Assembly (NCBI RefSeq): GCF_900636765.1
Contig: NZ_LR134313.1
Coordinates: 2,294,001-2,358,000 of the forward strand
Length of the DNA: 64,000 bases
Reading direction: 5' to 3'
Origin: Neisseria canis
GTDB lineage: Bacteria > Pseudomonadota > Gammaproteobacteria > Burkholderiales > Neisseriaceae
Shown: in pieces, positions 1-64,000 of the stretch
Position numbering within the stretch: position 1 is the stretch's first letter
Layout: each line of letters starts with the position of its first letter
Notes under the pieces: model-generated
The model's database searches: none
The model's input: only the letters and a program-made list of their open reading frames with translations
What the model was told of the DNA's origin: nothing
Program-made: the position numbers and the translations under genes

Positions 1-901
1 AATCAATCTCATCGGCGGCCAGCCCGTATTTTTCCATGATGCGCACAATCGGCTTTTCTACTGTGTAATGGACGATATTGTCGTTTAAGAGTTTCACATC
101 CTGCTTCACCGCCATCACGCTGTGCGTTTCGCGGTAAGCCGCATCAAAAGTTTTGAAGCCCCTGAATTCGCCTCCAACCAGCTCTGCTCCGGCATACATG
201 CAGACAGGCATTTCATGCGCATAGGAAACCAGCTCGATAAAGCGGATTTTAAAGCTCAAGCCTTGCGGATTGGGGCGGTTGCTCAAATAGGCCGCGCCTG
301 CACCGTCGGAAAGCATCCAGCGCAGAAAGTCTTTCTCAAAACCGATTTCCGGCCTGGCGTGTTCCAACACTTTTTGCGCCACTTCGCTTTTGAACACTTC
401 GCCGCGCATAATGGCCGAAGCGGCTTCCGAAGCAGCCGCCACCGCATGCCCGTGTTCGCCCGTGCGCACGCTGTTGTAAGCATATTTCATTGCCACCATG
501 CCTGCCGCGCACACGCCGGCCGCGGTAGCCACTTCATAAGCGGGCGCGCCCTCCAGCAAACCGTGCAGCATCACGCCCTGCCCCGGCATAATCTGGTCGG
601 GGTAAGAAGTGCCGCAGGAGAGGCAGCTGATTTCGTGTTTGTCCACCCCTTGTTCAAACAGGCGCTTTACCGCCTCGGCAGCAAGTTCCGTGCCACTATG
701 GGTCGCCCGGCCGGTTGCCGGGTCTATCGCATAATGGCGGCTCTCAATGCCGTTGGAACGCAAAATCATCTTGCGCACGCGCGAGGGCACATCGCCCGCC
801 ATGCCCAACACGGCCTCCATTTCATCATTAGAAACGGGAGCATTGGGCAAAAAGGCCGATACCCGGTTGAGATAGACATCCAGTAATTGTTGGTTTTCCA
901 T
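1..901 (-). CDS. DarB-like beta-ketoacyl-ACP synthase III, C-terminus cut by the window edge
   Basis: Read on the reverse strand from ATG at 901, an open frame of 300 codons runs off the left edge. It has a FabH/thiolase fold pattern with the nucleophile at Cys131 in the context GVCAAG; the catalytic His and the Asn/Glu position lie beyond the edge. It follows the DarA-like gene by about 55 bp in the same direction, and this pair is the hallmark of dialkylresorcinol synthesis, where DarB condenses two acyl thioesters into a cyclohexanedione that is then aromatised. Family membership is clear. The DarB role, rather than an ordinary KSIII of an aryl polyene cluster, is inferred from the neighbour. 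Confidence 0.75.
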   Translation of the reverse strand, partial: MENQQLLDVYLNRVSAFLPNAPVSNDEMEAVLGMAGDVPSRVRKMILRSNGIESRHYAIDPATGRATHSGTELAAEAVKRLFEQGVDKHEISCLSCGTSYPDQIMPGQGVMLHGLLEGAPAYEVATAAGVCAAGMVAMKYAYNSVRTGEHGHAVAAASEAASAIMRGEVFKSEVAQKVLEHARPEIGFEKDFLRWMLSDGAGAAYLSNRPNPQGLSFKIRFIELVSYAHEMPVCMYAGAELVGGEFRGFKTFDAAYRETHSVMAVKQDVKLLNDNIVHYTVEKPIVRIMEKYGLAADEID

Positions 902-956
902 TTAATTCGGTTGATTCACTATTAATTTTGAGCCGCAAACGGTTTTCAGACAGGCA

Positions 957-1865
957 TTATTCCCCTGAAGGCCCGCTGAAATAAGCCCGCTGTCTGGCCA
1001 GCTTTTCCTGCATCAGCGGCGCCAACAGCCGCTTTAAAACCGCGCTGAGCGGCACCACCGTTAAAATCATGCCAATCAGAAACACGATATAAAACGCCAG
1101 CACGGCATAGCGCGCCCGCTTCGACAGGCGCCCCACCGCCATCACAAGCTTGCCCCAAACAAAAAAGCTGCGCTTGCCCACTTTTTCGCTCATCATCAGC
1201 TTTTCGTCCACTTTCACCGCGCCCATACCGCGGAACAAGCCGCCGTCTAAGGCTTCATCGTTTTGCAAAGCCCCTGCCAAACGGCGTCCGAAACGCGCTG
1301 CGTCCTGCAATTCGTCTTGGCAGATACCCGCCGACGGCAGCCATGGGAAAAGCTGCTTTTTGCCGCTCAGCATCCACGCAGGCGTAGTGATAAAACTGGC
1401 CGCGCTGCTGCATGCGTCGATTTTCACAATATTGCCCACCAGTTTCGCGCCTGCATCTGCCAACAGCTTTTTAACGGTTTCCTGCGCCATCAGCCACATA
1501 TTGCGGCAGCCGATTAAGGTAATCACCGGCGTATCGCGCAAAACCGCCTTAGCGGCCGGATGTTGTAAAAAAGCAGTAACCGGCTGCGCAGGCGACAAAA
1601 ACCACACGGTATAAGCCAACACCACCGCATCATAACGGGTGTGTGCAAATTCAGGCGCGGCGATCGGCTCGGGCTTCAAATGAACGGTTTCTGGGAATGT
1701 GTTGAAAAAACGCCAAAAAGGCCAAGGAAAGGGATACGGTTTTTCGGGCTGAATTGCCAGCATATCCACCGCCACTCCGGCCTGCTGCAAAGGCTTGGCA
1801 AAATTCGCCGCCAATTCGCCCAGCTGGCCGGTTTGCGAGTAATACACCACTAAAACATTTTTCAC
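957..1865 (-). CDS. DarA-like flavodoxin-fold protein (dialkylresorcinol synthesis)
   Basis: The 302-residue protein begins with a flavodoxin-type FMN phosphate loop (VVYYSQTGQ, residues 6-14) after a hydrophobic strand, followed by a flavodoxin-like domain to about residue 200. A long C-terminal extension has a membrane segment near residues 250-275. This layout matches proteins annotated as dialkylresorcinol condensing enzyme DarA in flexirubin and dialkylresorcinol clusters. It is first in a two-gene unit with the KSIII gene, separated from the upstream LolA-like gene by a terminator and with its own promoter candidate. The exact reaction of this family is less certain than the family assignment; a generic flavodoxin/NAD(P)H reductase is the alternative. 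Confidence 0.7.
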   Translation of the reverse strand: MKNVLVVYYSQTGQLGELAANFAKPLQQAGVAVDMLAIQPEKPYPFPWPFWRFFNTFPETVHLKPEPIAAPEFAHTRYDAVVLAYTVWFLSPAQPVTAFLQHPAAKAVLRDTPVITLIGCRNMWLMAQETVKKLLADAGAKLVGNIVKIDACSSAASFITTPAWMLSGKKQLFPWLPSAGICQDELQDAARFGRRLAGALQNDEALDGGLFRGMGAVKVDEKLMMSEKVGKRSFFVWGKLVMAVGRLSKRARYAVLAFYIVFLIGMILTVVPLSAVLKRLLAPLMQEKLARQRAYFSGPSGE

Positions 1866-1898
1866 AATTCCCCCGAAACAGATAAATTAATTTGGCAA

Positions 1899-1928
1899 AT
1901 TTTAACAAAGCAGTATCTTCTAAAGCAA
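1899..1928 (-). promoter_or_regulatory. Sigma70-like promoter candidate for the dar gene pair
   Basis: On the reverse strand TTGCTT (1928-1923) and TAAAAT (1904-1899) are separated by 18 bases, 34 bases before the DarA-like start. It lies just downstream of the terminator of the preceding operon, so the pair probably has its own transcript. Seen by eye only. Confidence 0.4.
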
Positions 1929-1971
1929 ATAAACTTATTTTCGATGCAGGCTGCAATCCGCACTTCTTGCA

Positions 1972-2001
1972 AAAACCCGTTTCCTATAAGAAACGGGTTT
2001 T
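1972..2001 (-). terminator. Intrinsic terminator after the leftward APE operon
   Basis: Two perfect 12-base arms (AAAACCCGTTTC and its complement) flank a 6-base loop, and the reverse strand ends in a T run. A TG-wadDUS sits directly beside it (2000-2012). It ends the LolA-like transcript. Confidence 0.75.
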
Positions 2002-2039
2002 CAGACAGGCATCATATCTTTAATACCATACCGCCCAAA

Positions 2040-2636
2040 CTACAAAGCCTGCTTGGCAAACGCATCCAATTCTTTGCCTGTCTGAATCTGATTAAACTGC
2101 ATCACAGTTCTGTCGCCTTGTTTTTCGTCCAACTCAATACGGCGCACAACATTATCGCCGCTGATGTCGATATGGTTGAAAACCTGCTTCATCAGCGAAG
2201 TTTTCGGGTTTAAACGCAGCGTCCATTTTTGCTGCGTGCCGGAAAGTTGCAGATTGAACTGCTTTTCCAAGCCTTGCGTGTTGCCGCCGAGCAAGTCGAG
2301 AAACAGGCGGATCTGCTGCGCCTGACCGCTCATTTTGCTTGGGTTGGCGGCAGCCCACTTCTGGCCGTTCCACTGCATGATGCCGTCGGCACGCACGCGC
2401 AGGCGGTTGTCGAACGGCTTCTGCATATGCCACAGCAGGCCATTTTTCGGCACCAGCACAAATTGGCCGCTGGTAACCATCGGCTTATTGAGCGATTTGA
2501 GGTAACGCTGCTGGGTAAACGCACCTTGCACATTGTCGGGTTTTTGCAGGGTTTGAGAAAGTTCGGCAGTTGAAAATGCCCACAACAGCGGGCTGAATGC
2601 GGTTAAGGCAACAGCAAATATCGGTTTTTTCATCAT
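2040..2636 (-). CDS. LolA-like outer-membrane carrier protein of the APE cluster
   Basis: The 198-residue protein has a Sec signal peptide (hydrophobic run ending LLWA, about residue 20) and a LolA-type fold: the FTQQRYLKSLNKP region, GLLWHMQKPF and a strand-rich body without membrane segments. LolA paralogues are regular members of aryl polyene clusters (ApeL position), where they are thought to carry the lipid-linked polyene across the periplasm. It is distinct from the housekeeping lolA at 39627 in the same window. It starts 12 bp after the nitroreductase gene, is the last gene of the leftward operon, and is followed by a terminator. Confidence 0.8.
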   Translation of the reverse strand: MMKKPIFAVALTAFSPLLWAFSTAELSQTLQKPDNVQGAFTQQRYLKSLNKPMVTSGQFVLVPKNGLLWHMQKPFDNRLRVRADGIMQWNGQKWAAANPSKMSGQAQQIRLFLDLLGGNTQGLEKQFNLQLSGTQQKWTLRLNPKTSLMKQVFNHIDISGDNVVRRIELDEKQGDRTVMQFNQIQTGKELDAFAKQAL

Positions 2637-2648
2637 GTTCTTTCTTGC

Positions 2649-3377
2649 TTAAATTTCGCGGTAAACATCTTCAAACGGCAGGCGGAAGCGTTCGCCCCAG
2701 ATGCCTTTGTTTTCTTTGCGTATGCCGCAGGAAACAATCATATTGATTTCGGCACCGCGCGGCAATTTGAGAATGCGTTTTACCATTCGGGTATCCAAGC
2801 CTTCCATCGGACAGGTATCGTAACCTTGTTCGGCCATTGCTAGCATAAAGGTTTGTGCCGCCAAGCCGCAGCTTTTATGAACCACCACGCGCATATCCGC
2901 CTCGGAAACCTCCATCACAATCGGGCGGAACAGACCGATGCCGAAAGTAATAACCTTGCGCAACGCGCCAAGCAGACCGAAAAAGCGTGCATAGACAAAC
3001 GGCATCAGCTTGCCGTAATAACCTTCCGATTTTTTCAAACGGCCCGGCACCTTTTCGGGCGGGCTGTTGCGTCTCAGATTGCCCCGTTCGAAATCAGACA
3101 TGGTTTGCGCGCGTTCGCGGTATAAATCCTGTCGGGTTACGAACACCACCATTTGCGCTGCCGTTGTTGCCGCACTTTGGCTCAAACAGGCAACACCAAG
3201 CTGCTTGAGCGTTGCGGGGCCGGTTATGTGGTAAAACTCGTAAAGCTGCATATTGGAGCTGCTCGGCGCAAGCTGCGCCAACTTCAGGCAAGCGCGCACT
3301 TTTTCGCTGTCGAGTTCTTTATCCGCATCATAATGCCGCACAGAACGGCGGTAATTCAGCATATCGGCAAGCATCAT
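2649..3377 (-). CDS. Nitroreductase-family protein in the APE operon
   Basis: The protein of about 242 residues starts at the tandem ATGs at 3377/3374, which follow an AGGGAAA ribosome site; a longer open frame to 3563 overlaps the thioesterase gene and is unlikely. It opens with the nitroreductase FMN pattern (NYRRSVRHYD, then QLAPSSSNMQLYEF) and has the late GLAAQTFMLAMAEQGYDTCPMEG segment typical of the family. Such enzymes use FMN and NAD(P)H. Its place between thioesterase and LolA genes suggests a redox step on the polyene or its aromatic head, but the substrate cannot be read from sequence. Confidence 0.75.
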   Translation of the reverse strand: MMLADMLNYRRSVRHYDADKELDSEKVRACLKLAQLAPSSSNMQLYEFYHITGPATLKQLGVACLSQSAATTAAQMVVFVTRQDLYRERAQTMSDFERGNLRRNSPPEKVPGRLKKSEGYYGKLMPFVYARFFGLLGALRKVITFGIGLFRPIVMEVSEADMRVVVHKSCGLAAQTFMLAMAEQGYDTCPMEGLDTRMVKRILKLPRGAEINMIVSCGIRKENKGIWGERFRLPFEDVYREI

Positions 3378-3405
3378 GCTTTCCCTATATAACAAACACA
3401 CCTTG

Positions 3406-3843
3406 TTAGGCTGCTTGAAAGCCGGGATGTTCCCTAACCGCTGCCAGCCAGCTATCCGGTGTTTGAAACTGCATCTCGCCGTTTTCAAGCGACACGGCCA
3501 CTTGGGTGGTGCTGGCTTTGGTAAGTTTAACGCCGCTTTCCAAATCCACAATCGTGTAATCAATGCGCAGGCAGCTTTCGATTTCCACCACCGCCAAATC
3601 CACGCGCACTTTTTGGCCGAACACCGCCGGCTTCACATATTTCAGATTGAGCTGCACCACCGGCCAGCTGTAACCCTGCCGCTTCATCTCATTGTAGTCA
3701 TAAGAGATTTCGCTTAAAAACGCGCACCTTGCCACTTCCAAATATTTCACATAATGCCCGTGCCATACAATATGCATGGCATCAACATCAAAAAACGGCA
3801 CCTCTATTTCCGTGCTGTGGCGGCAGTAAACATGTTTAGCCAT
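3406..3843 (-). CDS. Hotdog acyl-CoA/acyl-ACP thioesterase (4HBT/YbgC type)
   Basis: The 145-residue single hotdog domain carries the 4-hydroxybenzoyl-CoA thioesterase signature VPFFDVDAMHIVWHGHYVKY (residues about 15-34), with the acidic catalytic residue in the DVDAMHIVWH stretch. In APE clusters a thioesterase of this type (ApeK position) is thought to release or proofread acyl chains. Its start overlaps the end of the upstream acyltransferase gene by 8 bp, which indicates translational coupling. Confidence 0.82.
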   Translation of the reverse strand: MAKHVYCRHSTEIEVPFFDVDAMHIVWHGHYVKYLEVARCAFLSEISYDYNEMKRQGYSWPVVQLNLKYVKPAVFGQKVRVDLAVVEIESCLRIDYTIVDLESGVKLTKASTTQVAVSLENGEMQFQTPDSWLAAVREHPGFQAA

Positions 3844-4777
3844 GCGTTTCGTCTTTCCAAAAATCGTAAAAATTAAACCATTGCAGAGGGTTCAGCGCGC
3901 ATTCCTTCGCCAGTACATCGGCAAACTGCTGCGCCGCCGCGGCAACTTCCTCATTGCGTTTGCCGCGCTTCCAATCCGCCGTATCCAAAAAACGGCTCAG
4001 TTTTAGATGATAGCGCCCGTTTTGCTTGATGCAGCACAAAGTATTCACACGGGTTTTCAACAAAGCCGCCAGCAGCCACGCACCTTGCGGCATATCGGCT
4101 TGAGCGCCTAAAAAATCCACAGCCACCGTTTTTTCGCCGCGCACAGGCACACGGTCTGCCGCAATTGCCAGCCATTCTCCCGCATCAATCCGTTTGTTCA
4201 GCTCCATCATCAGCGAAGCATCCAGATCCGTTACCTGAATCAGCTGGATTTTATCCGCACCGGCCTTGTTTAAAGCCTCGTTAAACGCCTGGGCATGGCG
4301 GTTGTGTACCAACACATTAAGACAAAAGCCTTGATGATGCGAAACCAGCGCGCGGCACACTTCCACATTGCCCACATGCGAACACACAAAAATCTGCCCG
4401 CGCCGGCCGCGTTTATCGATTTCGGCATACACATCATCCGGGTCTTCCAACACCAAATCTTCATAACGGATTTTACGCTGCCACACCGCGAAACGGTCGC
4501 ATACCGCTTCGCCAAACGCCACAAACTGTCTGAATACCGGCCAAGTTTCGGGCAGCCGGGTCTGCGGAAAAGCCGCCCGCAAACGCGCCTGATAGCGCGC
4601 GATATTGCGCCGCTGCTTGGGTGCGGTGATATAAAAATACAACACCACAAACCAAATACACGGCTTCATCACAAATGCAGGCAGCCAACGCACCATCAAC
4701 GTGGTGAGCGCTAAAAACAGACGGTTACCGCGTTCATTTTGGGCGGCCCAATGTTCGGAGTTTCGGGTGTCGGTCAT
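3836..4777 (-). CDS. LpxL/HtrB-like acyltransferase of the APE cluster
   Basis: The 313-residue protein has an N-terminal hydrophobic anchor (about residues 22-52) and the late lipid A acyltransferase pattern: the CSHVGNVEV motif (HX4E catalytic dyad) near residue 132 and the downstream AADRVPVRGEKTVAVDFLG segment. In enterobacterial APE clusters this domain is fused to a glycosyltransferase (ApeJ); here the two are separate genes, with the GT2 gene 150 bp upstream. It probably acylates the sugar or lipid head group that anchors the polyene in the outer membrane. Confidence 0.78.
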   Translation of the reverse strand: MTDTRNSEHWAAQNERGNRLFLALTTLMVRWLPAFVMKPCIWFVVLYFYITAPKQRRNIARYQARLRAAFPQTRLPETWPVFRQFVAFGEAVCDRFAVWQRKIRYEDLVLEDPDDVYAEIDKRGRRGQIFVCSHVGNVEVCRALVSHHQGFCLNVLVHNRHAQAFNEALNKAGADKIQLIQVTDLDASLMMELNKRIDAGEWLAIAADRVPVRGEKTVAVDFLGAQADMPQGAWLLAALLKTRVNTLCCIKQNGRYHLKLSRFLDTADWKRGKRNEEVAAAAQQFADVLAKECALNPLQWFNFYDFWKDETHG

Positions 4778-4927
4778 GGTTTTCAGACAGGCATTTCAAT
4801 CAATTAATGAATCAACCGGCTTGTCATACTCAGGTCAGGCTTTGGCATGACGATACTTGTTTACTGAACAAATGATTAAGCTATCAGCATGCTGTCAGAC
4901 AGGCATAGTGCCGGCAAAAACAGATTA

Positions 4928-5656
4928 TCATTTTTTCCATTGGCCGCTCAAACGCTTATACACCATCTCGCAAAACAATCTTGCGTGCATTTTGCTGATC
5001 AGCACATTATCGTCAAACGCGCGGAAATGCGACACGCCGCCAGCTTCGTATTTCACCGGCGTTTTAATCCACACCGGTTTCACGCCGCGCCAATAGAGGC
5101 GGATAAGGATTTCCGTATCGAAATCCATGCGGTCGCCCACCCTTTCTTCACGCACCACGGCCAGCGCGGGCGCGAGCGGATAAAGGCGGAAACCGCACAT
5201 ACCGTCTTTTATATCGGTGGAAAACGTATTCACCATATTCCAAAAATCGGTAATTTTACGCCCGTAAAGCCGCGCTTTCGGCGCATCGCTGCCGTATTGA
5301 GGCCAGCCGCATATAACCGCTTCGGGGTGTTGCGACGCGGCAGCCAGCAACTTTTCCGTGTCGGCCAAACGGTGCTGCGCATCGGCATCCACCTGTAAAA
5401 CATGGGTGTAGCCCTGCCCTTCGGCGTACTTCAACCCCGCTTTTACCGCCGCGCCTTTACCGCCGTTGACCAAGCGGTACACAACGTGAATGCCTCCCTG
5501 CTCCGCCAAAGCGTCCAATACCGGTTTGCAGTCCGCCCGCGAACCGTCGTCCACAATCAGCACATCCAAACCAAACCCGCGCATGGCTTGGGCAACTTGG
5601 GTGATGGTGGTCGGGTGGTTGTAGTGGGGGATTAGGGCTAGGGTTTTCATAATCAT
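4928..5656 (-). CDS. Glycosyltransferase family 2
   Basis: The 242-residue GT-A protein has the nucleotide-sugar binding strand LDVLIVDDGS (about residues 29-38), the NGGKGAAVKAG loop, and the DVDADAQHR-like metal site at VDADAQH (about residue 92). It has no membrane anchor. It belongs to the dolichol-phosphate-mannose-synthase-like branch found in APE clusters and probably glycosylates the lipid anchor or polyene head. A pseudogenised MATE transporter lies just upstream. Canonical AT-DUS appears immediately 5-prime of it (5711-5722). Confidence 0.8.
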   Translation of the reverse strand: MIMKTLALIPHYNHPTTITQVAQAMRGFGLDVLIVDDGSRADCKPVLDALAEQGGIHVVYRLVNGGKGAAVKAGLKYAEGQGYTHVLQVDADAQHRLADTEKLLAAASQHPEAVICGWPQYGSDAPKARLYGRKITDFWNMVNTFSTDIKDGMCGFRLYPLAPALAVVREERVGDRMDFDTEILIRLYWRGVKPVWIKTPVKYEAGGVSHFRAFDDNVLISKMHARLFCEMVYKRLSGQWKK

Positions 5657-5766
5657 GTGTTATCAGTCATTTATCTACTTTAGGCCATCTGCGAATATCG
5701 ATGATTGTGTTTCAGACGGCATAAACTCACTTTTTTAAAGATACTATTACCCCTGCAAAAAGCAGA

Positions 5767-7076
5767 TTATCTAACCAAATCGGCAATGCGGATATTGTGG
5801 TTACGGAGCGTCTTCACATACAGCCAAACCGTCGGCAGCATATCGATGAGCATTCCCCCTCCGAAAATAAGCGAAATATTCAGCAAAGACATCTGCACAA
5901 CGCCTGCCTTATACAGAGCGAACACCACCCCATAATAAACCACATCTACAACAATAGATTGGTAAAGCATGTATCTGGTTACGCCCAGCCCTTTAATCGT
6001 TGAATCCAACACGCTGTAATTAAACATAAAAACAATATAAAAAGCCGTTTGAACCAACATAATTTCCAAAACGGTTTCGGCCTGGCCCACTTGTAAAACC
6101 TGTGTTAAAAAAGGCTTCCACAAAGGGATGGATACCAACCAAAGCAACACAAAACATACCGTGCATTTCAAATAAATCAGAGTATTCAAGCGCACGGCGT
6201 CTACGCTGTTGGCTACATCTCTTTTCACTACCTCGGCCAACGCCAGCGAAGGCACCAATAAAATGCCCCATATGATGTTGTTGGCCACCCAATAAGCCCC
6301 CTGCTCGCCAACTTGGTTTACCATACCGAGTATCATAAAAGCAAACGCCGCATTTCTAAGCAGGGATTCCAAACCCTAAAAAGAACCCAACCTCATCCAG
6401 TTTTTAAACCAATCCAAATCAAATCCCAGCCGGTTCGCTGCAAAAAATTGCCGAAAACGGCCGTGCGAGAGCACGAAAACGGCCAAAATCGAATTGATTA
6501 AGATATTGGATAACGCAATGCCTTTCACACCCAAAGCCAGCGAAAAAGGCATTTCCGAAATGAACAGAATATCCGTTCCAATGAGAAGAGCCATTTTCCA
6601 TAACGACAACTGGATTATGCACTTGAAATCTTTAATGATTGCCAGATACACAATCAAATATTCCACCACAACCGACAACAAAATAGCTATGGATTCCAAT
6701 TTGATATATGCCGCAGTATCGGCAATCAATTGCGGAGTTTGCTTTACGCCTGCAAGAAATTGCTCTGCAAAAAAGAAAACCGCAACGCATAAAACGGCAT
6801 GTATAAACGTTACCGCCATCAACCCGCCCGCCGTGTTTTGCAACAGCTTTTCTTCTCCTTCTTTCAGAGCCTTAGCCAACATGAAAAACAAAGGGATTAA
6901 AAAAGCTTCTTTTACAATTTCATACAGAATATTCAACCATTGAATTTGGCTGGCAATATAAACCCCCACTCGTCAGGCATGTTCCCGATAAAATGCAGCC
7001 TGATAATATTGACCAAAGAAGGAATGAAAAAGATCAGTAAAAATGCAAACCACAGTTTGAAATCAAAATTCTTCAC
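5767..7076 (-). pseudogene. Broken MATE-family transporter (frameshift plus internal stop)
   Basis: Reading from GTG at 7076, about 36 codons (KNFDFKLWFAFLLIFF...) lead to a run of five G (plus-strand C at 6963-6967). One extra G there would join this frame to the next one (WGVYIASQIQWLN) and on through eight hydrophobic segments. A TAG stop at 6376-6378 then interrupts, in frame, the sequence that continues from 6375 to 5767. A repaired protein would be about 436 residues with some 12 membrane helices, the usual size of multidrug/oligosaccharide-lipid exporters. It sits between the AMP ligase and GT2 genes, so it may once have flipped a polyene-lipid intermediate. Two lesions make sequencing error alone unlikely. 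Confidence 0.75.
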
Positions 7077-7081
7077 AGGTT

Positions 7082-8797
7082 TTACTCGTTAATCGCCCCA
7101 AACACAATCCGACCCGAAGCGCACACCGCTTCGTGATTTTCCAGCTTAAACGTCAGTTTGTTTTTATCCGCATCGTATTTCAACTCTGCAAACACTTCAT
7201 GATGCGGACGCAGGAATTGCTGGTATTTCAGGTTTTCCACGCGCACGACGCTTTGCCGACCCCAGTCGAAACGTTCGGCCAAATCGCGCACCCATTGCAG
7301 CTCGATCACGCCGGGCACCAGCGGGAAATTAGCGAAGTGTCCGCCGAAATACACCAAATCCAGCGGCACACGGCCTTGGAAGCGGTGGCTTTCTGCATTT
7401 TCAGACAGGCATGGCTGCCATTGCGGGGCGGTTTGCGCTTCGGTAAAGACCGTCTGAAAATCGGCGGCGGTGATTTTGGATTGGGCATTGCGCGGCAAGG
7501 CGTCGGTGAAACGCCAGTAGCGCGGTAAAGCCACTGTGTCTTGCGTGGCGGCAAGGTGTTTTTTCAACGCCGCCGCCACAGCCGCCCGCCCCTGCTCCTG
7601 TAAGGCTTGGATGCCGTCTGAATTCAACGCCGCCCACACGGCGGGGCGTTTGTGCTGCGGGTGCTGGGCGCAATAGGCATCGGCAATCCATTCGTGCGCC
7701 AACAGGTCGTGTTCGATTTGGTTTAATGACACGCGTTTGTCCTCAAATTTGATAATCCGGTCTTTCCGCCCGAGCAATAAAAAGCCTTCGGGCTGCATTT
7801 CCACCATATCGGCGGTTTGAAAGCGGCCGTTTGTCCACGGCGATTGCGCCCACAACGCGCCGTCCTCGTCCTGCCCGATTTCCACGGCAGCAAAAGGCTG
7901 CCATTCGCGGCGGTGGCGGCGGGACGCAATCACGCCGGTTTCGGTACTGCCGTAAATCTCAAAAGGCCGTACGGCATGTTTTTCGAGCAAATCGGCGGTT
8001 ACTTCTGGCAATGCACCGCCTGCCGACACAATCCCCGCCACTTTGCCGCCCACCGCCTGCCAGTTGCGCGCTTCGCCCAAACGGTTCAGCACCGCCGGGC
8101 TGGCAATCCAAACGCATTTTCCACAAGCTGCGGTGGCCGCCAACAGCGTTTCGGGGTACACATTTTGCAGACGCACCATCGTCCAACCCATCGTGAGCGC
8201 GAGCGCGAAACGGAAAGTAAATCCATACATATGCTGCGGGCTGACGCTGCCGATAACCGCCGGATGGTCGCGCCCGAAAGGAACAGCCTCTGCCAAAGCC
8301 AACGCTTCCGCTTCCATTTGAGCCGCCGTTTTCACAATCACCTGCGCCCCGCCGGTCGAGCCGGACGTTTTCAGACAGGCTTCGGCATCGGCAGGAATCA
8401 ACAGATTATCCGGCATCGTGATTTCAGACGGCATGTCGCTCAACATCGCGGGAATACTGTAAACCTTATCGGCATGAAGGCCGTCTGAAAACGCTTTTTC
8501 ATGAGGCGCATCCGTCAGCCACACATCCGCCGTGTTGCCCCAATCCACATTGTCCCGCGCCAAATTCGGCGGCAACAACACCTTCGCCCCCGCATGCCAC
8601 GCCGCCAGCACCGCGCAGGCAAAAAACGCGGCATCTTCAAACCACAAAGCGGCGGTTTGCACGTTCTGCGTTTTCAGACGGCCTGAAAGGCAGATAACGG
8701 CGCAGTTGAAATCGGCGCGAGTCCAATCGGGGTCGGTGGCGATTAAGGTGGTTTGCGGAAGGGTTGGGGATAGGATTTGAGAGAGGTTATATATCAT
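7082..8797 (-). CDS. Acyl-ACP/CoA ligase fused to a hotdog 3-hydroxyacyl-ACP dehydratase
   Basis: From ATG at 8797 the protein has about 571 residues. Residues 1-450 form an adenylating (ANL) domain with the P-loop TSGSTGG (144-150), the YGSTETG motif and the hinge GRKDRIIKFEDKRVSL. Residues about 465-571 form a FabA/FabZ-type hotdog with GHFANFPLVPGV. Elsewhere these are usually two genes (ApeH ligase loads the aryl starter on ACP; ApeI dehydrates). An in-frame upstream start at 8842 would overlap the preceding gene by 41 bp, so the start 4 bp after that gene's stop is preferred. The coding sequence contains several canonical DUS, unlike most of the window. Confidence 0.8.
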   Translation of the reverse strand: MIYNLSQILSPTLPQTTLIATDPDWTRADFNCAVICLSGRLKTQNVQTAALWFEDAAFFACAVLAAWHAGAKVLLPPNLARDNVDWGNTADVWLTDAPHEKAFSDGLHADKVYSIPAMLSDMPSEITMPDNLLIPADAEACLKTSGSTGGAQVIVKTAAQMEAEALALAEAVPFGRDHPAVIGSVSPQHMYGFTFRFALALTMGWTMVRLQNVYPETLLAATAACGKCVWIASPAVLNRLGEARNWQAVGGKVAGIVSAGGALPEVTADLLEKHAVRPFEIYGSTETGVIASRRHRREWQPFAAVEIGQDEDGALWAQSPWTNGRFQTADMVEMQPEGFLLLGRKDRIIKFEDKRVSLNQIEHDLLAHEWIADAYCAQHPQHKRPAVWAALNSDGIQALQEQGRAAVAAALKKHLAATQDTVALPRYWRFTDALPRNAQSKITAADFQTVFTEAQTAPQWQPCLSENAESHRFQGRVPLDLVYFGGHFANFPLVPGVIELQWVRDLAERFDWGRQSVVRVENLKYQQFLRPHHEVFAELKYDADKNKLTFKLENHEAVCASGRIVFGAINE

Positions 8798-8801
8798 GTA
8801 A

Positions 8802-9545
8802 CTAAACCGCCGTTTTTTTGCTTTCGTTATCAGAACCGTCATCCGATATGCTTTGAAAGATAACTGCGTACTTTTCTTGGTTAAGCCTTTTAAATACTTC
8901 TGAAATATTGTCCGGTATCATCATAAATGGAAAACATAGAAAACAAATTACACAACACCAAATAGGTAATAACTGAATACCATGTAATGTATAGTCAATA
9001 CCAAATGAAAAAATATACGGAACTGATAAACATATTAAGATGCTTACCATCATCAAGAACCCTATTATTTCAGGATTATCAAATCTTAATTTTTGCCTTT
9101 TCCGCCGCCAATAGCCGTGTTTTATTTTTTCATCTTCAAAAGAAGGATAAGTTTCTGCAAAAAACTTTTTCTTGTCATATTTTTTATCGTCGGCATTCCA
9201 CTTAATCGCTCCCAATCCCCTTACCATGCCGCCTTTTGCAAAAACAACATCTAATATTCCGTCCAAACCTATTTTCCGTTCCATTAAAAAGTCCAACTCT
9301 TCAACAGAAAGCTCTTTGAAATAAGGTATTTTTTTCTGCTCAAGCTGCCTGTTTAAATCATAAAAATATTGTTTTTTGCTATCTTGTTCGCGAAGATGGG
9401 CCGATTCATCCAAATATTTGAAAAAAGATTGTATTTTTACCAATTCCTCTTCTGTCGGTTCAAACTCCCCTTGAAAATATTTTTTAAGGTTTTTTCTATT
9501 CCAAAAGAAAAATATGCTTTTGAAAAAAGAAAGAATGATTTCCAC
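8802..9545 (-). CDS. Unrecognised AT-rich two-helix membrane protein
   Basis: I do not recognise this 247-residue protein. It is rich in Lys, Phe and Glu, with a charged N-terminal half (residues 15-165), two adjacent hydrophobic segments (about 166-185 and 192-212) and a polar C-terminus rich in Asp, Ser and Glu. Base composition is much more AT-rich than the flanking APE genes, which suggests separate acquisition. It lies between the ligase gene (4 bp spacing) and a Correia-type element, so it may share the operon transcript or be a passenger. Nothing in it points to a polyketide role. Confidence 0.6.
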   Translation of the reverse strand: MEIILSFFKSIFFFWNRKNLKKYFQGEFEPTEEELVKIQSFFKYLDESAHLREQDSKKQYFYDLNRQLEQKKIPYFKELSVEELDFLMERKIGLDGILDVVFAKGGMVRGLGAIKWNADDKKYDKKKFFAETYPSFEDEKIKHGYWRRKRQKLRFDNPEIIGFLMMVSILICLSVPYIFSFGIDYTLHGIQLLPIWCCVICFLCFPFMMIPDNISEVFKRLNQEKYAVIFQSISDDGSDNESKKTAV

Positions 9546-9601
9546 TAGTTTATCTCCCCTTAAATAACCAACACAAACAGATGCTTGCTTTCAGACGGCT
9601 C

Positions 9602-9764
9602 TATAATCAATCCACTTAACTTTTACTACGGCGTTGCTGCGCCTTAGCTCAAAGAGAACAAGATTGTGTAAGCCGCTGAAACAGCAACAGAATGGGTTCC
9701 GTACTACCACCTATACTGCCTGCGGTTTACTGCCTTGTATTAAAAATTAAACGGATTAACTATA
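9602..9764. mobile_element. Correia-type repeat enclosed element (CREE/MITE), copy 1
   Basis: About 163 bp resembling the Neisseria Correia element, with the internal block TTAGCTCAAAGAGAAC and the CTGCCTGCGG/CCTTGTAT region. The ends are degenerate forms of the inverted terminus (TATAATCAATCC left; GGATTAACTATA right). A second copy in the opposite orientation lies at 40243-40400. The flanking gap (9546-9832) holds nothing else apart from a canonical DUS at 9590-9599. Confidence 0.75.
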
Positions 9765-9832
9765 TATTCCACCCCAAACCGCCTATGCCAAACTATTACT
9801 TCAATATTCGGGTAAAGCCACGTTTGCAGCAA

Positions 9833-10060
9833 TTACTCCACCGACCACTCCACCAGCTTCAGCACCACGGGTCGCACCCCCAACAAGCTCACGAAAGCTA
9901 TCGGCCAAGTGATGATATAAGCCTTGATAAAGCGTGCAAAATAACCCGCATCTATACCGGTGTTCAATGCCACCAGCACACCGCTTACGATAAACACCAT
10001 AATGGCAGAAGCGTAGAAAGAAAATGCCAAACCTGCGTATTTTTTCGGTAATTTTTTCAT
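9833..10060 (-). CDS. DUF2798-family small membrane protein
   Basis: The 75-residue protein starts MKKLPKKYAG and has two membrane helices (about residues 10-32 and 45-65), with the conserved spacing and the FIVSGVLVALN and TWPIAFVSLLGVRP blocks of DUF2798. Function is unknown in the family. It follows the APE membrane protein gene in the same direction with an 84-bp gap containing an AG-DUS, and may be an insertion into the operon rather than a pathway member. Confidence 0.7.
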   Translation of the reverse strand: MKKLPKKYAGLAFSFYASAIMVFIVSGVLVALNTGIDAGYFARFIKAYIITWPIAFVSLLGVRPVVLKLVEWSVE

Positions 10061-10144
10061 CGTTGTTCCTTTTCTATTTTAATTTTCCATAGCATGTTAT
10101 CCGGATACCGGCCTGAAAACACAATCATCTTTTTTCAGACGGCC

Positions 10145-10684
10145 TCAAACTTTCAACACCGCTTTGCGGTACAGCCACTCGCCCGCAAACAACATCCCCA
10201 TCAAGATATACGAAACCATGCCGGTATAAACCGCCCACCAATCATACCGGCCGGAAAGTGCCAGCAGCCCGGAAAGGGTAGCGTTGAAAATAAAAAACAT
10301 GCACCAAATTTGCGTTACCCGGCGGGTATAGCGCACGCCTTCGGGCGGCAGATCGGGGTTTTGCAGGCGGGCGAGGCGTTCGATAAGGGTTTGTTTGGCA
10401 AAGAGGCTGGCACCGAACACGGCAAGCATCAGGAGGCTGACGGCAACGGGATACCAATACATGGAATCAGGCCGTCTGAAAACAATCACTACGGCAAAAA
10501 AAGCAGCCAGCAGCAGGGAAACGGCTTGCTGGGCACGGGTTTTCTGCATCGCGGCGCGTATCAGCCACAAGGCGCACATGGCGGCGGCAAGCCAGAAAAA
10601 TGCGCCGTGTTCGCGGCCGTAATACCACAGTAACGGATAAGCGATACTGAGTATGATAAGAAAAACTTGGCCGATGATTTTCAT
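10145..10684 (-). CDS. APE-cluster polytopic membrane protein (COG4648 type)
   Basis: The 179-residue protein is mostly hydrophobic, with about five to six helices and the central soluble stretch LARLQNPDLPPEGVRYTRRV between helices. This type occurs right after the two ACP genes in APE clusters (ApeG position), and the gene order here is the same. Its biochemical role is not established; a membrane scaffold for the assembly line is a guess. Two canonical AG-DUS lie at its ends (10134-10145 and 10469-10480). Confidence 0.7.
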   Translation of the reverse strand: MKIIGQVFLIILSIAYPLLWYYGREHGAFFWLAAAMCALWLIRAAMQKTRAQQAVSLLLAAFFAVVIVFRRPDSMYWYPVAVSLLMLAVFGASLFAKQTLIERLARLQNPDLPPEGVRYTRRVTQIWCMFFIFNATLSGLLALSGRYDWWAVYTGMVSYILMGMLFAGEWLYRKAVLKV

Positions 10685-10904
10685 AATGGGTTTGAAATGG
10701 ATATTTATTGATGAACCTACTTGTATGACAAAAGGTCATGCTTAATGTCATACTTGGTTTTATTCAAGCATGACAAATGTGTTTTTTGAATTGTGATGAA
10801 ATCGCACAAAGCAAGTTTTCAGACAGGCATATTTGCATCATCCGAACATAGCAAAACGGCGGACAAGGATGCCCGCCCTTCGGCTTTTAAATATCAAATG
10901 CGGC

Positions 10905-11150
10905 TTACTCGGCATCAATTCTTAACACAGCCTGCACCACATCATCGACGGTACGCACATTGCGGAAATCTTCGGCCTTAAGCTTGCGGCCGGTTTCGCG
11001 TTTGATATGGTCGATCAAATCAATGGCATCAATGCTGTCGATTTCCAAATCTTCGTAAAGATTGGTTTCAGGCTTGATGCGCTCGGGCTCAATTTCAAAC
11101 AGATTCACCAAAGCATCTGAGAGAATCCGACGGATTTCTTGTTCGGTCAT
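10905..11150 (-). CDS. Acyl carrier protein (second of two)
   Basis: The 81-residue acidic helical protein has the phosphopantetheine attachment motif EIDSIDAIDL with Ser39. It is one of a tandem ACP pair, as in other APE clusters (ApeE/ApeF), where one ACP carries the growing polyene. The Sfp-type transferase encoded at 15644 would activate it. It starts 11 bp after the stop of the first ACP gene. Confidence 0.88.
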   Translation of the reverse strand: MTEQEIRRILSDALVNLFEIEPERIKPETNLYEDLEIDSIDAIDLIDHIKRETGRKLKAEDFRNVRTVDDVVQAVLRIDAE

Positions 11151-11161
11151 AACGTACCCCT

Positions 11162-11419
11162 TTATGCTTGACGGCTGCGGACAAACTCGGCCAGTGTGGC
11201 TACGCTGGTGAAATGGTCGCGCAGATTGTCTTTTTCACCGTCGAGCTGGAAGCCGAAAGTTTTTTGCACAGCCAAACCCAACTCCAAAGCATCCACCGAA
11301 TCCAAACCCAATCCTTCGTCGCCAAACAGCGGCGCATCGGTTTCAATATCGTTAACGGTAATGTCTTCCAGACCTAAGCTGTCGATAATCATCTGTTTGA
11401 TTTGTGTTTCTAAATTCAT
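11162..11419 (-). CDS. Acyl carrier protein (first of two)
   Basis: The 85-residue protein has the modification motif LGLDSVDALEL with Ser41. The ATG at 11419 overlaps the TGA of the upstream acyltransferase gene in an ATGA arrangement and follows GAGAAA, so the longer in-frame extension to 11500 is rejected. It differs clearly from the neighbouring ACP in the loop before the serine (GDEGLGLDS against YEDLEIDS), which suggests distinct partners. Confidence 0.88.
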   Translation of the reverse strand: MNLETQIKQMIIDSLGLEDITVNDIETDAPLFGDEGLGLDSVDALELGLAVQKTFGFQLDGEKDNLRDHFTSVATLAEFVRSRQA

Positions 11420-12174
11420 ATTGTTTCTCGTGTGAAATAGTCTTGTAAATAAGCGTTTAAGCGCCGTGCGGCAATGGGTAAGGGGTTTTCGGCCAGCCAA
11501 TCTTGCGGATGGATGTCGTCGCCGACCGTAATTTCGTAATGGATGGTACGGGGTGGGATTTTATACCATGGCTGGCCTTTTTTAAAATTGGGCGGGTTCA
11601 TTTTAATGCACACAGGGGTAATCACTTCCGCACTACGCAAGCCGATGGATACGGCGCCGCGGTGGAGTTTGATTTCGCCGTCCCACCCTGTACGCGTGCC
11701 TTCGGGGAAAATCAGCATACTCTGCCCGCTTTTAAACACGGCATCCACTTCTTCCATCATTTCCAGCGATTCGTCGTTGGGAATATAACCCGTGGCGAGA
11801 ATCTGGCTTTTCATGGAAGGGTTTTTAAGCAGGTCTTTTTTAACGATACAGTTCATCTGCGGCACATGGCCGATCAACAATACCACATCCAGCAGCGACG
11901 GATGATTGGCTAATACCAATTGGCCTGGTCTGCCCAATTTTTCCAAGCCGTTGAAGCGTACACTCAACACGCCCGACCATACCAAATAGCCGACAAACCA
12001 CTTCCACACTCCGCCGATCAGCCGTCGCGCCTGCATTTGGCGTGGAATGTCATTTTTGGTGCTTTTCAGAGTGTAAGGCAGCAAAACGATTTTAAACAAC
12101 ACGCCCACCACGCCGAACAGCACAAAACCAAACAATGTTGCAAAAAAGCGGCGGTAATAATTCAATGACTTCAT
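11416..12174 (-). CDS. PlsC-like 1-acylglycerol-phosphate acyltransferase homologue of the APE cluster
   Basis: About 252 residues from ATG 12174, which overlaps the stop of the chain length factor gene (ATGA). An N-terminal membrane segment (about 10-33) is followed by the acyltransferase motifs NHPSLLD (HX4D) and FPEGTRTG, then a hydrophobic VITPVCIKM strand. In APE clusters this gene (ApeD position) precedes the ACPs, as here. It probably transfers the polyene acyl chain, or a fatty acyl chain, to a glycerol or lipid acceptor. Confidence 0.82.
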   Translation of the reverse strand: MKSLNYYRRFFATLFGFVLFGVVGVLFKIVLLPYTLKSTKNDIPRQMQARRLIGGVWKWFVGYLVWSGVLSVRFNGLEKLGRPGQLVLANHPSLLDVVLLIGHVPQMNCIVKKDLLKNPSMKSQILATGYIPNDESLEMMEEVDAVFKSGQSMLIFPEGTRTGWDGEIKLHRGAVSIGLRSAEVITPVCIKMNPPNFKKGQPWYKIPPRTIHYEITVGDDIHPQDWLAENPLPIAARRLNAYLQDYFTRETI

Positions 12175-12917
12175 AAAGTTTTCTGCCAAAACCAGCGACG
12201 TTGGTCGTAATATCTGGTTTCTTCATGCCTGTCTGAAAGCATGAAACGTATCCAATCAAGCGCGCCCCAATAAGGTGAGTTTTCTTCGGCTTGTTCACCG
12301 CAAGACAAAGACAAGCGGTATTGCTGCCCCGGTTGCAACACCATCGCAAGCGCATAGGGCATAGGCGCGCGTTCTGCTTCGAGCGCATATTCTTCTACCA
12401 ACGGATCATCCGCCAATACCAGCAGCACTTTGTCTCCACCGTCCTGCATCAGCGCATACGCTTCGGCCAAAGCCGTTTCCAAACCGTCGCTGCCCACCGC
12501 CAAAGCGGTGTTTTCACGCATATCTTTACGCAACATCGACCACTGACCCACTTGCGCATTGTGCACGGACAAGCCGAATGATGTGGGCGATACTGTATGG
12601 GTTTTCATCAATTCAAGCCACAGCTCGAAGCTGCGGTTTAATTCGCCGTCGTGCGAGGCAAACACCAAAGCGCTTTCAGGATACTGTTCGGCCAGGTTCC
12701 ACGCCGCATCACACACCAAGCGCGCAGCTTTGCCCAAGCGCCGCCGCTGCATGGCAGGCAAAAAAGCCAGCTCGGGTTTATAATCAGGCTGGCTTTCGAA
12801 AAAAGAAGCGTTTGCCGACCATTGCCGCCAAGCGTCATGCCCTGCCAAACGGCTGGAGGATGCCTGCCATTCGACAATATCAAAAGAAAAACTGCAATGG
12901 GAAGGAGCGGTCATCAT
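12171..12917 (-). CDS. Ketosynthase-like chain length factor of the APE cluster
   Basis: The 248-residue protein matches the short ketosynthase-like family annotated as beta-ketoacyl synthase chain length factor (Ketoacyl-synt_2). It retains the thiolase N-half core (ALVFASHDGELNRSFELWLEL, then SVHNAQVGQWSM) but lacks the nucleophilic cysteine, consistent with a non-catalytic partner (ApeC position) of the active ketosynthase encoded at 14332. It heads the leftward operon and is divergent from the dehydratase gene. A TG-wadDUS lies inside the coding sequence near its 3-prime end. Confidence 0.8.
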   Translation of the reverse strand: MMTAPSHCSFSFDIVEWQASSSRLAGHDAWRQWSANASFFESQPDYKPELAFLPAMQRRRLGKAARLVCDAAWNLAEQYPESALVFASHDGELNRSFELWLELMKTHTVSPTSFGLSVHNAQVGQWSMLRKDMRENTALAVGSDGLETALAEAYALMQDGGDKVLLVLADDPLVEEYALEAERAPMPYALAMVLQPGQQYRLSLSCGEQAEENSPYWGALDWIRFMLSDRHEETRYYDQRRWFWQKTL

Positions 12918-13040
12918 GCGTTCAATCCGGTCGGTAAATACGCTATATTTTAACCTAAGGTTTTAACAAAAAACAGCAATGCAATATAATTGCACATTAT
13001 TATTTAAATCAACCCCGCTACATTACAGCCCATATCATCC
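12918..13040. promoter_or_regulatory. Divergent promoter region of the APE cluster with two inverted repeats
   Basis: The gap separates the two arms. On the plus strand TTAACA (12963-12968) and a perfect TATAAT (12985-12990) lie 16 bases apart, about 50 bases before the dehydratase start. On the minus strand TTGTTA and TATAGC, 16 apart, are a weaker candidate. TGCAAT-ATA-ATTGCA (12980-12994) overlaps the plus-strand -10 box, and AACCT-A-AGGTT (12952-12962) overlaps the minus-strand promoter candidate. Both could be regulator sites; no regulator gene is visible nearby. Confidence 0.45.
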
Positions 13041-13529
13041 ATGAATGCCCCGCTCACCTGCCCAATCACATCTGTTGCACCACTGTTGCCGCACAGCGGC
13101 CATATGGTTTTACTTGACTGCATCACAGATTACGGCGCCGGCCACCTTTGCGCCACGGCGAAAATCAGCGAAAATCATATTCTTCTGAAAAACAACTACC
13201 TGCCTTGCTCTTCCAGCATAGAAATTATGGCGCAAGGCATAGGCGCTTTGATGGGCTGCCATGCCGCCAACGCAGGCGAACCAATCAAACTGGGCTTCTT
13301 ACTAGGCACCCGCAAGCTGGATTTATTTGCCGACAATATTCCGATTGGTACCCAATTACAGGTAAAAGTTAAAGAATCCGTAATAGATTCAACCGGTTTT
13401 GGCGTATTTGACTGCACTCTGCATTGGATTGACGCGCCGGAACATGCAAAAAACACATTGCCTGCCGACGGCTTGCTGGCGCAGGCCGCCCTGAATGTTT
13501 ACAGCCCGAAAGAAGGGCAAACCGCTTGA
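13041..13529 (+). CDS. APE 3-hydroxyacyl-ACP dehydratase (hotdog, ApeP-like)
   Basis: The 162-residue hotdog protein has the PHSGHMVLLD N-terminal block typical of APE dehydratases, a long central helix (SSSIEIMAQGIGALMGCHA) and a strand-rich C-terminus. Together with the fused dehydratase at 7082 it would remove water after each ketoreduction to build the conjugated polyene. It begins the rightward arm; the ketoreductase follows after 80 bp that contain a DUS. Confidence 0.8.
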   Translation: MNAPLTCPITSVAPLLPHSGHMVLLDCITDYGAGHLCATAKISENHILLKNNYLPCSSSIEIMAQGIGALMGCHAANAGEPIKLGFLLGTRKLDLFADNIPIGTQLQVKVKESVIDSTGFGVFDCTLHWIDAPEHAKNTLPADGLLAQAALNVYSPKEGQTA

Positions 13530-13609
13530 GCCGAATGTCGTTTTTTTCAGACAGGCATTGTGATCGGCCAAGCATACCTACCCCCATTTCTCAATTTTAA
13601 GGAAAACGC

Positions 13610-14338
13610 ATGAGCGAAACCATTTTAATCACCGGCTCAAACCGAGGCATCGGCAAAGCAATTGCTTTGGGCTTGGCGCAAGACGGCTACGACATTGTAG
13701 TCCATTGCCGCAGCCGCCGCGAAGAAGCGGAAACCGTGGCCGAATCCGTGCGCGCTTTGGGCAGACGGGCCAGAGTTTTGCAGTTTGACGTTTCCGACCG
13801 AAGCCAATGCCGTGAAGCGCTTGCAGCCGATATTGAAGCACACGGTGCTTATTACGGTGTGGTGCTCAATGCCGGTTTAACGCGCGACAACGCTTTTCCG
13901 GCTTTTGAAGACGAAGACTGGGATCAGGTTCTGCGTACCAATTTGGATGGTTTTTATAATGTACTGCATCCGCTCGTAATGCCGATGATACGCCGCCGCA
14001 AAGCGGGGCGTATTGTGTGTATGGCTTCCGTGTCCGGTATCACGGGCAACCGCGGCCAGGTCAATTACAGCGCTTCCAAAGCCGGTATTATCGGTGCGGC
14101 CAAAGCTCTGGCGGTGGAGCTCGCCAAGCGGAAAATCACGGTCAACTGCGTGGCTCCCGGTCTGATTGATACGGAAATTGTGGATGAAAACGTGCCGGTG
14201 GAAGAGATTTTAAAAGCCGTACCTGCCGCACGCATGGGTTCGCCGGAAGAAGTGGCGCATGCCGTTCGGTTTTTGATGGATGAGAAAGCAGCGTATATCA
14301 CGCGGCAGGTTATTGCAGTAAACGGAGGTTTGTGTTGA
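13610..14338 (+). CDS. 3-oxoacyl-ACP reductase (FabG-like ketoreductase)
   Basis: The 242-residue short-chain dehydrogenase has the cofactor motif TGSNRGIG (residues 8-15), the NAG motif near 87-89 and the catalytic Ser142, Tyr153 and Lys157 (YSASK). Cofactor preference is probably NADPH, as in FabG. It lies in the APE rightward arm (ApeQ position), is preceded by AAGGAAA, and its stop overlaps the start of the ketosynthase gene. It reduces the beta-keto intermediate in each elongation cycle. Confidence 0.87.
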   Translation: MSETILITGSNRGIGKAIALGLAQDGYDIVVHCRSRREEAETVAESVRALGRRARVLQFDVSDRSQCREALAADIEAHGAYYGVVLNAGLTRDNAFPAFEDEDWDQVLRTNLDGFYNVLHPLVMPMIRRRKAGRIVCMASVSGITGNRGQVNYSASKAGIIGAAKALAVELAKRKITVNCVAPGLIDTEIVDENVPVEEILKAVPAARMGSPEEVAHAVRFLMDEKAAYITRQVIAVNGGLC

Positions 14339-15561
14339 GACGGGTTGTCGTTACAGGCGTCGGTGGGATTACCGCATTCGGGCGCGATTGGAAAAGCATT
14401 CAGACAGGCTTTCTAAAAGGTAAAAACGCCGTAAAAAGCATGGATTGGTCGGAGCAGTTTCCCGAGTTGGAAGCGCGCTTGGGTGCGATAGTGGAAAACT
14501 ACCAACCGCCCGCCCACTGGACGCGCAAACAGCTGCGCAGCATGGGGCGCGGTACGCAAATGGCGGTTGATGCCGCCGAACAGGCTTTGGCCGATGCCGG
14601 ACTTTTGGGCGACGAGCGTATCAAAGACGGCCGCATGGGCGTGGCCGGAGGCTCATCGGTGGGTAGCACCAAAGACACCGGCGTGATGGGCGATTTGGTA
14701 TTGCACGGCAACTCGCGCAATTTCAACGCCAACACCTATGTGCGCATGATGCCGCACACCGTTCCGGCCAATGTCGGTATCTTCTTCGGACTTACCGGGC
14801 GCCTCATTCCCACCTCCAGCGCCTGCTCCTCCAGCAGCCAGGCCATAGGTTATTCTTACGAAGCCATCAAATACGGCCTGATAGACATGATGCTCAGCGG
14901 CGGCAGCGAAGAATTCTGTCCATCCGAAGTGTATGTATTCGATTCACTCTATGCCGCCAGCCGCCGCAGCCACGAACCCGAACTCACCCCCCGCCCCTAC
15001 GACAGCGGTCGCGACGGCCTCGTTATCGGCGAAGGCGGATGCTTTTTGGTGCTGGAAGAATTGGAACATGCGCGCGCGCGCGGTGCAAAAATCTATGCCG
15101 AAATCGTGGGTTACGGCGCCAACAGCGACGGCAGCCATATTACCCAGCCGCAAAAAGCCACCATGCAGCGCTGCATGGAAATGGCCTTGAAAGACGCCGG
15201 CATTCGGCCGGGCCAAATCGGCTATGTGAACGGGCACGGCACAGCTACCGAAAAAGGAGACATCGCCGAAACTTTGGCCACGGAAGCCGTTTTCGGACAT
15301 GTGCCCATGAGTTCGCAAAAAAGCTATTTCGGCCACACACTCGGCGCCTGCGGGTCTTTGGAATCTTGGTTTTCCATTGAAATGATGAACAGCAGCTGGT
15401 TTGCGCCCACCGTCAATCTGGACAATATCGACCCGCTTTGCGGCAAAGTGGACTATATCCGCGGCGAAGGGCGTGAAATCAGAACCGACTATGTGATGAA
15501 CAACAACTTCGCCTTCGGCGGCGTGAACACCTCACTGATATTCAAACGCTGGCAGGAATAA
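14332..15561 (+). CDS. Beta-ketoacyl-ACP synthase (FabF-like, APE elongating ketosynthase)
   Basis: The 409-residue ketosynthase has the full triad: Cys165 (TSSACSSSSQ), His302 (NGHGTATEKGD) and His335 with Lys330 (KSYFGHTLGAC). The start is GTG at 14332 (or TTG at 14335), inside the end of the ketoreductase gene and just after GGAGGT. It should pair with the cysteine-less chain length factor encoded at 12171 (the ApeO/ApeC partnership). A paired-DUS terminator follows. Confidence 0.87.
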   Translation: MLRRVVVTGVGGITAFGRDWKSIQTGFLKGKNAVKSMDWSEQFPELEARLGAIVENYQPPAHWTRKQLRSMGRGTQMAVDAAEQALADAGLLGDERIKDGRMGVAGGSSVGSTKDTGVMGDLVLHGNSRNFNANTYVRMMPHTVPANVGIFFGLTGRLIPTSSACSSSSQAIGYSYEAIKYGLIDMMLSGGSEEFCPSEVYVFDSLYAASRRSHEPELTPRPYDSGRDGLVIGEGGCFLVLEELEHARARGAKIYAEIVGYGANSDGSHITQPQKATMQRCMEMALKDAGIRPGQIGYVNGHGTATEKGDIAETLATEAVFGHVPMSSQKSYFGHTLGACGSLESWFSIEMMNSSWFAPTVNLDNIDPLCGKVDYIRGEGREIRTDYVMNNNFAFGGVNTSLIFKRWQE

Positions 15562-15577
15562 CAAAACTGAAGCCGAA

Positions 15578-15610
15578 AATGCCTGTCTGAAACTTTTTCA
15601 GACAGGCATT
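15578..15610. terminator. Paired-DUS terminator between convergent genes
   Basis: Inverted TG-wadDUS copies (AATGCCTGTCTGAAA and its complement) with a 2-3 base loop lie between the convergent ketosynthase and phosphopantetheinyl transferase genes. It can work in both directions. Confidence 0.8.
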
Positions 15611-15643
15611 GTTTATAGCCAAACCCAAACCGAACATCTCCGC

Positions 15644-16258
15644 TCAATCATAGCTGCCCACGTTTACCGCCTCCGCTTCAAAGCCACCTTCCATGCGCAG
15701 CTCCAGCGCCCCTTCTCCGCGCCAAACACAAGCCAACATAAAATCACGGCCGATTTTATAAGTGACACCCCGCCAGCCGCCGCAGCCTTGCACATGCAAA
15801 CCCGTTTTGCCGCCGGTACCGGGTTGCCGGCCCACCGCTTTCATTGCTTCGGGAAAACCCAAGCCGCCCGCCTTAAGCAGCGCCTCTTTCAGCGTCCACA
15901 ATTCATAGAAATCATCGGCTTGCCATCCGCGCGCCGCCAATTCTATCTGCTCGTAAGGCTGCGCCACCCATTCGGCTAACAACGCGAAATCCCTCGGGCG
16001 GATATATTCAATATCCACACCCACTGCCAAACCTGCACCGCCGCACAACACCGCCGCCATGCCGTTGCTGTGCGACAAAGACCGCACCGGCGAAGCCGCC
16101 CGCTGTTTCAAATAGCGGCTCACCCGCCAATCCGCCCGCTGCGCCAATTCAGGCCGCGCCTGCAATCTGAGCGTATCCTGTTTATCCAACAAATCAGGGC
16201 GGTATAAATCTGCACAGCGCCCGTCGGCCAGCAGGCAGCATAATGGTGTGTACGGCAT
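15644..16258 (-). CDS. 4-prime-phosphopantetheinyl transferase (Sfp type)
   Basis: The 204-residue protein has the two Mg/CoA motifs VGVDIE (79-84) and WTLKEALLKA (121-130). It would convert the two cluster ACPs to holo form using CoA. It is transcribed toward the ketosynthase gene from the right boundary of the APE cluster. It carries no N-terminal extension, so it is shorter than Sfp and close to the HetI-like group. Its location with the polyketide genes points to a dedicated activating enzyme rather than AcpS. Confidence 0.85.
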   Translation of the reverse strand: MPYTPLCCLLADGRCADLYRPDLLDKQDTLRLQARPELAQRADWRVSRYLKQRAASPVRSLSHSNGMAAVLCGGAGLAVGVDIEYIRPRDFALLAEWVAQPYEQIELAARGWQADDFYELWTLKEALLKAGGLGFPEAMKAVGRQPGTGGKTGLHVQGCGGWRGVTYKIGRDFMLACVWRGEGALELRMEGGFEAEAVNVGSYD

Positions 16259-16367
16259 AACTCATCAATATCGGCTATGGTTAGAATAGACACCCGCCCG
16301 GCCAAGTGGCTTCAGACAGGCATTTCCATTATACTTTGCCTCTCCGAACCGATACACCTTTGCCGCC

Positions 16368-17420
16368 ATGAACGAAGCCGCACCCAAACGCAGCAGCACG
16401 GAAAATACGCCCAAACACGCCGTGCACCAAACGCTTTACAGCCCCAAAGAATGCGCCACCCGCGACCTGATCCTAAGCAACGGCAACCTGCCGGAACACA
16501 CGGCGCTTATTCCCCACGGCCCGGATTCGGAGCACATCAACTGGCTGCATTTCGTCGGCGTTAACGATGGCGCCACGCTCAAAACCCTGCTTGCGCCCTA
16601 CGGCATTCACGAGCTGGTCATCGAAGACTTGCTCAACCGCAACCAGCGCCCCAAAGCAGAGGATTACGACAACTACCTCTTTATCGCCACCCGCGTGTTC
16701 CAATACGGCGGCAGCAAGCTCGTTTCAGACCCGGTGTACCTGATTATCGGGCACAATTTCGTCCTCACCTTCCAGCAGCGCCCGCTCGGGCTGCTCAGCA
16801 GCATCCGCAAACACATTGTCGACAACCGCACCGGCCTGCGCGACAAAAGCCCCGTTTTCCTCTCCTATACCTTCATCGACCGCCTGGTCGACGATTATTT
16901 CATCACCCTCGATCATTTCAATAACCGCGTGGAGGCGATTGACAAAAACCTGTTTGCCAACACCGGTAGCAACACCACCGATCTGCTGCCGAAAATCCAC
17001 CGTCTCAAGCGCGACGCCGTGCGCCTGCGCCGCACGCTTTCACCCATGCGCGACATGATGGTTCAGCTTTTACGCGGCGATTTTCCCATTTTCCACAACG
17101 AAGCCCATATCTACCTGCGCGACGCCTACGACCACCTGCTCCAGCTTTCCGAATCGCTCGATGCCTCGCGCGATTCCGTGCAGAGCATGATGGACGTGCA
17201 TTTGTCTTACCAGTCCAACCGGCTCAACATGCAGATGCGCGTGCTCACCGTGATTACCATCATTTTCATGCCGCTCACCCTGATTACCGGCATCTACGGC
17301 ATGAATTTCGACAACATGCCCGAGCTACATTGGCGCTACGGATATTATATGGTCTGGCTGGCCATGATCTGCATCGTGTCGGCCCTGCTTATTTATTTCC
17401 ACCGCCGCAAGTGGATTTAA
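16368..17420 (+). CDS. corA: CorA-family magnesium/divalent cation transporter
   Basis: The 350-residue protein has a long soluble N-terminal domain, a helical stalk and two C-terminal membrane segments separated by the periplasmic selectivity motif YGMNF (near residue 307). The end HRRKWI is positively charged, as in the family. CorA pentamers import Mg2+ across the inner membrane. It stands alone, followed by a single DUS at 17424-17437. Confidence 0.88.
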   Translation: MNEAAPKRSSTENTPKHAVHQTLYSPKECATRDLILSNGNLPEHTALIPHGPDSEHINWLHFVGVNDGATLKTLLAPYGIHELVIEDLLNRNQRPKAEDYDNYLFIATRVFQYGGSKLVSDPVYLIIGHNFVLTFQQRPLGLLSSIRKHIVDNRTGLRDKSPVFLSYTFIDRLVDDYFITLDHFNNRVEAIDKNLFANTGSNTTDLLPKIHRLKRDAVRLRRTLSPMRDMMVQLLRGDFPIFHNEAHIYLRDAYDHLLQLSESLDASRDSVQSMMDVHLSYQSNRLNMQMRVLTVITIIFMPLTLITGIYGMNFDNMPELHWRYGYYMVWLAMICIVSALLIYFHRRKWI

Positions 17421-17477
17421 CCCGATGCCTGTCTGAAAACGATTTTCCGCAACCTCAAACAATCAAAAGAGAACAAT

Positions 17478-17969
17478 ATGAACGACAATCAAAACCTTCC
17501 TCAATCAGAGCTTCAAATGTCCGTTTTAATGACGCCAGACATGGCCAACTTCAGCGGCAACGTACACGGCGGCGACCTGCTCAAACTGCTCGACCAAGTT
17601 GCCTACGCCTGCGCCAGCCGTTACAGCGGCCACTACTGCGTTACCCTCTCTGTGGACAAAGTTACCTTTAAAGAGCCGATTCATGTGGGCGAACTCGTTA
17701 CCTTTCTTGCCAGCGTCAACCATGTCGGCCGCACCTCGATGGAAGTCGGTATCCGCGTAGAAGCGCAAAACATCCGCGAACGCACCGTGCGCCACACCAA
17801 CAGCTGCTATTTCACCATGGTTGCCGTTGACAACGGCAAGCCGGTAGCCGTGCCGCCGCTGCAAATTACCAACGAACGCCAGCAATGCCGCTTTGAAGCC
17901 GCAGAAGCCCGCAAACGCATTCGTCTGCAAGAAAGCAGCCAACCCAGCTGCCACGAGTGCGAAGAATAA
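17478..17969 (+). CDS. Acyl-CoA thioesterase (YciA/ACOT hotdog family)
   Basis: The 163-residue hotdog protein has the family block MANFSGNVHGGDLLKLLDQVAY with the catalytic Asn/His-Gly-Gly and Asp. A Cys/Glu-rich tail (SCHECEE) follows. Members hydrolyse medium- and long-chain acyl-CoAs in the cytoplasm. It is separate from the APE thioesterase at 3406 and probably housekeeping. A paired-DUS terminator lies just downstream. Confidence 0.85.
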   Translation: MNDNQNLPQSELQMSVLMTPDMANFSGNVHGGDLLKLLDQVAYACASRYSGHYCVTLSVDKVTFKEPIHVGELVTFLASVNHVGRTSMEVGIRVEAQNIRERTVRHTNSCYFTMVAVDNGKPVAVPPLQITNERQQCRFEAAEARKRIRLQESSQPSCHECEE

Positions 17970-17973
17970 AACC

Positions 17974-18014
17974 ATGCCTGTCTGAAAAGCATTCCCCGCT
18001 TTTTCAGACAGGCA
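17974..18014. terminator. Paired-DUS terminator
   Basis: Inverted TG-wadDUS copies extended by AAAGC/GCTTT around a short loop follow the thioesterase gene and precede the riboflavin synthase gene. Confidence 0.75.
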
Positions 18015-18046
18015 TTCCTACAATTTTTCATTTAGAAAGCAAAACC

Positions 18047-18655
18047 ATGTTTACAGGTATCGTTCAAGGCACCGGCACCATCATCGCAGTCGACAGCCCC
18101 TCGGAAGACTTCCGCACGCTTACCGTCGAGCTGCCCGGGCACATGGCAGACAATCTGCAAACCGGCGCATCCGTTGCCAACAACGGCTGCTGCCTTACCA
18201 TTACCCACATCAACGGCAGACAAGTCAAGTTCGACCTGATGGCCGAAACCCTCAGGAAAACCAATCTCGGCGAACTCGAAGCGGGCGATGCCGTAAACCT
18301 CGAACGCGCCGCCCGCTTCGGCGACGAAATCGGCGGCCACTTGATGAGCGGCCACATCAGCGCCGTTACCCGCATCACCCGCATAGAAGAAAGCCCACAC
18401 AACAAAACCGTGTGGTTCGCCCTCCCCCACGCGCTCAAACCCTACATCCTGCCCAAAGGCTTCGCCGGCTTAGACGGTTGCAGCCTGACCATAGGCGAAG
18501 TAACCGGTGAGGAATTCAACGTCCACCTCATCCCCGAAACCTTGCGGCTCACCTTATTCGGCATCAAACAAGCAGGCGACAGCGTCAATATCGAAATTGA
18601 CCCGCAAACCCAAGCCATCGTCGATACGGTTACACGCATACTGGCCAAACCCTGA
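18047..18655 (+). CDS. ribE: Riboflavin synthase, alpha chain
   Basis: About 202 residues from the ATG at 18047, giving the invariant N-terminus MFTGIVQGTG. Two tandem lumazine-binding domains are visible (about 1-97 and 98-195), with internal repeats such as GxxVANNGCCLT and GLDGCSLTIGE. The enzyme dismutates two 6,7-dimethyl-8-ribityllumazines into riboflavin. An in-frame extension to 17957 crosses the DUS hairpin and is rejected. No FMN riboswitch-like structure is evident upstream. Confidence 0.92.
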   Translation: MFTGIVQGTGTIIAVDSPSEDFRTLTVELPGHMADNLQTGASVANNGCCLTITHINGRQVKFDLMAETLRKTNLGELEAGDAVNLERAARFGDEIGGHLMSGHISAVTRITRIEESPHNKTVWFALPHALKPYILPKGFAGLDGCSLTIGEVTGEEFNVHLIPETLRLTLFGIKQAGDSVNIEIDPQTQAIVDTVTRILAKP

Positions 18656-18693
18656 AAATATTTTCAGACAGGCATATTAAACATCCGCCACAT

Positions 18694-18737
18694 AAACCAT
18701 GCCTGTCTGAAAGCTACTGTTCAGACAGGCATGGTTT
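18694..18737. terminator. Extended paired-DUS terminator
   Basis: AAACCATGCCTGTCTGAA and its near-perfect complement flank a loop of 7 bases, between the convergent riboflavin synthase and panC genes. Another DUS precedes it at 18662-18674. Confidence 0.8.
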
Positions 18738-18756
18738 CATCCAATCGCAAAACGGT

Positions 18757-19590
18757 TTACAGATGCACTTCGATATTGTCAATCAAGCGCGTGTTGCCTA
18801 AACGCGCCGCCGCCACAACCACCACATGCTTGTCGCCCGCATGCGCCACCTGCAAATTACCGGCATGGCGCACTTCGATATAATCCACAACCCAGCCAGC
18901 ATCACGCAAACGCTGCTTGGCTGCCTGCTCCAACTCGGCATAATTCACATTTCCATCCCGAATCGCCTGTGCCATCTGCGATAATTCGCGATAAAGGCGC
19001 GGCGCTTCGGCGCGCTCCTCCGCACTCAAATACTGGTTGCGGCTGGATAAAGCCAAACCGTCGGCGGCCCTGCCCGTGTCCACAGGCACGATACGGATGT
19101 TCATATTCAAATCATCCACCATGCCCTGAATAATGGTCAATTGCTGGTAATCTTTCTTGCCGAAGCAAGCCACATCGGCTTGCACGATATTAAACAGCTT
19201 GGTTACAACGGTAGCCACACCGCGGAAATGCCCCGGCCTGAACGCGCCGCACAGCTCGTTTTGCAGATTCGGCGGCTCCACATTGTATTGCTGCTGCACA
19301 CGCGGATAAAGCTCCTGCTCGTCGGGCGCAAACACCACAGCCACGCCTTCGCCTTTCAGTTTGCCCGCATCCTGCTGCAACGTGCGCGGATATTTATCGA
19401 AATCCTCGCCTTGCCCGAATTGCAGGCGGTTCACAAAAATGCTCACCACCACTTGGTCGGCATGTTTTTTGGCTTCGCGCACCAAAGCCAGATGCCCTTC
19501 GTGCAGATTGCCCATCGTGGGCACGAAAGCCACGCTGCCCGCATTTTTTCTCCATTCGCGAAGCTCTTGAATGGAATGGATGATTTTCAT
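18757..19590 (-). CDS. panC: Pantothenate synthetase (pantoate-beta-alanine ligase)
   Basis: The 277-residue protein carries the nucleotidyl-transferase signature [14 protein letters not shown] (HxGH-type) near residues 25-38, the FGKKDYQQL block and the [10 protein letters not shown] motif. It joins pantoate and beta-alanine with ATP in CoA synthesis. It is 16 bp downstream of panB in the same direction, so the two form a panBC operon. Confidence 0.95.
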
Positions 19591-19606
19591 AAATGCTTAT
19601 CCTTGT

Positions 19607-20401
19607 TTAAGCTTTAAAAATGTGTTCTTCAGCCGGAAAGGTTTGGTTTTTAACCGCATCCACATAAGCTTTCACGGCCGCTTGAATGCTGGTTTGCCCT
19701 TCCATAAAATTTTTCACGAATTTAGCGGTTTTGCCCGGGAACACACCCAGCATATCGTGCATCACCAGCACCTGCCCGTCGCAATCGACACCCGCCCCGA
19801 TACCGATGGTCGGGCAGGAAACGCTTTGGGTAACCAGTTTGCCCAGCTCGGCAGGCACGCACTCCATCAACACCATCGCCGCACCCGCTTCATCATGTGC
19901 TTTGGCATCATTCAGCAAAGCCTGTGCAGCCGCATCGCCCTTGCCTTGAACTTTATAGCCGCCGAAAGCATGCACCGACTGCGGCGTCAGCCCGATATGC
20001 GCGCACACGGGGATACCGCGCATCTGCAAAAATCCGGTAGTTTCCGCCATCCACACACCGCCTTCCAATTTCACCATGTGTGCTCCGGCCGCCATTAGCT
20101 CGGCGGAAGCGGCAAAAGCCTGCTCCTTGCTTTGCTGGTAGGCGCCGAAAGGCAAATCGGCCACAATCATGGCCTGCTTGTTACCGCGCGCAACCGCCGC
20201 GGTGTGGTAACACATATCCTGCAAAGTTACCGGCAGAGTGGAGCTTTGTCCTTGCACCGTCATGCCTAAAGAGTCGCCCACCAAAAGCATATCCACGCCT
20301 GCTTCGTTCATCAAAGATGCAAAGCTGGCCTCATAGCAGGTGAGCATGGCGATTTTCTCGCCTCCAGCCTTCATTTTTTGCAGGGTATTTACAGTAATCA
20401 T
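19607..20401 (-). CDS. panB: 3-methyl-2-oxobutanoate hydroxymethyltransferase
   Basis: About 264 residues from ATG 20401 ([13 protein letters not shown]), the usual PanB length; the frame extends eight codons further to 20425 without need. Conserved blocks are [28 protein letters not shown] and [10 protein letters not shown]. The enzyme makes ketopantoate from 2-ketoisovalerate and methylene-THF, and PanC acts later in the same path. It heads the operon with panC. Confidence 0.94.
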
Positions 20402-20481
20402 AAGTATCAGAAGCTTCAAAAACATTAAACGCTGCCTATATTAAGGCACATGATGGGATTTCAAGGTTTTGCGCACAAGCA

Positions 20482-20514
20482 AATGCCTGTCTGAACCGTT
20501 TTCAGACAGGCATT
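20482..20514. terminator. Paired-DUS terminator
   Basis: Inverted AATGCCTGTCTGAA copies lie between the small gene ending at 20532 and the panB start, and end the leftward YqjDE-like operon. Confidence 0.75.
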
Positions 20515-20531
20515 CCAATCAAAACTCGGGC

Positions 20532-20798
20532 TTAGCGCTTTTTCTTCCAAAACTCAAAAGCCATCAATGCCGCGCCCAACATAGCCCGGTGTTTCCACTT
20601 GATGGGCAGCAGCACGCTTTTCCACAAGCTCTGGCTGGGCATGTTGCTGACCAAATCCAAAACCTGTGCGGCCGGCCCGTCGGGCTCTTGCCGGCGCGAG
20701 CGCCTTAATTTTTGGCGCTCCAAATCGATTTTCAAACGTGCGAGCTTGCATTCCAGCTCTAAAAGTTCGCGTTCTTCACGTTTGCTCTTGTTAGGCAT
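20532..20798 (-). CDS. Small basic protein, third gene of the YqjD/YqjE-like operon
   Basis: The 88-residue protein has a strongly charged helical first half (REERELLELECKLARLKIDLERQKLRR) and ends with a weakly hydrophobic segment and WKKKR. Its position after YqjD- and YqjE-like genes is that of yqjK in enterobacteria, but the sequence match is not strong enough to name it. Function unknown; probably membrane-associated. Confidence 0.6.
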   Translation of the reverse strand: MPNKSKREERELLELECKLARLKIDLERQKLRRSRRQEPDGPAAQVLDLVSNMPSQSLWKSVLLPIKWKHRAMLGAALMAFEFWKKKR

Positions 20799-20815
20799 GT
20801 GTCTGCTCCTCCCTG

Positions 20816-21208
20816 TTATTCTTTACGGCCGCGTTCAGTCTTGTCGTTCAGATAAGCCAAGTCTTCCTGCATATCTTGAAAAGTTTGGCTGACTTTTTCG
20901 CTTCCGCTGCGCCAGATTGAAGGAATTTGTAAAATCAAACAAAGCACCAAAAGCAGTGCAACGCCGGCGGTTCCGAAAAACGTCCAAATTTTGGCTTCGT
21001 CCGACAACACGGTATTCAAACCGAAAAGCAGTGCGGTCAGGCCTATCAGGCAGCACACGGCGGCAGCCATAATCATGGCGAAGATTTTCAACACACCCGC
21101 AGCCTGCTCTTCAACATCCAAACGCAGCACACGCAAACGCAGCAGCAGCAAATGGATACCTTGGCCGAAGATGGCTTTAATACCGGTAATTTCCTGTTTA
21201 ATACCCAT
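20816..21208 (-). CDS. YqjE-like phage-holin-family membrane protein
   Basis: The 130-residue protein has an amphipathic N-terminus, two central membrane helices (about 42-64 and 73-95) and a charged C-terminal tail. This is the pattern of the Phage_holin_3_6/YqjE family. It is not a phage gene here; it stands between YqjD-like and small basic protein genes in one leftward operon. Confidence 0.72.
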   Translation of the reverse strand: MGIKQEITGIKAIFGQGIHLLLLRLRVLRLDVEEQAAGVLKIFAMIMAAAVCCLIGLTALLFGLNTVLSDEAKIWTFFGTAGVALLLVLCLILQIPSIWRSGSEKVSQTFQDMQEDLAYLNDKTERGRKE

Positions 21209-21273
21209 AGGCTTCGCCTTTCTAAATTAAACACGGAAACCGCCGGAAAGGCCCGGCGGTTTGACGATATGAA

Positions 21274-21585
21274 TTAACGACGGGTCAGCAGAATGCCTGT
21301 AACCAAACCTGCCAAAGCAGCAAAGCCCATTGCGTAGTAAGGCTTGTCGTTCACATAATCATCAACCTGACGGACACGGTAACGCGCTTCTTCATAAGCA
21401 CGCTCTTCAAAATCACTCAGTTTTGATTGTGCGCGCTCAAGTTTGGATTGCAGCTTTTCTTTCAAAGCTTTGGTTTCTTCCGCGCCACGCTCGATACCTT
21501 GGTCATACAGCGCTTCCGCATCGTTTAATACCGAACGGATTTCTTGCAGCAAAGCATCTTTTTGTGATTCGTAGTTACGTCTCAT
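21274..21585 (-). CDS. ElaB/YqjD-like (DUF883) membrane-anchored protein
   Basis: The 103-residue protein is a long charged amphipathic helix followed by a C-terminal membrane anchor with a small-residue motif (MGFAALAGLVTGILLTRR). E. coli members of this family bind stationary-phase ribosomes at the inner membrane. It heads a three-gene operon with YqjE-like and a small basic protein. Confidence 0.82.
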   Translation of the reverse strand: MRRNYESQKDALLQEIRSVLNDAEALYDQGIERGAEETKALKEKLQSKLERAQSKLSDFEERAYEEARYRVRQVDDYVNDKPYYAMGFAALAGLVTGILLTRR

Positions 21586-21763
21586 TGTGTTTTCCTTTCC
21601 AAGTTAAATTACCTGCAAAATGGCAAGCAACATTTTCTACATAAGTCTATTTTCAGATATTTCAAGAAAATATTCGATAAATTTAACGGATATGGAAATT
21701 TTAAGGTCGGCCCGATAAAGCAAAAAGTAAGTTCGTTTGCTCTATTTTAAACTGCCCCCCGAT

Positions 21764-21805
21764 AAAAATGCCTGTCTGAAAACATTTTTCAGACAGGCAT
21801 TTTTA
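21764..21805. terminator. Paired-DUS terminator after the flotillin operon
   Basis: Inverted copies of AAAAATGCCTGTCTGAAAA with a short loop and flanking A/T runs follow the flotillin gene, which ends at 21814. Confidence 0.8.
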
Positions 21806-21813
21806 TGGCCGGA

Positions 21814-23532
21814 TTACGACGGTTCGGTCTTCGAGCCGACCGGTTTGTCCAAAGCCTGCGTCAAACCGTTGATGTCGCCGCCGTTTAAGCCCAATTCTTT
21901 CAACAAACCGTCAACCAAAGGAGCTTGACTGCGGTAGCGCAACGCGCTGTTAACCATTTGGTCGGCCAGATTGCCTTGCTGTGCCGCACCTTCCGCACCC
22001 TCTGCCGCACTTGCGCCGCCGAAACCGCCCAAACCGTTGACTTGCAGAATCTTGATGTCGTCGATGTTTTCCATCGGACGCACGGATTCGCGGATGATGT
22101 CCGGCAGATGTTTCAGCATAGCCAAACGGATCTGCATTTCAATCTGCTCGATCGAAAGCACATTGGCCGCTTCGTTTACCGCGCGCTTACCTTCGGCATC
22201 CACTTTATATTGCTGCTCTTGCGCCTGAGCCAGCAAAACTTGCGCATCCGCTTTACCTTGGGCTTCCAAACGCGCCTGCTCCGCCTCGGCCTGAGCCGCA
22301 ATGCGCACGGCTTCCGCACGGTCTTGCGCCGCCTGTTTCTCGGCTTCCGCAGCCACAGTTACGGCAATCGCTTCTTTCTGCGCCGCTTCCGTTGCCGCAA
22401 TCAATTCCACCGCTTTGGCGCGCTCGGCACGCTCGGTTTCGCGCACGGTTATCACGCTTTCTTCTTCGCGCACCGCCGCCGCTCGCGCTTTGTCGGCTTC
22501 TGCTTTCGCCTCCGATTCGGCGCGGGATTTTTCCGCCACCGCAATCGCGCGGTCCTGCTCGGCCAGCTCAATCGCTTTGCGTCGCTCTACTTCCGCCTGC
22601 TCCACAGCCTGCGCTTTGCGGATGTCTTCGTTTTTAATATCGCGCTCGGCCAAAATGCGTTTCAAATCCACTTCGCGTGCAGCGGCGATTTGCGCTTCTT
22701 CGGCTTCACGTTTTTTAGCCGCTTCCTGCTCGGCAATGCTGGCTTCCTGCTCGGCTTTGCGCACGGCAATTTCACGCTCCTGCTCCAATTTGGCATATTC
22801 TTCTTCGCGCAGGATTTGCAGGCGTGTGCGCTCCGCTTCCAAGTTTTTGGTTTTAATCGCCAAATCCGTGTCTTGCTCGATATCGTTGCGCTTTTTGCGG
22901 CGCACTTCGATGGTTTCGGTCAGTTTGGTCAAACCTTCGGCGTCAAACGCGTTTTGCGGGTTGAAAAATTCAAACGCCGTTTGATCCAAGCCGGTCAGCG
23001 ACACGGTTTCCAGCTCCAAGCCGTTTTTAAACAAATCTTCCGATACCACTTGCTGCACTTTCTGCACAAAATCGCCCCGTTTTTCGTGCAGCTCTTCCAT
23101 AGCCATTTGGGAAGCCACCGCGCGCAGCGCATCCACAAATTTACCTTCCACCAAATCTTTCAGCTGCTCGGGCGACATGGTTTTCATGCCCAAAGTCTGC
23201 GCCGCCGTGGCTACGCTGTCGGAAGTGGGCTTCACGCGCACATAAAACTCCGCCGCCACGTCCACACGCATCCGGTCGCGCGTAATCAAAGCCTGCTGCG
23301 CCGTGCGGCGCACTTCCAGCCGCAAGGTGTTCATATTCACCGGAATCACTTCATGCAACACCGGCAACACCAGCGCGCCGCCGTTCATAATCACCTTTTC
23401 CCCGCCGAAGCCCGTGCGCACAAACGATACTTCCTTGCTCGCACGGCGGTACAAACGCGCCAGAATCAGGCCGAGCACAAACAAGGCAACCAGCACGATA
23501 CCGGCAATGCTTGCAATTGAAATCCAACCCAT
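21814..23532 (-). CDS. YqiK-like flotillin-family protein
   Basis: The 572-residue protein has an N-terminal membrane helix (about 5-27), an SPFH/band 7 domain (about 30-205) and a very long Ala/Glu-rich coiled coil (about 215-470) typical of flotillins. A small-residue C-terminus with GLGGFGGAS follows. Flotillins oligomerise on the membrane and organise microdomains. Partnership with the OB-fold protein encoded at 23902 mirrors the E. coli yqiJ-yqiK pair. It is the last gene of the PspA operon, and a paired-DUS terminator follows. Confidence 0.87.
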   Translation of the reverse strand: MGWISIASIAGIVLVALFVLGLILARLYRRASKEVSFVRTGFGGEKVIMNGGALVLPVLHEVIPVNMNTLRLEVRRTAQQALITRDRMRVDVAAEFYVRVKPTSDSVATAAQTLGMKTMSPEQLKDLVEGKFVDALRAVASQMAMEELHEKRGDFVQKVQQVVSEDLFKNGLELETVSLTGLDQTAFEFFNPQNAFDAEGLTKLTETIEVRRKKRNDIEQDTDLAIKTKNLEAERTRLQILREEEYAKLEQEREIAVRKAEQEASIAEQEAAKKREAEEAQIAAAREVDLKRILAERDIKNEDIRKAQAVEQAEVERRKAIELAEQDRAIAVAEKSRAESEAKAEADKARAAAVREEESVITVRETERAERAKAVELIAATEAAQKEAIAVTVAAEAEKQAAQDRAEAVRIAAQAEAEQARLEAQGKADAQVLLAQAQEQQYKVDAEGKRAVNEAANVLSIEQIEMQIRLAMLKHLPDIIRESVRPMENIDDIKILQVNGLGGFGGASAAEGAEGAAQQGNLADQMVNSALRYRSQAPLVDGLLKELGLNGGDINGLTQALDKPVGSKTEPS

Positions 23533-23552
23533 AAATTTTCCTTTCTTCTTTT

Positions 23553-23600
23553 AATAAAGACCACACAGCAAAATGTAATAAAGACCACACAGCAAAATGA
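23553..23600. repeat. Two perfect 24-bp tandem repeats upstream of the flotillin gene
   Basis: The unit TAATAAAGACCACACAGCAA plus AATG occurs twice head to tail with no mismatch, in the 99-bp gap before the flotillin start. It could be a recent slippage duplication. Confidence 0.85.
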
Positions 23601-23631
23601 TTTTCAGGCAGGCATATTGATGTTTTGCACC

Positions 23632-23865
23632 TCAACCGGCCAACAGCAACAACACGCAAAAAACCGTCCACGCAACCCACGAGAGCAAAGCATAAAACCG
23701 GATTTGCCCGGCATCCCAATCGGTTGCCCTAAAATTGATTAAAAAACCTGCCAACCAGCCTTCAATCTTTTCTGCGCCGCCCCATGAGAGCAGCCATTTG
23801 AAATACAGGCTGACCAAAACGTAAAGAGCGATTACTAAAAAATAAGCCATCATATAACCGACCAT
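23632..23865 (-). CDS. Small two-helix membrane protein of the flotillin operon
   Basis: The 77-residue protein has helices at about 4-24 and 57-76, joined by a polar loop with WGGAEKIEGWLAGF. I do not recognise a family. Its position between the YqiJ-like and YqiK-like genes suggests a small accessory subunit of the membrane complex. Confidence 0.6.
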   Translation of the reverse strand: MVGYMMAYFLVIALYVLVSLYFKWLLSWGGAEKIEGWLAGFLINFRATDWDAGQIRFYALLSWVAWTVFCVLLLLAG

Positions 23866-23901
23866 TTACTGCTTTTCAGACAGGCATAACTGTCGAAACA
23901 A

Positions 23902-24567
23902 CTAATCCACCAAGCTGCCGCTCGGATTGGCAATCGCTTTAAACGTATTTCCCTCCAGCGACACCAGCAACACAGCCTCGCCTTGTTGCAACACGCTGCC
24001 GTCATCCGGCTCGGCCATCACATAATGCTGCTGGCCGAAGCTGTCTTTCACGCGCACTTCCGCCGGGCTGCCGCGCCGCGCCTCGCCCAACACCACCACG
24101 CCGACACGGCCGATCAGGCTTTTTTGCTCAATCGCCGTGGTTTCGTCTTTCGGCATGATTTTATAAAGCCCTCCGCCCACCATCCGCACCACGGGCAAGC
24201 TGGCGAACCACACGGCCGCCGCAGCCAAAAAACCGTTGAGATAGAAGCCGGCAAAGTTTTTCAGACAGGCCTGCAAGATATAGCCGAGCAAACCGAACAC
24301 GGCCAGAAACACTACCATCAGCATCAGCAACGGAATCTTGCCCACATAAAGCCAGCTTAAAAACCGCACCAGTACACCCGCATCCGCGCCGTCCAACCCG
24401 ATTTCGGCATGCGCCGGCTCCGTTAAACTGTCGGGCAGCAGGCCGTCGAGCCAATCGCTGATACCGCCGAACACCAGCGATAAAGTCTCCACCACGCCCA
24501 GCAGCACCATCAGCATAATGGCAACACCGAAAATCCGGGTTTGCGGCGCATTGATTAAATCCCACAT
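23902..24567 (-). CDS. YqiJ-like membrane protein with C-terminal OB fold
   Basis: About 221 residues from ATG 24567, which follows AAGGAAC; an earlier in-frame ATG at 24594 lacks such a site. Three membrane helices (about 10-32, 76-100, 108-132) are followed by an OB/NfeD-like domain (about 155-221; LIGRVGVVVLGEARRGSPAEVRV). NfeD-like proteins are regular partners of flotillins, and the flotillin gene lies two genes downstream. Confidence 0.8.
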   Translation of the reverse strand: MWDLINAPQTRIFGVAIMLMVLLGVVETLSLVFGGISDWLDGLLPDSLTEPAHAEIGLDGADAGVLVRFLSWLYVGKIPLLMLMVVFLAVFGLLGYILQACLKNFAGFYLNGFLAAAAVWFASLPVVRMVGGGLYKIMPKDETTAIEQKSLIGRVGVVVLGEARRGSPAEVRVKDSFGQQHYVMAEPDDGSVLQQGEAVLLVSLEGNTFKAIANPSGSLVD

Positions 24568-24613
24568 AGTTGTTCCTTTGTATTGGCAAGGCAAATGCCT
24601 GTCTGAAAAGCAT

Positions 24614-25609
24614 CTACTTCGGCTTAACGGCGCCGCTTGCGAGTAAAGCGGCTTCCACCAATTGTTTATCGCCCAGTCCGGCCCATTCGGCCCGATATTC
24701 TTCGGCGTGTTTTTTCTCGAGTTCGTTCAAGCCGCTCAAGGCCTTGGATCGCAGCCGCCACTGGTGGAAAGGCTTTAAAATGCCACGGCTTTTTTCGCTG
24801 CGTTCAAACGCAGCCTGCTGCAAAGCATAACCGATGGCCGGATCATAATATTGTTTGCTGCACCCCCTTTGGGAAAAACACTCGCCCAACCTTTGCAGCG
24901 CATTCGGATAGCCGTTGCCGGCGGCCATGCCCATCCAATACAGCGCGAAAGAGGTTTCCTGCGGCACACCCCTGCCGACGGCATACATCCTGCCCAAAGC
25001 CATTTGCGCATCCCCCATACCGCCATGTGCCGCTTTTTGATAAGCCGCCGCGGCTTTCTCATAATCAGGAGAAGGCAAATCTTCAATACACATGCCCAAA
25101 TTCGACCAAGCAGCCGCAGAAGCGCCTTTGCTTGCCGCATGCTCCATCAGCTGGCAACCGCGCTCGATATCCTTGCTAACCCCTCTTCCTTCCAAATAAG
25201 CAACCGCGAGGTTGTTTAAAGCCTTCACATGCCCTTTCGCCGCCGCTTTTTCCCAAAGCGGAAAAGCCTTATCCCATTCTTTATTCCGCATATGCGCCTG
25301 CGCTTGTGCATACCAGGCATTTACTTCGCCATCCTGCTGCACGTTATTCGCCGGCACGGCCGAGGCGGACTCAGGTTCAGGCGCAGGTAAAGAAACGGGC
25401 GCAATTTTCTGCTGCTTAACCACAGCGGCATCAGGTCGGCCAACCGGTGCGGCAGCTGCCTGTTTGGGCGGCGCGGATTCAGGCGGTGTTTCCACAACCG
25501 CAACGTCCCAATTGTCGTAAATCAAACCTGCAATGCTCAACACCAGCACAACAGCCGCAACAACCAGCCATTTATTATTATTCTTTTGCTTAGGCTCAGA
25601 TGGATACAT
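24614..25609 (-). CDS. Membrane-anchored Sel1-repeat (TPR-like) protein
   Basis: The 331-residue protein has an N-terminal membrane helix (about 14-31), a Pro/Ala/Val-rich linker to about residue 95 and then Sel1-like repeats: WEKAAAKGHVKALNNLAVAYLEGRGV, MEHAASKGASAAAWSNLGMC, YQKAAHGGMGDAQMALGRMYAVGRGV and ALYWMGMAAGNGYPNALQRLGEC. These repeats make protein-interaction superhelices, probably in the periplasm here. Lying between PspA and YqiJ-like genes, it may sense or scaffold envelope damage. No enzyme domain is visible. Confidence 0.8.
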   Translation of the reverse strand: MYPSEPKQKNNNKWLVVAAVVLVLSIAGLIYDNWDVAVVETPPESAPPKQAAAAPVGRPDAAVVKQQKIAPVSLPAPEPESASAVPANNVQQDGEVNAWYAQAQAHMRNKEWDKAFPLWEKAAAKGHVKALNNLAVAYLEGRGVSKDIERGCQLMEHAASKGASAAAWSNLGMCIEDLPSPDYEKAAAAYQKAAHGGMGDAQMALGRMYAVGRGVPQETSFALYWMGMAAGNGYPNALQRLGECFSQRGCSKQYYDPAIGYALQQAAFERSEKSRGILKPFHQWRLRSKALSGLNELEKKHAEEYRAEWAGLGDKQLVEAALLASGAVKPK

Positions 25610-25684
25610 GATCTGCTTTCCGAATGTTTCAGACAGGCATACCCCGATTATGGTTTGGCTTGACGAATGCCTGTCTGAAACGGC

Positions 25685-26347
25685 TTACTTATTGGCTTTC
25701 AACGCAGCCAGCCGCTCTTTGATCCGGTTGCTGCGGCTTAAATCTTCCAGCTCTTTCAGCTTGGCCAGTTGCGCAGCTTCGGTGCTGTTGTGAACCGCAT
25801 TTTGGCGACCCATTACCCGGTCAAACGTGTTACCGCTTTTTTCGGCATCGCGCACAATGCGGTTCAAATCACCGCCTGCGGCCTCTCCGGCTCCCGCCGA
25901 ACGCTGCTGGGCAGCGCGCCATTCCTGCAATTGCTGCTGCATCTCGCGCTTTTTCGCCTGCAAGGCCGCAATAAAGCTTTCCAGCTCCTTTTCTTGTGCA
26001 GCGCAATCGGCAATCGTGTTTTCCAAAACCGGCAAACGCGCTTCGATATCCATTTGCTCGGCAATGCCCGCCTCGGCCAAATCATCGCGGCCGCTGTTAA
26101 CCGCAGCCTGCAAACTTTCACTCAAAGCTTCGTGGCGGTTGCTTTCATCCGCCATTTTCTTGGCCGCCAAATGCTTTTGCGCCAACACCTTGCCCAATTC
26201 CGCGCGCACTTCGTCAACCGCCCGCTCGATTTCGCGTATGCTTTCGTTCATTACCGCTTCGGGCGCCCAATTTTCCGCAGCATCCACCAAAGCATGAAAA
26301 CCCCCGCTAACCAAACGCCCCACTCTGCGTGCCAATGTTTCGCTCAT
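25685..26347 (-). CDS. PspA/IM30-family membrane stress protein
   Basis: About 220 residues from ATG 26347, after GGAAAGGAAAA. Almost the whole protein is coiled coil, with the PspA-like N-terminus (LARRVGRLVSGGFHALVDAAENWAPEAVMNE split by a short amphipathic helix), REIERAVDEVRAELGKVLA and a C-terminal NRIKERLAALKANK helix. PspA/IM30 proteins form ESCRT-III-like scaffolds that stabilise leaking membranes. No pspF or pspBC is nearby; the partners here are a flotillin and an OB-fold protein. Confidence 0.85.
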   Translation of the reverse strand: MSETLARRVGRLVSGGFHALVDAAENWAPEAVMNESIREIERAVDEVRAELGKVLAQKHLAAKKMADESNRHEALSESLQAAVNSGRDDLAEAGIAEQMDIEARLPVLENTIADCAAQEKELESFIAALQAKKREMQQQLQEWRAAQQRSAGAGEAAGGDLNRIVRDAEKSGNTFDRVMGRQNAVHNSTEAAQLAKLKELEDLSRSNRIKERLAALKANK

Positions 26348-26374
26348 ATATTTTCCTTTCCTGTTTGTCTGCAT

Positions 26375-26875
26375 TTACACATCGCCGGCCTGCTGCACAA
26401 TCTGTGCCAGCTTCAGCGTGTTCTCCAACTCGCCCAACACATTATCGTCATACGCGGCGCCTTTTCCGGTAACCGCCAGCTGGAAGATGCTGTCGGTCAG
26501 ACGGACAATGCGCCACATCACTTCACGCTCATATTTTTTCAGCATCTCCAAATCCGCATTCTCGCGCAAGTCGGCGGCCAATGTCGCGCCCAAATCCGGC
26601 AGCAGTTCAAACACCCGCGCCAAAATGTGGGAGTGCACGCCGTATTCTTTTTCCGCATGCAGCACATCGCGCTTGGCCGATTGGAAAAACTGCTCCATTG
26701 CATTCAGCGCCGAGCCGTAGTCATGCATCTGCGTATGCGCCAAACGCGCCTGCTTCAATAGCTCGCGGATTTTCTCGGAAGGCGTATTCGCATCTTCCAT
26801 ATTTAAATTAGCTATAAAATCAGCATCTTCCTGAGAAATTCTCACACTAACCGGTATTCTGTTGCTTGCATTCAT
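26375..26875 (-). CDS. Ribbon-helix-helix-like N-terminus plus helical domain; first gene of the PspA operon
   Basis: The 166-residue protein is not one I can name. Residues 7-47 fit a ribbon-helix-helix DNA-binding pattern: a strand (IPVSVRIS), helix A (QEDADFIANLN), a turn, and helix B (TPSEKIRELLKQARL). The rest is all helical (QFFQSAKRDVLHAEKEYGVHSH, LARVFELLPDL, MLKKYEREVMWRIVRLTDSIFQ). It heads the operon 27 bp before pspA and lies just behind a promoter with a perfect palindrome, which fits an autoregulator whose C-terminal domain may sense PspA or membrane state. The regulator role is inference. Confidence 0.55.
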   Translation of the reverse strand: MNASNRIPVSVRISQEDADFIANLNMEDANTPSEKIRELLKQARLAHTQMHDYGSALNAMEQFFQSAKRDVLHAEKEYGVHSHILARVFELLPDLGATLAADLRENADLEMLKKYEREVMWRIVRLTDSIFQLAVTGKGAAYDDNVLGELENTLKLAQIVQQAGDV

Positions 26876-26890
26876 TTCAAATAATTTCTT

Positions 26891-26910
26891 TTGTATTCAT
26901 TTGAATACAA
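26891..26910. promoter_or_regulatory. Perfect palindrome, operator candidate
   Basis: TTGTATTCA-TT-TGAATACAA has two 9-base arms with a 2-base centre. It starts 16 bases from the ATG of the RHH-like gene and touches the promoter -10 box, so a bound repressor would block initiation. Confidence 0.65.
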
Positions 26911-26938
26911 CTATACAAAATCCGAATTCAAATAGCAA
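26910..26938 (-). promoter_or_regulatory. Sigma70-type promoter of the PspA-flotillin operon
   Basis: On the reverse strand TTGCTA (26938-26933) and TATAGT (26915-26910) are separated by exactly 17 bases, with the palindrome immediately downstream. The transcript would start inside the palindrome, about 30 bases before the first ATG. Confidence 0.6.
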
Positions 26939-26982
26939 GAAAAATATGCACCGCTTGCACAAAAATTTTACAAACGAAAAAT

Positions 26983-27011
26983 GCCTGTCTGAAAAATGTT
27001 TTCAGACAGGC
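26983..27011. terminator. Paired-DUS hairpin at the edge of the IS region
   Basis: GCCTGTCTGAAAA and its complement flank a 3-base loop. The IS481 target duplication begins directly after it. Confidence 0.65.
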
Positions 27012-27016
27012 TTAGA

Positions 27017-27891
27017 TGTAAGAAATCCTCGCGTTGTTTACACAACAGATTGAGAAAAATAAGCCTGTAAAACCTCAAAAGGCGTATCGCCCTTCAAGCC
27101 CTTATGCGGCTTAACCGTATTATAAAAATTCACAAAACGGCACAATTCCTTCTGCCTGTGTTCCGAATCCATAAACGGAACTTTGTCATGCCACATTTCC
27201 ATCAGGGTGCGGATTACCCGTTCTGCCTTACCGTTGGTCTGCGGTCGGGCAATACGGGTAAACTTCTGGTTGATGTTGTTCTGCACACAGGCAACCGCAA
27301 ACGGATGCGACGCATTGCCACGGTATTCCATGCCGTTATCCGAATAGGCACATTCGATGGTATAAGGACAACAGTCAATCACATCACGCAAAAGGAACTT
27401 GGCCGCACTAGCCGCTGTACGGTCGGGCAAAATGGCCGCATACAGTTCGCGGGAATAGTCGTCAATGGCGACAAACAGGTAATCTCTCGAGGCGGTTGCT
27501 TTTTGGTTTTGCAACAAAGGCAGTCGTTTGGTGTCGAAATGCACCATTTCGCCGGGATAGGATTTGTTGTAGCGTTTGGCCTGTTTCTTGAGCTTTTCTT
27601 CGATGTTTTTTCCACTTTTGCCAAACGCTTCATTCCGTATTTGGCCTGTTTGAAACGGTTGTTGGTGCTGTTTTGTGGTGCGAGCAGCTGCAGCCGTGCG
27701 GCCTTTAGGATGCGGTAAATGGTAACCCTGCTGACTTGGTATTGCCGGGCCAGTGAGGTAACGGTGATTTTATCCTGCGTATAGGCGCGCCAAACGGCTT
27801 GGCGTTGGTGCGGGGTAAGGCGGGTGTTTTTATGGATGTTCATGGCAGTATTGTCTTTCAAATACTGTAAACAACGCTAGAGTTTCTTACA
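27017..27891 (-). mobile_element. IS481-family insertion sequence, 875 bp
   Basis: Terminal inverted repeats of 26 bp match at 23 positions (27017-27042 and 27866-27891), starting TGTAAGAAA and ending GTTGTTTACA. The 7-bp duplication GCTTAGA is intact on both sides (27010-27016 and 27892-27898), so the element arrived as a unit. It carries one transposase gene, which is frameshifted. Confidence 0.9.
27038..27843 (-). pseudogene. IS481-family transposase, frameshifted
   Basis: From ATG 27843 an N-terminal helix-turn-helix region (LTPHQRQAVWRAYTQ, TSLARQYQVSRVTIYRIL) reads into KRLAKVEK. At a run of six A near 27605 the frame must move by -1 (equivalently, one A is missing) to enter the rest: MVHFDTKRLP, SDNGMEY and NGKAERVIRTL, which supply the DDE residues. 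The repaired protein is about 268 residues, normal for the family. A programmed -1 slip at the A run is possible, but intact relatives normally use a single frame, so a 1-bp deletion is more likely. Confidence 0.75.
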
Positions 27892-27906
27892 GCTTAGATT
27901 CGAATT

Positions 27907-28884
27907 TCAAGTGCAACACTCAGGCAGTAGAGGTTGGAACCGGTTTAAGAATAAAACACTTGGCGTTTCATAGCCAAGTGTTTTTCTTGGCCTATGGTTC
28001 AGTTCATCTTGAACCCTGCGTATCTCCCGATGGCTGATGTTGCGGAAATCGGTTTGTTTGGGGAAATATTGGCGGATGAGTCCGTTGGTGTTTTCATTCA
28101 GCGCCTTTTCCCAAGAACGGTAAGGACGGCAGAAATAAGTTTCCGCTGCCAATACTTTGGCTATTCGGGTGTGGCGGTAGAATTCCTTGCCGTTATCCAT
28201 AGTGATGGTGTGCACCCTGTCTTTATGCGCCCTCAGCGCCCGAATGACGGCGTTGGCCGTATCTTGGGCTTTGAAGTTCTTCAATTTGCAGATGATGGTG
28301 TAGCGGGTAACCCGCTCGACCAAGGTCAGTAATGCGCTTTTCTGATCTTTGCCGACGACGGTGTCGGCTTCCCAATCGCCGATGCGGGATTTTTGGTCGA
28401 CGATGGCGGGTCGGTTTTCAATGCCGACGCGGTCGGGTACTTTGCCTCTGCTCCATGTACTGCCGTAGCGTTTACGGTAGGATTTGCCGGCTATTCTGAG
28501 ATGCTGCCGCAAAGTGCCGCCGTTGCTTTTGTCTTGACGCAGATAGCGGTAAATGGTGCTGTGGTGGAGTGTGATTTGGTGGTGTTTGTGCAAATAGGCG
28601 CACACTTGTTCGGGACTGAGTTTGCGGCGGATGAGGGTAGCGATGTGTTGGATCAGCTGCGAATGGAGCTTATAGGGCTTTCTTTTGCGCTGCTTGGTAA
28701 GCCGGCTTTGCTGTTGGGCTTTTTCGGCACTGTATTGCTGCCCTTGTGGGCAGTGCCGTTTGATTTCGCGGCTGATGGTGCTTTTATAGCGGTTAAGCCG
28801 TTTGGCGATTTCGCTGATGCTATGGTGGCGGGACAGGTATTGGATGTGGTATCGTTCGTCTTGGGTCAGTTGTGTGTAGCTCAT
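27907..28884 (-). CDS. IS30-family transposase
   Basis: About 325 residues from ATG 28884 (MSYTQLTQDERYHIQYL), the typical IS30 start. It has an N-terminal helix-turn-helix (SISEIAKRLNRYKSTISREIKRH) and a DDE core with GDWEADTVVG, TMDNGKEF and EKALNENTNGLIRQYFPK. The frame is complete. An IS3 element inserted 36 bp upstream of the start has cut off the original end of the IS and probably its promoter. Confidence 0.9.
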   Translation of the reverse strand: MSYTQLTQDERYHIQYLSRHHSISEIAKRLNRYKSTISREIKRHCPQGQQYSAEKAQQQSRLTKQRKRKPYKLHSQLIQHIATLIRRKLSPEQVCAYLHKHHQITLHHSTIYRYLRQDKSNGGTLRQHLRIAGKSYRKRYGSTWSRGKVPDRVGIENRPAIVDQKSRIGDWEADTVVGKDQKSALLTLVERVTRYTIICKLKNFKAQDTANAVIRALRAHKDRVHTITMDNGKEFYRHTRIAKVLAAETYFCRPYRSWEKALNENTNGLIRQYFPKQTDFRNISHREIRRVQDELNHRPRKTLGYETPSVLFLNRFQPLLPECCT

Positions 28885-28974
28885 ATGCAATCTTTCTTGC
28901 AGGAAAGGCCGTATGCTACTGAACTGCACCCCAAAAGTTGGACACCCCTCCGACTAAAAAGGTGCAGTTTTCTT

Positions 28975-29328
28975 ATGAACAAATATACACTAGACTTCAA
29001 ATACCGAGCCGTACTCCATTATCACCAAGTGCACAGCCAACAGCGCACCGCAGAGCACTTCAACGTCTCGCGCACACACCTGCGCCGTTGGGTAGCCGCC
29101 TATCGGCAAGGCGGCATCGCCGCACTGCAACACCCTCAGGCGCACTCCATGAAAACCAAACGCAAAAACCCGTTTATCGTCGATAAGCCCGACCATGAAA
29201 AAACCCAAGCAAAGCTGATTGAAGAACTACGCTATATGCGTGCGGAGAACGACTACCTAAAGCACATGAAAGCCCTCAACGAAAAGGAAGGGAACGCCGC
29301 CAAAGCTGCGAAACCGTTCAAAAGTTGA
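28975..29328 (+). CDS. IS3-family transposase OrfA
   Basis: From ATG 28975 (MNKYTLDFKYRAVLHYHQ) the 117-residue protein has a helix-turn-helix (RTAEHFNVSRTHLRRWVAAYRQGG) and a C-terminal leucine-zipper-like helix (KLIEELRYMRAENDYLKHMKAL). The open frame extends far upstream, antisense to the IS30 gene, but that part is a shadow. Its stop overlaps OrfB in the -1 frame, as in IS3 elements that make OrfAB by frameshifting. Confidence 0.88.
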   Translation: MNKYTLDFKYRAVLHYHQVHSQQRTAEHFNVSRTHLRRWVAAYRQGGIAALQHPQAHSMKTKRKNPFIVDKPDHEKTQAKLIEELRYMRAENDYLKHMKALNEKEGNAAKAAKPFKS

Positions 29329-30125
29329 GGGCGAAACACCCGCTGAAATATCTGCTGCACAGTGCCGGCATCCCCAAAAGCAGTTTCCATTACCCTATCG
29401 GCAAACCCGACCCCGATGCTGCGGCCAAAACCGCAGTGAGCGAAGTATACCGCCAACACAAAGGCCGCTACGGCCGGCGGCGGATTGCCGCCGTATTGTC
29501 GTGGAACAAAAAGAAAGTCGGGCGCATTATGGGTTTATTGGGGTTAAAAGCCAAAGTCCGCAGCAAAAGAACCTATCGCCCGCAGGCCATAGGGGAAGCT
29601 TCGGCAAACATTCTCAATCGTGAATTTAGTGCCGCCAAATCGCGAGATAAGTGGTTGACCGATGTGACCGAGTTTAAATGCACAGACGGCAAACTGTATT
29701 TATCGCCGATATTGGATGTGTTCAATCGCGAGATTGTAGCCTATTCTTTAAGCCGCAGAGCGAACGGTGACATGGTAACGCAAATGTTGGATAACGCATT
29801 CGGCCGTCTGAAAGGGGCAACGCCGCTGCTGCATTCCGACCAAGGCGTACTGTATCGGACAAGTGCTTATCGGGCGAAATTGGCTGAGAACGGGATTATG
29901 CAAAGTATGTCGCGCAAAGGCAACTGCCGGGACAATGCGCCGATGGAGAGTTTCTTCGGCACATTGAAAACGGAAAGCTTCTACGAAGAAGGTGCGTTAT
30001 CGGTGGCCGAACTGACAACGGTGATCAATGATTACATACATTACTACAATCATGAGCGCATTAGTTTAAACTTGAAAAAGCTGAGCCCTGTGGCCTACAG
30101 AACTCAGCTTGAAGAGGCTGTTTGA
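29325..30125 (+). CDS. IS3-family transposase OrfB (DDE integrase)
   Basis: The 266-residue frame begins inside the end of OrfA, in the -1 frame, near CAAAAGTTGA where a slip could occur. It has an HTH_21-like N-terminus (YRQHKGRYGRRRIAAVL) and the DDE residues in WLTDVTEF, LHSDQGVLY and APMESFFGTLKTE. A canonical DUS 10-mer occurs by composition inside the gene. The catalytic domain looks intact. Confidence 0.9.
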   Translation: MRAKHPLKYLLHSAGIPKSSFHYPIGKPDPDAAAKTAVSEVYRQHKGRYGRRRIAAVLSWNKKKVGRIMGLLGLKAKVRSKRTYRPQAIGEASANILNREFSAAKSRDKWLTDVTEFKCTDGKLYLSPILDVFNREIVAYSLSRRANGDMVTQMLDNAFGRLKGATPLLHSDQGVLYRTSAYRAKLAENGIMQSMSRKGNCRDNAPMESFFGTLKTESFYEEGALSVAELTTVINDYIHYYNHERISLNLKKLSPVAYRTQLEEAV

Positions 30126-30487
30126 GAAATATTCTTAACTTGTCCAAGGATTGGGGGACAGTTCATACCCCCCATACCGGCCTTTTTCTGTTATGGACAG
30201 TTGCACTTCAAATCCGAATCCGCCAGGCATTAAAAACATCGTTTTTCAGCTCCCGAACCCTGTTCCATACCCGCTCCGTCAATGCCCAAATCACTAAAAT
30301 AAAAACAAATATCGGCTTCTTGCTTGCCATTTTTCTGATTTTTTTTTACGATAAGCCTAATTTTTTATGGCATAACTTTACAAAACGCTAAAAGTAAGTC
30401 GGTTTGTTGGCAACCATAAAGATAACTGTTGCCGGAATTTATTTCATAGGCAACTGATTTACCACATATTTCATTGAGGTATTTATC

Positions 30488-32011
30488 GTGTCTGATTCAA
30501 ATCCGAAAAAACACCAGCGGGAAACCTTTGCCTCCCGCAAGGCGTTTATGTTTGCCGCAATCGGCTCCGCCGTTGGCTTGGGCAATATCTGGCGCTTTCC
30601 TTATGTTACTTACGATAACGGCGGCGGCGCTTTCATTATCCCTTACTTGGTCGCCCTGCTCACAGCCGGTATCCCTCTGCTTTTTTTAGACTATGCCATC
30701 GGGCATAAATACCGAGGTTCCGCGCCGCTGGCCTACCGCCGCATGAACAAGCATTTTGAAACATTCGGCTGGTGGCAGGTGCTGATTAATGTGATTATCT
30801 CGATTTACTATGCCGTAATCATCGGATGGGCCGCCAGCTATACTTATTTTGCGTTTTTCAACGGCTGGGGTGCAGACCCTTCGGCTTTCTTCTTTAAAGA
30901 TTACCTGCAAATGGCCGACGGCGCTTCACTGGGCTTGAATTTCGTTGACAATGTTGTCGGCCCCTTAATTGGCGTTTGGCTGGTTACTTTGCTGATTTTG
31001 GCTTTGGGCGTTCAAAAAGGCGTAGGCAAATCCTCACAGTTTTTTATGCCTTTGCTGACGGTTATGTTTCTGATTCTGGTGGTCAGCGCGCTGTTCCTGC
31101 CGGGCGCATCCAAAGGCTTGGACGCTTTGTTTACCCCGGATTGGGAAAAGCTTACCAAACCTACCGTGTGGCTCGCTGCTTACGGCCAAATCTTCTTTTC
31201 GCTTTCCATCTGCTTCGGCATCATGATTACCTATGCCTCTTATCTGAAAAAGGATACGGATTTAACCGGCACGGGCATGGTTGTGGGTTTTGCCAACAGC
31301 AGTTTTGAGCTGCTCGCCGGTATCGGCGTGTTTGCCGCATTAGGCTTTATGGCTACCGCAGCAGGCAAAGAAGTAAGCGATGTTGCCGCTTCCGGCATCG
31401 GCTTGGCATTTATTGCCTTCCCTGCCATTATCGACAAAGCACCCTTCGGTGCCGTGATCGGCGTATTGTTTTTCGGCTCTTTGGTGTTTGCCGGTTTAAC
31501 TTCCCTGATTTCCATTTTGGAGGTGATTATTGCAGCCATCCAAGACAAATTGCGTATGCACCGTATCACGTCCACCATCATTGTGTGCCTGCCGCTGATG
31601 GTAATTTCCACCCTGCTCTTCGGCACCACCACAGGCTTGCCGGTTTTGGATGTGATGGATAAATTCGTGAACAGCTTCGGTATTGTGGCCGTGGGCTTTG
31701 TCTCCATCCTCTGCATCACGCTGACCAAAAACTTTCACCAGCTCAGCAGCCACATCAACGCCACTTCATCATTGCAACTCGGCTTTTTCTGGCGTTTGTT
31801 TGCCGGCATCATCACACCGGTTATCTTGGGCTTCATGCTGTTTACCGAGGCGAAAAAAATCCTGTCTGAAGGCTACGAAGGTTATCCGGCATGGTTTGTC
31901 GGCAGCTTGGGCTGGGGCATGGCCATCGGTCTTTTGGTTATCGCATTTCTCCTTTCCCAACTCAGTTGGCCGCATGAAGACAAACCTCAACAAACAGGAG
32001 ACAAATCATGA
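30488..32011 (+). CDS. Sodium-dependent methionine/alanine importer, large subunit (NSS family, MetP-like)
   Basis: The 507-residue protein starts at GTG 30488 and has the neurotransmitter:sodium symporter signature [18 protein letters not shown] in helix 1, then about 11-12 helices, including the unwound helix 6 region ([17 protein letters not shown]). Substrate is suggested mainly by the 30-residue MetS-type subunit that overlaps its stop. It acts in the inner membrane by Na+ symport. The gene lies just right of the IS pile-up with a 268-bp leader. Confidence 0.87.
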
Positions 32012-32100
32012 GCACCGCCGCAATCGTTATGATGGTTATTTCAATTTTGGTTATTTGGGGCGGATTGATTGTATCTGTTCTGCGTTTGCCTAAAGAGTAA
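32008..32100 (+). CDS. MetS-like small subunit of NSS transporter (30 residues)
   Basis: ATG at 32008 overlaps the TGA of the large subunit gene (ATGA) and follows GGAG. The product [19 protein letters not shown]... ends RLPKE and is a single membrane helix. It matches the small-subunit family that partners methionine/alanine NSS importers (MetP/MetS of Corynebacterium). It is too short for most ORF cut-offs. Confidence 0.85.
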
Positions 32101-32115
32101 CGCATCAAACCTTAA

Positions 32116-32155
32116 AGAATGCCTGTCTGAAAAGCAGTTTTCAGACAGGCATTCT
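32116..32155. terminator. Paired-DUS terminator after metS
   Basis: AGAATGCCTGTCTGAAAA and its complement with a 4-base loop lie 16 bp after the small subunit stop. Confidence 0.8.
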
Positions 32156-32243
32156 TAATATAAATACAAGAAACACATACCCGGCATAAGCCGGGGTTAC
32201 GATGCAACCATTCTTCTTAATAAGAGCCATTCAACAAAAATCA

Positions 32244-32279
32244 AAATGCCTCTCTGAAAAATATTTTTCAGACAGGCAT
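32244..32279. terminator. Second hairpin with a decayed DUS
   Basis: One arm reads ATGCCTCTCTGAA, with one mismatch in the uptake sequence, against an intact opposite copy. It lies 58 bp beyond the recD stop and probably terminates leftward transcription. Confidence 0.6.
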
Positions 32280-32336
32280 ATGAATAGCAAACTCCGTAAA
32301 AGTTTATACTTAACACAAAACCTCATCCCGCTCGGT

Positions 32337-34067
32337 TTACCCCTCTGCCAGCATCTCCCTCACCGCACTTCTGCGCGTCTCTTCCTGCAAACACGCAGCT
32401 TTAAAAGCTTCCGTTTTGCCCAAAAACACAAAACGCTCCCGAGCCCGGGTAATCGCCGTGTAAAGCAAAGCCCGGTTCAGTCCGGCTCCGGCCGTTTTCG
32501 CCAAGTCATACCCCATAGGCGGTAACAGCCACACTTCTTTATATTCCGAACCCTGGCTTTTATGCACGGTCATCGCAAACGCCGTTTCGCACTCCGGCAA
32601 GCGGCTCAAGGCGATCTTGCGAAACTCATCTCCATCCGGGAAATAGGCTGCCAGCGCATCCGTATCAGATTCTTCATCACGCAGCACCAAACCGATGTCG
32701 CCGTTAAACAAATCCAACGTATAATCATTGCGGCTCACCATCAGCATCTGGCCTGCAAACCAATGCTCTTCTTGCTTGATGATGCCGATTTTTTTCAGAT
32801 AGGCCTGATAGGCTTGATTGAAATACTCCGCATTATTGCGCCATGCGGCCAAAACCATACAGTCCGCCTGATGCCTGAAAGCCGCTTTCACATCATTTTG
32901 CGCCACGGCCTGCCAGTAGTTTTGCTGCAAACGGTATAAAGTTTCAAGCTGCCCGTCAATATTCATATTGTGAATACGGATTTCGTTTGGAAACCGCTCA
33001 AACTGAGCCAGCGCATCTTCCACATTTCCTTGCACAACCGCACGCGCTAAGCAGCCGATGCCGCTGTGTTCACCGAACCGGTGGCTGATGGTTAAACGCG
33101 CGATATTTTCAGCCAAAGGCTCAGGCCTGTCTGAAACGGCAAACGGCTGTTCCGGCAACAAATCAGTAAGCTCCTGCGCGGTGGTTTCCTTTAGCACCGT
33201 TTGCCGGGCAAGCGCTGCCAAAACCGCGCCGGCGCCCACAGAGGGCAACTGGTTTTCATCGCCCAATATAATCACCCTGCATCCGTCAGGCACGGCGGAT
33301 AAAAGCTGCAACAACAGCGCCGTATCCAGCATCGACGCCTCGTCCACCACAATCACATCCAACGGAAGCGGATTATCGGCATGATAAGCCGGCTGCATAT
33401 AAGGCGGCTTGAACTTAAGCAAACGGTGCACCGTTTGCCCTTCCAAGTGTCCCAGATGCGCCTTAATCGCCGCTCCGGCATCAAACTGCCCCAGCGCACG
33501 GTGCAGCGCTTTAGCCATATGCGCCGCAGCCTTGCCCGTCGGCGCCACCAAAGCAATGCGCGGCAATTTGCCCGCGTTCACACACAGCAAAGCCAGCAGT
33601 TTGGCCACCGTAGTGGTCTTGCCCGTACCCGGCCCGCCGCTGATGACCATCAAGTTTTGCAGCAAAGCCAGAGCCGCCGCCGCTTTCTGATCCCTGCTGC
33701 CGGATTCTGCAAACCAGTCTGCCAGATAATACGATGCGTTCAACCAATCCACCGGCTCCGGTTTCACTGCGGCAATACGCAGAATCTGCCGTGCCAAATC
33801 CTGTTCCAACTGCCACATTTTGCCTAAAAAAAGCTTGTTTCCCCTTAAAACCAGCGGACTGCCGGCATCTCCGCCTACGACGGGCCGTGCCTGTTTCATC
33901 GTGGCAATATCATGCTTATCCAGCCAAATAAAGGAATGGCCTTCCGCCAAAGCCGCAAAAAGCTTATCGACAAAAGGCGACACCACACCGCTCGCTTCAG
34001 GCGCAACCCGCTCCAGCAAGCCCACGGCCGCTTCGGCAGCAAAACCGTCAAGCATCAAAGAATCCAT
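32337..34067 (-). CDS. recD: RecBCD helicase subunit RecD
   Basis: About 576 residues from ATG 34067; an alternative GTG lies four codons upstream. SF1B helicase motifs are clear: Walker A ISGGPGTGKTTTVAK, Walker B VVDEASMLD, GDENQLPSVGAGAVL and the late VHKSQGSEYKEVWLL. RecD is the 5-prime to 3-prime motor of exodeoxyribonuclease V. recB and recC are not in the window, so recD is unlinked here. A DUS lies inside the gene at about 33122-33135. Confidence 0.92.
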   Translation of the reverse strand: MDSLMLDGFAAEAAVGLLERVAPEASGVVSPFVDKLFAALAEGHSFIWLDKHDIATMKQARPVVGGDAGSPLVLRGNKLFLGKMWQLEQDLARQILRIAAVKPEPVDWLNASYYLADWFAESGSRDQKAAAALALLQNLMVISGGPGTGKTTTVAKLLALLCVNAGKLPRIALVAPTGKAAAHMAKALHRALGQFDAGAAIKAHLGHLEGQTVHRLLKFKPPYMQPAYHADNPLPLDVIVVDEASMLDTALLLQLLSAVPDGCRVIILGDENQLPSVGAGAVLAALARQTVLKETTAQELTDLLPEQPFAVSDRPEPLAENIARLTISHRFGEHSGIGCLARAVVQGNVEDALAQFERFPNEIRIHNMNIDGQLETLYRLQQNYWQAVAQNDVKAAFRHQADCMVLAAWRNNAEYFNQAYQAYLKKIGIIKQEEHWFAGQMLMVSRNDYTLDLFNGDIGLVLRDEESDTDALAAYFPDGDEFRKIALSRLPECETAFAMTVHKSQGSEYKEVWLLPPMGYDLAKTAGAGLNRALLYTAITRARERFVFLGKTEAFKAACLQEETRRSAVREMLAEG

Positions 34068-34174
34068 AACCGACACCACCCATCAACACTTCACAGGAAC
34101 AAATCCCGTATTTTATAGCCAAATATCCCGGGCACGCCATTTTCAGGCAGGCATTAAGACAATGTTTTTCCTTT

Positions 34175-34203
34175 TTGATTTTTTGTAAATCCTCCATTAC
34201 AAT
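34175..34203 (+). promoter_or_regulatory. Sigma70-type promoter of the PotD-like gene
   Basis: TTGATT (34175-34180) and TACAAT (34198-34203) are separated by 17 bases, about 75 bases before the ATG, which follows AAGGAATG. Confidence 0.5.
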
Positions 34204-34277
34204 AAATCGCTCCCCCGCCTTAATCCGCAACTGTTAAGGCTATATTTTTCCACTCACTCAAGGAATGATAACCCATC

Positions 34278-35420
34278 ATGAAAAAATCATTATTGACCGC
34301 ACTGATTGCCTTCGCGCTGGCCGCCTGCGGCGGACAAAAAGCCGAACAACCAACCAACGGCCAAGCGGCTTCTGCCACATCCGCCGGCAGCAACCTGCCG
34401 CAAACTGACACCCTAAACATCTACAACTGGTCAAACTACGTTGACGAAAGCACCGTAGACGACTTCAAAAAACAAAACAACCTGAAGCTCACCTACGACC
34501 TTTACGAAAACAACGAAACTTTGGAAGCCAAAGTGTTAACCGGTAAATCCGGCTATGATTTGGTTGTACCCGGCATCGCATTTTTGCCGCGCCAAATCAA
34601 AGCGGGCGCCTATCAGAAAGTCAATAAAGATTTAATTTCCAACTATAAAAACATCGATCCCGAGCTGCTGAAAATGCTCGAAACCGCCGACCCCGGCAAC
34701 GAATATGCCGTGCCCTATTTCTCCGGCGTCAACACACTGGCCATTACCGCAAAAGGCAAAGAGCTTTTGGGCGGCCAACTGCCTGAAAACGGCTGGGATT
34801 TATTGTTCAAACCCGAATACACCAACAAGCTGAAACAATGCGGCATCGCCTTGTGGGACACTCCGAGCGAAATGTTCCCCATCGTATTGAACTACTTAGG
34901 CAAAGATCCTGCCGGCACCAACCCTGCCGATATTGAAGAAGCCGCCGAAGTTTTGGAAAAAATCCGCCCCGATGTGAAACGCTTCAGCCCCTCCTATATC
35001 GACGAGCTGGCGCGCGGCGATTTCTGTATCGCAGCGGGTAACGGCGGCGATTTGAACATGGCGAAGAAACGCGCCGAAGAAGTGGGCAGCACAGTCGGCA
35101 TCGAAGTGCTTAACCCCAAAGGCATGGGCTTCTGGATTGAATCGTGGCTGATTCCGGCCGATGCCAAAAACATCGTCAACGCCCACAAATATATCGATTG
35201 GACGCTGAACCCGGATGTGGCCGCCAAAAACGCATTGGAAGTAACTTTCGCACCGGCCAGCCTGCCCGCGCGTGAAAAACTGCCGAAAGAGCTGGTGGAA
35301 ACCCGCTCCATCTTCCCGAATGCCGAAGATATGAAAAACGGTTTCGTCATGCCGCAAATGAGCGACAAAGCGAAAAAACAAACCGTTGCCCTGTGGCAGA
35401 AGCTCAAAGCAGGCAAATAA
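34278..35420 (+). CDS. potD: Spermidine/putrescine-binding lipoprotein (PotD/PotF family)
   Basis: The 380-residue protein has a lipoprotein signal (MKKSLLTALIAFALAAC, lipidated Cys17), a low-complexity linker, and the polyamine-binding domain starting TLNIYNWSNYVDES, with VPYFSGVNTLA, IALWDTPSEMFP and AAGNGGDLNMAK. It would bind polyamines in the periplasm for an ABC importer. No PotABC genes are adjacent; Neisseria genomes often carry separate potD copies. Whether it prefers putrescine or spermidine is not decided here. Confidence 0.87.
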   Translation: MKKSLLTALIAFALAACGGQKAEQPTNGQAASATSAGSNLPQTDTLNIYNWSNYVDESTVDDFKKQNNLKLTYDLYENNETLEAKVLTGKSGYDLVVPGIAFLPRQIKAGAYQKVNKDLISNYKNIDPELLKMLETADPGNEYAVPYFSGVNTLAITAKGKELLGGQLPENGWDLLFKPEYTNKLKQCGIALWDTPSEMFPIVLNYLGKDPAGTNPADIEEAAEVLEKIRPDVKRFSPSYIDELARGDFCIAAGNGGDLNMAKKRAEEVGSTVGIEVLNPKGMGFWIESWLIPADAKNIVNAHKYIDWTLNPDVAAKNALEVTFAPASLPAREKLPKELVETRSIFPNAEDMKNGFVMPQMSDKAKKQTVALWQKLKAGK

Positions 35421-35444
35421 TCCGCAGCACTTCTTCCGCACACC

Positions 35445-35475
35445 ATGCCTGTCTGAAAAGTTTTCAGACAGGCAT
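35445..35475. terminator. Paired-DUS terminator after potD
   Basis: ATGCCTGTCTGAAAA and its exact complement are separated by a single base, 24 bp after the stop. Confidence 0.8.
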
Positions 35476-35648
35476 TGCTTTTATTTGCAGCCATAGAATG
35501 CTAATATCGTGCAGTCAAAACGCGGCCGCAGCCGCGCAAAATATAGCCGTGAATTTGTAAGCCCTGCGCCCCGCCGCCCTATATGGAAACTTCATTTTCA
35601 CAGCTATATACCGGCCCGAACGAATAAAACAATCAAGGAGAATCTTTC

Positions 35649-36776
35649 ATGAGCAGCACTCTGCCCCGCCCCGAAGTTGACGAAAACGGCTTACTGGAAT
35701 ATTCCGTGGTTTATACCGACCGCGCATTAAACCACATGTCGCAAAAATTCCGCGCCGCGCTCAACCACATATCCGCCACGCTCAAAAAAGTTTACGGCGC
35801 CCGACACGTTGCCGTGATTCCCGGCAGCGGCACTTCCGGCATGGAAGCCGTAGCCCGCCAGCTTGCACGCGGCGAAAAATGCCTGATTGTGCGCAACGGC
35901 TTTTTCAGCTTCCGCTGGACTCAGATTCTCGAAAAAGGCGGCTTCGCAGCCGATACCAAAGTGCTTACCGCGCGCCAAGAAGATACCGCCCAAGCCCCGT
36001 TTGCCCCTGCACCGATTGACGAAGTGTGCGCAGAAATTGCCGCCTACAAGCCGGCCATCGTGTTTGCACCCCATGTTGAAACCGCATCCGGCATCATGCT
36101 GCCCGACGATTACATCCGAAAGCTGGCAGAAGCCACCCACGCAGCCGGCGGCCTGCTGGTTATCGACTGCATCGCATCCGGCTGTATCTGGCTGGATATG
36201 GAAGCACTCGGCATCGACATCCTGATTTCCGCCCCGCAAAAAGGCTGGAGCGGCTCGCCCGGCTGCGGCTTGGTTATGCTCAACCAAAAGGCTTACGATA
36301 AAGTGCAAATCACCGAATCCGACAGCTTCGCATTAGATTTGAAAAAATGGCTGCAAATTATGGAAGCTTTTGAAAACGGCGGCCATGCTTACCACGCCAC
36401 CCCGCCCACCGACGCGCTGTTCCAACTCTACGAAGTGATGCAGGAAGCCGAAAGCGCCGGTTTTGAAAACCTGCGCGAAAAACAGCTTGAGCTGGGCAAA
36501 AAAATCCGCGCCCTCTTGGCAGAAAAAGGCTATCCGAGCGTTGCCGCACCGGGCTTCGAAGCACCCGGCGTGGTAGTGAGCTACACCACCGATCCCGATA
36601 TCCAAAGCGGCAAAGCCTTTATCGGCCACGGCCTGCAAATCGCATCCGGCGTGCCGCTGCAATGCGGCGAGCGCAGCGATTTCCAAACCTTCCGCCTCGG
36701 CCTGTTCGGCTTGGACAAGCTACAAAATGTCGAGCGCACGGTTCAAACTTTCGCCGAAGCCTTAAACAAACTTTAA
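35649..36776 (+). CDS. Class V PLP-dependent aminotransferase (alanine-glyoxylate aminotransferase-like)
   Basis: The 375-residue fold-type I enzyme has the cofactor-binding block PGSGTSGMEAVARQL, the aspartate in LLVIDCIASG and the Schiff-base lysine in ISAPQKGWSGSPG (about residue 198). It resembles alanine-glyoxylate and serine-pyruvate aminotransferases. The exact amino donor and acceptor cannot be read from sequence. It is monocistronic, preceded by AAGGAG and followed by a strong terminator. Confidence 0.82.
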   Translation: MSSTLPRPEVDENGLLEYSVVYTDRALNHMSQKFRAALNHISATLKKVYGARHVAVIPGSGTSGMEAVARQLARGEKCLIVRNGFFSFRWTQILEKGGFAADTKVLTARQEDTAQAPFAPAPIDEVCAEIAAYKPAIVFAPHVETASGIMLPDDYIRKLAEATHAAGGLLVIDCIASGCIWLDMEALGIDILISAPQKGWSGSPGCGLVMLNQKAYDKVQITESDSFALDLKKWLQIMEAFENGGHAYHATPPTDALFQLYEVMQEAESAGFENLREKQLELGKKIRALLAEKGYPSVAAPGFEAPGVVVSYTTDPDIQSGKAFIGHGLQIASGVPLQCGERSDFQTFRLGLFGLDKLQNVERTVQTFAEALNKL

Positions 36777-36790
36777 AATCTTTCATACAC

Positions 36791-36824
36791 AAGGCCGCCC
36801 GAAACTCTGCTTTCGGGCGGCCTT
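36791..36824 (+). terminator. Strong GC-rich intrinsic terminator
   Basis: AAGGCCGCCCGAAA and its perfect complement flank a 6-base loop, 14 bp after the aminotransferase stop. A DUS pair in outward orientation follows at 36856-36902. Confidence 0.85.
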
Positions 36825-36920
36825 TCAGTCTGATAAAATATCTGCCCGATATATTTTCAGACAGGCATCGTTTCAGATTAAACCTTAAATGCCTGTCTGA
36901 AACCATTAAGGCACATCATC

Positions 36921-37601
36921 ATGAGCAAACCACAAAACGACAAACCTTTCGAGCGCCCCATACTTACCCCGCCGGGCGGCCACAAAAAAGTACTGCTGCA
37001 TTCCTGCTGCGCGCCTTGCTCAGGCGAAGTAATGGAGGCCATGCTCGCTTCAGGCATCGATTTCACCATTTATTTTTACAACCCGAATATCCACCCCAAA
37101 AAAGAATACGAAATCCGCAAAAACGAAAACATCGCCTTCGCCGAAAAACACGGCATCCCCTTTATTGACGCGGACTATGATGTAGACAATTGGTTCGAAC
37201 GCGCCAAAGGCATGGAAATGGATCCGGAACGCGGCCGCCGCTGTACCATGTGTTTCGACATGCGTTTCGAGCGCACCGCACTTTACGCCCACGAACACGG
37301 CTTTCCGGTAATTACCAGCTCCCTCGGCATTTCACGCTGGAAAAACATGAATCAAATCAACGACTGCGGCGTGCGTGCAGCAGAAAAATACCCTGATCTG
37401 GTTTACTGGGAATACAACTGGCGCAAAGGGGGCGGCAGCGCACGCATGATTGAAATCAGCAAACGCGAACACTTCTATCAGCAGGAATATTGCGGCTGCG
37501 CCTATTCATTACGCGACACCAACCACCACCGAAAATCCCAAGGCCGCGCCCCGATTAAAATCGGCGTGAAATATTACGGCGACGAAGAAACCGGCGAATA
37601 G
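36921..37601 (+). CDS. queH: Epoxyqueuosine reductase QueH
   Basis: The 226-residue protein has the QueH/DUF208 signature [13 protein letters not shown] (paired cysteines, residues 29-33), the second CxxC-type site [10 protein letters not shown], and the late EYCGCAYS. These cysteines hold an iron-sulfur/iron site. QueH reduces epoxyqueuosine to queuosine in tRNA as an alternative to QueG. The gene stands alone between paired-DUS terminators. Confidence 0.9.
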
Positions 37602-37626
37602 CGCCGCCCATAGTCGGCTATTAACC

Positions 37627-37660
37627 ATGCCTGTCTGAAAGATATTGTTCAGACAGGCAT
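37627..37660. terminator. Paired-DUS terminator after queH
   Basis: ATGCCTGTCTGAA and its complement around an 8-base loop. Confidence 0.75.
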
Positions 37661-37861
37661 TTTGTACAATCTTAAAACCCGATTTTGCCCCCATAATACA
37701 AAGGCATAAAAACCGGCTGGAAAATGCCGTTACCGGCCAATACAACCGTCATAGCACCCGAAGATTATCCGACTTATAATCAGGCCGTTTGAAGCCTTTC
37801 AGACAACCTACTCATTTAAAGAAACAAAGAGGCTTTACACACCGACAACCAAGGAGATTCC

Positions 37862-38221
37862 ATGAAAAAAGCACTATTTTCCTTTATTTTAATGAGCTGT
37901 GCCGTTTTCAGCTTTGCCAAAGAGCCTTCTTCAACCGAGGAATGGCCCAAAGGCGCTATCCGCAACGGAGCATTAGGCGATCCTATTTTAGTAAACGATG
38001 CCATGCTTGCCGCCAAAGGACAGGCAACTATAATGGGCTGTGATAAAGTTAAAGACGGCCGTTTTTTTATTAAAAAAGACATTACCGGCAAACCGGGATA
38101 ACAAACTTGGGAGGAAATTTGGCAATTTCAATGCACCAACGGCAACTACAACGTTCAAATGACGTTTATAGAATCCAAGCGTGGAGGTGTTAGCTTTGTA
38201 GCCAGCTCGGAAAGTAAATAA
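37862..38221 (+). pseudogene. Small secreted protein gene with an in-frame stop
   Basis: From ATG 37862 (after AAGGAG) a signal peptide (MKKALFSFILMSCAVFSFA) leads a 79-residue frame that stops at TAA 38099-38101. The same frame continues without break as QTWEEIWQFQCTNGNYNVQM... for 39 more codons to TAA at 38221. The full protein would be about 119 residues with cysteines before (MGCDKV) and after (FQCTNG) the stop, perhaps a disulfide pair. The coding look of the downstream part shows a recent nonsense change or a sequence error. Function unknown. Confidence 0.65.
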
Positions 38222-38323
38222 CCACCGGTTACTCAGACTGCTTGAAACCTTTCTTCAAACTGCCTCAGTATGTCTTCTTCGCAAATAAAGAGCTAAGGAC
38301 TGAAGCAGATTAACCGCAAGCAA

Positions 38324-38355
38324 AATGCCTGTCTGAAAAGTTTCAGACAGGCATT
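38324..38355. terminator. Paired-DUS terminator
   Basis: AATGCCTGTCTGAAA and its complement, nearly loopless, lie between the broken secreted protein gene and the DUF455 gene. The rest of the 38222-38505 gap shows no gene. Confidence 0.7.
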
Positions 38356-38505
38356 GCTAATTCTCAAAATACTGTACTTGAATATAGCAAATAAACCAGG
38401 TTCACATGCTCCGAGCATCCGCTTAAGCTTACTGAAGCTGAAAATACCCAACCCAAAGCCCGAGCATGGCAAACGCGCCGTTGGCAAAGTTATTTACCGT
38501 ATAGC

Positions 38506-39354
38506 TTATCTCAAAGCATTCTGCCAATTCCGACGTTGTCCGCCCGCTTTCATACTGCTTTCAAAATCCTCCAGCATCTCCAACTCAAACCGGCTGAAGC
38601 CCGCCCGCTCCCTGGCTTCCATATTCACATAACCACGGAAAATAAACATATCGTAGCGCGCCAGCAAATTGCGGAACAGCGCCACAGGCTCGAGCCCCCG
38701 CTGCCGACAAAGCCACATATACCAATGGTTGCCTATCTGCACATGCCCCACTTCATCGTGATAGATAATATCCAGCACCGCACAGGTTTCCTCATCGCCA
38801 CGCTGTGCCACCTTCGCGCGGATGCCGGGTGTTACATCCAATCCCCGCGCTTCCAACACCCTCGGCACCAAAGCCATGCGCAGCAGCGGGTCGAAAGCCG
38901 TTTTGTAAGCCATGTCCCATAAATGGTTATGGGCTTTGAAATCACCGTAATCAAAGCCGTATGCCCGCAACCGCCCGCGCATCAGCATGAAATGATAAGC
39001 TTCCTCTTTCGCCACCCGCAGCCAGTCTGCCGTGTATTGCGGCGGCATGCTGCGGAAACGGTAAGCAGCATCAAGCGCGAGGTTGATGGCGTTGAACTCA
39101 ATATGGCATACCGCATGCAGCATGGCAGCGTAGCCTTCAAGCGTGTTCATTTTCCGCTGCGTCACTTCCGAAGGCGGCACCAGCTCGGGTTTTTCAGGAT
39201 GCCCGGCCATGCGGAAATCACACGGCGGTTCGCCAACCGAGGCCGTTAAACTGCCTGCGGCCCATTCATCAAAAGCCTGATCGGCAAGCCGGCACTTTTC
39301 ATCGGGACGGCTTGCGGAAAGCGCTGCATATAAAAGGGGATAAATGCTGTTCAT
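38506..39354 (-). CDS. DUF455-family ferritin-like protein
   Basis: The 282-residue all-helical protein carries carboxylate/His motifs of a di-iron ferritin-like fold: HAVCHIEFNAINLALD (EXXH-type context), AKEEAYHFMLMRGRL and IYHDEVGHVQIG. DUF455 proteins are widespread in proteobacteria without a settled role; an oxidase or hydroxylase activity is plausible. It is monocistronic. Confidence 0.82.
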   Translation of the reverse strand: MNSIYPLLYAALSASRPDEKCRLADQAFDEWAAGSLTASVGEPPCDFRMAGHPEKPELVPPSEVTQRKMNTLEGYAAMLHAVCHIEFNAINLALDAAYRFRSMPPQYTADWLRVAKEEAYHFMLMRGRLRAYGFDYGDFKAHNHLWDMAYKTAFDPLLRMALVPRVLEARGLDVTPGIRAKVAQRGDEETCAVLDIIYHDEVGHVQIGNHWYMWLCRQRGLEPVALFRNLLARYDMFIFRGYVNMEARERAGFSRFELEMLEDFESSMKAGGQRRNWQNALR

Positions 39355-39626
39355 TGCCGTATTATAGCGGATTCGGCTCTCCTGCCGGGCCAGCGGGATT
39401 AGCTAAAATACTGTTGTATTTAGCATAGGTAAAAGCGTTTTAAATTCAAGTTAAAGCAATTTTTCTTGCCGCTTGAATTTTCAAGGATTTTAATTTGGCC
39501 CGTATCTTTACAATTGAACCATGCCTGTCTGAAAAACATCCAAGCGCTTGTAAATTCTGCCCAATCGCTTAATATGCACGGCAAACCGACAATATAAAAC
39601 CATCCGAACAGAGAAAGGATACCCCG

Positions 39627-40235
39627 ATGAAAAAATTCTTTACCGCCGCGGCTGTTGCTGCCTTAAGCATAGGCACCGCACACGCAGGCGCAATCGATGC
39701 CTTGAAGCAATTTAATAATGATTCCGACGGCATCAGCGGCAGCTTCACCCAAACCGTGCAAAACAAAAAGAAAACCCAAACCGCCAGCGGCTCTTTCCAA
39801 ATCCGCCGCCCCGGCCTCTTCCGCTGGGAATACACCAAGCCTTACAAACAAACCATCGTGGGCGACGGCAAAACCATTTGGCTGTATGATGTTGATTTAA
39901 AACAAGTAACCAAGTCCAATCAAAACCAAACCATCGGCGACAGCCCCGCCGCCATCCTATCGAACAAAACCGCGCTTGAAAGCAGCTATTCTTTGAAAGA
40001 AGACGGCTCATCCGGCGGCATCGATTATGTGCTCGCCACGCCGAAAAAAAACAATGCCGGCTACCAATATATCCGTATCGGATTCAAAGGCGCAGCGTTG
40101 AGCAATATGCAGCTTAAAGACAGCTTCGGCAACCAAACCACCATTCAATTCAACAACCTCAACAACAAACCCTCTTTTGCAGGCGGCACGTTTACATTCA
40201 CGCCGCCCAAAGGTGTGGATGTGTTGAGCAACTGA
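39627..40235 (+). CDS. lolA: Outer-membrane lipoprotein carrier LolA
   Basis: The 202-residue protein has a signal peptide (MKKFFTAAAVAALSIGTAHA) and LolA blocks: GSFTQTV, GSFQIRRPGLFRWEYTKPYKQTIVGDGKTIWLYD and DLKQVT. It shuttles lipoproteins across the periplasm to LolB. Compared with the APE LolA-like protein at 2040 it keeps the canonical RPGLFRW and WLYD motifs, so this is the housekeeping copy. Confidence 0.92.
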   Translation: MKKFFTAAAVAALSIGTAHAGAIDALKQFNNDSDGISGSFTQTVQNKKKTQTASGSFQIRRPGLFRWEYTKPYKQTIVGDGKTIWLYDVDLKQVTKSNQNQTIGDSPAAILSNKTALESSYSLKEDGSSGGIDYVLATPKKNNAGYQYIRIGFKGAALSNMQLKDSFGNQTTIQFNNLNNKPSFAGGTFTFTPPKGVDVLSN

Positions 40236-40242
40236 TTGCCCT

Positions 40243-40400
40243 TATAGTTAATCAAATTAATTTTTAATACAAGGCAGCAAGCCGAAGACAGTACAGATAG
40301 TACGGGACTGATTTTGTTGCTGCTTCAGCAGCTTACAAAATCGTTCTCTTTGAGCTAAGGCGCAGCAACGCCGTAGTAAAAGTTAAGTTGATTAACTATA
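40243..40400. mobile_element. Correia-type repeat enclosed element (CREE/MITE), copy 2
   Basis: 158 bp with perfect 11-bp inverted ends (TATAGTTAATC at 40243 and GATTAACTATA ending 40400). The interior is homologous to copy 1 at 9602 in the opposite orientation (GTTCTCTTTGAGCTAA block). Insertion is 8 bp after the lolA stop. The outer bases differ from the TATAGTGGATTAA of meningococcal Correia ends. Confidence 0.85.
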
Positions 40401-40405
40401 CCCCT

Positions 40406-40442
40406 AAAATGCCTGTCTGAAAGCAGTTCAGACAGGTATTTT
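40406..40442. terminator. Paired-DUS hairpin, one copy degenerate
   Basis: AAAATGCCTGTCTGAA pairs with a copy reading GACAGGTATTTT (one mismatch), right after the Correia-type element. It probably ends the lolA transcript. Confidence 0.65.
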
Positions 40443-40492
40443 GGTTTATAATCGCGCTTTCCGTTTTAACTTGCCGCGACACGCTTTCCCTT

Positions 40493-40924
40493 ATGAAAAC
40501 CGTAGAAAAAAACGTACTCGTTCTGCATTCAGCCGAGCAGATGTTCGAGCTGGTCGACCGCGCGGAAGATTATCCCAAGTTCCTGCCCTGGTACGGCAAA
40601 ACCGAAATCATCTCACGTGAAGGCAACGAGCTCAAAGCCCGCCTCTTTATGGATTACAAAGGCGTTAAACAGTCTTTCGCCACCCACAACCACAATATCC
40701 CCGGCAGGGAAATCCGTATGGATCTGCTTGAAGGCCCATTCAAAACCTTAAACGGCACCTGGAAATTTATCCCGTTGGGCGACGATGCCTGCAAAATCGA
40801 ATTCAAACTCCAATATGATTTTTCCAATTCCTTGCTCGCCGCCCTTATCAGCCCGGTGTTCCAACACTTGAGCGGCAAACTGGTAGATGCCTTTGTAGAA
40901 GAAGCCAACCGCCGTCATGGATAA
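40493..40924 (+). CDS. ratA: RatA-family SRPBCC protein (COQ10-like)
   Basis: The 143-residue START-like protein begins [33 protein letters not shown] and has a C-terminal amphipathic helix. Homologues are the ubiquinone-binding COQ10 and E. coli RatA, named as a toxin. The gene overlaps the RnfH gene by 8 bp, the conserved ratA-rnfH arrangement. A role in respiratory quinone handling is at least as likely as a toxin role. Confidence 0.87.
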
Positions 40925-41219
40925 AATTACCATTGAAATCGTTTACGGCACCGCCGAAAGACAACACCTTCAACGTATGCAGGTTGAATCCGGCACAACT
41001 GCGCGCCAAGCCGTGATACAAAGCGAAATGGCCGGACTGTTTCCCCAAGCCGATATAGCCGACGCACCCTTGGGCATCTTCGGAAAACAAGTGAAAGACG
41101 ATACGGTTTTGCGCCACAACGACCGTGTAGAAATCTACCGCCCGCTGCTGATTGATCCGAAAGAAGCACGCCGCCTGCGTGTTTCAGACAGGCATACGGC
41201 AACAAATAAAGGTAAATAA
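40917..41219 (+). CDS. rnfH: RnfH-family ubiquitin-like protein
   Basis: The 100-residue beta-grasp protein has the pattern [30 protein letters not shown], then [25 protein letters not shown], characteristic of RnfH/RatB. Function is not established. It overlaps ratA by 8 bp. The C-terminal codons run into a DUS (VSDRHT is the DUS translated). Confidence 0.88.
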
Positions 41220-41241
41220 ACCAGCAACACAGGATAAACAC

Positions 41242-41817
41242 ATGACCGTCAAAATGATAGTCGGCCTGGGCAATCCGGGCAAAGAATACGAACACACCCG
41301 CCACAACGCAGGCTTTTGGCTGTTGGACGAATTAGCCTGGGCATGGAAAGCCCGGTTTCAAGAGGAAAAAAAATTTTTCGGCGAAGTGGCCCGCGTCAGC
41401 CTGCCCGAACAAGGCGATGTATGGCTGCTGAAGCCGAATACTTTCATGAATCTCTCCGGCAAAGCAGTTGGCGCGCTGGCGCAGTTTTATAAAATCAAAC
41501 CGGATGAAATTCTGGTTGTCCACGACGAACTGGACATTGCCTGCGGTCGCATCCGTTTCAAACTCGGCGGCGGCAACGGCGGGCACAATGGCTTGAAAGA
41601 CATTCAGACCAGGCTCGGCACACCCGATTTTTACCGCCTGCGTTTGGGTATCGGCCACCCCGGCGACCGCAATCTGGTTACCGGCTATGTATTAAATAAA
41701 CCGAGCAGCGAAGACAAACGAGCAATCGACGATGCCGTGCAGAAATCCATCAAAGGGCTACCTTTGATTATGGCAGGTAATTTGGAAGAAGCTGTGCGCT
41801 TTCTGCATAGCGCTTAA
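41242..41817 (+). CDS. pth: Peptidyl-tRNA hydrolase
   Basis: 191 residues from ATG 41242 (MTVKMIVGLGNPGKEYEHTRHN). The catalytic His lies in TRHNAGF, with further conserved NTFMNLSGKAV, VVHDELDIACG and GGNGGHNGLK. It frees tRNA from peptidyl-tRNA dropped by ribosomes. An in-frame extension to 41152 covers the RnfH gene end and is rejected. Confidence 0.94.
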   Translation: MTVKMIVGLGNPGKEYEHTRHNAGFWLLDELAWAWKARFQEEKKFFGEVARVSLPEQGDVWLLKPNTFMNLSGKAVGALAQFYKIKPDEILVVHDELDIACGRIRFKLGGGNGGHNGLKDIQTRLGTPDFYRLRLGIGHPGDRNLVTGYVLNKPSSEDKRAIDDAVQKSIKGLPLIMAGNLEEAVRFLHSA

Positions 41818-41843
41818 CGCGTTCCTTCCCATATCCAAAACAG

Positions 41844-41877
41844 AATGCCTGTCTGAAAACATTTTCAGACAGGCATT
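41844..41877. terminator. Paired-DUS terminator between convergent genes
   Basis: AATGCCTGTCTGAAAA and its complement with a 2-base loop separate pth and the histidine kinase gene. Confidence 0.8.
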
Positions 41878-41896
41878 TTGCTTTAAAAGCTTTTGA

Positions 41897-42937
41897 TTAA
41901 TCGTCAAACAAACCGTTTAAAGAAGACGTTTTTTTATGATACGGCAGCCGGATATGAATGCGGAAGACAGCATCGGTTTGCTCGGTTCGCGCCGTTGCAT
42001 CATTGTCATACATTAATGCCAGCCGCTCCCTCAAATTTCTCAGAGCCATCGAATTACCTTTGTGCGGCTTAATGTTCAGTTCGCTCTCTTGCGGCACATA
42101 AGGGTTTTCAATCGTGATATATATCCAACGGTTTTTCAATTCCGTCATTACCGTGATGCAGCCCGGACGATGGGTAGATTCAATACCGTGGAACACCGCG
42201 TTTTCCAACAGCGGCTGCAACAATAAGTGCGGCGTTTCCGCATCGCTCGGCGCATTATGGTGCCACATCACCTGCACCCGCGTAGGCCCCATACGGATTT
42301 GCTCAATTGCCATGTACTCCTGGGCCCATTCGATTTCCTGCCCCAGCGTACTGCTTTGGCTGCCGTCGCGCAATTGGGCGCGAAATAAGTTGGCCAGATT
42401 TTCCAGCAATGTTTCGGCATCATAAGGGCGCAAACGGATAAGGCTGATAGCAGCGTTCAAACTGTTAAACAGAAAATGTGGGCGGATACGGGCAGTTAGA
42501 GCAGTCAATCTTGCTTCCGCCAATGCCGGCTGCAAAGATTGTCTACGGTTAGCTTCATAAAACATCAAGGCAAACACGGCCATATTAAACTGCCAAAAAT
42601 GTATCCAGAAATTATCGTGCGATTTCAACAACACCTGATTGACCAACACAAAAATCAGTAAATTGGTAAGATAAGAGACGATAATCTCACGTTCTTTCGG
42701 TAATTTACTGATGTAGTCATACATCAGATAACCTTTAATCAGGATGGCCAGCAATGTGGGCGCCACCCAGTCCGTCAATTCCAAAACCAAGTCAAAATAA
42801 GTTCTTTCCGAAACAGTGATCAGCGGAAGAAACAGGACGGTAATCCCGATAGTAACGATAATCCGTACCTGAGAGGCCAGATTCCGCATATTGGGCACCG
42901 CGAATTTTGATAGAAAGTGACGTATAATATTGGTCAT
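41897..42937 (-). CDS. AlgZ/LytS-type sensor histidine kinase without linked response regulator
   Basis: The 346-residue protein has four membrane helices in the first 140 residues. It then has the His_kinase family H-box RIRPHFLFNSLNAAISLIR (phosphorylated His in PHFLFN), the LLLQPLLENAVFHGIE N-box and a short ATPase tail (GNSMALRNLRERLALMY). It is divergent from argH, as algZ-algR is linked to argH in Pseudomonas. No LytTR/AlgR response regulator gene is adjacent on either side, so its partner must be elsewhere. Confidence 0.85.
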   Translation of the reverse strand: MTNIIRHFLSKFAVPNMRNLASQVRIIVTIGITVLFLPLITVSERTYFDLVLELTDWVAPTLLAILIKGYLMYDYISKLPKEREIIVSYLTNLLIFVLVNQVLLKSHDNFWIHFWQFNMAVFALMFYEANRRQSLQPALAEARLTALTARIRPHFLFNSLNAAISLIRLRPYDAETLLENLANLFRAQLRDGSQSSTLGQEIEWAQEYMAIEQIRMGPTRVQVMWHHNAPSDAETPHLLLQPLLENAVFHGIESTHRPGCITVMTELKNRWIYITIENPYVPQESELNIKPHKGNSMALRNLRERLALMYDNDATARTEQTDAVFRIHIRLPYHKKTSSLNGLFDD

Positions 42938-43005
42938 GGGTTTGGCAGTCTGCTTATGACGTTTATTTAATAAATAATTAATAATTCATAATTATGGAAA
43001 TAAAA

Positions 43006-44388
43006 ATGAATAATAGCAAAACTTGGTCAGGTCGTTTTAATGAACCTGTGTCAGAATTGGTAAAAAAATACACCGGCTCAATTGATTTCGACAAAAGGCT
43101 GGCCAAATGGGATATTCAAGGCTCTTTGGCGCATGCCGAGATGCTCCGTCAGGCAGAGGTTTTGAGCGACGAAGATGTAGCCAACATACAACAAGGCATG
43201 GCTGAAATTCTCAAAGAAATAGAGTCCGGCACAATGCCGTGGTCTCTTGATTTGGAAGACGTGCATATGAACATCGAACGCCGTTTAACCGATAAAATCG
43301 GGGATGCCGGAAAACGCCTTCACACCGGCCGCAGCCGTAATGACCAGGTCGCAACCGATATCCGCCTTTGGCTGCGCGATGAAATCAACGAAATACGATC
43401 GTTGATTCAAGCCTTACAAGCCGCTTTGCTGGATTTGGCAGAACAGCATGCCGACACCGTGATGCCGGGCTTTACCCATCTGCAAGTCGCCCAGCCGGTA
43501 AGTTTCGGCCATCATATGCTGGCTTACGTTGAAATGCTCGGGCGTGATGACGAACGTATGGCAGATTGCCGTAAACGGGTCAACCGTATGCCATTGGGTT
43601 CAGCTGCATTGGCCGGCACCACCTATCCCATTCAACGTGAAACCACAGCCCGATTATTAAAGTTTGAACAAATCTGCCAAAATTCACTCGATGCCGTATC
43701 CGACCGCGATTTTGCCATTGAGTTTACAGCCGCAGCCTCCCTGCTGATGGTGCATCTGAGCCGCTTAAGCGAAGAGTTGATTCTCTGGATAAGCCCCCGT
43801 TTCGGCTTTATTGATATTGCTGACCGCTTCTGCACAGGCTCTTCCATTATGCCGCAAAAGAAAAACCCGGATGTTCCCGAATTGGTACGGGGAAAATCAG
43901 GGCGGGTAATCGGCCACCTTACTGCCCTGATTATGTTAATGAAATCGCAACCGCTTGCTTACAATAAAGATAATCAGGAAGACAAAGAACCTTTATTCGA
44001 CACAGTGGATACTTTGGTAGATACCTTGCGGATTTATGCAGACATGGTGCGCGGCATCACAGTAAAACCGGAAAATATGCGCGCTGCAGTCATGCAAGGT
44101 TTTGCTACGGCCACCGATTTGGCTGATTATCTGGTAAAAAAAGGAATGCCTTTCCGCGACAGTCATGAAGTGGTTGCTTTAGCCGTACGCCATGCGGATG
44201 AACAAGAAATGGATTTAAGCGAACTGCCTTTGGATAAATTGCGGAGCTTCTCTGATTTAATAGAAGAAGATGTCTATCAAGTGCTGACTCCCGAAGGAAG
44301 CTTAAACGCCAGAAATCATTTGGGCGGTACGGCACCGGAACAAGTACGGCTACAAGTAGCCCGCTGGAGAGAATTGCTGGCAAATTGA
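43006..44388 (+). CDS. argH: Argininosuccinate lyase
   Basis: About 460 residues from ATG 43006 ([14 protein letters not shown]), preceded by GGAAATAAAA; an earlier in-frame ATG at 42994 has no good ribosome site. The fumarase/lyase signature [15 protein letters not shown] (flexible loop with catalytic Ser) and [13 protein letters not shown] are present. It cleaves argininosuccinate to arginine and fumarate, the last step of arginine synthesis. Confidence 0.95.
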
Positions 44389-44410
44389 TGCCTGTCTGAA
44401 CCCTTTAAAC

Positions 44411-44446
44411 AAAACCGCAAACCTGACACCAGGCTTGCGGTTTTTT
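44411..44446 (+). terminator. Intrinsic terminator after argH, nested in a DUS pair
   Basis: AAAACCGCAA/TTGCGGTTTT with an inner CCTG/CAGG extension ends in TTTTTT. TG-wadDUS copies flank it at 44390 and 44446. Confidence 0.82.
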
Positions 44447-44464
44447 CAGACAGGCATCTGTTAT

Positions 44465-44833
44465 TCAACGGCGCAATAATTGCTCGGTTGCTTTCTGCGC
44501 CCTAACTTTAATATCTTCGGTCATATAGGCTTTCATCTGAGCATACACCAAAGCAATCACAGCAATATCGTCTGTGAAACCCAAAGGCCCTAATAAATCC
44601 GGGATACTATCTATGGGGCTGAAAAAATAAACCAAAGCACCGGCAATAATCAACTTTGCCCTCTTAGGAACGGCAGGCGATTTATACAGGAAATACAACG
44701 CATAAAGCTGTTTAACCGCAGGGCCGCCCAACCTCGCGGCAAACCGTACCACTTTCCTTAAAAAGCCCGGTTCATCAAGCTTACGCCGACGAAATGAAGG
44801 AATAAAATCTTCCGGCTTTTTAAAATTGTTCAT
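44465..44833 (-). CDS. YkvA-family (DUF1232) membrane protein
   Basis: The 122-residue protein carries the DUF1232 core AKLIIAGALVYFFSPIDSIPDLLGPLGFTDDIAVIALV split over two hydrophobic segments (about 60-78 and 85-103). Function unknown in the family. Monocistronic. Confidence 0.82.
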   Translation of the reverse strand: MNNFKKPEDFIPSFRRRKLDEPGFLRKVVRFAARLGGPAVKQLYALYFLYKSPAVPKRAKLIIAGALVYFFSPIDSIPDLLGPLGFTDDIAVIALVYAQMKAYMTEDIKVRAQKATEQLLRR

Positions 44834-45076
44834 TTACTATCCTCTTGCTTGGTTATTCAAAATAGGTTTTTCTGAAATAGCGTTTTACGTCTTCAATTTC
44901 AAGTCAACAGTATCCAGTTTATTAAGATTTCACACAGGCTTACATAGAAATTTACAGTCTTTTTATGATTTCCACAATCAATCAAAACACATTGGCATAA
45001 AGCAACAGGCAAAAGCAGCACATTTATCTTTCTATTTTCATGCCACATTTGCCTGAAGCGCATGTCACCAACCATA
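44834..45076. other. Noncoding gap between the YkvA and mdh genes
   Basis: With the hairpin to its right this gap spans 305 bp, is AT-rich, and has no convincing gene. Its left part probably holds the promoter of the leftward YkvA gene; nothing specific could be assigned. Confidence 0.5.
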
Positions 45077-45114
45077 AAAATGCCTGTCTGAAACATTTTC
45101 AGACAGGCATTTTT
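45077..45114. terminator. Paired-DUS terminator after mdh
   Basis: AAAAATGCCTGTCTGAAA and its complement with a short loop lie 26 bp after the mdh stop on the reverse strand. Confidence 0.8.
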
Positions 45115-45139
45115 CAATCGGCTTCAATAAACCAAGAAA

Positions 45140-46117
45140 TCACAGCAAGTGGGCCACACCCGCTTTTTCTTCCTCCAGCTCTTTCAGGGTAATATTGATG
45201 CGCTCTTGGCTGAAATCATCAATATCCAATCCCTGAACAATTTTATATTCGCCATTTTCACAAGTTACCGGGAAGCCAAACATAGTGCCTTCAGGAATAC
45301 CATAAGAACCATCGGAAGGGATGCCCATAGTAACCCATTTGCCGTTTGTGCCTAAAACCCAATCACGGATATGGTCGATAGCAGCATTTGCAGCCGAAGC
45401 AGCCGAAGACAAACCGCGTGCTTCAATAATCGCGGCACCACGCTTGCCTACTGTCGGCAGGAACACTTCCGCATTCCATACCTGATCGTTGATCATATCT
45501 TTCACGCTCTCACCATTAATTGTGGCAAAACGGTAATCTGCATACATGGTTGGAGAATGGTTACCCCACACGCACAGTTTTTCAATGTCTTTCACTGATT
45601 TGCCTGTTTTCTCTGCAATTTGACTGGCTGCACGGTTATGATCCAAACGCAACATTGCAGTAAAGTTTTTCGCAGGCAGATCAGAAGCAGACTTCATAGC
45701 AATATACGCATTGGTATTTGCTGGGTTGCCCACAACCAAAACTTTCACGTTACGGCTGGCCACTTTATTCAATGCAGCGCCTTGCACTGTAAAAATTTCC
45801 GCATTAGCCTGCAGCAAGTCAGAACGTTCCATACCTTTGCTTCTCGGACGCGCGCCTACCAAAATAGCGATATCGGCGTCTTTGAACGCTACTTCCGGAT
45901 CATCCGAAGCCACCATGCCTGCCAATAAAGGGAAAGCACAGTCTTGCAACTCCATCATGACACCCTTAACCGCATTTTGCGCTTGCGGCAAATCCAACAA
46001 TTGCAAGATAACAGGCTGGTCTTTACCCAGCATCTCACCGCTGGCAATGCGGAACAACAAACTGTAACCAATTTGACCAGCAGCACCGGTAACGGCAACA
46101 CGAACGGCTTTTTTCAT
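45140..46117 (-). CDS. mdh: Malate dehydrogenase
   Basis: The 325-residue enzyme has the NAD loop [36 protein letters not shown] (substrate Arg), [23 protein letters not shown] and the catalytic His in [11 protein letters not shown]. It is of the cytosolic-type (group 2) MDH. It interconverts malate and oxaloacetate in the TCA cycle. It is divergent from the sdh-suc block; its ATG follows CAGGAGAG. Confidence 0.95.
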
Positions 46118-46698
46118 TTAAAACTCTCCTGAGTACATACTGAAATTTATTTTGAAAGAGATGGAGCTTTAAGAATATACGCTCCATAAAAATACACAAA
46201 TCATAATTTGCCAAAAGCTTAGCTTAAAGAAATTCCAACAGCAATCACAATATGCCGCAGCTTTATTTAAATATAAATTAAATATCAAATTTCTTTATTG
46301 TTTGACAATAGCGATCAGCCTCACAATTACATGGGCTTGCTCGACGGTGTGTATCATACCAACAAATGTAGGAACTTGTAATTTAATTTTTAACAAAATG
46401 ATTCAAGTATCTGCAACCTCAATTTATCCCATCTTTAAGAAGAAAAACATATGTTTGCCAAATAAACACATTAACTTAACCCGAACAAGCCACTTGCTTA
46501 AATTTTGTTCAAAATATTGTAAATTATTATGCCCATTCATATTTTTTGCCAATCAGTAAGATAACAACATTAAGTTTTTAATGCTGTTGGTAAATTTCAT
46601 AAAATTATTTACCAAAAAAGACTACACAATCTCACCTAAACAGAGTAAATTACGCCTCAACGTAGTTTATTGTAATTTCCCGGTTGCTCTGAAACTGC
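46118..46698. promoter_or_regulatory. Long AT-rich divergent intergenic region between mdh and sdhC
   Basis: About 580 bp with no convincing gene; the one small open frame (46302-46559) has no ribosome site or coding character. It must contain the promoters for mdh and the sdh operon, but no single -35/-10 pair stands out. Such length suggests regulated or RNA-containing control. Confidence 0.45.
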
Positions 46699-46752
46699 GT
46701 GGCTTTGAGTGTGTTGAGTATTTATATAGAGAATTTTTTAAGAGGAATTGAG

Positions 46753-47130
46753 ATGCAGACGAAAAAACGACCTGTGTTTCTGGATTTACAGCAGATCAAG
46801 CTGCCAATTCCAGGGATTGTTTCGATTTTGCACCGGATTAGCGGCGTTATCCTGTTTATCATGCTGCCGATTCTATTGGCGCTACTGAGCGGTTCATTAA
46901 GCAGCGGTGAAACTTTTGAAACTTATAAGGCTTTTGCCGATAATTTCTTTGTTAAGCTTATTCTGATCGGCGTATTATGGGCTCTGATGCACCATCTTAT
47001 TGCCGGTATCCGCTTTTTATTATTAGACGCCCACAAAGGTCTGGAACTTGAAACAGCCCGCAAAACAGCTCGAATCGTACTCTATTCAGGTATTGCGTCT
47101 GCTTTGGTACTGGGGGTTGCATTATGGTAA
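46753..47130 (+). CDS. sdhC: Succinate dehydrogenase cytochrome b556 subunit
   Basis: 125 residues from ATG 46753, after AGAGGAATTG. It has RPVFLDLQQIKLPIPGIVSILHRISGV (quinone site Ser/Arg region), three membrane helices and the heme-ligand context ALMHHLIAGIRFLLLD. It anchors complex II in the inner membrane. Its end overlaps sdhD by 7 bp. Confidence 0.92.
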   Translation: MQTKKRPVFLDLQQIKLPIPGIVSILHRISGVILFIMLPILLALLSGSLSSGETFETYKAFADNFFVKLILIGVLWALMHHLIAGIRFLLLDAHKGLELETARKTARIVLYSGIASALVLGVALW

Positions 47131-47471
47131 ACCGTAAATTAGCCGGAGCTCATTACGGGCTGCGCGATTGGGCAATGCAGCGTATTACCGCTGTGGTGAT
47201 GTTGGTTTACACCGTCATCTTTTTCTTTTTCCTGCTGAGCATGTTTGGTGCCGATGACTACACCGAATGGCAGCAGTTTTTTGGCAAAACTTGGGTTAAA
47301 GTCTTTACTCAAACCACTTTTATTGCCGTTTTCTTACACGCATGGGTAGGCATCCGCGACCTTTGGATGGACTATATCAAACCTTTCGGTCTGCGCTTGT
47401 TTCTACAATCCGCGACCATTGTTTGGTTGGTAGGCTGTGCTGTTTATTCAATTAAAGTGATTTGGGGTTAA
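47124..47471 (+). CDS. sdhD: Succinate dehydrogenase membrane anchor subunit
   Basis: The 115-residue protein has three helices and the [18 protein letters not shown] start, with the heme-linked His in [18 protein letters not shown]. Overlaps with sdhC and sdhA indicate coupled translation. Confidence 0.92.
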
Positions 47472-49237
47472 TGATGACTTTTCCTGTACGCAAGTTTGAT
47501 GCTGTTATTGTAGGCGGCGGTGGTGCCGGTTTACGCGCAGCACTTCAATTATCCAAAGCCGGTTTGAATACCGCTGTTTTATCTAAAGTATTTCCAACTC
47601 GTTCACATACTGTTGCCGCTCAAGGCGGTATTTCTGCTTCGTTAGGCAACGTTCAGGAAGACCGTTGGGATTGGCACATGTATGACACAGTCAAAGGTTC
47701 AGACTGGCTTGGCGACCAAGACGCCATTGAATTTATGTGCCGTCGTGCTCCTGAAGCAGTAATCGAATTAGAACATATGGGCATGCCGTTTGACCGTGTT
47801 GAAAGCGGCAAAATTTACCAACGCCCGTTCGGTGGTCATACTGCCGAACACGGTAAACGTGCCGTAGAGCGTGCTTGTGCGGTAGCTGACCGTACCGGTC
47901 ATGCTATGTTGCATACCTTATATCAGCAAAACGTACGCGCCAACACCCAGTTCTTCGTGGAATGGACTGCGTTGGATTTGATTCGTGATGAAAATGGCGA
48001 TGTTGTCGGTGTTACCGTTATGGAAATGGAAACAGGTGATGTGTACATTTTCCATGCGAAAGCCGTGTTATTTGCTACCGGTGGTGCAGGCCGCATTTAT
48101 GCTTCTTCTACCAATGCTTTCATGAATACAGGTGACGGCTTAGGCATTTGTGCCCGAGCAGGAATCCCGCTTGAAGATATGGAATTCTGGCAATTCCATC
48201 CTACAGGCGTAGCCGGCGCCGGAGTATTGATTACAGAAGGTGTACGTGGCGAAGGCGGTATTCTTCTCAACTGCGATGGCGAACGTTTTATGGAACGTTA
48301 CGCGCCAACGGTAAAAGACTTAGCCTCTCGTGATGTTGTATCGCGTGCCATGGCTATGGAAATTTATGAAGGCCGTGGTTGCGGTAAAAATAAAGACCAT
48401 GTTCTTCTAAAAATCGATCATATTGGCGCAGAGAAAATTATGGAAAAATTACCGGGAATCCGCGAAATTTCCATTCAATTTGCCGGCATTGATCCAATTA
48501 AAGATCCAATTCCCGTTGTTCCTACCACTCACTACATGATGGGCGGTATTCCCACTAACTACTTGGGTGAAGTTATTGTGCCGGAAAACGGTAACCCTGA
48601 AGTTGTTGTAAAAGGCTTGTATGCAGCAGGCGAATGTGCTTGTGCTTCCGTACACGGTGCCAACCGTTTGGGTACAAACTCTTTGCTGGACTTAGTGGTA
48701 TTCGGAAAATCAGCCGGCGACAGTATGATTGAATTCATCAATAAACAATCTGACTGGAAGCCCCTGCCAGAAAATGCAGGAGAATTTACCAAACAACGTT
48801 TAGACAGACTGAATAATCAATCCGGTGGTGAGAATGTTGACGAATTGCGCCGTGAATTGCAACGTACCGTTCAATTACATGCAGGCGTTTTCCGTACTGA
48901 TGCTATTCTGAAAGAAGGTGTAGATAAAGTATTGACTCTGTATGAACGCAGTAAACATACAGAAATCAAAGATAAAAGCCAAGTTTGGAATACTGCGCGT
49001 ATTGAGGCCTTGGAATTGGATAACTTAATGGAAGTGGCCAAAGCCACCTTAATCTCTGCAGAAGCCCGCAAAGAGTCACGAGGCGCACACGCATCTGATG
49101 ACCACCCTGAACGCGATGATGAAAACTGGATGAAGCATACTCTGTTCTACTCTGCAGACAACAGCCTTCATTACAAACCGGTTCACACCAAACCACTTAC
49201 CGTAGACTATATCGAACCGGCAAAACGCGTTTACTAA
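47471..49237 (+). CDS. sdhA: Succinate dehydrogenase flavoprotein subunit
   Basis: About 588 residues. The ATG at 47471 overlaps the sdhD stop; a second ATG at 47474 is equally possible. The FAD-binding [16 protein letters not shown] and the covalent-FAD His in [17 protein letters not shown] are clear, as are [15 protein letters not shown] and the R-containing active site [14 protein letters not shown]. It oxidises succinate to fumarate. Confidence 0.95.
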
Positions 49238-49249
49238 GGAACACACAAT

Positions 49250-49954
49250 ATGGAAAAAGTACGTTTCAAAGTGTACCGCTATAATCCTGATGTGGATGCC
49301 AAGCCGTACATGAAAGATTATGAGATTGAAATTGAACCGACTGACGTTAAGCTCTTAGATGCGATGGTTAAAATCAAAGCACAAGACGACAGCTTCTCGT
49401 TCCGCCGCTCTTGCCGTGAAGGTATTTGCGGGTCTGACGGTATGAATATTAACGGCAAAAACGGACTCGCCTGCTTAACAGACATCCGCAGCCTGCCACA
49501 ACCTATCGTGCTGCGCCCTTTACCAGGCCTGCCTGTAATCCGTGACTTGATTGTGGATATGACCCAATTCTTCAAACAATATCACTCTATCAAGCCATAT
49601 GTAGTTAATGACACTCCGGCTCCTGAGCGTGAACGTCTACAATCCCAAGAAGACCGAAAAGAGTTAGACGGCCTGTATGAATGTATTCTTTGCGCCTGCT
49701 GCTCAACCGCTTGCCCTTCTTTCTGGTGGAATCCCGATAAATTTGTGGGTCCTTCCGGCTTATTAAACGCTTATCGTTTTATTGCGGATAGCCGCGACAC
49801 CATTACTAATGAGCGGTTAGACAATTTGAACGATCCATACCGGTTGTTCCGTTGCCACACAATTATGAATTGTGTAGATGTTTGCCCGAAACATCTCAAC
49901 CCGACTCGTGCTATCGGCAAGATTAAAGAAATAATGTTGAAACGAGCCATCTAA
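49250..49954 (+). CDS. sdhB: Succinate dehydrogenase iron-sulfur subunit
   Basis: The 234-residue protein has the 2Fe-2S cysteines in SCREGICGSDGMNINGKNG and LAC, then CILCACCSTACP and CHTIMNCVDVCPKHLNP for the 4Fe-4S and 3Fe-4S clusters. It passes electrons from SdhA to quinone. It is 12 bp after sdhA and 2 bp before sdhE. Confidence 0.95.
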   Translation: MEKVRFKVYRYNPDVDAKPYMKDYEIEIEPTDVKLLDAMVKIKAQDDSFSFRRSCREGICGSDGMNINGKNGLACLTDIRSLPQPIVLRPLPGLPVIRDLIVDMTQFFKQYHSIKPYVVNDTPAPERERLQSQEDRKELDGLYECILCACCSTACPSFWWNPDKFVGPSGLLNAYRFIADSRDTITNERLDNLNDPYRLFRCHTIMNCVDVCPKHLNPTRAIGKIKEIMLKRAI

Positions 49955-49956
49955 AT

Positions 49957-50205
49957 ATGGTAACTTTTGACGAATCTGCGAAACGGCGCATCCGTTTCCT
50001 CACACGCCGTGGGCTGCTTGAGCTAGACATCTTGCTCGGGCGGTTCATGGAAACAGAATTCCAGCACTTAAGTGATGAAGAACTTGTGATATTTGTGGAA
50101 ATCTTGGATTTACCAGATCAAGAATTTTTAGCTTTGGTAAATCAAAAAGAGCAAGCAGATCGCGATGATTTCAAACTGATTCTGGAAAAAATCAGAAATG
50201 CTTAA
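49957..50205 (+). CDS. sdhE: SdhE-type FAD assembly factor
   Basis: The 82-residue helical protein has the RGxxE motif (RRGLLELDILLGRF) that contacts SdhA during covalent flavinylation. It directly follows sdhB, which supports the role. Confidence 0.88.
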   Translation: MVTFDESAKRRIRFLTRRGLLELDILLGRFMETEFQHLSDEELVIFVEILDLPDQEFLALVNQKEQADRDDFKLILEKIRNA

Positions 50206-50297
50206 TTTGGCAATATATTCAATTAAAGATGTGCATATTCCAAATAGCTTTCTGAGGTTTCAACAAAACCCGAACATAAGAATAAAGGAGTTAAGAG

Positions 50298-51581
50298 ATG
50301 TCTAAAACCGTTAAAGTACAAATCGAAGGCAAAGAAACCCTGGAATTACCTGTATTAGAAGGTACTTTAGGGCACGACGTAGTAGACATTAGAACCTTCA
50401 CCAAAGGTTCGAATATGTTTACTTTCGACCCAGGTTTCGTATCTACTGCGAGCTGTGAGTCAAAAATTACCTTCATCGACGGCGAAAAAGGCCAACTCTA
50501 TTACCGCGGCTATCCTATTGAACAACTTGCTGAGCATAGCGATTATCTTGAAACTTGTTATTTGCTCATCTACGGAGAGCTTCCGACTGCCGAGCAAAAA
50601 GAGAAATTCGTTAACACAGTAACAAAACATACCATGGTAAACGAACAATTAACTTGGTTCTTCCGTGGTTTCCGCCGTGACGCACACCCAATGGCTATGA
50701 TGGTAGGTGTAGTAGGTGCTCTATCTGCTTTCTACCAAGACAGCTTGGAAATTTCTGATCCAGAACACCGCAAGATTGCCATTTATCGATTGATTTCTAA
50801 AATTCCGACAATCGCTGCGATGTGTTACCGCTATTCAAACGGTTTACCTTTCAACTATCCTCGCAATGACTTGTCTTATACCGCCAATTTCATGTATATG
50901 ACATTTGCCACTCCTTGCGAGCCTTACGAACCAAACCCGGTCTTAGTAAGAGCTTTGGATCGCATTTTTATTCTGCACGCAGATCATGAACAAAACGCCT
51001 CTACTTCTACTGTGCGCTTAGCAGGTTCGTCCGGTGCAAATCCGTTTGCATGTATTGCTGCCGGTATTGCAAGCCTCTGGGGTCCTGCCCACGGTGGTGC
51101 AAATGAAGCTGTACTGAAAATGTTGGATGAAATCGGCGACGTATCCAATGTGGCTACTTTCATGGAAGGTGTGAAAGAGCGTAAATACCGCTTGATGGGC
51201 TTCGGTCACCGCGTATACCGCAACATGGATCCGCGAGCCAGCATCATGCGTGAAACTTGTTATGAAGTTTTAAAAGAGCTGGGCTTGGAAAATGATCCGA
51301 AGTTCAAACTGGCCATGGAATTAGAAAAAATCGCTTTGAACGATCCGTTCTTCATTGAACGTAAACTGTATCCAAACGTAGATTTCTACTCCGGCATTGT
51401 ATTGTCCGCTCTTGGTATCCCGGTATCCATGTTTACCGTAATCTTTGCTTTGGCGCGTACCGTAGGCTGGATTTCACACTGGCATGAAATGATTAGCGAC
51501 CCGAACCAAAAAATTGGCCGTCCGCGTCAACTTTACACCGGTTCTGCCCGCCGTGACTTTGTTCCAGTAGATAAGCGCTAA
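50298..51581 (+). CDS. gltA: Citrate synthase
   Basis: The 427-residue type II (hexameric) enzyme has the catalytic His and Asp contexts [24 protein letters not shown] (split near residue 232), [14 protein letters not shown] (His about 307) and [14 protein letters not shown]. It condenses oxaloacetate with acetyl-CoA. An AAGGAG ribosome site precedes the ATG. It is followed by a DUS-pair hairpin. Confidence 0.95.
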
Positions 51582-51594
51582 TTATTACCGATAG

Positions 51595-51640
51595 GTTTTC
51601 AGACAGGCATTCTTGATATAATCAATGCCTGTCTGAAAAC
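51595..51640. terminator. Outward DUS pair forming a hairpin after gltA
   Basis: GTTTTCAGACAGGCATT and its complement flank a 12-base loop, between gltA and sucA. Confidence 0.65.
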
Positions 51641-51777
51641 TAAACTTATTTTTGGCATTAAAATACACTCGAAAAATTTTCGCAGCATATCGCATTCACA
51701 CATTTACCATTCACTTAAAGAATAAGCCTATTCGGATTTATTCTGAATTTTTTCACTTTCAATGCAAAGACATAGCT

Positions 51778-54612
51778 ATGATGGATGAACAACAAAGTTT
51801 TTCATATCTGTTTGGTTCCAATGCTCCCTATATTGAAGAGCTTTATGAGAACTATCTTAACGACCCGGACTCTGTTAACGATCATTGGAAGCAATATTTC
51901 TCTCAACTAGCAGCCCAGCCAGGTGCCGTTGATCGTGATGTTGCTCATAGACCGATTCAAGAATCTTTTGCTAATTTGGCAAAACAAAAAGCCACCGCAG
52001 CCATTGCAGGCGGCCTAGATGAAAACCTGCTGAAAAAACAAGTCGGTGTATTACGTTTGATGTCTGCTTACCGCATTCAAGGTGTGGGTGCCGCACAACT
52101 TGATCCGCTCAACCGCATGCCTCCTCGTAATCTTGATGCGCTTGACCCCAAATTTCATGGTTTGAGCGACGCCGACATGGCTGTGCGTTTCAGCGTTGGT
52201 GAAGGTGATTTTTCCGGCGACGACAAAATGACCTTGTCTGACATCGTCAGCAAGCTCAAACAAACCTATTGCGGGCATATCGGCGTAGAGTATATGTATA
52301 TTGCCAACACCGAAGAGCGCCGCTGGATTCGTAATTATTTTGAAGGAACATTATCCACCCCCTCTTTCAGCACTGAACAAAAACGCTATATCTTAAAACA
52401 AGTTACTGCCGCTGAAACGCTAGAGCGTTATCTACACACCAAATATGTAGGCCAAAAACGTTTTTCTGTTGAAGGTGGAGAAAGCTCAATCGCAGGTTTG
52501 AATTACCTTATCCAAAATGCCGGCAAAGACGGTGTGGAAGAAGTCATCATCGGCATGGCTCACCGCGGCCGTTTAAATGTGTTGGTTAACACTTTAGGCA
52601 AAAAACCGAGCGACCTGTTTGCAGAATTCGAAGGTAAGTCTGAAATCACTTTGCCAAGCGGTGATGTGAAATATCATATGGGCTTCAGCTCCGACATTGC
52701 TACACCGAATGGTCCTATGCACGTTTCTTTGGCATTCAACCCTTCGCATTTGGAAATTGTAAATCCGGTAGTAGAAGGCTCTACTCGCGCCAAACAACGC
52801 CGTCGTGGTGAACATGGCCAAGAACAGGTTCTTCCTGTTTTGATCCATGGTGACTCCGCATTTATCGGTTTAGGTGTTAACCAAGCGACATTCAACCTCT
52901 CGAAAACTCGCGGTTATACTACTGGCGGCACCATTCATTTGGTCATCAACAACCAAATCGGCTTTACTACATCAGATATACGAGACGTACGTTCTACCGT
53001 TTACTGTACGGATATTGCGAAAATGGTGGAAGCGCCTGTATTCCATGTAAACGGAGACGATCCGGAAGCTGTGTGTTTTGTTATTCAAGCGGCTTTAGAT
53101 TACCGCAAACAATTCAAAAAAGATGTGGTTATTGATTTGGTATGTTATCGCAAACTCGGTCACAATGAAGGCGACGATCCTACATTGACACAACCGATGA
53201 TGTACAAAAAAGTCAGCCAACATCCCGGTACCCGTGCTTTATACGCAGATAAATTGATTAACGAAGGTGTTGTAACCAAAGAAGAAGCTGACGGCTATAT
53301 CCAAACATATCGTGACGCTTTGGATAAAGGTGAACATGTAGAACAAACCCGTTTGACCGACTATGAAAGCAAACACCGTATCGACTGGTCGAAATATAAA
53401 AGTACCGACTGGCGTGAGAGCGTTGAAACCGGATTACCCGCAGCCGATATTAAGCGCTTAACAGATAAATTTACCGAAATACCCGACAACTTTGCTTTAC
53501 ACAATACCATCAAGCGGGTTATTGACTCCCGCAAAGCAATGGCTTCCGGCGACCAGTCGATTGATTGGGGTATGGCCGAAACTTTAGCTTATGCAAGTTT
53601 GGTTACCAATGGCATCGGTGTCCGTATCTCAGGTGAAGACTCCGGCCGCGGCACATTCTCGCACCGCCATGCAGTATTCCACGATCAAAACCGTGAAAAA
53701 TCAGATGGCGGCACCTATATCCCTCTGCGCAATATGAGTGAAGGCCAGGCAAGTTTTTCCGTTATTGATTCAATCCTTAACGAAGAAGCAGTAATGGCTT
53801 ACGAGTACGGCTACGCATGCTCTGCACCTAATAAACTCGTTATCTGGGAAGCCCAATTCGGTGACTTTGCCAATGGTGCGCAAGTAGTTATCGATCAATT
53901 TATCTCTTCCGGCGAGACCAAATGGGGACGCTTGTGCGGCTTAACGACCATTCTGCCTCACGGTTATGACGGACAAGGCCCAGAGCACTCTTCTGCGCGC
54001 TTGGAGCGTTGGCTGCAATTATGCTCGGAAGAAAACATGCAAATTGTTATGCTTTCTGAAGCCTCTCAAATGTTCCATGTTTTGAGACGCCAAGCTTTAA
54101 GATCGCTTCGCAGACCGCTTGTTATCTTTATGTCCAAACGCTTACTGCGTTTCAAAGATTCCATGAGTCCGCTGGAAAACTTTACCGAGAATTCCGAATT
54201 CCGCCCGCTTATTGGCGACGTGGTTCAACGTAAAGACAATAACAGTGTAAAACGCATTATCCTGTGCGCAGGCCAAGTGTATTATGATTTGGCTGCCGCT
54301 CGAGAAGAGCGTAAGCTGCTTGACGACATCGCTATCGTCCGTGTCGAACAGCTTTATCCTTTCCCATATGAAGAAATTCAAGCCGAACTGGCTAAATATC
54401 CGAATGCAAAAGAAGTTATGTGGGCGCAGGAAGAACCACGCAATCAAGGTGCTTTCCATCAAATTCGCCACCGTATTGAACGCGTACTAAATGACTCACA
54501 AAAACTGTCTTATGCAGGACGTCCAACTAGCGCTTCACCAGCTGTTGGCTATATGAGCAAACATGTGGCCCAGCTCAAACAGCTAGTCGACGACGCAATG
54601 AACCTGAATTAA
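51778..54612 (+). CDS. sucA: 2-oxoglutarate dehydrogenase E1 component
   Basis: About 944 residues from ATG 51778 (MMDEQQSFSYLFGSNAPYIEELYENYL), the usual SucA N-terminus; the in-frame extension to 51652 has no family counterpart. The thiamine diphosphate motif is HVNGDDPEAV, with MAHRGRLNVLVN and a C-terminal transketolase-like domain (HGYDGQGPEHSSARLERWLQL). It decarboxylates 2-oxoglutarate and passes succinyl to SucB. Confidence 0.94.
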   Translation: MMDEQQSFSYLFGSNAPYIEELYENYLNDPDSVNDHWKQYFSQLAAQPGAVDRDVAHRPIQESFANLAKQKATAAIAGGLDENLLKKQVGVLRLMSAYRIQGVGAAQLDPLNRMPPRNLDALDPKFHGLSDADMAVRFSVGEGDFSGDDKMTLSDIVSKLKQTYCGHIGVEYMYIANTEERRWIRNYFEGTLSTPSFSTEQKRYILKQVTAAETLERYLHTKYVGQKRFSVEGGESSIAGLNYLIQNAGKDGVEEVIIGMAHRGRLNVLVNTLGKKPSDLFAEFEGKSEITLPSGDVKYHMGFSSDIATPNGPMHVSLAFNPSHLEIVNPVVEGSTRAKQRRRGEHGQEQVLPVLIHGDSAFIGLGVNQATFNLSKTRGYTTGGTIHLVINNQIGFTTSDIRDVRSTVYCTDIAKMVEAPVFHVNGDDPEAVCFVIQAALDYRKQFKKDVVIDLVCYRKLGHNEGDDPTLTQPMMYKKVSQHPGTRALYADKLINEGVVTKEEADGYIQTYRDALDKGEHVEQTRLTDYESKHRIDWSKYKSTDWRESVETGLPAADIKRLTDKFTEIPDNFALHNTIKRVIDSRKAMASGDQSIDWGMAETLAYASLVTNGIGVRISGEDSGRGTFSHRHAVFHDQNREKSDGGTYIPLRNMSEGQASFSVIDSILNEEAVMAYEYGYACSAPNKLVIWEAQFGDFANGAQVVIDQFISSGETKWGRLCGLTTILPHGYDGQGPEHSSARLERWLQLCSEENMQIVMLSEASQMFHVLRRQALRSLRRPLVIFMSKRLLRFKDSMSPLENFTENSEFRPLIGDVVQRKDNNSVKRIILCAGQVYYDLAAAREERKLLDDIAIVRVEQLYPFPYEEIQAELAKYPNAKEVMWAQEEPRNQGAFHQIRHRIERVLNDSQKLSYAGRPTSASPAVGYMSKHVAQLKQLVDDAMNLN

Positions 54613-54622
54613 TCTTAAGAAT

Positions 54623-54654
54623 GCCTGTCTGAAAACATTTATTTTCAGACAGGC
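54623..54654. terminator. Paired-DUS hairpin between sucA and sucB
   Basis: GCCTGTCTGAAAA and its complement lie 10 bp after sucA and 21 bp before sucB. In this position it may attenuate rather than fully stop transcription. Confidence 0.6.
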
Positions 54655-54675
54655 CTACCCAAACCGGAGAATAAA

Positions 54676-55866
54676 ATGATTGTTGAAGTAAATGTTCCTG
54701 TATTTGCCGAAAGCATTACAGAAGGTACCCTATTATCTTGGCATAAAAAAGTTGGGGAATCTGTTGCCCGCGATGAAGTATTAGTAGATATCGAAACCGA
54801 TAAGGTTGTGTTGGAAGTTCCCGCTCCCCAAGCAGGCGTGTTGGTAGAAATTATCGTGCAAGACGGTGAAACCGTTGAAACACAACAGCTTTTGGCTAAG
54901 ATTGACACCGAAGCAGCTGCCTCAGCCCAAGAAACCCCTGCTAAAGAGGCTGCTCCAGCTGCTTCTGAAGCAAGTGCAGCTCCCTCTTCCTCTTCTCAAG
55001 CCGGTGTTGCCATGCCTGCTGCAGCTAAATTAGCCGCAGAAAAAGGCGTAGATATCAACAGCGTACAAGGTTCAGGTCGCGATGGCCGTGTTTTGAAAGA
55101 AGATGTACAAAATGCAGCTCCTTCAGCCTCTAAAGCCGCTCCTACCGCTCCATTGCCTACCGGTGAACGTCCGGAACAACGCGTTCCGATGAGCCGTTTG
55201 CGCGCCCGTGTTGCTGAACGTTTGCTGGCTTCTCAGCAAGAAAATGCAATCCTTACCACTTTCAACGAAGTTAACATGAAACCGGTAATGGATTTACGCA
55301 ATAAATACAAAGAAAAATTTGAAAAAGAACATGGCGTAAAACTTGGCTTTATGTCTTTCTTCGTTAAAGCAGCCGTAGCAGCCTTGAAAAAATTCCCGGT
55401 TGTAAACGCTTCTGTTGACGGAAAAGATATCGTATATCACGGCTACTTCGATATCGGTATCGCTATCGGCAGCCCGCGAGGCTTAGTTGTACCTATTCTG
55501 CGTGATGCCGATCAAATGAGCATCGCCGATATTGAAAGAGCGATTGTCGATTACGCAGTAAAAGCCAAAGACGGCAAAATCGCTATCGAAGATTTAACTG
55601 GCGGCACATTCAGCATTACCAATGGCGGCACTTTCGGTTCTATGATGTCCACCCCCATTATCAACCCTCCTCAATCTGCCATTTTAGGTATGCATGCAAC
55701 AAAAGAGCGTGCCGTAGTAGAAAACGGCCAAGTTGTCGTACGTCCTATGATGTATTTGGCTCTATCCTACGATCACCGAATCATCGACGGTCGCGAAGCC
55801 GTGTTAACACTTGTTACCATTAAAGACCTGCTAGAAGATCCTGCACGTTTGTTGCTTGATTTATAA
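54676..55866 (+). CDS. sucB: Dihydrolipoamide succinyltransferase (E2)
   Basis: The 396-residue protein has one lipoyl domain (lipoylated Lys in [11 protein letters not shown], about residue 43), an Ala/Pro/Ser linker, an E1/E3-binding domain ([20 protein letters not shown]) and a catalytic domain ending with [10 protein letters not shown] (active His/Asp). It transfers succinyl to CoA in the 2-oxoglutarate dehydrogenase complex. Confidence 0.95.
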
Positions 55867-55870
55867 AAGA

Positions 55871-55907
55871 TTTCAGACAGGCATATAGTAAATATGCCTG
55901 TCTGAAA
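55871..55907. terminator. DUS-pair hairpin after sucB
   Basis: TTTCAGACAGGCATAT and its complement flank 5 bases, 4 bp after the sucB stop. The following 230 bp before lpd are AT-rich and show no gene. Confidence 0.7.
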
Positions 55908-56139
55908 CTATATAAAGAAATGCTGAAAACAAGTTACATTGCCTTATTTATCAACAGCATTTTAAGCAGATGTTTCAACGATGCATGACACAACTATGTA
56001 AATTTATCCTCATATCGCCATCCATATTTGGAATTAGGATTAAATGGCAACGAGGTTACAAACATAGTCTTTAAATACTTGTCATTAAATTTCCCAACAA
56101 AATTTCAAATCAATTCTTTAAAAAATTTAAGGATAAATC

Positions 56140-57573
56140 ATGTCTCAGTATGACGTTGTTGTAATTGGCGCTGGTCCTGGCGGCTATATCGCTGCCATTA
56201 GAGCTGCTCAGCTAGGTTTCAAAACTGCCTGTATTGATGCCGGTCTTAACAAAGCAGGTGATGCCCCTGCATTAGGCGGAACCTGTTTAAATGTGGGCTG
56301 TATTCCATCTAAGGCTCTTTTACAATCCAGCGAACATTTTCACGCTGCGCAACACGACTTCGCCGAGCACGGCATTAATATCGGCTCTGTAAAATTTGAT
56401 GCCGAAAAAATGATTGAACGCAAAGATGCCATTGTTAGCAAACTTACCGGCGGTATTGCTTTCCTCTTCAAAAAAAATAAAGTCGACAGCATCCATGGTA
56501 AAGGCTCATTCAAAGGTAAGTCCGGCGATTTCTACCAAATCGAGGTAGATAACCAAGGCGAAAAAAGCTTAATCGAAGCCAAAAACGTTATCGTTGCTAC
56601 CGGTTCAGTTCCCCGCCCTCTCCCTCAAATTGCTATAGACAACGTTAACGTATTGGACAATGAAGGTGCTTTAAACTTAACAAAAGTACCAAAAAAACTC
56701 GGTATCATCGGTGCCGGCGTTATCGGCTTAGAAATGGGTTCCGTATGGAAACGTGTGGGTTCAGAAGTTACCATCTTAGAAGTGCTTCCAACTTTCTTGG
56801 CCGCAGCAGACCAACAAATTGCTAAAGAAGCATTCAAATACTTTACTAAAGAGCAGAATCTGGATATCCAATTAGGCGTAAAAATCGGTGAAATTGAAAA
56901 CAAAAAACAAGGTGTAACCATTAATTACGAAACTGCCGACGGCCAAGCCAAAACAGAAACTTTTGATAAACTCATCGTTTCAATTGGTCGTATTCCCAGT
57001 ACCAACGGCTTAAACACAGAAGCGATTGGATTGGAAAAAGATGATCGCGGTTTTGTGAAGGTAGATGATGAATGCCGCACCAACCTGCCTAATGTCTGGG
57101 CGATTGGCGACGTTGTCCGCGGCCCGATGTTGGCTCATAAAGCCAGTGAAGAAGGCGTTGCAGTTGCAGAACGTATTGCCGGTCAAAAACCTCATTTAGA
57201 TACCAATACTATTCCTTTCGTTATTTACACTGACCCTGAAATTGCTTGGGTAGGCAAAACCGAAGAACAGCTTAAAGCTGAAGGCGTAGAGTACAAAAAA
57301 GGAACATCTGGTTTCGGAGCCAATGGCCGCGCCTTAGGTTTGGGCAAAGCAAAAGGTACAGTAAAAATTCTTGCCGATGCAAAAACTGACCGTATTTTAG
57401 GTGTACATATGGTAGGCCCTATGGTTAGCGAACTAATAACCGAAGGCGTTGTAGGTTTAGAATTTAAAGCCTCAAGCGAAGACATCGCTCGAATCATTCA
57501 TGCACACCCAACTTTATCCGAAGTATTGCATGAAGCCGCACTAGCAGTAGACAAACGCGCTTTGCATGGATGA
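56140..57573 (+). CDS. lpdA: Dihydrolipoyl dehydrogenase (E3)
   Basis: The 477-residue flavoenzyme has the FAD motif [19 protein letters not shown], the redox disulfide [16 protein letters not shown], the NAD motif [15 protein letters not shown] and the C-terminal catalytic HAHPTLSE. It reoxidises lipoyl groups of SucB and possibly of pyruvate dehydrogenase. It lacks a fused lipoyl domain. A 273-bp gap after sucB suggests its own promoter. Confidence 0.95.
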
Positions 57574-57588
57574 TTTAAATTTATTATC

Positions 57589-57614
57589 GAGCCGTTCTAT
57601 GAACGGCTTTTTTA
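57589..57614 (+). terminator. Intrinsic terminator after lpd
   Basis: AGCCGTTC/GAACGGCT with a 3-base loop and a run of six T, 16 bp after the stop. Confidence 0.85.
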
Positions 57615-58065
57615 TTTGTCCTTAATTCACACTAAAATAAGCTAATAACTGAAAGAATCTCTGAACAAACCGGGCATAAAAAATATTACATAATTTAGTT
57701 CTCAATCTCTAAGCAATGTAAAAGGTTTGTTTTCTTCAAAATACGATAGCAACATCATAAAATTTAAGCTTATTTGTTCATCAGCTCTTGTCACTTTAAC
57801 CCAGGATAATTTATAAATTTTAAGTTACTTAATGTCTATCTGAAGTATTTTTCAGACAGGCATTCTCTTTTTTTAGATACTCACATTATTCTTTACAGCC
57901 TCAATAATATAACTTCGGTAACGATATAGGAGCTTTAAGCTTCAATAACGTTACGAGATACTTGCATTAAACCCAAGTATGACAAACACACTATTATTGA
58001 AATTTATTTGCCTACAATAGTATCTAGTGCAGCTCCAGAGCTTTACTTAACCACCCACATAATCA
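57615..58065. other. Noncoding AT-rich gap
   Basis: No gene is visible. It contains an imperfect DUS hairpin (about 57834-57865, one copy reading TGTCTATCTGAA) and lies between the convergent lpd and adhesin genes. Confidence 0.5.
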
Positions 58066-58103
58066 ATGCCTGTCTGAAATATCTTCCCCATTCAGACAGG
58101 CAT
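58066..58103. terminator. Paired-DUS hairpin
   Basis: ATGCCTGTCTGAA and its complement around a 12-base loop, in the convergent gap. Confidence 0.6.
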
Positions 58104-58122
58104 GGAATCATATATGGCAAAT

Positions 58123-58163
58123 AAAAAGCCCCTTTACTTCAATCAAAAGCAAAGGGGCTTTTT
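58123..58163 (-). terminator. Intrinsic terminator of the adhesin gene
   Basis: AAAAAGCCCCTTT and its perfect complement lie 11 bp after the adhesin stop on the reverse strand and end in a T run. Confidence 0.85.
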
Positions 58164-58173
58164 GGAACAACAA

Positions 58174-61100
58174 TTAGCCTAATACTTCAACATGTTTTTC
58201 CAATACGGTTTCTAAAGTCTGACCGCTAGAAATACCTGTAAAGGTAATGCTATTGTTGTAAGTGGCACCGTCAGCTCCTACAGCAGTAAAGCTCAAGGTA
58301 CTTGTCGCATCATCCCAAGCGGCATTCTGCAGCTGATTTACATTCACTAAGTCAGCAAACACTACTTTATCTTCGCCCTCAGTGAAATCAACAATTACAT
58401 CATTACCACTATTGGAATTCGCCAAGAAGACAAACTTATCGGCACCTTCTCCCCCGGTCAGATTGTCATTACCAGCACCACCAAACAATACATCATCTCC
58501 AGTACCACCGTTAAGCGTATCATTGCCTCCGTCAGGACGACCATCTAACAACTCTTTCCAGTGATCGGTGATATAGTCTGCTTTTTGTTGATCCGTAGCT
58601 TCTACACCACTATTTTCAGACCATTTGATGAATTCATTCAATGCTTCTGAACTCATACCATTATGGTTTCCACCAGTATAGTTAACACCAGTATCCCCAT
58701 TGGTCCAAGTCAAGTGGTCGGTATTGATAGTATCACCAAAGATAATATCGTTACCATCACCTCCAGAAATAACGTCATCAGAAACATTGCTCAGAGCCTC
58801 AGATTCACTACCACCTTGCAATGCAGCATCCAACTCATCCGGAGTGTTCACAATAGCAGAATCACCTTCCGTACCTTGATATACAACTTTTCCGACTTTA
58901 GGCGCTTGATAACTGAAGCTATTTTCTACCAATGCCTCGTTAGAAGTGTTATCAAAATAATTCAATACATTTTCTCTAATACCTTGAGAGAAGCCTATAG
59001 CATGCACAGCAGAAACATCACTCAAGCCTTTAAAGCTATTTAGAGCAGCATCGATTGTATTTTGAGTAACATAAGCACCGATAGGATCTTTACGTCCATC
59101 TGAACCGTACGCAGTTGGTTCACCGTCAGTCAAGAAGTAAGTAACGTTTTGGTAACCATTACCGGATACTTCATTAAACCATGCGGTAGTATCGGCAAAT
59201 GCATCATCATAGTTGGTAATACCTTCAAGGCGTGATCCAACTTTCAAATTAGCAATCTTGCTTACCAATTGATCCACATTGTCTTGAGTCAGGTCATCAA
59301 TATCTATTTCCAACTTCGTCAAACGGTTGAATGCGAACAAGGCTACGTTTACTTTTCCATCATGACCAGCTAAATCATTTGCCAGTTTCAGCAAAGAACG
59401 CTTCGCCATATCGAAGTAAGATGAACCATCTGCAATACGGTATTTTTGCATACTGTTAGAAATATCCAACAGAATAGCCACATTGTAATCAGCTCCTGGA
59501 GTGATTACTGTTGTAGTGCCACCCTTATCACCAACTAAAACGTCATTACCGCCTCCACCATTGATATCATCTTTATCATTGCCACCAAAAATAGTTTTGT
59601 CACTATCTCTACCGTCAATAGTAATAGTCAATGTTGAAGTAACGCTATCGCCATCTGCATCCTTCACGGTATAAGTAAACGCGTCTGTTAATGTTTCACC
59701 GTCATTCAAGGCTTTAACGGCAGAATTGTTATTATCCAATGTATAGCTATAAGTACCATCAGAATTCAGTGTTAATTCACCATAGCTACCCTTGCCATTT
59801 TCAACATTAGCAGTTACAGGTTTATCAGCACCGGTAGTATCATTATTCAAAACATTTCCACTAACAGAGCTTTCACCTTCCCTGATATTGTTGGTATCAG
59901 CAGATGCGGCTGGTTGAGTATCTGTAATAGTCACATTCAGTTGAGCATTGGTTGTATTACCTAAGGCATCCTTCACAACTATGTCAAATGAATCTACAAC
60001 AGAATCATTACCTTGGCTGTGGTCTTTCGCTGTGCCGTTTTCAGTATACTCATAAGTCAATACACCTGTTGCAGCATCATAACCTGTGACTTTTAAAGTA
60101 CCTTTATCTGTAACAATTTCAACAGGAACATTATTATTGGCTTGAGTCACATCTTTATCACCGATAGTGATTACACCAACACCTGCTTTATCAGATACTT
60201 TAATCGTACCATTTACTGTATTTGAGCTTGCCTCTTCCACAGAAGCACTCTCCACTTCTACAGAAGGAGGGGCAGTGTCTACACTACCACTATCCTTAGC
60301 CGTACCTTCATTACCCGCAGGATCTTTCACCTTCGCTTCCGCTGTATACGAACCTTCCGGCAATTCGTTCGGCACTTCCACTTCGTAGGTACCGTCCGGT
60401 TTAACCGTGGTGGTCACCACTTGGGTGTTGCCGTCTTTGTCGGTAACGGTCACTGTCACTTCCGAACCTGCCGGTGCATCGGTTGTACCGGTAATGGTCG
60501 GTGTGGTATCGCTGGTATTGTCCGGTGCGTCTACCGTGATTTGTGGGGCAGTAGTGTCTACGCTGCCTTCATCTTTAGCCGTACCTTCATTACCCGCAGG
60601 ATCTTTCACCTTCGCTTCCGCTGTATACGGACCTTCCGGCAATTCGTTCGGCACTTCCACTTCGTAGGTACCGTCCGGTTTAACCGTGGTGGTCACCACT
60701 TGGGTGTTGCCGTCTTTGTCGGTAACGGTCACTGTCACTTCCGAACCTGCCGGTGCATCGGTTGTACCGGTAATGGTCGGTGTGGTATCGCTGGTATTGT
60801 CCGGTGCGTCTACCGTGATTTGCGGCGCTGTAGTGTCGATCGAACCCGGGTCGGTTGCGGTCGCTTCATTACCCGCAGGATCTTTCACCTTCGCTTCCGC
60901 TGTATACGGACCTTCCGGCAATTCGTTCGGCACGTCCACTTCGTAGGTACCGTCCGGTTTAACCGTGGTGGTCACCACTTGGGTGTTGCCGTCTTTGTCG
61001 GTAACGGTCACTGTCACTTCCGAACCTGCCGGTGCATCGGTTGTACCGGTAATGGTCGGTGTGGTATCGCCGGTATTGTCCGGTGCGTCTACCGTGATTT

Positions 61101-64000
61101 GTGGGGCAGTAGTGTCTACGCTGCCTTCATCTTTAGCCGTACCTTCATTACCCGCAGGATCTTTCACCTTCGCTTCCGCTGTATACGGACCTTCCGGCAA
61201 TTCGTTCGGCACTTCCACTTCGTAGGTACCGTCCGGTTTAACCGTGGTGGTCACCACTTGGGTGTTGCCGTCTTTGTCGGTAACGGTCACTGTCACTTCC
61301 GAACCTGCCGGTGCATCGGTTGTACCGGTAATGGTCGGTGTGGTATCGCTGGTATTGTCCGGTGCGTCTACCGTGATTTGTGGGGCAGTAGTGTCTACGC
61401 TGCCTTCATCTTTAGCCGTACCTTCATTACCCGCAGGATCTTTCACCTTCGCTTCCGCTGTATACGGACCTTCCGGCAATTCGTTCGGCACTTCCACTTC
61501 GTAGGTACCGTCCGGTTTAACCGTGGTGGTCACCACTTGGGTGTTGCCGTCTTTGTCGGTAACGGTCACTGTCACTTCCGAACCTGCCGGTGCATCGGTT
61601 GTACCGGTAATGGTCGGTGTGGTATCGCTGGTATTGTCCGGTGCGTCTACCGTGATTTGCGGCGCTGTAGTGTCGATCGAACCCGGGTCGGTTGCGGTCG
61701 CTTCATTACCCGCAGGATCTTTCACCTTCGCTTCCGCTGTATACGGACCTTCCGGCAATTCGTTCGGCACTTCCACTTCGTAGGTACCGTCCGGTTTAAC
61801 CGTGGTGGTCACCACTTGGGTGTTGCCGTCTTTGTCGGTAACGGTCACTGTCACTTCCGAACCTGCCGGTGCATCGGTTGTACCGGTAATGGTCGGTGTG
61901 GTATCGCTGGTATTGTCCGGTGCGTCTACCGTGATTTGCGGCGCTGTAGTGTCGATCGAACCCGGGTCGGTTGCGGTCGCTTCATTACCCGCAGGATCTT
62001 TCACCTTCGCTTCCGCTGTATACGGACCTTCCGGCAATTCGTTCGGCACGTCCACTTCGTAGGTACCGTCCGGTTTAACCGTGGTGGTCACCACTTGGGT
62101 GTTGCCGTCTTTGTCGGTAACGGTCACTGTCACTTCCGAACCTGCCGGTGCATCGGTTGTACCGGTAATGGTCGGTGTGGTATCGCCGGTATTGTCCGGT
62201 GCGTCTACCGTGATTTGTGGGGCAGTAGTGTCTACGCTGCCTTCATCTTTAGCCGTACCTTCATTACCCGCAGGATCTTTCACCTTCGCTTCCGCTGTAT
62301 ACGGACCTTCCGGCAATTCGTTCGGCACTTCCACTTCGTAGGTACCGTCCGGTTTAACCGTGGTGGTCACCACTTGGGTGTTGCCGTCTTTGTCGGTAAC
62401 GGTCACTGTCACTTCCGAACCTGCCGGTGCATCGGTTGTACCGGTAATGGTCGGTGTGGTATCGCTGGTATTGTCCGGTGCGTCTACCGTGATTTGTGGG
62501 GCAGTAGTGTCTACGCTGCCTTCATCTTTAGCCGTACCTTCATTACCCGCAGGATCTTTCACCTTCGCTTCCGCTGTATACGGACCTTCCGGCAATTCGT
62601 TCGGCACTTCCACTTCGTAGGTACCGTCCGGTTTAACCGTGGTGGTCACCACTTGGGTGTTGCCGTCTTTGTCGGTAACGGTCACTGTCACTTCCGAACC
62701 TGCCGGTGCATCGGTTGTACCGGTAATGGTCGGTGTGGTATCGCTGGTATTGTCCGGTGCGTCTACCGTGATTTGCGGCGCTGTAGTGTCGATCGAACCC
62801 GGGTCGGTTGCGGTCGCTTCATTACCCGCAGGATCTTTCACCTTCGCTTCCGCTGTATACGGACCTTCCGGCAATTCGTTCGGCACTTCCACTTCGTAGG
62901 TACCGTCCGGTTTAACCGTGGTGGTCACCACTTGGGTGTTGCCGTCTTTGTCGGTAACGGTCACTGTCACTTCCGAACCTGCCGGTGCATCGGTTGTACC
63001 GGTAATGGTCGGTGTGGTATCGCCGGTATTGTCCGGTGCGTCTACCGTGATTTGTGGGACAGTAGTGTCTACGCTGCCTTCATCTTTAGCCGTACCTTCA
63101 TTACCCGCAGGATCTTTCACCTTCGCTTCCGCTGTATACGGACCTTCCGGCAATTCGTTCGGCACTTCCACTTCGTAGGTACCGTCCGGTTTAACCGTGG
63201 TGGTCACCACTTGGGTGTTGCCGTCTTTGTCGGTAACGGTCACTGTCACTTCCGAACCTGCCGGTGCATCGGTTGTACCGGTAATGGTCGGTGTGGTATC
63301 GCTGGTATTGTCCGGTGCGTCTACCGTGATTTGCGGCGCTGTAGTGTCGATCGAACCCGGGTCGGTTGCGGTCGCTTCATTACCCGCAGGATCTTTCACC
63401 TTCGCTTCCGCTGTATACGGACCTTCCGGCAATTCGTTCGGCACTTCCACTTCGTAGGTACCGTCCGGTTTAACCGTGGTGGTCACCACTTGGGTGTTGC
63501 CGTCTTTGTCGGTAACGGTCACTGTCACTTCCGAACCTGCCGGTGCATCGGTTGTACCGGTAATGGTCGGTGTGGTATCGCCGGTATTGTCCGGTGCGTC
63601 TACCGTGATTTGTGGGGCAGTAGTGTCGATCGAACCCGGGTCGGTTGCGGTCGCTTCGTTACCCGCGGGATCTTTCACCTTCGCTTCCGCTGTATATGTA
63701 CCTTCCAGCAAATCTTTCGGTACATCTACCGCATAAGTGCCGTCATCTTTAACTGTGGTGGTTACTAATTGAGTCACACCCTCTTTATCGGTAATCGTAA
63801 CCGTTACCACAGAACCCGGAGGCACATCATCAGACACCTTACCGGTAATGGTCGGTGTGGTATCGCTGGTGTTGTCCGGTGCGTCTACCGTAATTTGTGG
63901 GGCAGTAGTGTCGATCGAACCCGGATCGGTTGCGGTCGCTTCGTTACCCGCGGGATCTTTAACCTTCGCTTCCGCTGTATATGTACCTTCCGGCAAATCT
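58174..64000 (-). CDS. Giant type I-secreted RTX adhesin with Ig-like repeats and VWA domain, N-terminus beyond the edge
   Basis: At least 1940 residues are visible. In order: about 14 Ig-like repeats of 93 residues (TVTVTDKDGNTQVVTTTV ... AEAKVKDPAGNE); a diverged repeat and a VCBS/cadherin-like segment (GNVLNNDTTGADKPV, YTVKDADGDSVTSTL); a short RTX block (GGGGNDVLVGD); a von Willebrand A domain with MIDAS residues in LLDISNSMQ, EGITNYDD and FLTDGEPT; more RTX nonapeptides (GGDGNDIIFGD, GGTGDDVLFGGAGND); and a C-terminal type I secretion region ending ETVLEKHVEVLG. It would be exported through a TolC-type system and fold with Ca2+ at the surface for attachment or biofilm. The secretion genes are not in the window. 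Confidence 0.88.
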   Translation of the reverse strand, partial: DLPEGTYTAEAKVKDPAGNEATATDPGSIDTTAPQITVDAPDNTSDTTPTITGKVSDDVPPGSVVTVTITDKEGVTQLVTTTVKDDGTYAVDVPKDLLEGTYTAEAKVKDPAGNEATATDPGSIDTTAPQITVDAPDNTGDTTPTITGTTDAPAGSEVTVTVTDKDGNTQVVTTTVKPDGTYEVEVPNELPEGPYTAEAKVKDPAGNEATATDPGSIDTTAPQITVDAPDNTSDTTPTITGTTDAPAGSEVTVTVTDKDGNTQVVTTTVKPDGTYEVEVPNELPEGPYTAEAKVKDPAGNEGTAKDEGSVDTTVPQITVDAPDNTGDTTPTITGTTDAPAGSEVTVTVTDKDGNTQVVTTTVKPDGTYEVEVPNELPEGPYTAEAKVKDPAGNEATATDPGSIDTTAPQITVDAPDNTSDTTPTITGTTDAPAGSEVTVTVTDKDGNTQVVTTTVKPDGTYEVEVPNELPEGPYTAEAKVKDPAGNEGTAKDEGSVDTTAPQITVDAPDNTSDTTPTITGTTDAPAGSEVTVTVTDKDGNTQVVTTTVKPDGTYEVEVPNELPEGPYTAEAKVKDPAGNEGTAKDEGSVDTTAPQITVDAPDNTGDTTPTITGTTDAPAGSEVTVTVTDKDGNTQVVTTTVKPDGTYEVDVPNELPEGPYTAEAKVKDPAGNEATATDPGSIDTTAPQITVDAPDNTSDTTPTITGTTDAPAGSEVTVTVTDKDGNTQVVTTTVKPDGTYEVEVPNELPEGPYTAEAKVKDPAGNEATATDPGSIDTTAPQITVDAPDNTSDTTPTITGTTDAPAGSEVTVTVTDKDGNTQVVTTTVKPDGTYEVEVPNELPEGPYTAEAKVKDPAGNEGTAKDEGSVDTTAPQITVDAPDNTSDTTPTITGTTDAPAGSEVTVTVTDKDGNTQVVTTTVKPDGTYEVEVPNELPEGPYTAEAKVKDPAGNEGTAKDEGSVDTTAPQITVDAPDNTGDTTPTITGTTDAPAGSEVTVTVTDKDGNTQVVTTTVKPDGTYEVDVPNELPEGPYTAEAKVKDPAGNEATATDPGSIDTTAPQITVDAPDNTSDTTPTITGTTDAPAGSEVTVTVTDKDGNTQVVTTTVKPDGTYEVEVPNELPEGPYTAEAKVKDPAGNEGTAKDEGSVDTTAPQITVDAPDNTSDTTPTITGTTDAPAGSEVTVTVTDKDGNTQVVTTTVKPDGTYEVEVPNELPEGSYTAEAKVKDPAGNEGTAKDSGSVDTAPPSVEVESASVEEASSNTVNGTIKVSDKAGVGVITIGDKDVTQANNNVPVEIVTDKGTLKVTGYDAATGVLTYEYTENGTAKDHSQGNDSVVDSFDIVVKDALGNTTNAQLNVTITDTQPAASADTNNIREGESSVSGNVLNNDTTGADKPVTANVENGKGSYGELTLNSDGTYSYTLDNNNSAVKALNDGETLTDAFTYTVKDADGDSVTSTLTITIDGRDSDKTIFGGNDKDDINGGGGNDVLVGDKGGTTTVITPGADYNVAILLDISNSMQKYRIADGSSYFDMAKRSLLKLANDLAGHDGKVNVALFAFNRLTKLEIDIDDLTQDNVDQLVSKIANLKVGSRLEGITNYDDAFADTTAWFNEVSGNGYQNVTYFLTDGEPTAYGSDGRKDPIGAYVTQNTIDAALNSFKGLSDVSAVHAIGFSQGIRENVLNYFDNTSNEALVENSFSYQAPKVGKVVYQGTEGDSAIVNTPDELDAALQGGSESEALSNVSDDVISGGDGNDIIFGDTINTDHLTWTNGDTGVNYTGGNHNGMSSEALNEFIKWSENSGVEATDQQKADYITDHWKELLDGRPDGGNDTLNGGTGDDVLFGGAGNDNLTGGEGADKFVFLANSNSGNDVIVDFTEGEDKVVFADLVNVNQLQNAAWDDATSTLSFTAVGADGATYNNSITFTGISSGQTLETVLEKHVEVLG
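60407..63754 (-). repeat. Twelve near-identical 279-bp tandem repeats in the adhesin gene
   Basis: The same register recurs every 279 bp from 60407 to 63476 (12 units, 93 codons each), with only a few variant sites: NTS or NTG, VEV or VDV, and the linker EATATDPGSID or EGTAKDEGSVD. Diverged units flank it on both sides. Near-identity at DNA level shows recent homogenisation or expansion, and unit number is likely to vary between strains. Confidence 0.95.

Follow-up and report, generated by a model that had tools for sequence, protein, structure and literature searches.

Within the aryl polyene cluster of Neisseria canis, a group of pigment-lipid genes, the stretch from the glycosyltransferase gene over the ligase/dehydratase gene to the COG4648-type gene is probably a recurrent site of exchange between Neisseria with different dialects of the DNA uptake sequence (DUS), with two variable cargo slots. 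Here, wad- and canonical-dialect species would swap DNA repeatedly, with homology arms provided by the conserved genes and intervening DNA that differs from one species to the next. Slot A lies between glycosyltransferase and ligase; the DNA separating ligase and COG4648 forms slot B. The newest layer in N. canis appears to stem from a lineage near N. animaloris, by which the glycosyltransferase/MATE part and the ligase 5'/orphan part would have been replaced or inserted. Beneath it, an older layer common to N. wadsworthii, 83E34 and N. zoodegmatis would bear the majority of the canonical DUS. Exchange probably took place by natural transformation, with uptake via a wad-type ComP and then patchy homologous replacement. 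The word 'recurrent' refers to four of five wad genomes at this locus alone.

Identity mosaic and conflicting trees

The locus was studied in a window of 64,000 bases, meaning the whole stretch of DNA that was analysed. It holds the genes of an aryl polyene cluster (KS, KR, ACPs, an AMP-ligase with ApeI-like dehydratase, acyltransferases and COG4648), with matches to PF00501, PF22818, PF13723, PRK09116 and FabG-type models. The gene names ACP, LolA, thioesterase and COG4648 are presumptive and partly taken from an earlier note on this DNA. The relevant features are:

3836..4777, minus strand: LPLAT acyltransferase, wad-type left flank
4928..5656, minus strand: family 2 glycosyltransferase (PF00535)
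4944..7190: N. animaloris-like block 1 by identity profile, with the glycosyltransferase gene, an intergenic DUS, the MATE gene and the ligase 3' end
5711..5720, minus strand: canonical AT-DUS
5767..7059, minus strand: MATE-type efflux transporter gene, broken, cargo of slot A
7082..8842, minus strand: fusion of aryl polyene AMP-ligase and ApeI-like dehydratase (PF00501, PF22818), a mosaic gene
7200..8000, minus strand: ligase middle part, grouping with 83E34, N. wadsworthii and N. zoodegmatis
8150..9608: block 2, also N. animaloris-like, by identity profile and tree, with the ligase 5' part and the orphan
8802..9545, minus strand: orphan protein of 247 aa, cargo of slot B
9590..9599, minus strand: canonical 10-mer
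9609..10130: stretch without counterpart in the profiled loci apart from short pieces, containing the DUF2798 gene
9833-10060, minus strand: DUF2798 gene (PF11391)
10145..10684, minus strand: COG4648-type membrane protein, analysed by tree
10905..12189, minus strand: two ACPs and an acyltransferase (ACP-AT2), wad/N. zoodegmatis group
13610..15561, plus strand: KR and KS, wad-type right flank

The ligase gene was matched in 38 of the 46 genomes of the genus set, N. canis included, two of the matches being weak. Loci were compared for 20 of the 35 other genomes with a full match and DUS states for nine of these 20, always with one genome per species (N. animaloris, G002; N. zoodegmatis, G045; Neisseria sp. 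83E34, G025; N. wadsworthii, G040; N. dentiae, G011; N. chenwenguii, G007).

Two blocks, at about 4944-7190 and 8150-9608, match N. animaloris at an identity of about 93-100%, compared to 70-83% in the profiled flanks. Block 1 keeps to this range per 200-bp step with the exception of 5300-5499 (90%); its steps between 5600 and 6999 aligned to N. animaloris alone among nine genomes profiled, while in its glycosyltransferase part N. zoodegmatis is equally close (95%). In block 2, 91 bp (9137-9228) are missing from N. animaloris. Inside the ligase gene, identity to N. animaloris shifts abruptly between 96-99% and 80-82%, as in a mosaic gene. The low values belong to 7200-7599 in the middle part and rise up to 88-96% across 7500-7999, whereas 83E34, N. 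wadsworthii and N. zoodegmatis stay at 92-96% throughout. Not all of the left flank is distant from N. animaloris: further out, the nucleotide identity of lolA is 89% to that species and 88% to each of the wad sisters.

The trees of the two ligase parts disagree. All AU p-values are nominal, as the groups were named after the identity profile had been seen. The ligase 5' part (8180-8745) grouped with N. animaloris (100/98) and a wad clade was rejected (p-AU 5e-51), while for the middle part the N. animaloris pairing was not rejected (p 0.066). On the left, LPLAT fell with 83E34 and N. wadsworthii (100/99; N. animaloris pairing rejected, p-AU 7e-6). The glycosyltransferase was placed near N. 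zoodegmatis and N. animaloris (89/90); an exclusive N. animaloris pair was rejected (p 0.007), the wad clade was not (p 0.154). On the right, COG4648 grouped with N. zoodegmatis, N. wadsworthii and 83E34 (98/98), with the N. animaloris pairing rejected (p-AU 6e-7) and the wad clade not rejected (p 0.28). The pairing was likewise rejected for ACP-AT2 (99/97; p-AU 3e-40), and KR-KS grouped with 83E34 and N. wadsworthii (100/100) in a tree without N. animaloris and N. zoodegmatis rows. Parts of one locus thus have supported, conflicting trees, as in an interspecies mosaic. Judged from these sequences, homologous recombination with a Neisseria of canonical dialect near N. animaloris accounts best for part of the segment.

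The cargo is shared with the same species. The MATE gene is 99% identical to the N. animaloris copy at the nucleotide level and was not found in 19 of the 20 loci compared. In N. canis its frame is disturbed near the 5' end and it has an internal stop; both pieces matched NF045539. The N. animaloris copy is an open frame of 436 aa (NF045539, 519.6 bits at a cut-off of 350). Pfam gave no match on the pieces or on the open copy, although NCBIfam did. The orphan matched neither Pfam nor NCBIfam; five proteins in 5.8 billion were retrieved, itself included, of which one is named N. animaloris. It has a close copy in N. animaloris and none in the 19 other loci compared. The named relatives of the DUF2798 protein, among 120 listed of 188, were only Cardiobacterium, Cardiobacteriaceae and Comamonadaceae.

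Uptake sequences in the window and the genome

The earlier note had started from eight canonical DUS in less than 5 kb, and this count was borne out. The window holds nine exact canonical GCCGTCTGAA sites, compared to a shuffle expectation of 0.06 and at most one in 100 shuffles, at 5711 (-), 7613 (+), 8423 (-), 8480 (+), 8673 (-), 9590 (-), 10134 (-), 10471 (+) and 29803 (+). Eight of them fall in 5711-10480, an excess of foreign-dialect DUS as in a dialect island. The ninth was placed by the note in an IS gene; on visual inspection, its ORF (29325-30125) resembles an IS3-type transposase. The label of AT- and AG-DUS applied to seven of the eight segment sites (three AT-DUS and four AG-DUS as 12-mers), the site at 9590 being a GA variant. 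Native TG-wadDUS had been assigned to the DNA outside the segment. Exact TG-wadDUS 12-mers indeed numbered 54 in the window, but one of them (7400) and a wad-like AGCCTGTCTGAA (8370) lie within 5711-10480, so native DUS are not absent and the segment combines both dialects instead of being purely foreign. The ligase gene itself carries four canonical and two wad-type sites.

Foreign DUS and acquired DNA do not coincide, since three of the eight sites (7613, 10134 and 10471) are outside both N. animaloris-like blocks as drawn. Neither are canonical DUS a private mark of the segment: six of the eight occur in the wad sisters (83E34 6/6, N. wadsworthii 4/6), and the one at 8480 in eight of nine genomes of both dialects. 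These six sites would either predate the split of N. canis from its sisters or have been repeatedly acquired, and they therefore do not date the import. The other two differ: among nine genomes compared, 5711 is shared by N. animaloris only and is unaligned in the other eight, and 9590 is found in none, with one mismatch in N. animaloris and the other eight unaligned.

The N. canis genome is wad-dialect, with 2,349 GCCTGTCTGAA and 481 canonical sites on the whole contig (2,569,389 bp). Canonical DUS are consequently not rare in it, which half answers to the note's own objection that they might be frequent genome-wide; yet they lie in islands. Besides the window, genome sampling covered 400 kb spread evenly and 160 kb selected for islands. 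The even sample, 20 stretches of 20 kb, had 120 canonical and 327 wad sites; 47 of its 80 bins of 5 kb had no canonical site and 17 had at least four (variance/mean 3.39 for canonical and 1.48 for wad sites). With the genome count as rate, the Poisson probability of eight sites in 4.77 kb is 5e-6, a nominal value in view of the clumping of the sites and the post hoc choice of the segment.

The note's single import of 4.77 kb, bounded by the DUS, has to be given up on account of its limits, the middle block and COG4648. Origin from an AT/AG-dialect Neisseria still fits the glycosyltransferase/MATE block, the ligase 5' part and the orphan, all near N. animaloris, but not the whole segment: the N. 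animaloris-like blocks have other limits, and the ligase middle goes with 83E34, N. wadsworthii and N. zoodegmatis. COG4648, which had been counted in, does not pair with N. animaloris; canonical N. zoodegmatis is nonetheless in its group. Agreement of the segment's trees with those of the flanks, which would have told against import, was not seen for the ligase 5' part, but was nearly reached for COG4648.

Probable exchange in related genomes and alternative explanations

The same locus (20 kb) contains 11 canonical sites in 83E34, 10 in N. wadsworthii, 16 in the wad genome G028 and none in G029. N. wadsworthii has about 6 kb of this stretch at 92-95% identity to N. zoodegmatis, compared to 70-83% on both sides, with nine canonical and seven wad sites; these 6 kb are also 85-94% identical to 83E34 and therefore not private to N. 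wadsworthii. The first 11 kb in G028 are 93-98% identical to canonical G010/N. dentiae where aligned and hold 16 canonical and four wad sites, with only wad sites beyond.

Elsewhere in N. canis, a citrate-synthase/aconitase island (778.7-786.3 kb) is 97% identical to N. zoodegmatis over 7.55 kb. In six pooled stretches, 42 of 54 canonical sites compared to 10 of 98 wad sites fell in the 26% of sequence with at least 90% identity to N. animaloris or N. zoodegmatis (Fisher p 3e-17, nominal because five of the six were picked with their canonical content known). Canonical density in the stretches compared was 1.56 per kb in such DNA and 0.16 elsewhere. In the L089 island, eight of 21 canonical sites were outside these segments. 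A change of receptor as the cause of the canonical sites was rejected, as both ComP_DUS pilins of N. canis, encoded by adjacent genes, group with 83E34 and N. wadsworthii in the wad group. In G028, the first pilin falls outside this group.

Import into N. canis is the direction suggested by the sequences: the intergenic site at 5711 has the dialect of N. animaloris, the MATE gene is open in that species and broken in N. canis, and neither of the nearest sisters has the cargo. The same points make it unlikely that the blocks passed to N. animaloris from a relative of N. canis, or that both obtained them from an unsampled species, although a third species as common source is conceivable. In favour of such transfer, a single genome per species was compared and exchange seems to go in both directions, with 39-121 wad sites in seven canonical genomes, those of N. 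animaloris and N. zoodegmatis among them, compared to 0-19 in 34 other non-wad genomes.

It is still less probable that the canonical sites are relics predating the wad dialect and left unconverted in genes, where the one-base insertion of wadDUS would shift the frame. wadDUS has been described as AT-DUS with a T insertion (Frye 2013, PMC3630211). The six sites common to the wad sisters and the wide occurrence of 8480 speak for this, as do unpaired singles (87 of 129 canonical and 127 of 387 wad sites in the even sample and window), which are expected for mostly intragenic canonical sites. Relics do not, however, predict higher identity to canonical genomes in canonical-rich stretches, as measured in the pooled stretches of N. 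canis and between N. wadsworthii and N. zoodegmatis; moreover, the sites are clustered and not spread over genes, and the MATE/orphan block is left unexplained. Insertion by a mobile element (ICE, prophage or IS), which could be considered as ICEs were found through a deviating DUS dialect (Hughes-Games 2020, PMC7371117, available part), is highly improbable and was rejected: the blocks end within conserved genes or next to them, conserved gene order is that of the relatives, and no integrase, relaxase, transposase or transfer gene was found among the profiled genes of 4900-10700.

Recurrent exchange might also feed itself. With both dialects at a locus, it could be bound by both ComP types, and further exchange would become likelier, breaking the dialect barrier at fixed places; this extension is tentative and rather doubtful. 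Wad sites were found in canonical-species copies, namely in the N. animaloris ligase gene, in the N. zoodegmatis citrate-synthase/aconitase island and in N. animaloris opposite L081 (two). N. animaloris has 15 of its 39 wad sites in four exchanged segments (about 39 kb); without the segment chosen for wad sites, the figure is five of 29, on about 19 kb out of 2,339 kb. Mixed-dialect hairpins with one arm each, in the arrangement searched, numbered 22 in N. canis, 12 in N. wadsworthii, 11 in 83E34, seven in N. zoodegmatis and five in N. animaloris; 36 of the 46 genomes had none or one. Plain two-way exchange without feedback also fits these data.

Relation to known systems

Exchange between Neisseria species with different DNA uptake tags is already known in the genus. 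The comparisons below refer to the available portions of the sources. The folP island of N. subflava ATCC 19243 is likewise a stretch of several kb with DUS of another dialect (seven mucDUS and one AG-DUS), the mucDUS positions being present in N. sicca (Frye 2013, PMC3630211). It is a fragment missing from another N. subflava genome, whereas N. canis has a patchwork replacement within a conserved biosynthetic cluster, and its sister species bear exchanged versions of their own. As with DUS-dialect islands and ICEs, deviating DUS served to find acquired DNA, but those elements reach 36 kb and carry transfer genes (Hughes-Games 2020, PMC7371117), compared to a few homology-exchanged kb here. 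Mosaic mtr and penA alleles from interspecies transformation are homologous patchworks between species as well; the N. canis case differs in crossing a dialect border and in swapping non-homologous cargo between conserved arms. The words wadDUS and wadsworthii do not occur in the available main text of Hughes-Games 2020 (PMC7371117), nor wadDUS in that of PMC12061091, and no title among the literature matches listed concerned exchange of the aryl polyene cluster in Neisseria.

In Frye 2013 (PMC3630211), DUS dialects are presented as efficient interspecies barriers. A wad genome with several hundred canonical sites suggests that these barriers leak. A mark common to sister species neither dates nor delimits an import, for which identity profiles and trees are needed. 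Given that canonical sites are concentrated in N. animaloris- and N. zoodegmatis-like DNA in the stretches compared, dialect marks can help to map introgression between dialect groups.

DNA uptake sequence dialects in the window and in the genome

The canonical core of the AT- and AG-DUS dialects, GCCGTCTGAA, occurs nine times in the window, and eight of these sites lie within 5711-10480 in the aryl polyene (APE) cluster (0.06 expected from shuffling). The exact count thus confirmed the packing of canonical DUS into this segment that the earlier note had described. TG-wadDUS 12-mers (wad sites) were found 54 times in the window; the segment contains one of these, at 7400, together with a wad-like AGCCTGTCTGAA at 8370. 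The segment is of mixed dialect. The genes referred to below are:

5767-7059, MATE gene
7082-8842 (-), ligase gene (AMP-ligase/ApeI-like dehydratase fusion)
8802-9545, orphan gene
9833-10060, DUF2798 gene, inside the orphan's slot

The N. canis genome, a single contig of 2,569,389 bp of which the window spans 2294001-2358000, contains 2,349 GCCTGTCTGAA versus 481 GCCGTCTGAA. It is one of five wad-dialect genomes among the 46 of the genus set, together with Neisseria sp. 83E34, N. wadsworthii 9715 and the genomes G028 and G029; across the five, wad sites number 1,871-2,375 and canonical sites 48-481. When N. canis was sampled in 20 evenly spaced 20-kb stretches, canonical sites were absent from 47 of 80 5-kb bins and numbered at least four in 17, with a variance/mean of 3.39 compared to 1.48 for wad sites. 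As canonical sites are clumped across even bins, the APE island has many counterparts in this genome. The scarcity noted earlier for the window outside the segment (one site) holds; genome-wide, canonical sites are not rare.

The eight canonical sites of the segment were scored as 12-mers in nine genomes. Identical 12-mers were present in eight genomes at 8480, seven at 8673, six at 10134, five each at 8423 and 10471 and four at 7613. The site at 5711 was identical in N. animaloris and unaligned in the other eight; the one at 9590 was identical in none, with eight unaligned. Of the first six of these sites, 83E34 has all and N. wadsworthii four. Since these wad sisters carry the same canonical sites, DUS alone neither bound nor date an import. 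The wad-type positions 7400 and 12226 read AGGCCGTCTGAA in N. animaloris and G027, thus the same place is kept in a different dialect.

Identity and gene trees along the APE locus

The APE locus was taken from 20 other genomes and identity was profiled in 200-bp steps.

Identity of the N. canis locus to N. animaloris (200-bp steps)
4600-4799 and 10100-12100 (profiled flanks): 70-83%
~4944-7190: 93-100%, a single step 90%
7200-7599: 80-82%
7500-8099: 88-96%
around 8000-8300: 91-93%
~8300 to ~9608: 94-100%

N. animaloris lacks 91 bp corresponding to 9137-9228. The profiled flanks are 80-92% identical to 83E34 and N. wadsworthii. By gene, LPLAT, thioesterase and nitroreductase in the left flank show 79-82% to N. 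animaloris, while lolA is equally close to N. animaloris (89%) and the wad sisters (88%).

Trees comprised 12-21 rows each, and the AU-tested groups were picked after the identity profile was known, so that p-values are nominal. LPLAT grouped N. canis with 83E34 and N. wadsworthii (100/99; N. animaloris pairing rejected, p-AU 7e-6), as did KR-KS (100/100; rows for N. animaloris and N. zoodegmatis absent). For the 5' part of the ligase gene (8180-8745), the partner was N. animaloris with support of 100/98, and the wad clade was rejected at 5e-51. The middle of that gene (7230-7990) fell into a group (95/96) that includes N. zoodegmatis, 83E34 and N. wadsworthii, with p 0.066 for the N. animaloris pairing and 0.345 for the three-member wad clade. 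The GT gene had N. zoodegmatis and N. animaloris as its closest neighbours (support 89/90); the wad clade was not rejected (p 0.154), whereas an exclusive pair with N. animaloris was (0.007). COG4648 formed a group supported at 98/98 with 83E34, N. wadsworthii and N. zoodegmatis; pairing with N. animaloris was rejected (6e-7) and the three-member wad clade was not (p 0.28). ACP-AT2 rejected the N. animaloris pairing (3e-40).

Variable slots and further islands

Slots A (between GT and ligase genes) and B (between ligase and COG4648 genes) differ in gene content between genomes and are nearly empty in some. The MATE gene has a 99% identical copy in N. animaloris and was not found in the remaining 19 loci; it is broken in N. 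canis and forms an open 436-aa frame in N. animaloris (519.6 bits against NF045539). The orphan has five matches, itself counted, among 5.8 billion proteins, one labelled N. animaloris; weaker relatives occupy slot B of G029 and G003. Among the best 120 of 188 matches to the DUF2798 gene, most are nameless and the named ones comprise only Cardiobacterium, Cardiobacteriaceae and Comamonadaceae, with no Neisseria.

Slot cargo by genome
MATE: N. canis, N. animaloris
Fic-domain protein: tested in 83E34; frames of N. zoodegmatis and N. wadsworthii match in the first residues
DUF4238 protein: slot A of G028 (stretch L037:8212-9255; slot G+C 32%)
Lipoprotein-like protein (by eye): G024
DUF2846: G013
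FlxJ-family methyltransferase: tested in G018; similar-looking frames in N. chenwenguii, G004, G021

At the N. wadsworthii locus, 6 kb (8-14 kb) are 92-95% identical to N. zoodegmatis, with 70-83% either side, and 85-94% to 83E34; this block holds nine of the locus's ten canonical sites plus seven wad sites. The first 11 kb of the G028 locus are 93-98% identical to the canonical genomes G010 and N. dentiae where aligned (one 1-kb bin unaligned) and contain 16 canonical and four wad sites, with wad sites alone further on. Canonical sites are absent only from the 20-kb locus of G029, thus four of five wad genomes have canonical DUS at the APE locus.

Elsewhere in N. canis, 778.7-786.3 kb (L073:10712-18263; aconitase and citrate-synthase family genes) matches N. 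zoodegmatis at 97% along 7,552 bp, and the match begins 5 bp before the first canonical site. The wad sisters show 89-90% there where aligned and share many of the island's canonical sites. In a second island, L089, long pieces are 94-96% identical to N. wadsworthii; shorter ones reach 94-96% with the two canonical species N. zoodegmatis and N. animaloris, and the final 4.6 kb are 81% to both of these. Against the same two species, L081 (12 canonical sites) has 92-97% pieces interspersed with 71-87% pieces, L079 (no canonical site) 69-82% and window 15601-35600 (one) 65-85%. Pooled over six stretches, five of them selected with canonical content already known, 26,873 of 103,200 bases were at least 90% identical to either species. 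These segments hold 42 of 54 canonical versus 10 of 98 wad sites (Fisher odds 31), with a canonical density of 1.56/kb compared to 0.16/kb elsewhere; in L089, eight of 21 canonical sites lie outside them.

The highest count among the fetched stretches was 26 canonical DUS in 20 kb (L093). The surrounding 852-930 kb (L093, L094, L074) contains the type VI secretion genes TssF, VipB, VgrG-like and a ClpB/ClpV-like ATPase (Pfam) as well as long repeated frames, Rhs-like by eye, and mixed-dialect hairpins recur. At 22 places in the genome, a canonical and a wad DUS form an inverted pair; the pair at L073:15236-15261 also has arms of both dialects in 83E34, N. wadsworthii and N. zoodegmatis.

Receptor, possible routes of entry and apparent directions of exchange

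ComP_DUS matches were present in all 12 genomes searched. Both strong N. canis copies group with 83E34 and N. wadsworthii (96/100 in four rows, 97/95 in three), which makes a wad-type receptor most likely in the recipient; the first pilin of the wad genome G028 falls outside the group. N. chenwenguii has six matches, four of equal score, compared to two to three in the other 11 genomes. Canonical DNA may have entered by low-rate uptake of mismatched DUS or through wad sites within the donor stretch; one wad site lies in the N. animaloris ligase gene and one in the N. zoodegmatis island. After entry, conserved genes would act as homology arms.

Exchange appears to run in both directions. N. animaloris, N. 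zoodegmatis, N. chenwenguii, G010, N. dentiae, G027 and G041 have 39-121 wad sites, versus 0-19 in 34 other non-wad genomes. The wad cluster of N. animaloris (77-97 kb) is 90-98% identical in pieces to the canonical-rich 622-652 kb of N. canis and 97% over 9.8 kb to N. zoodegmatis.

In a limited, title-level literature search, none of the titles listed dealt with the aryl polyene cluster as a place of exchange across dialects or of variable slots. Foreign-dialect stretches have already been read as signs of interspecies transfer by Frye 2013 (PMC3630211) and Hughes-Games 2020 (PMC7371117), and the mosaic at the APE locus is a new case of this known phenomenon.
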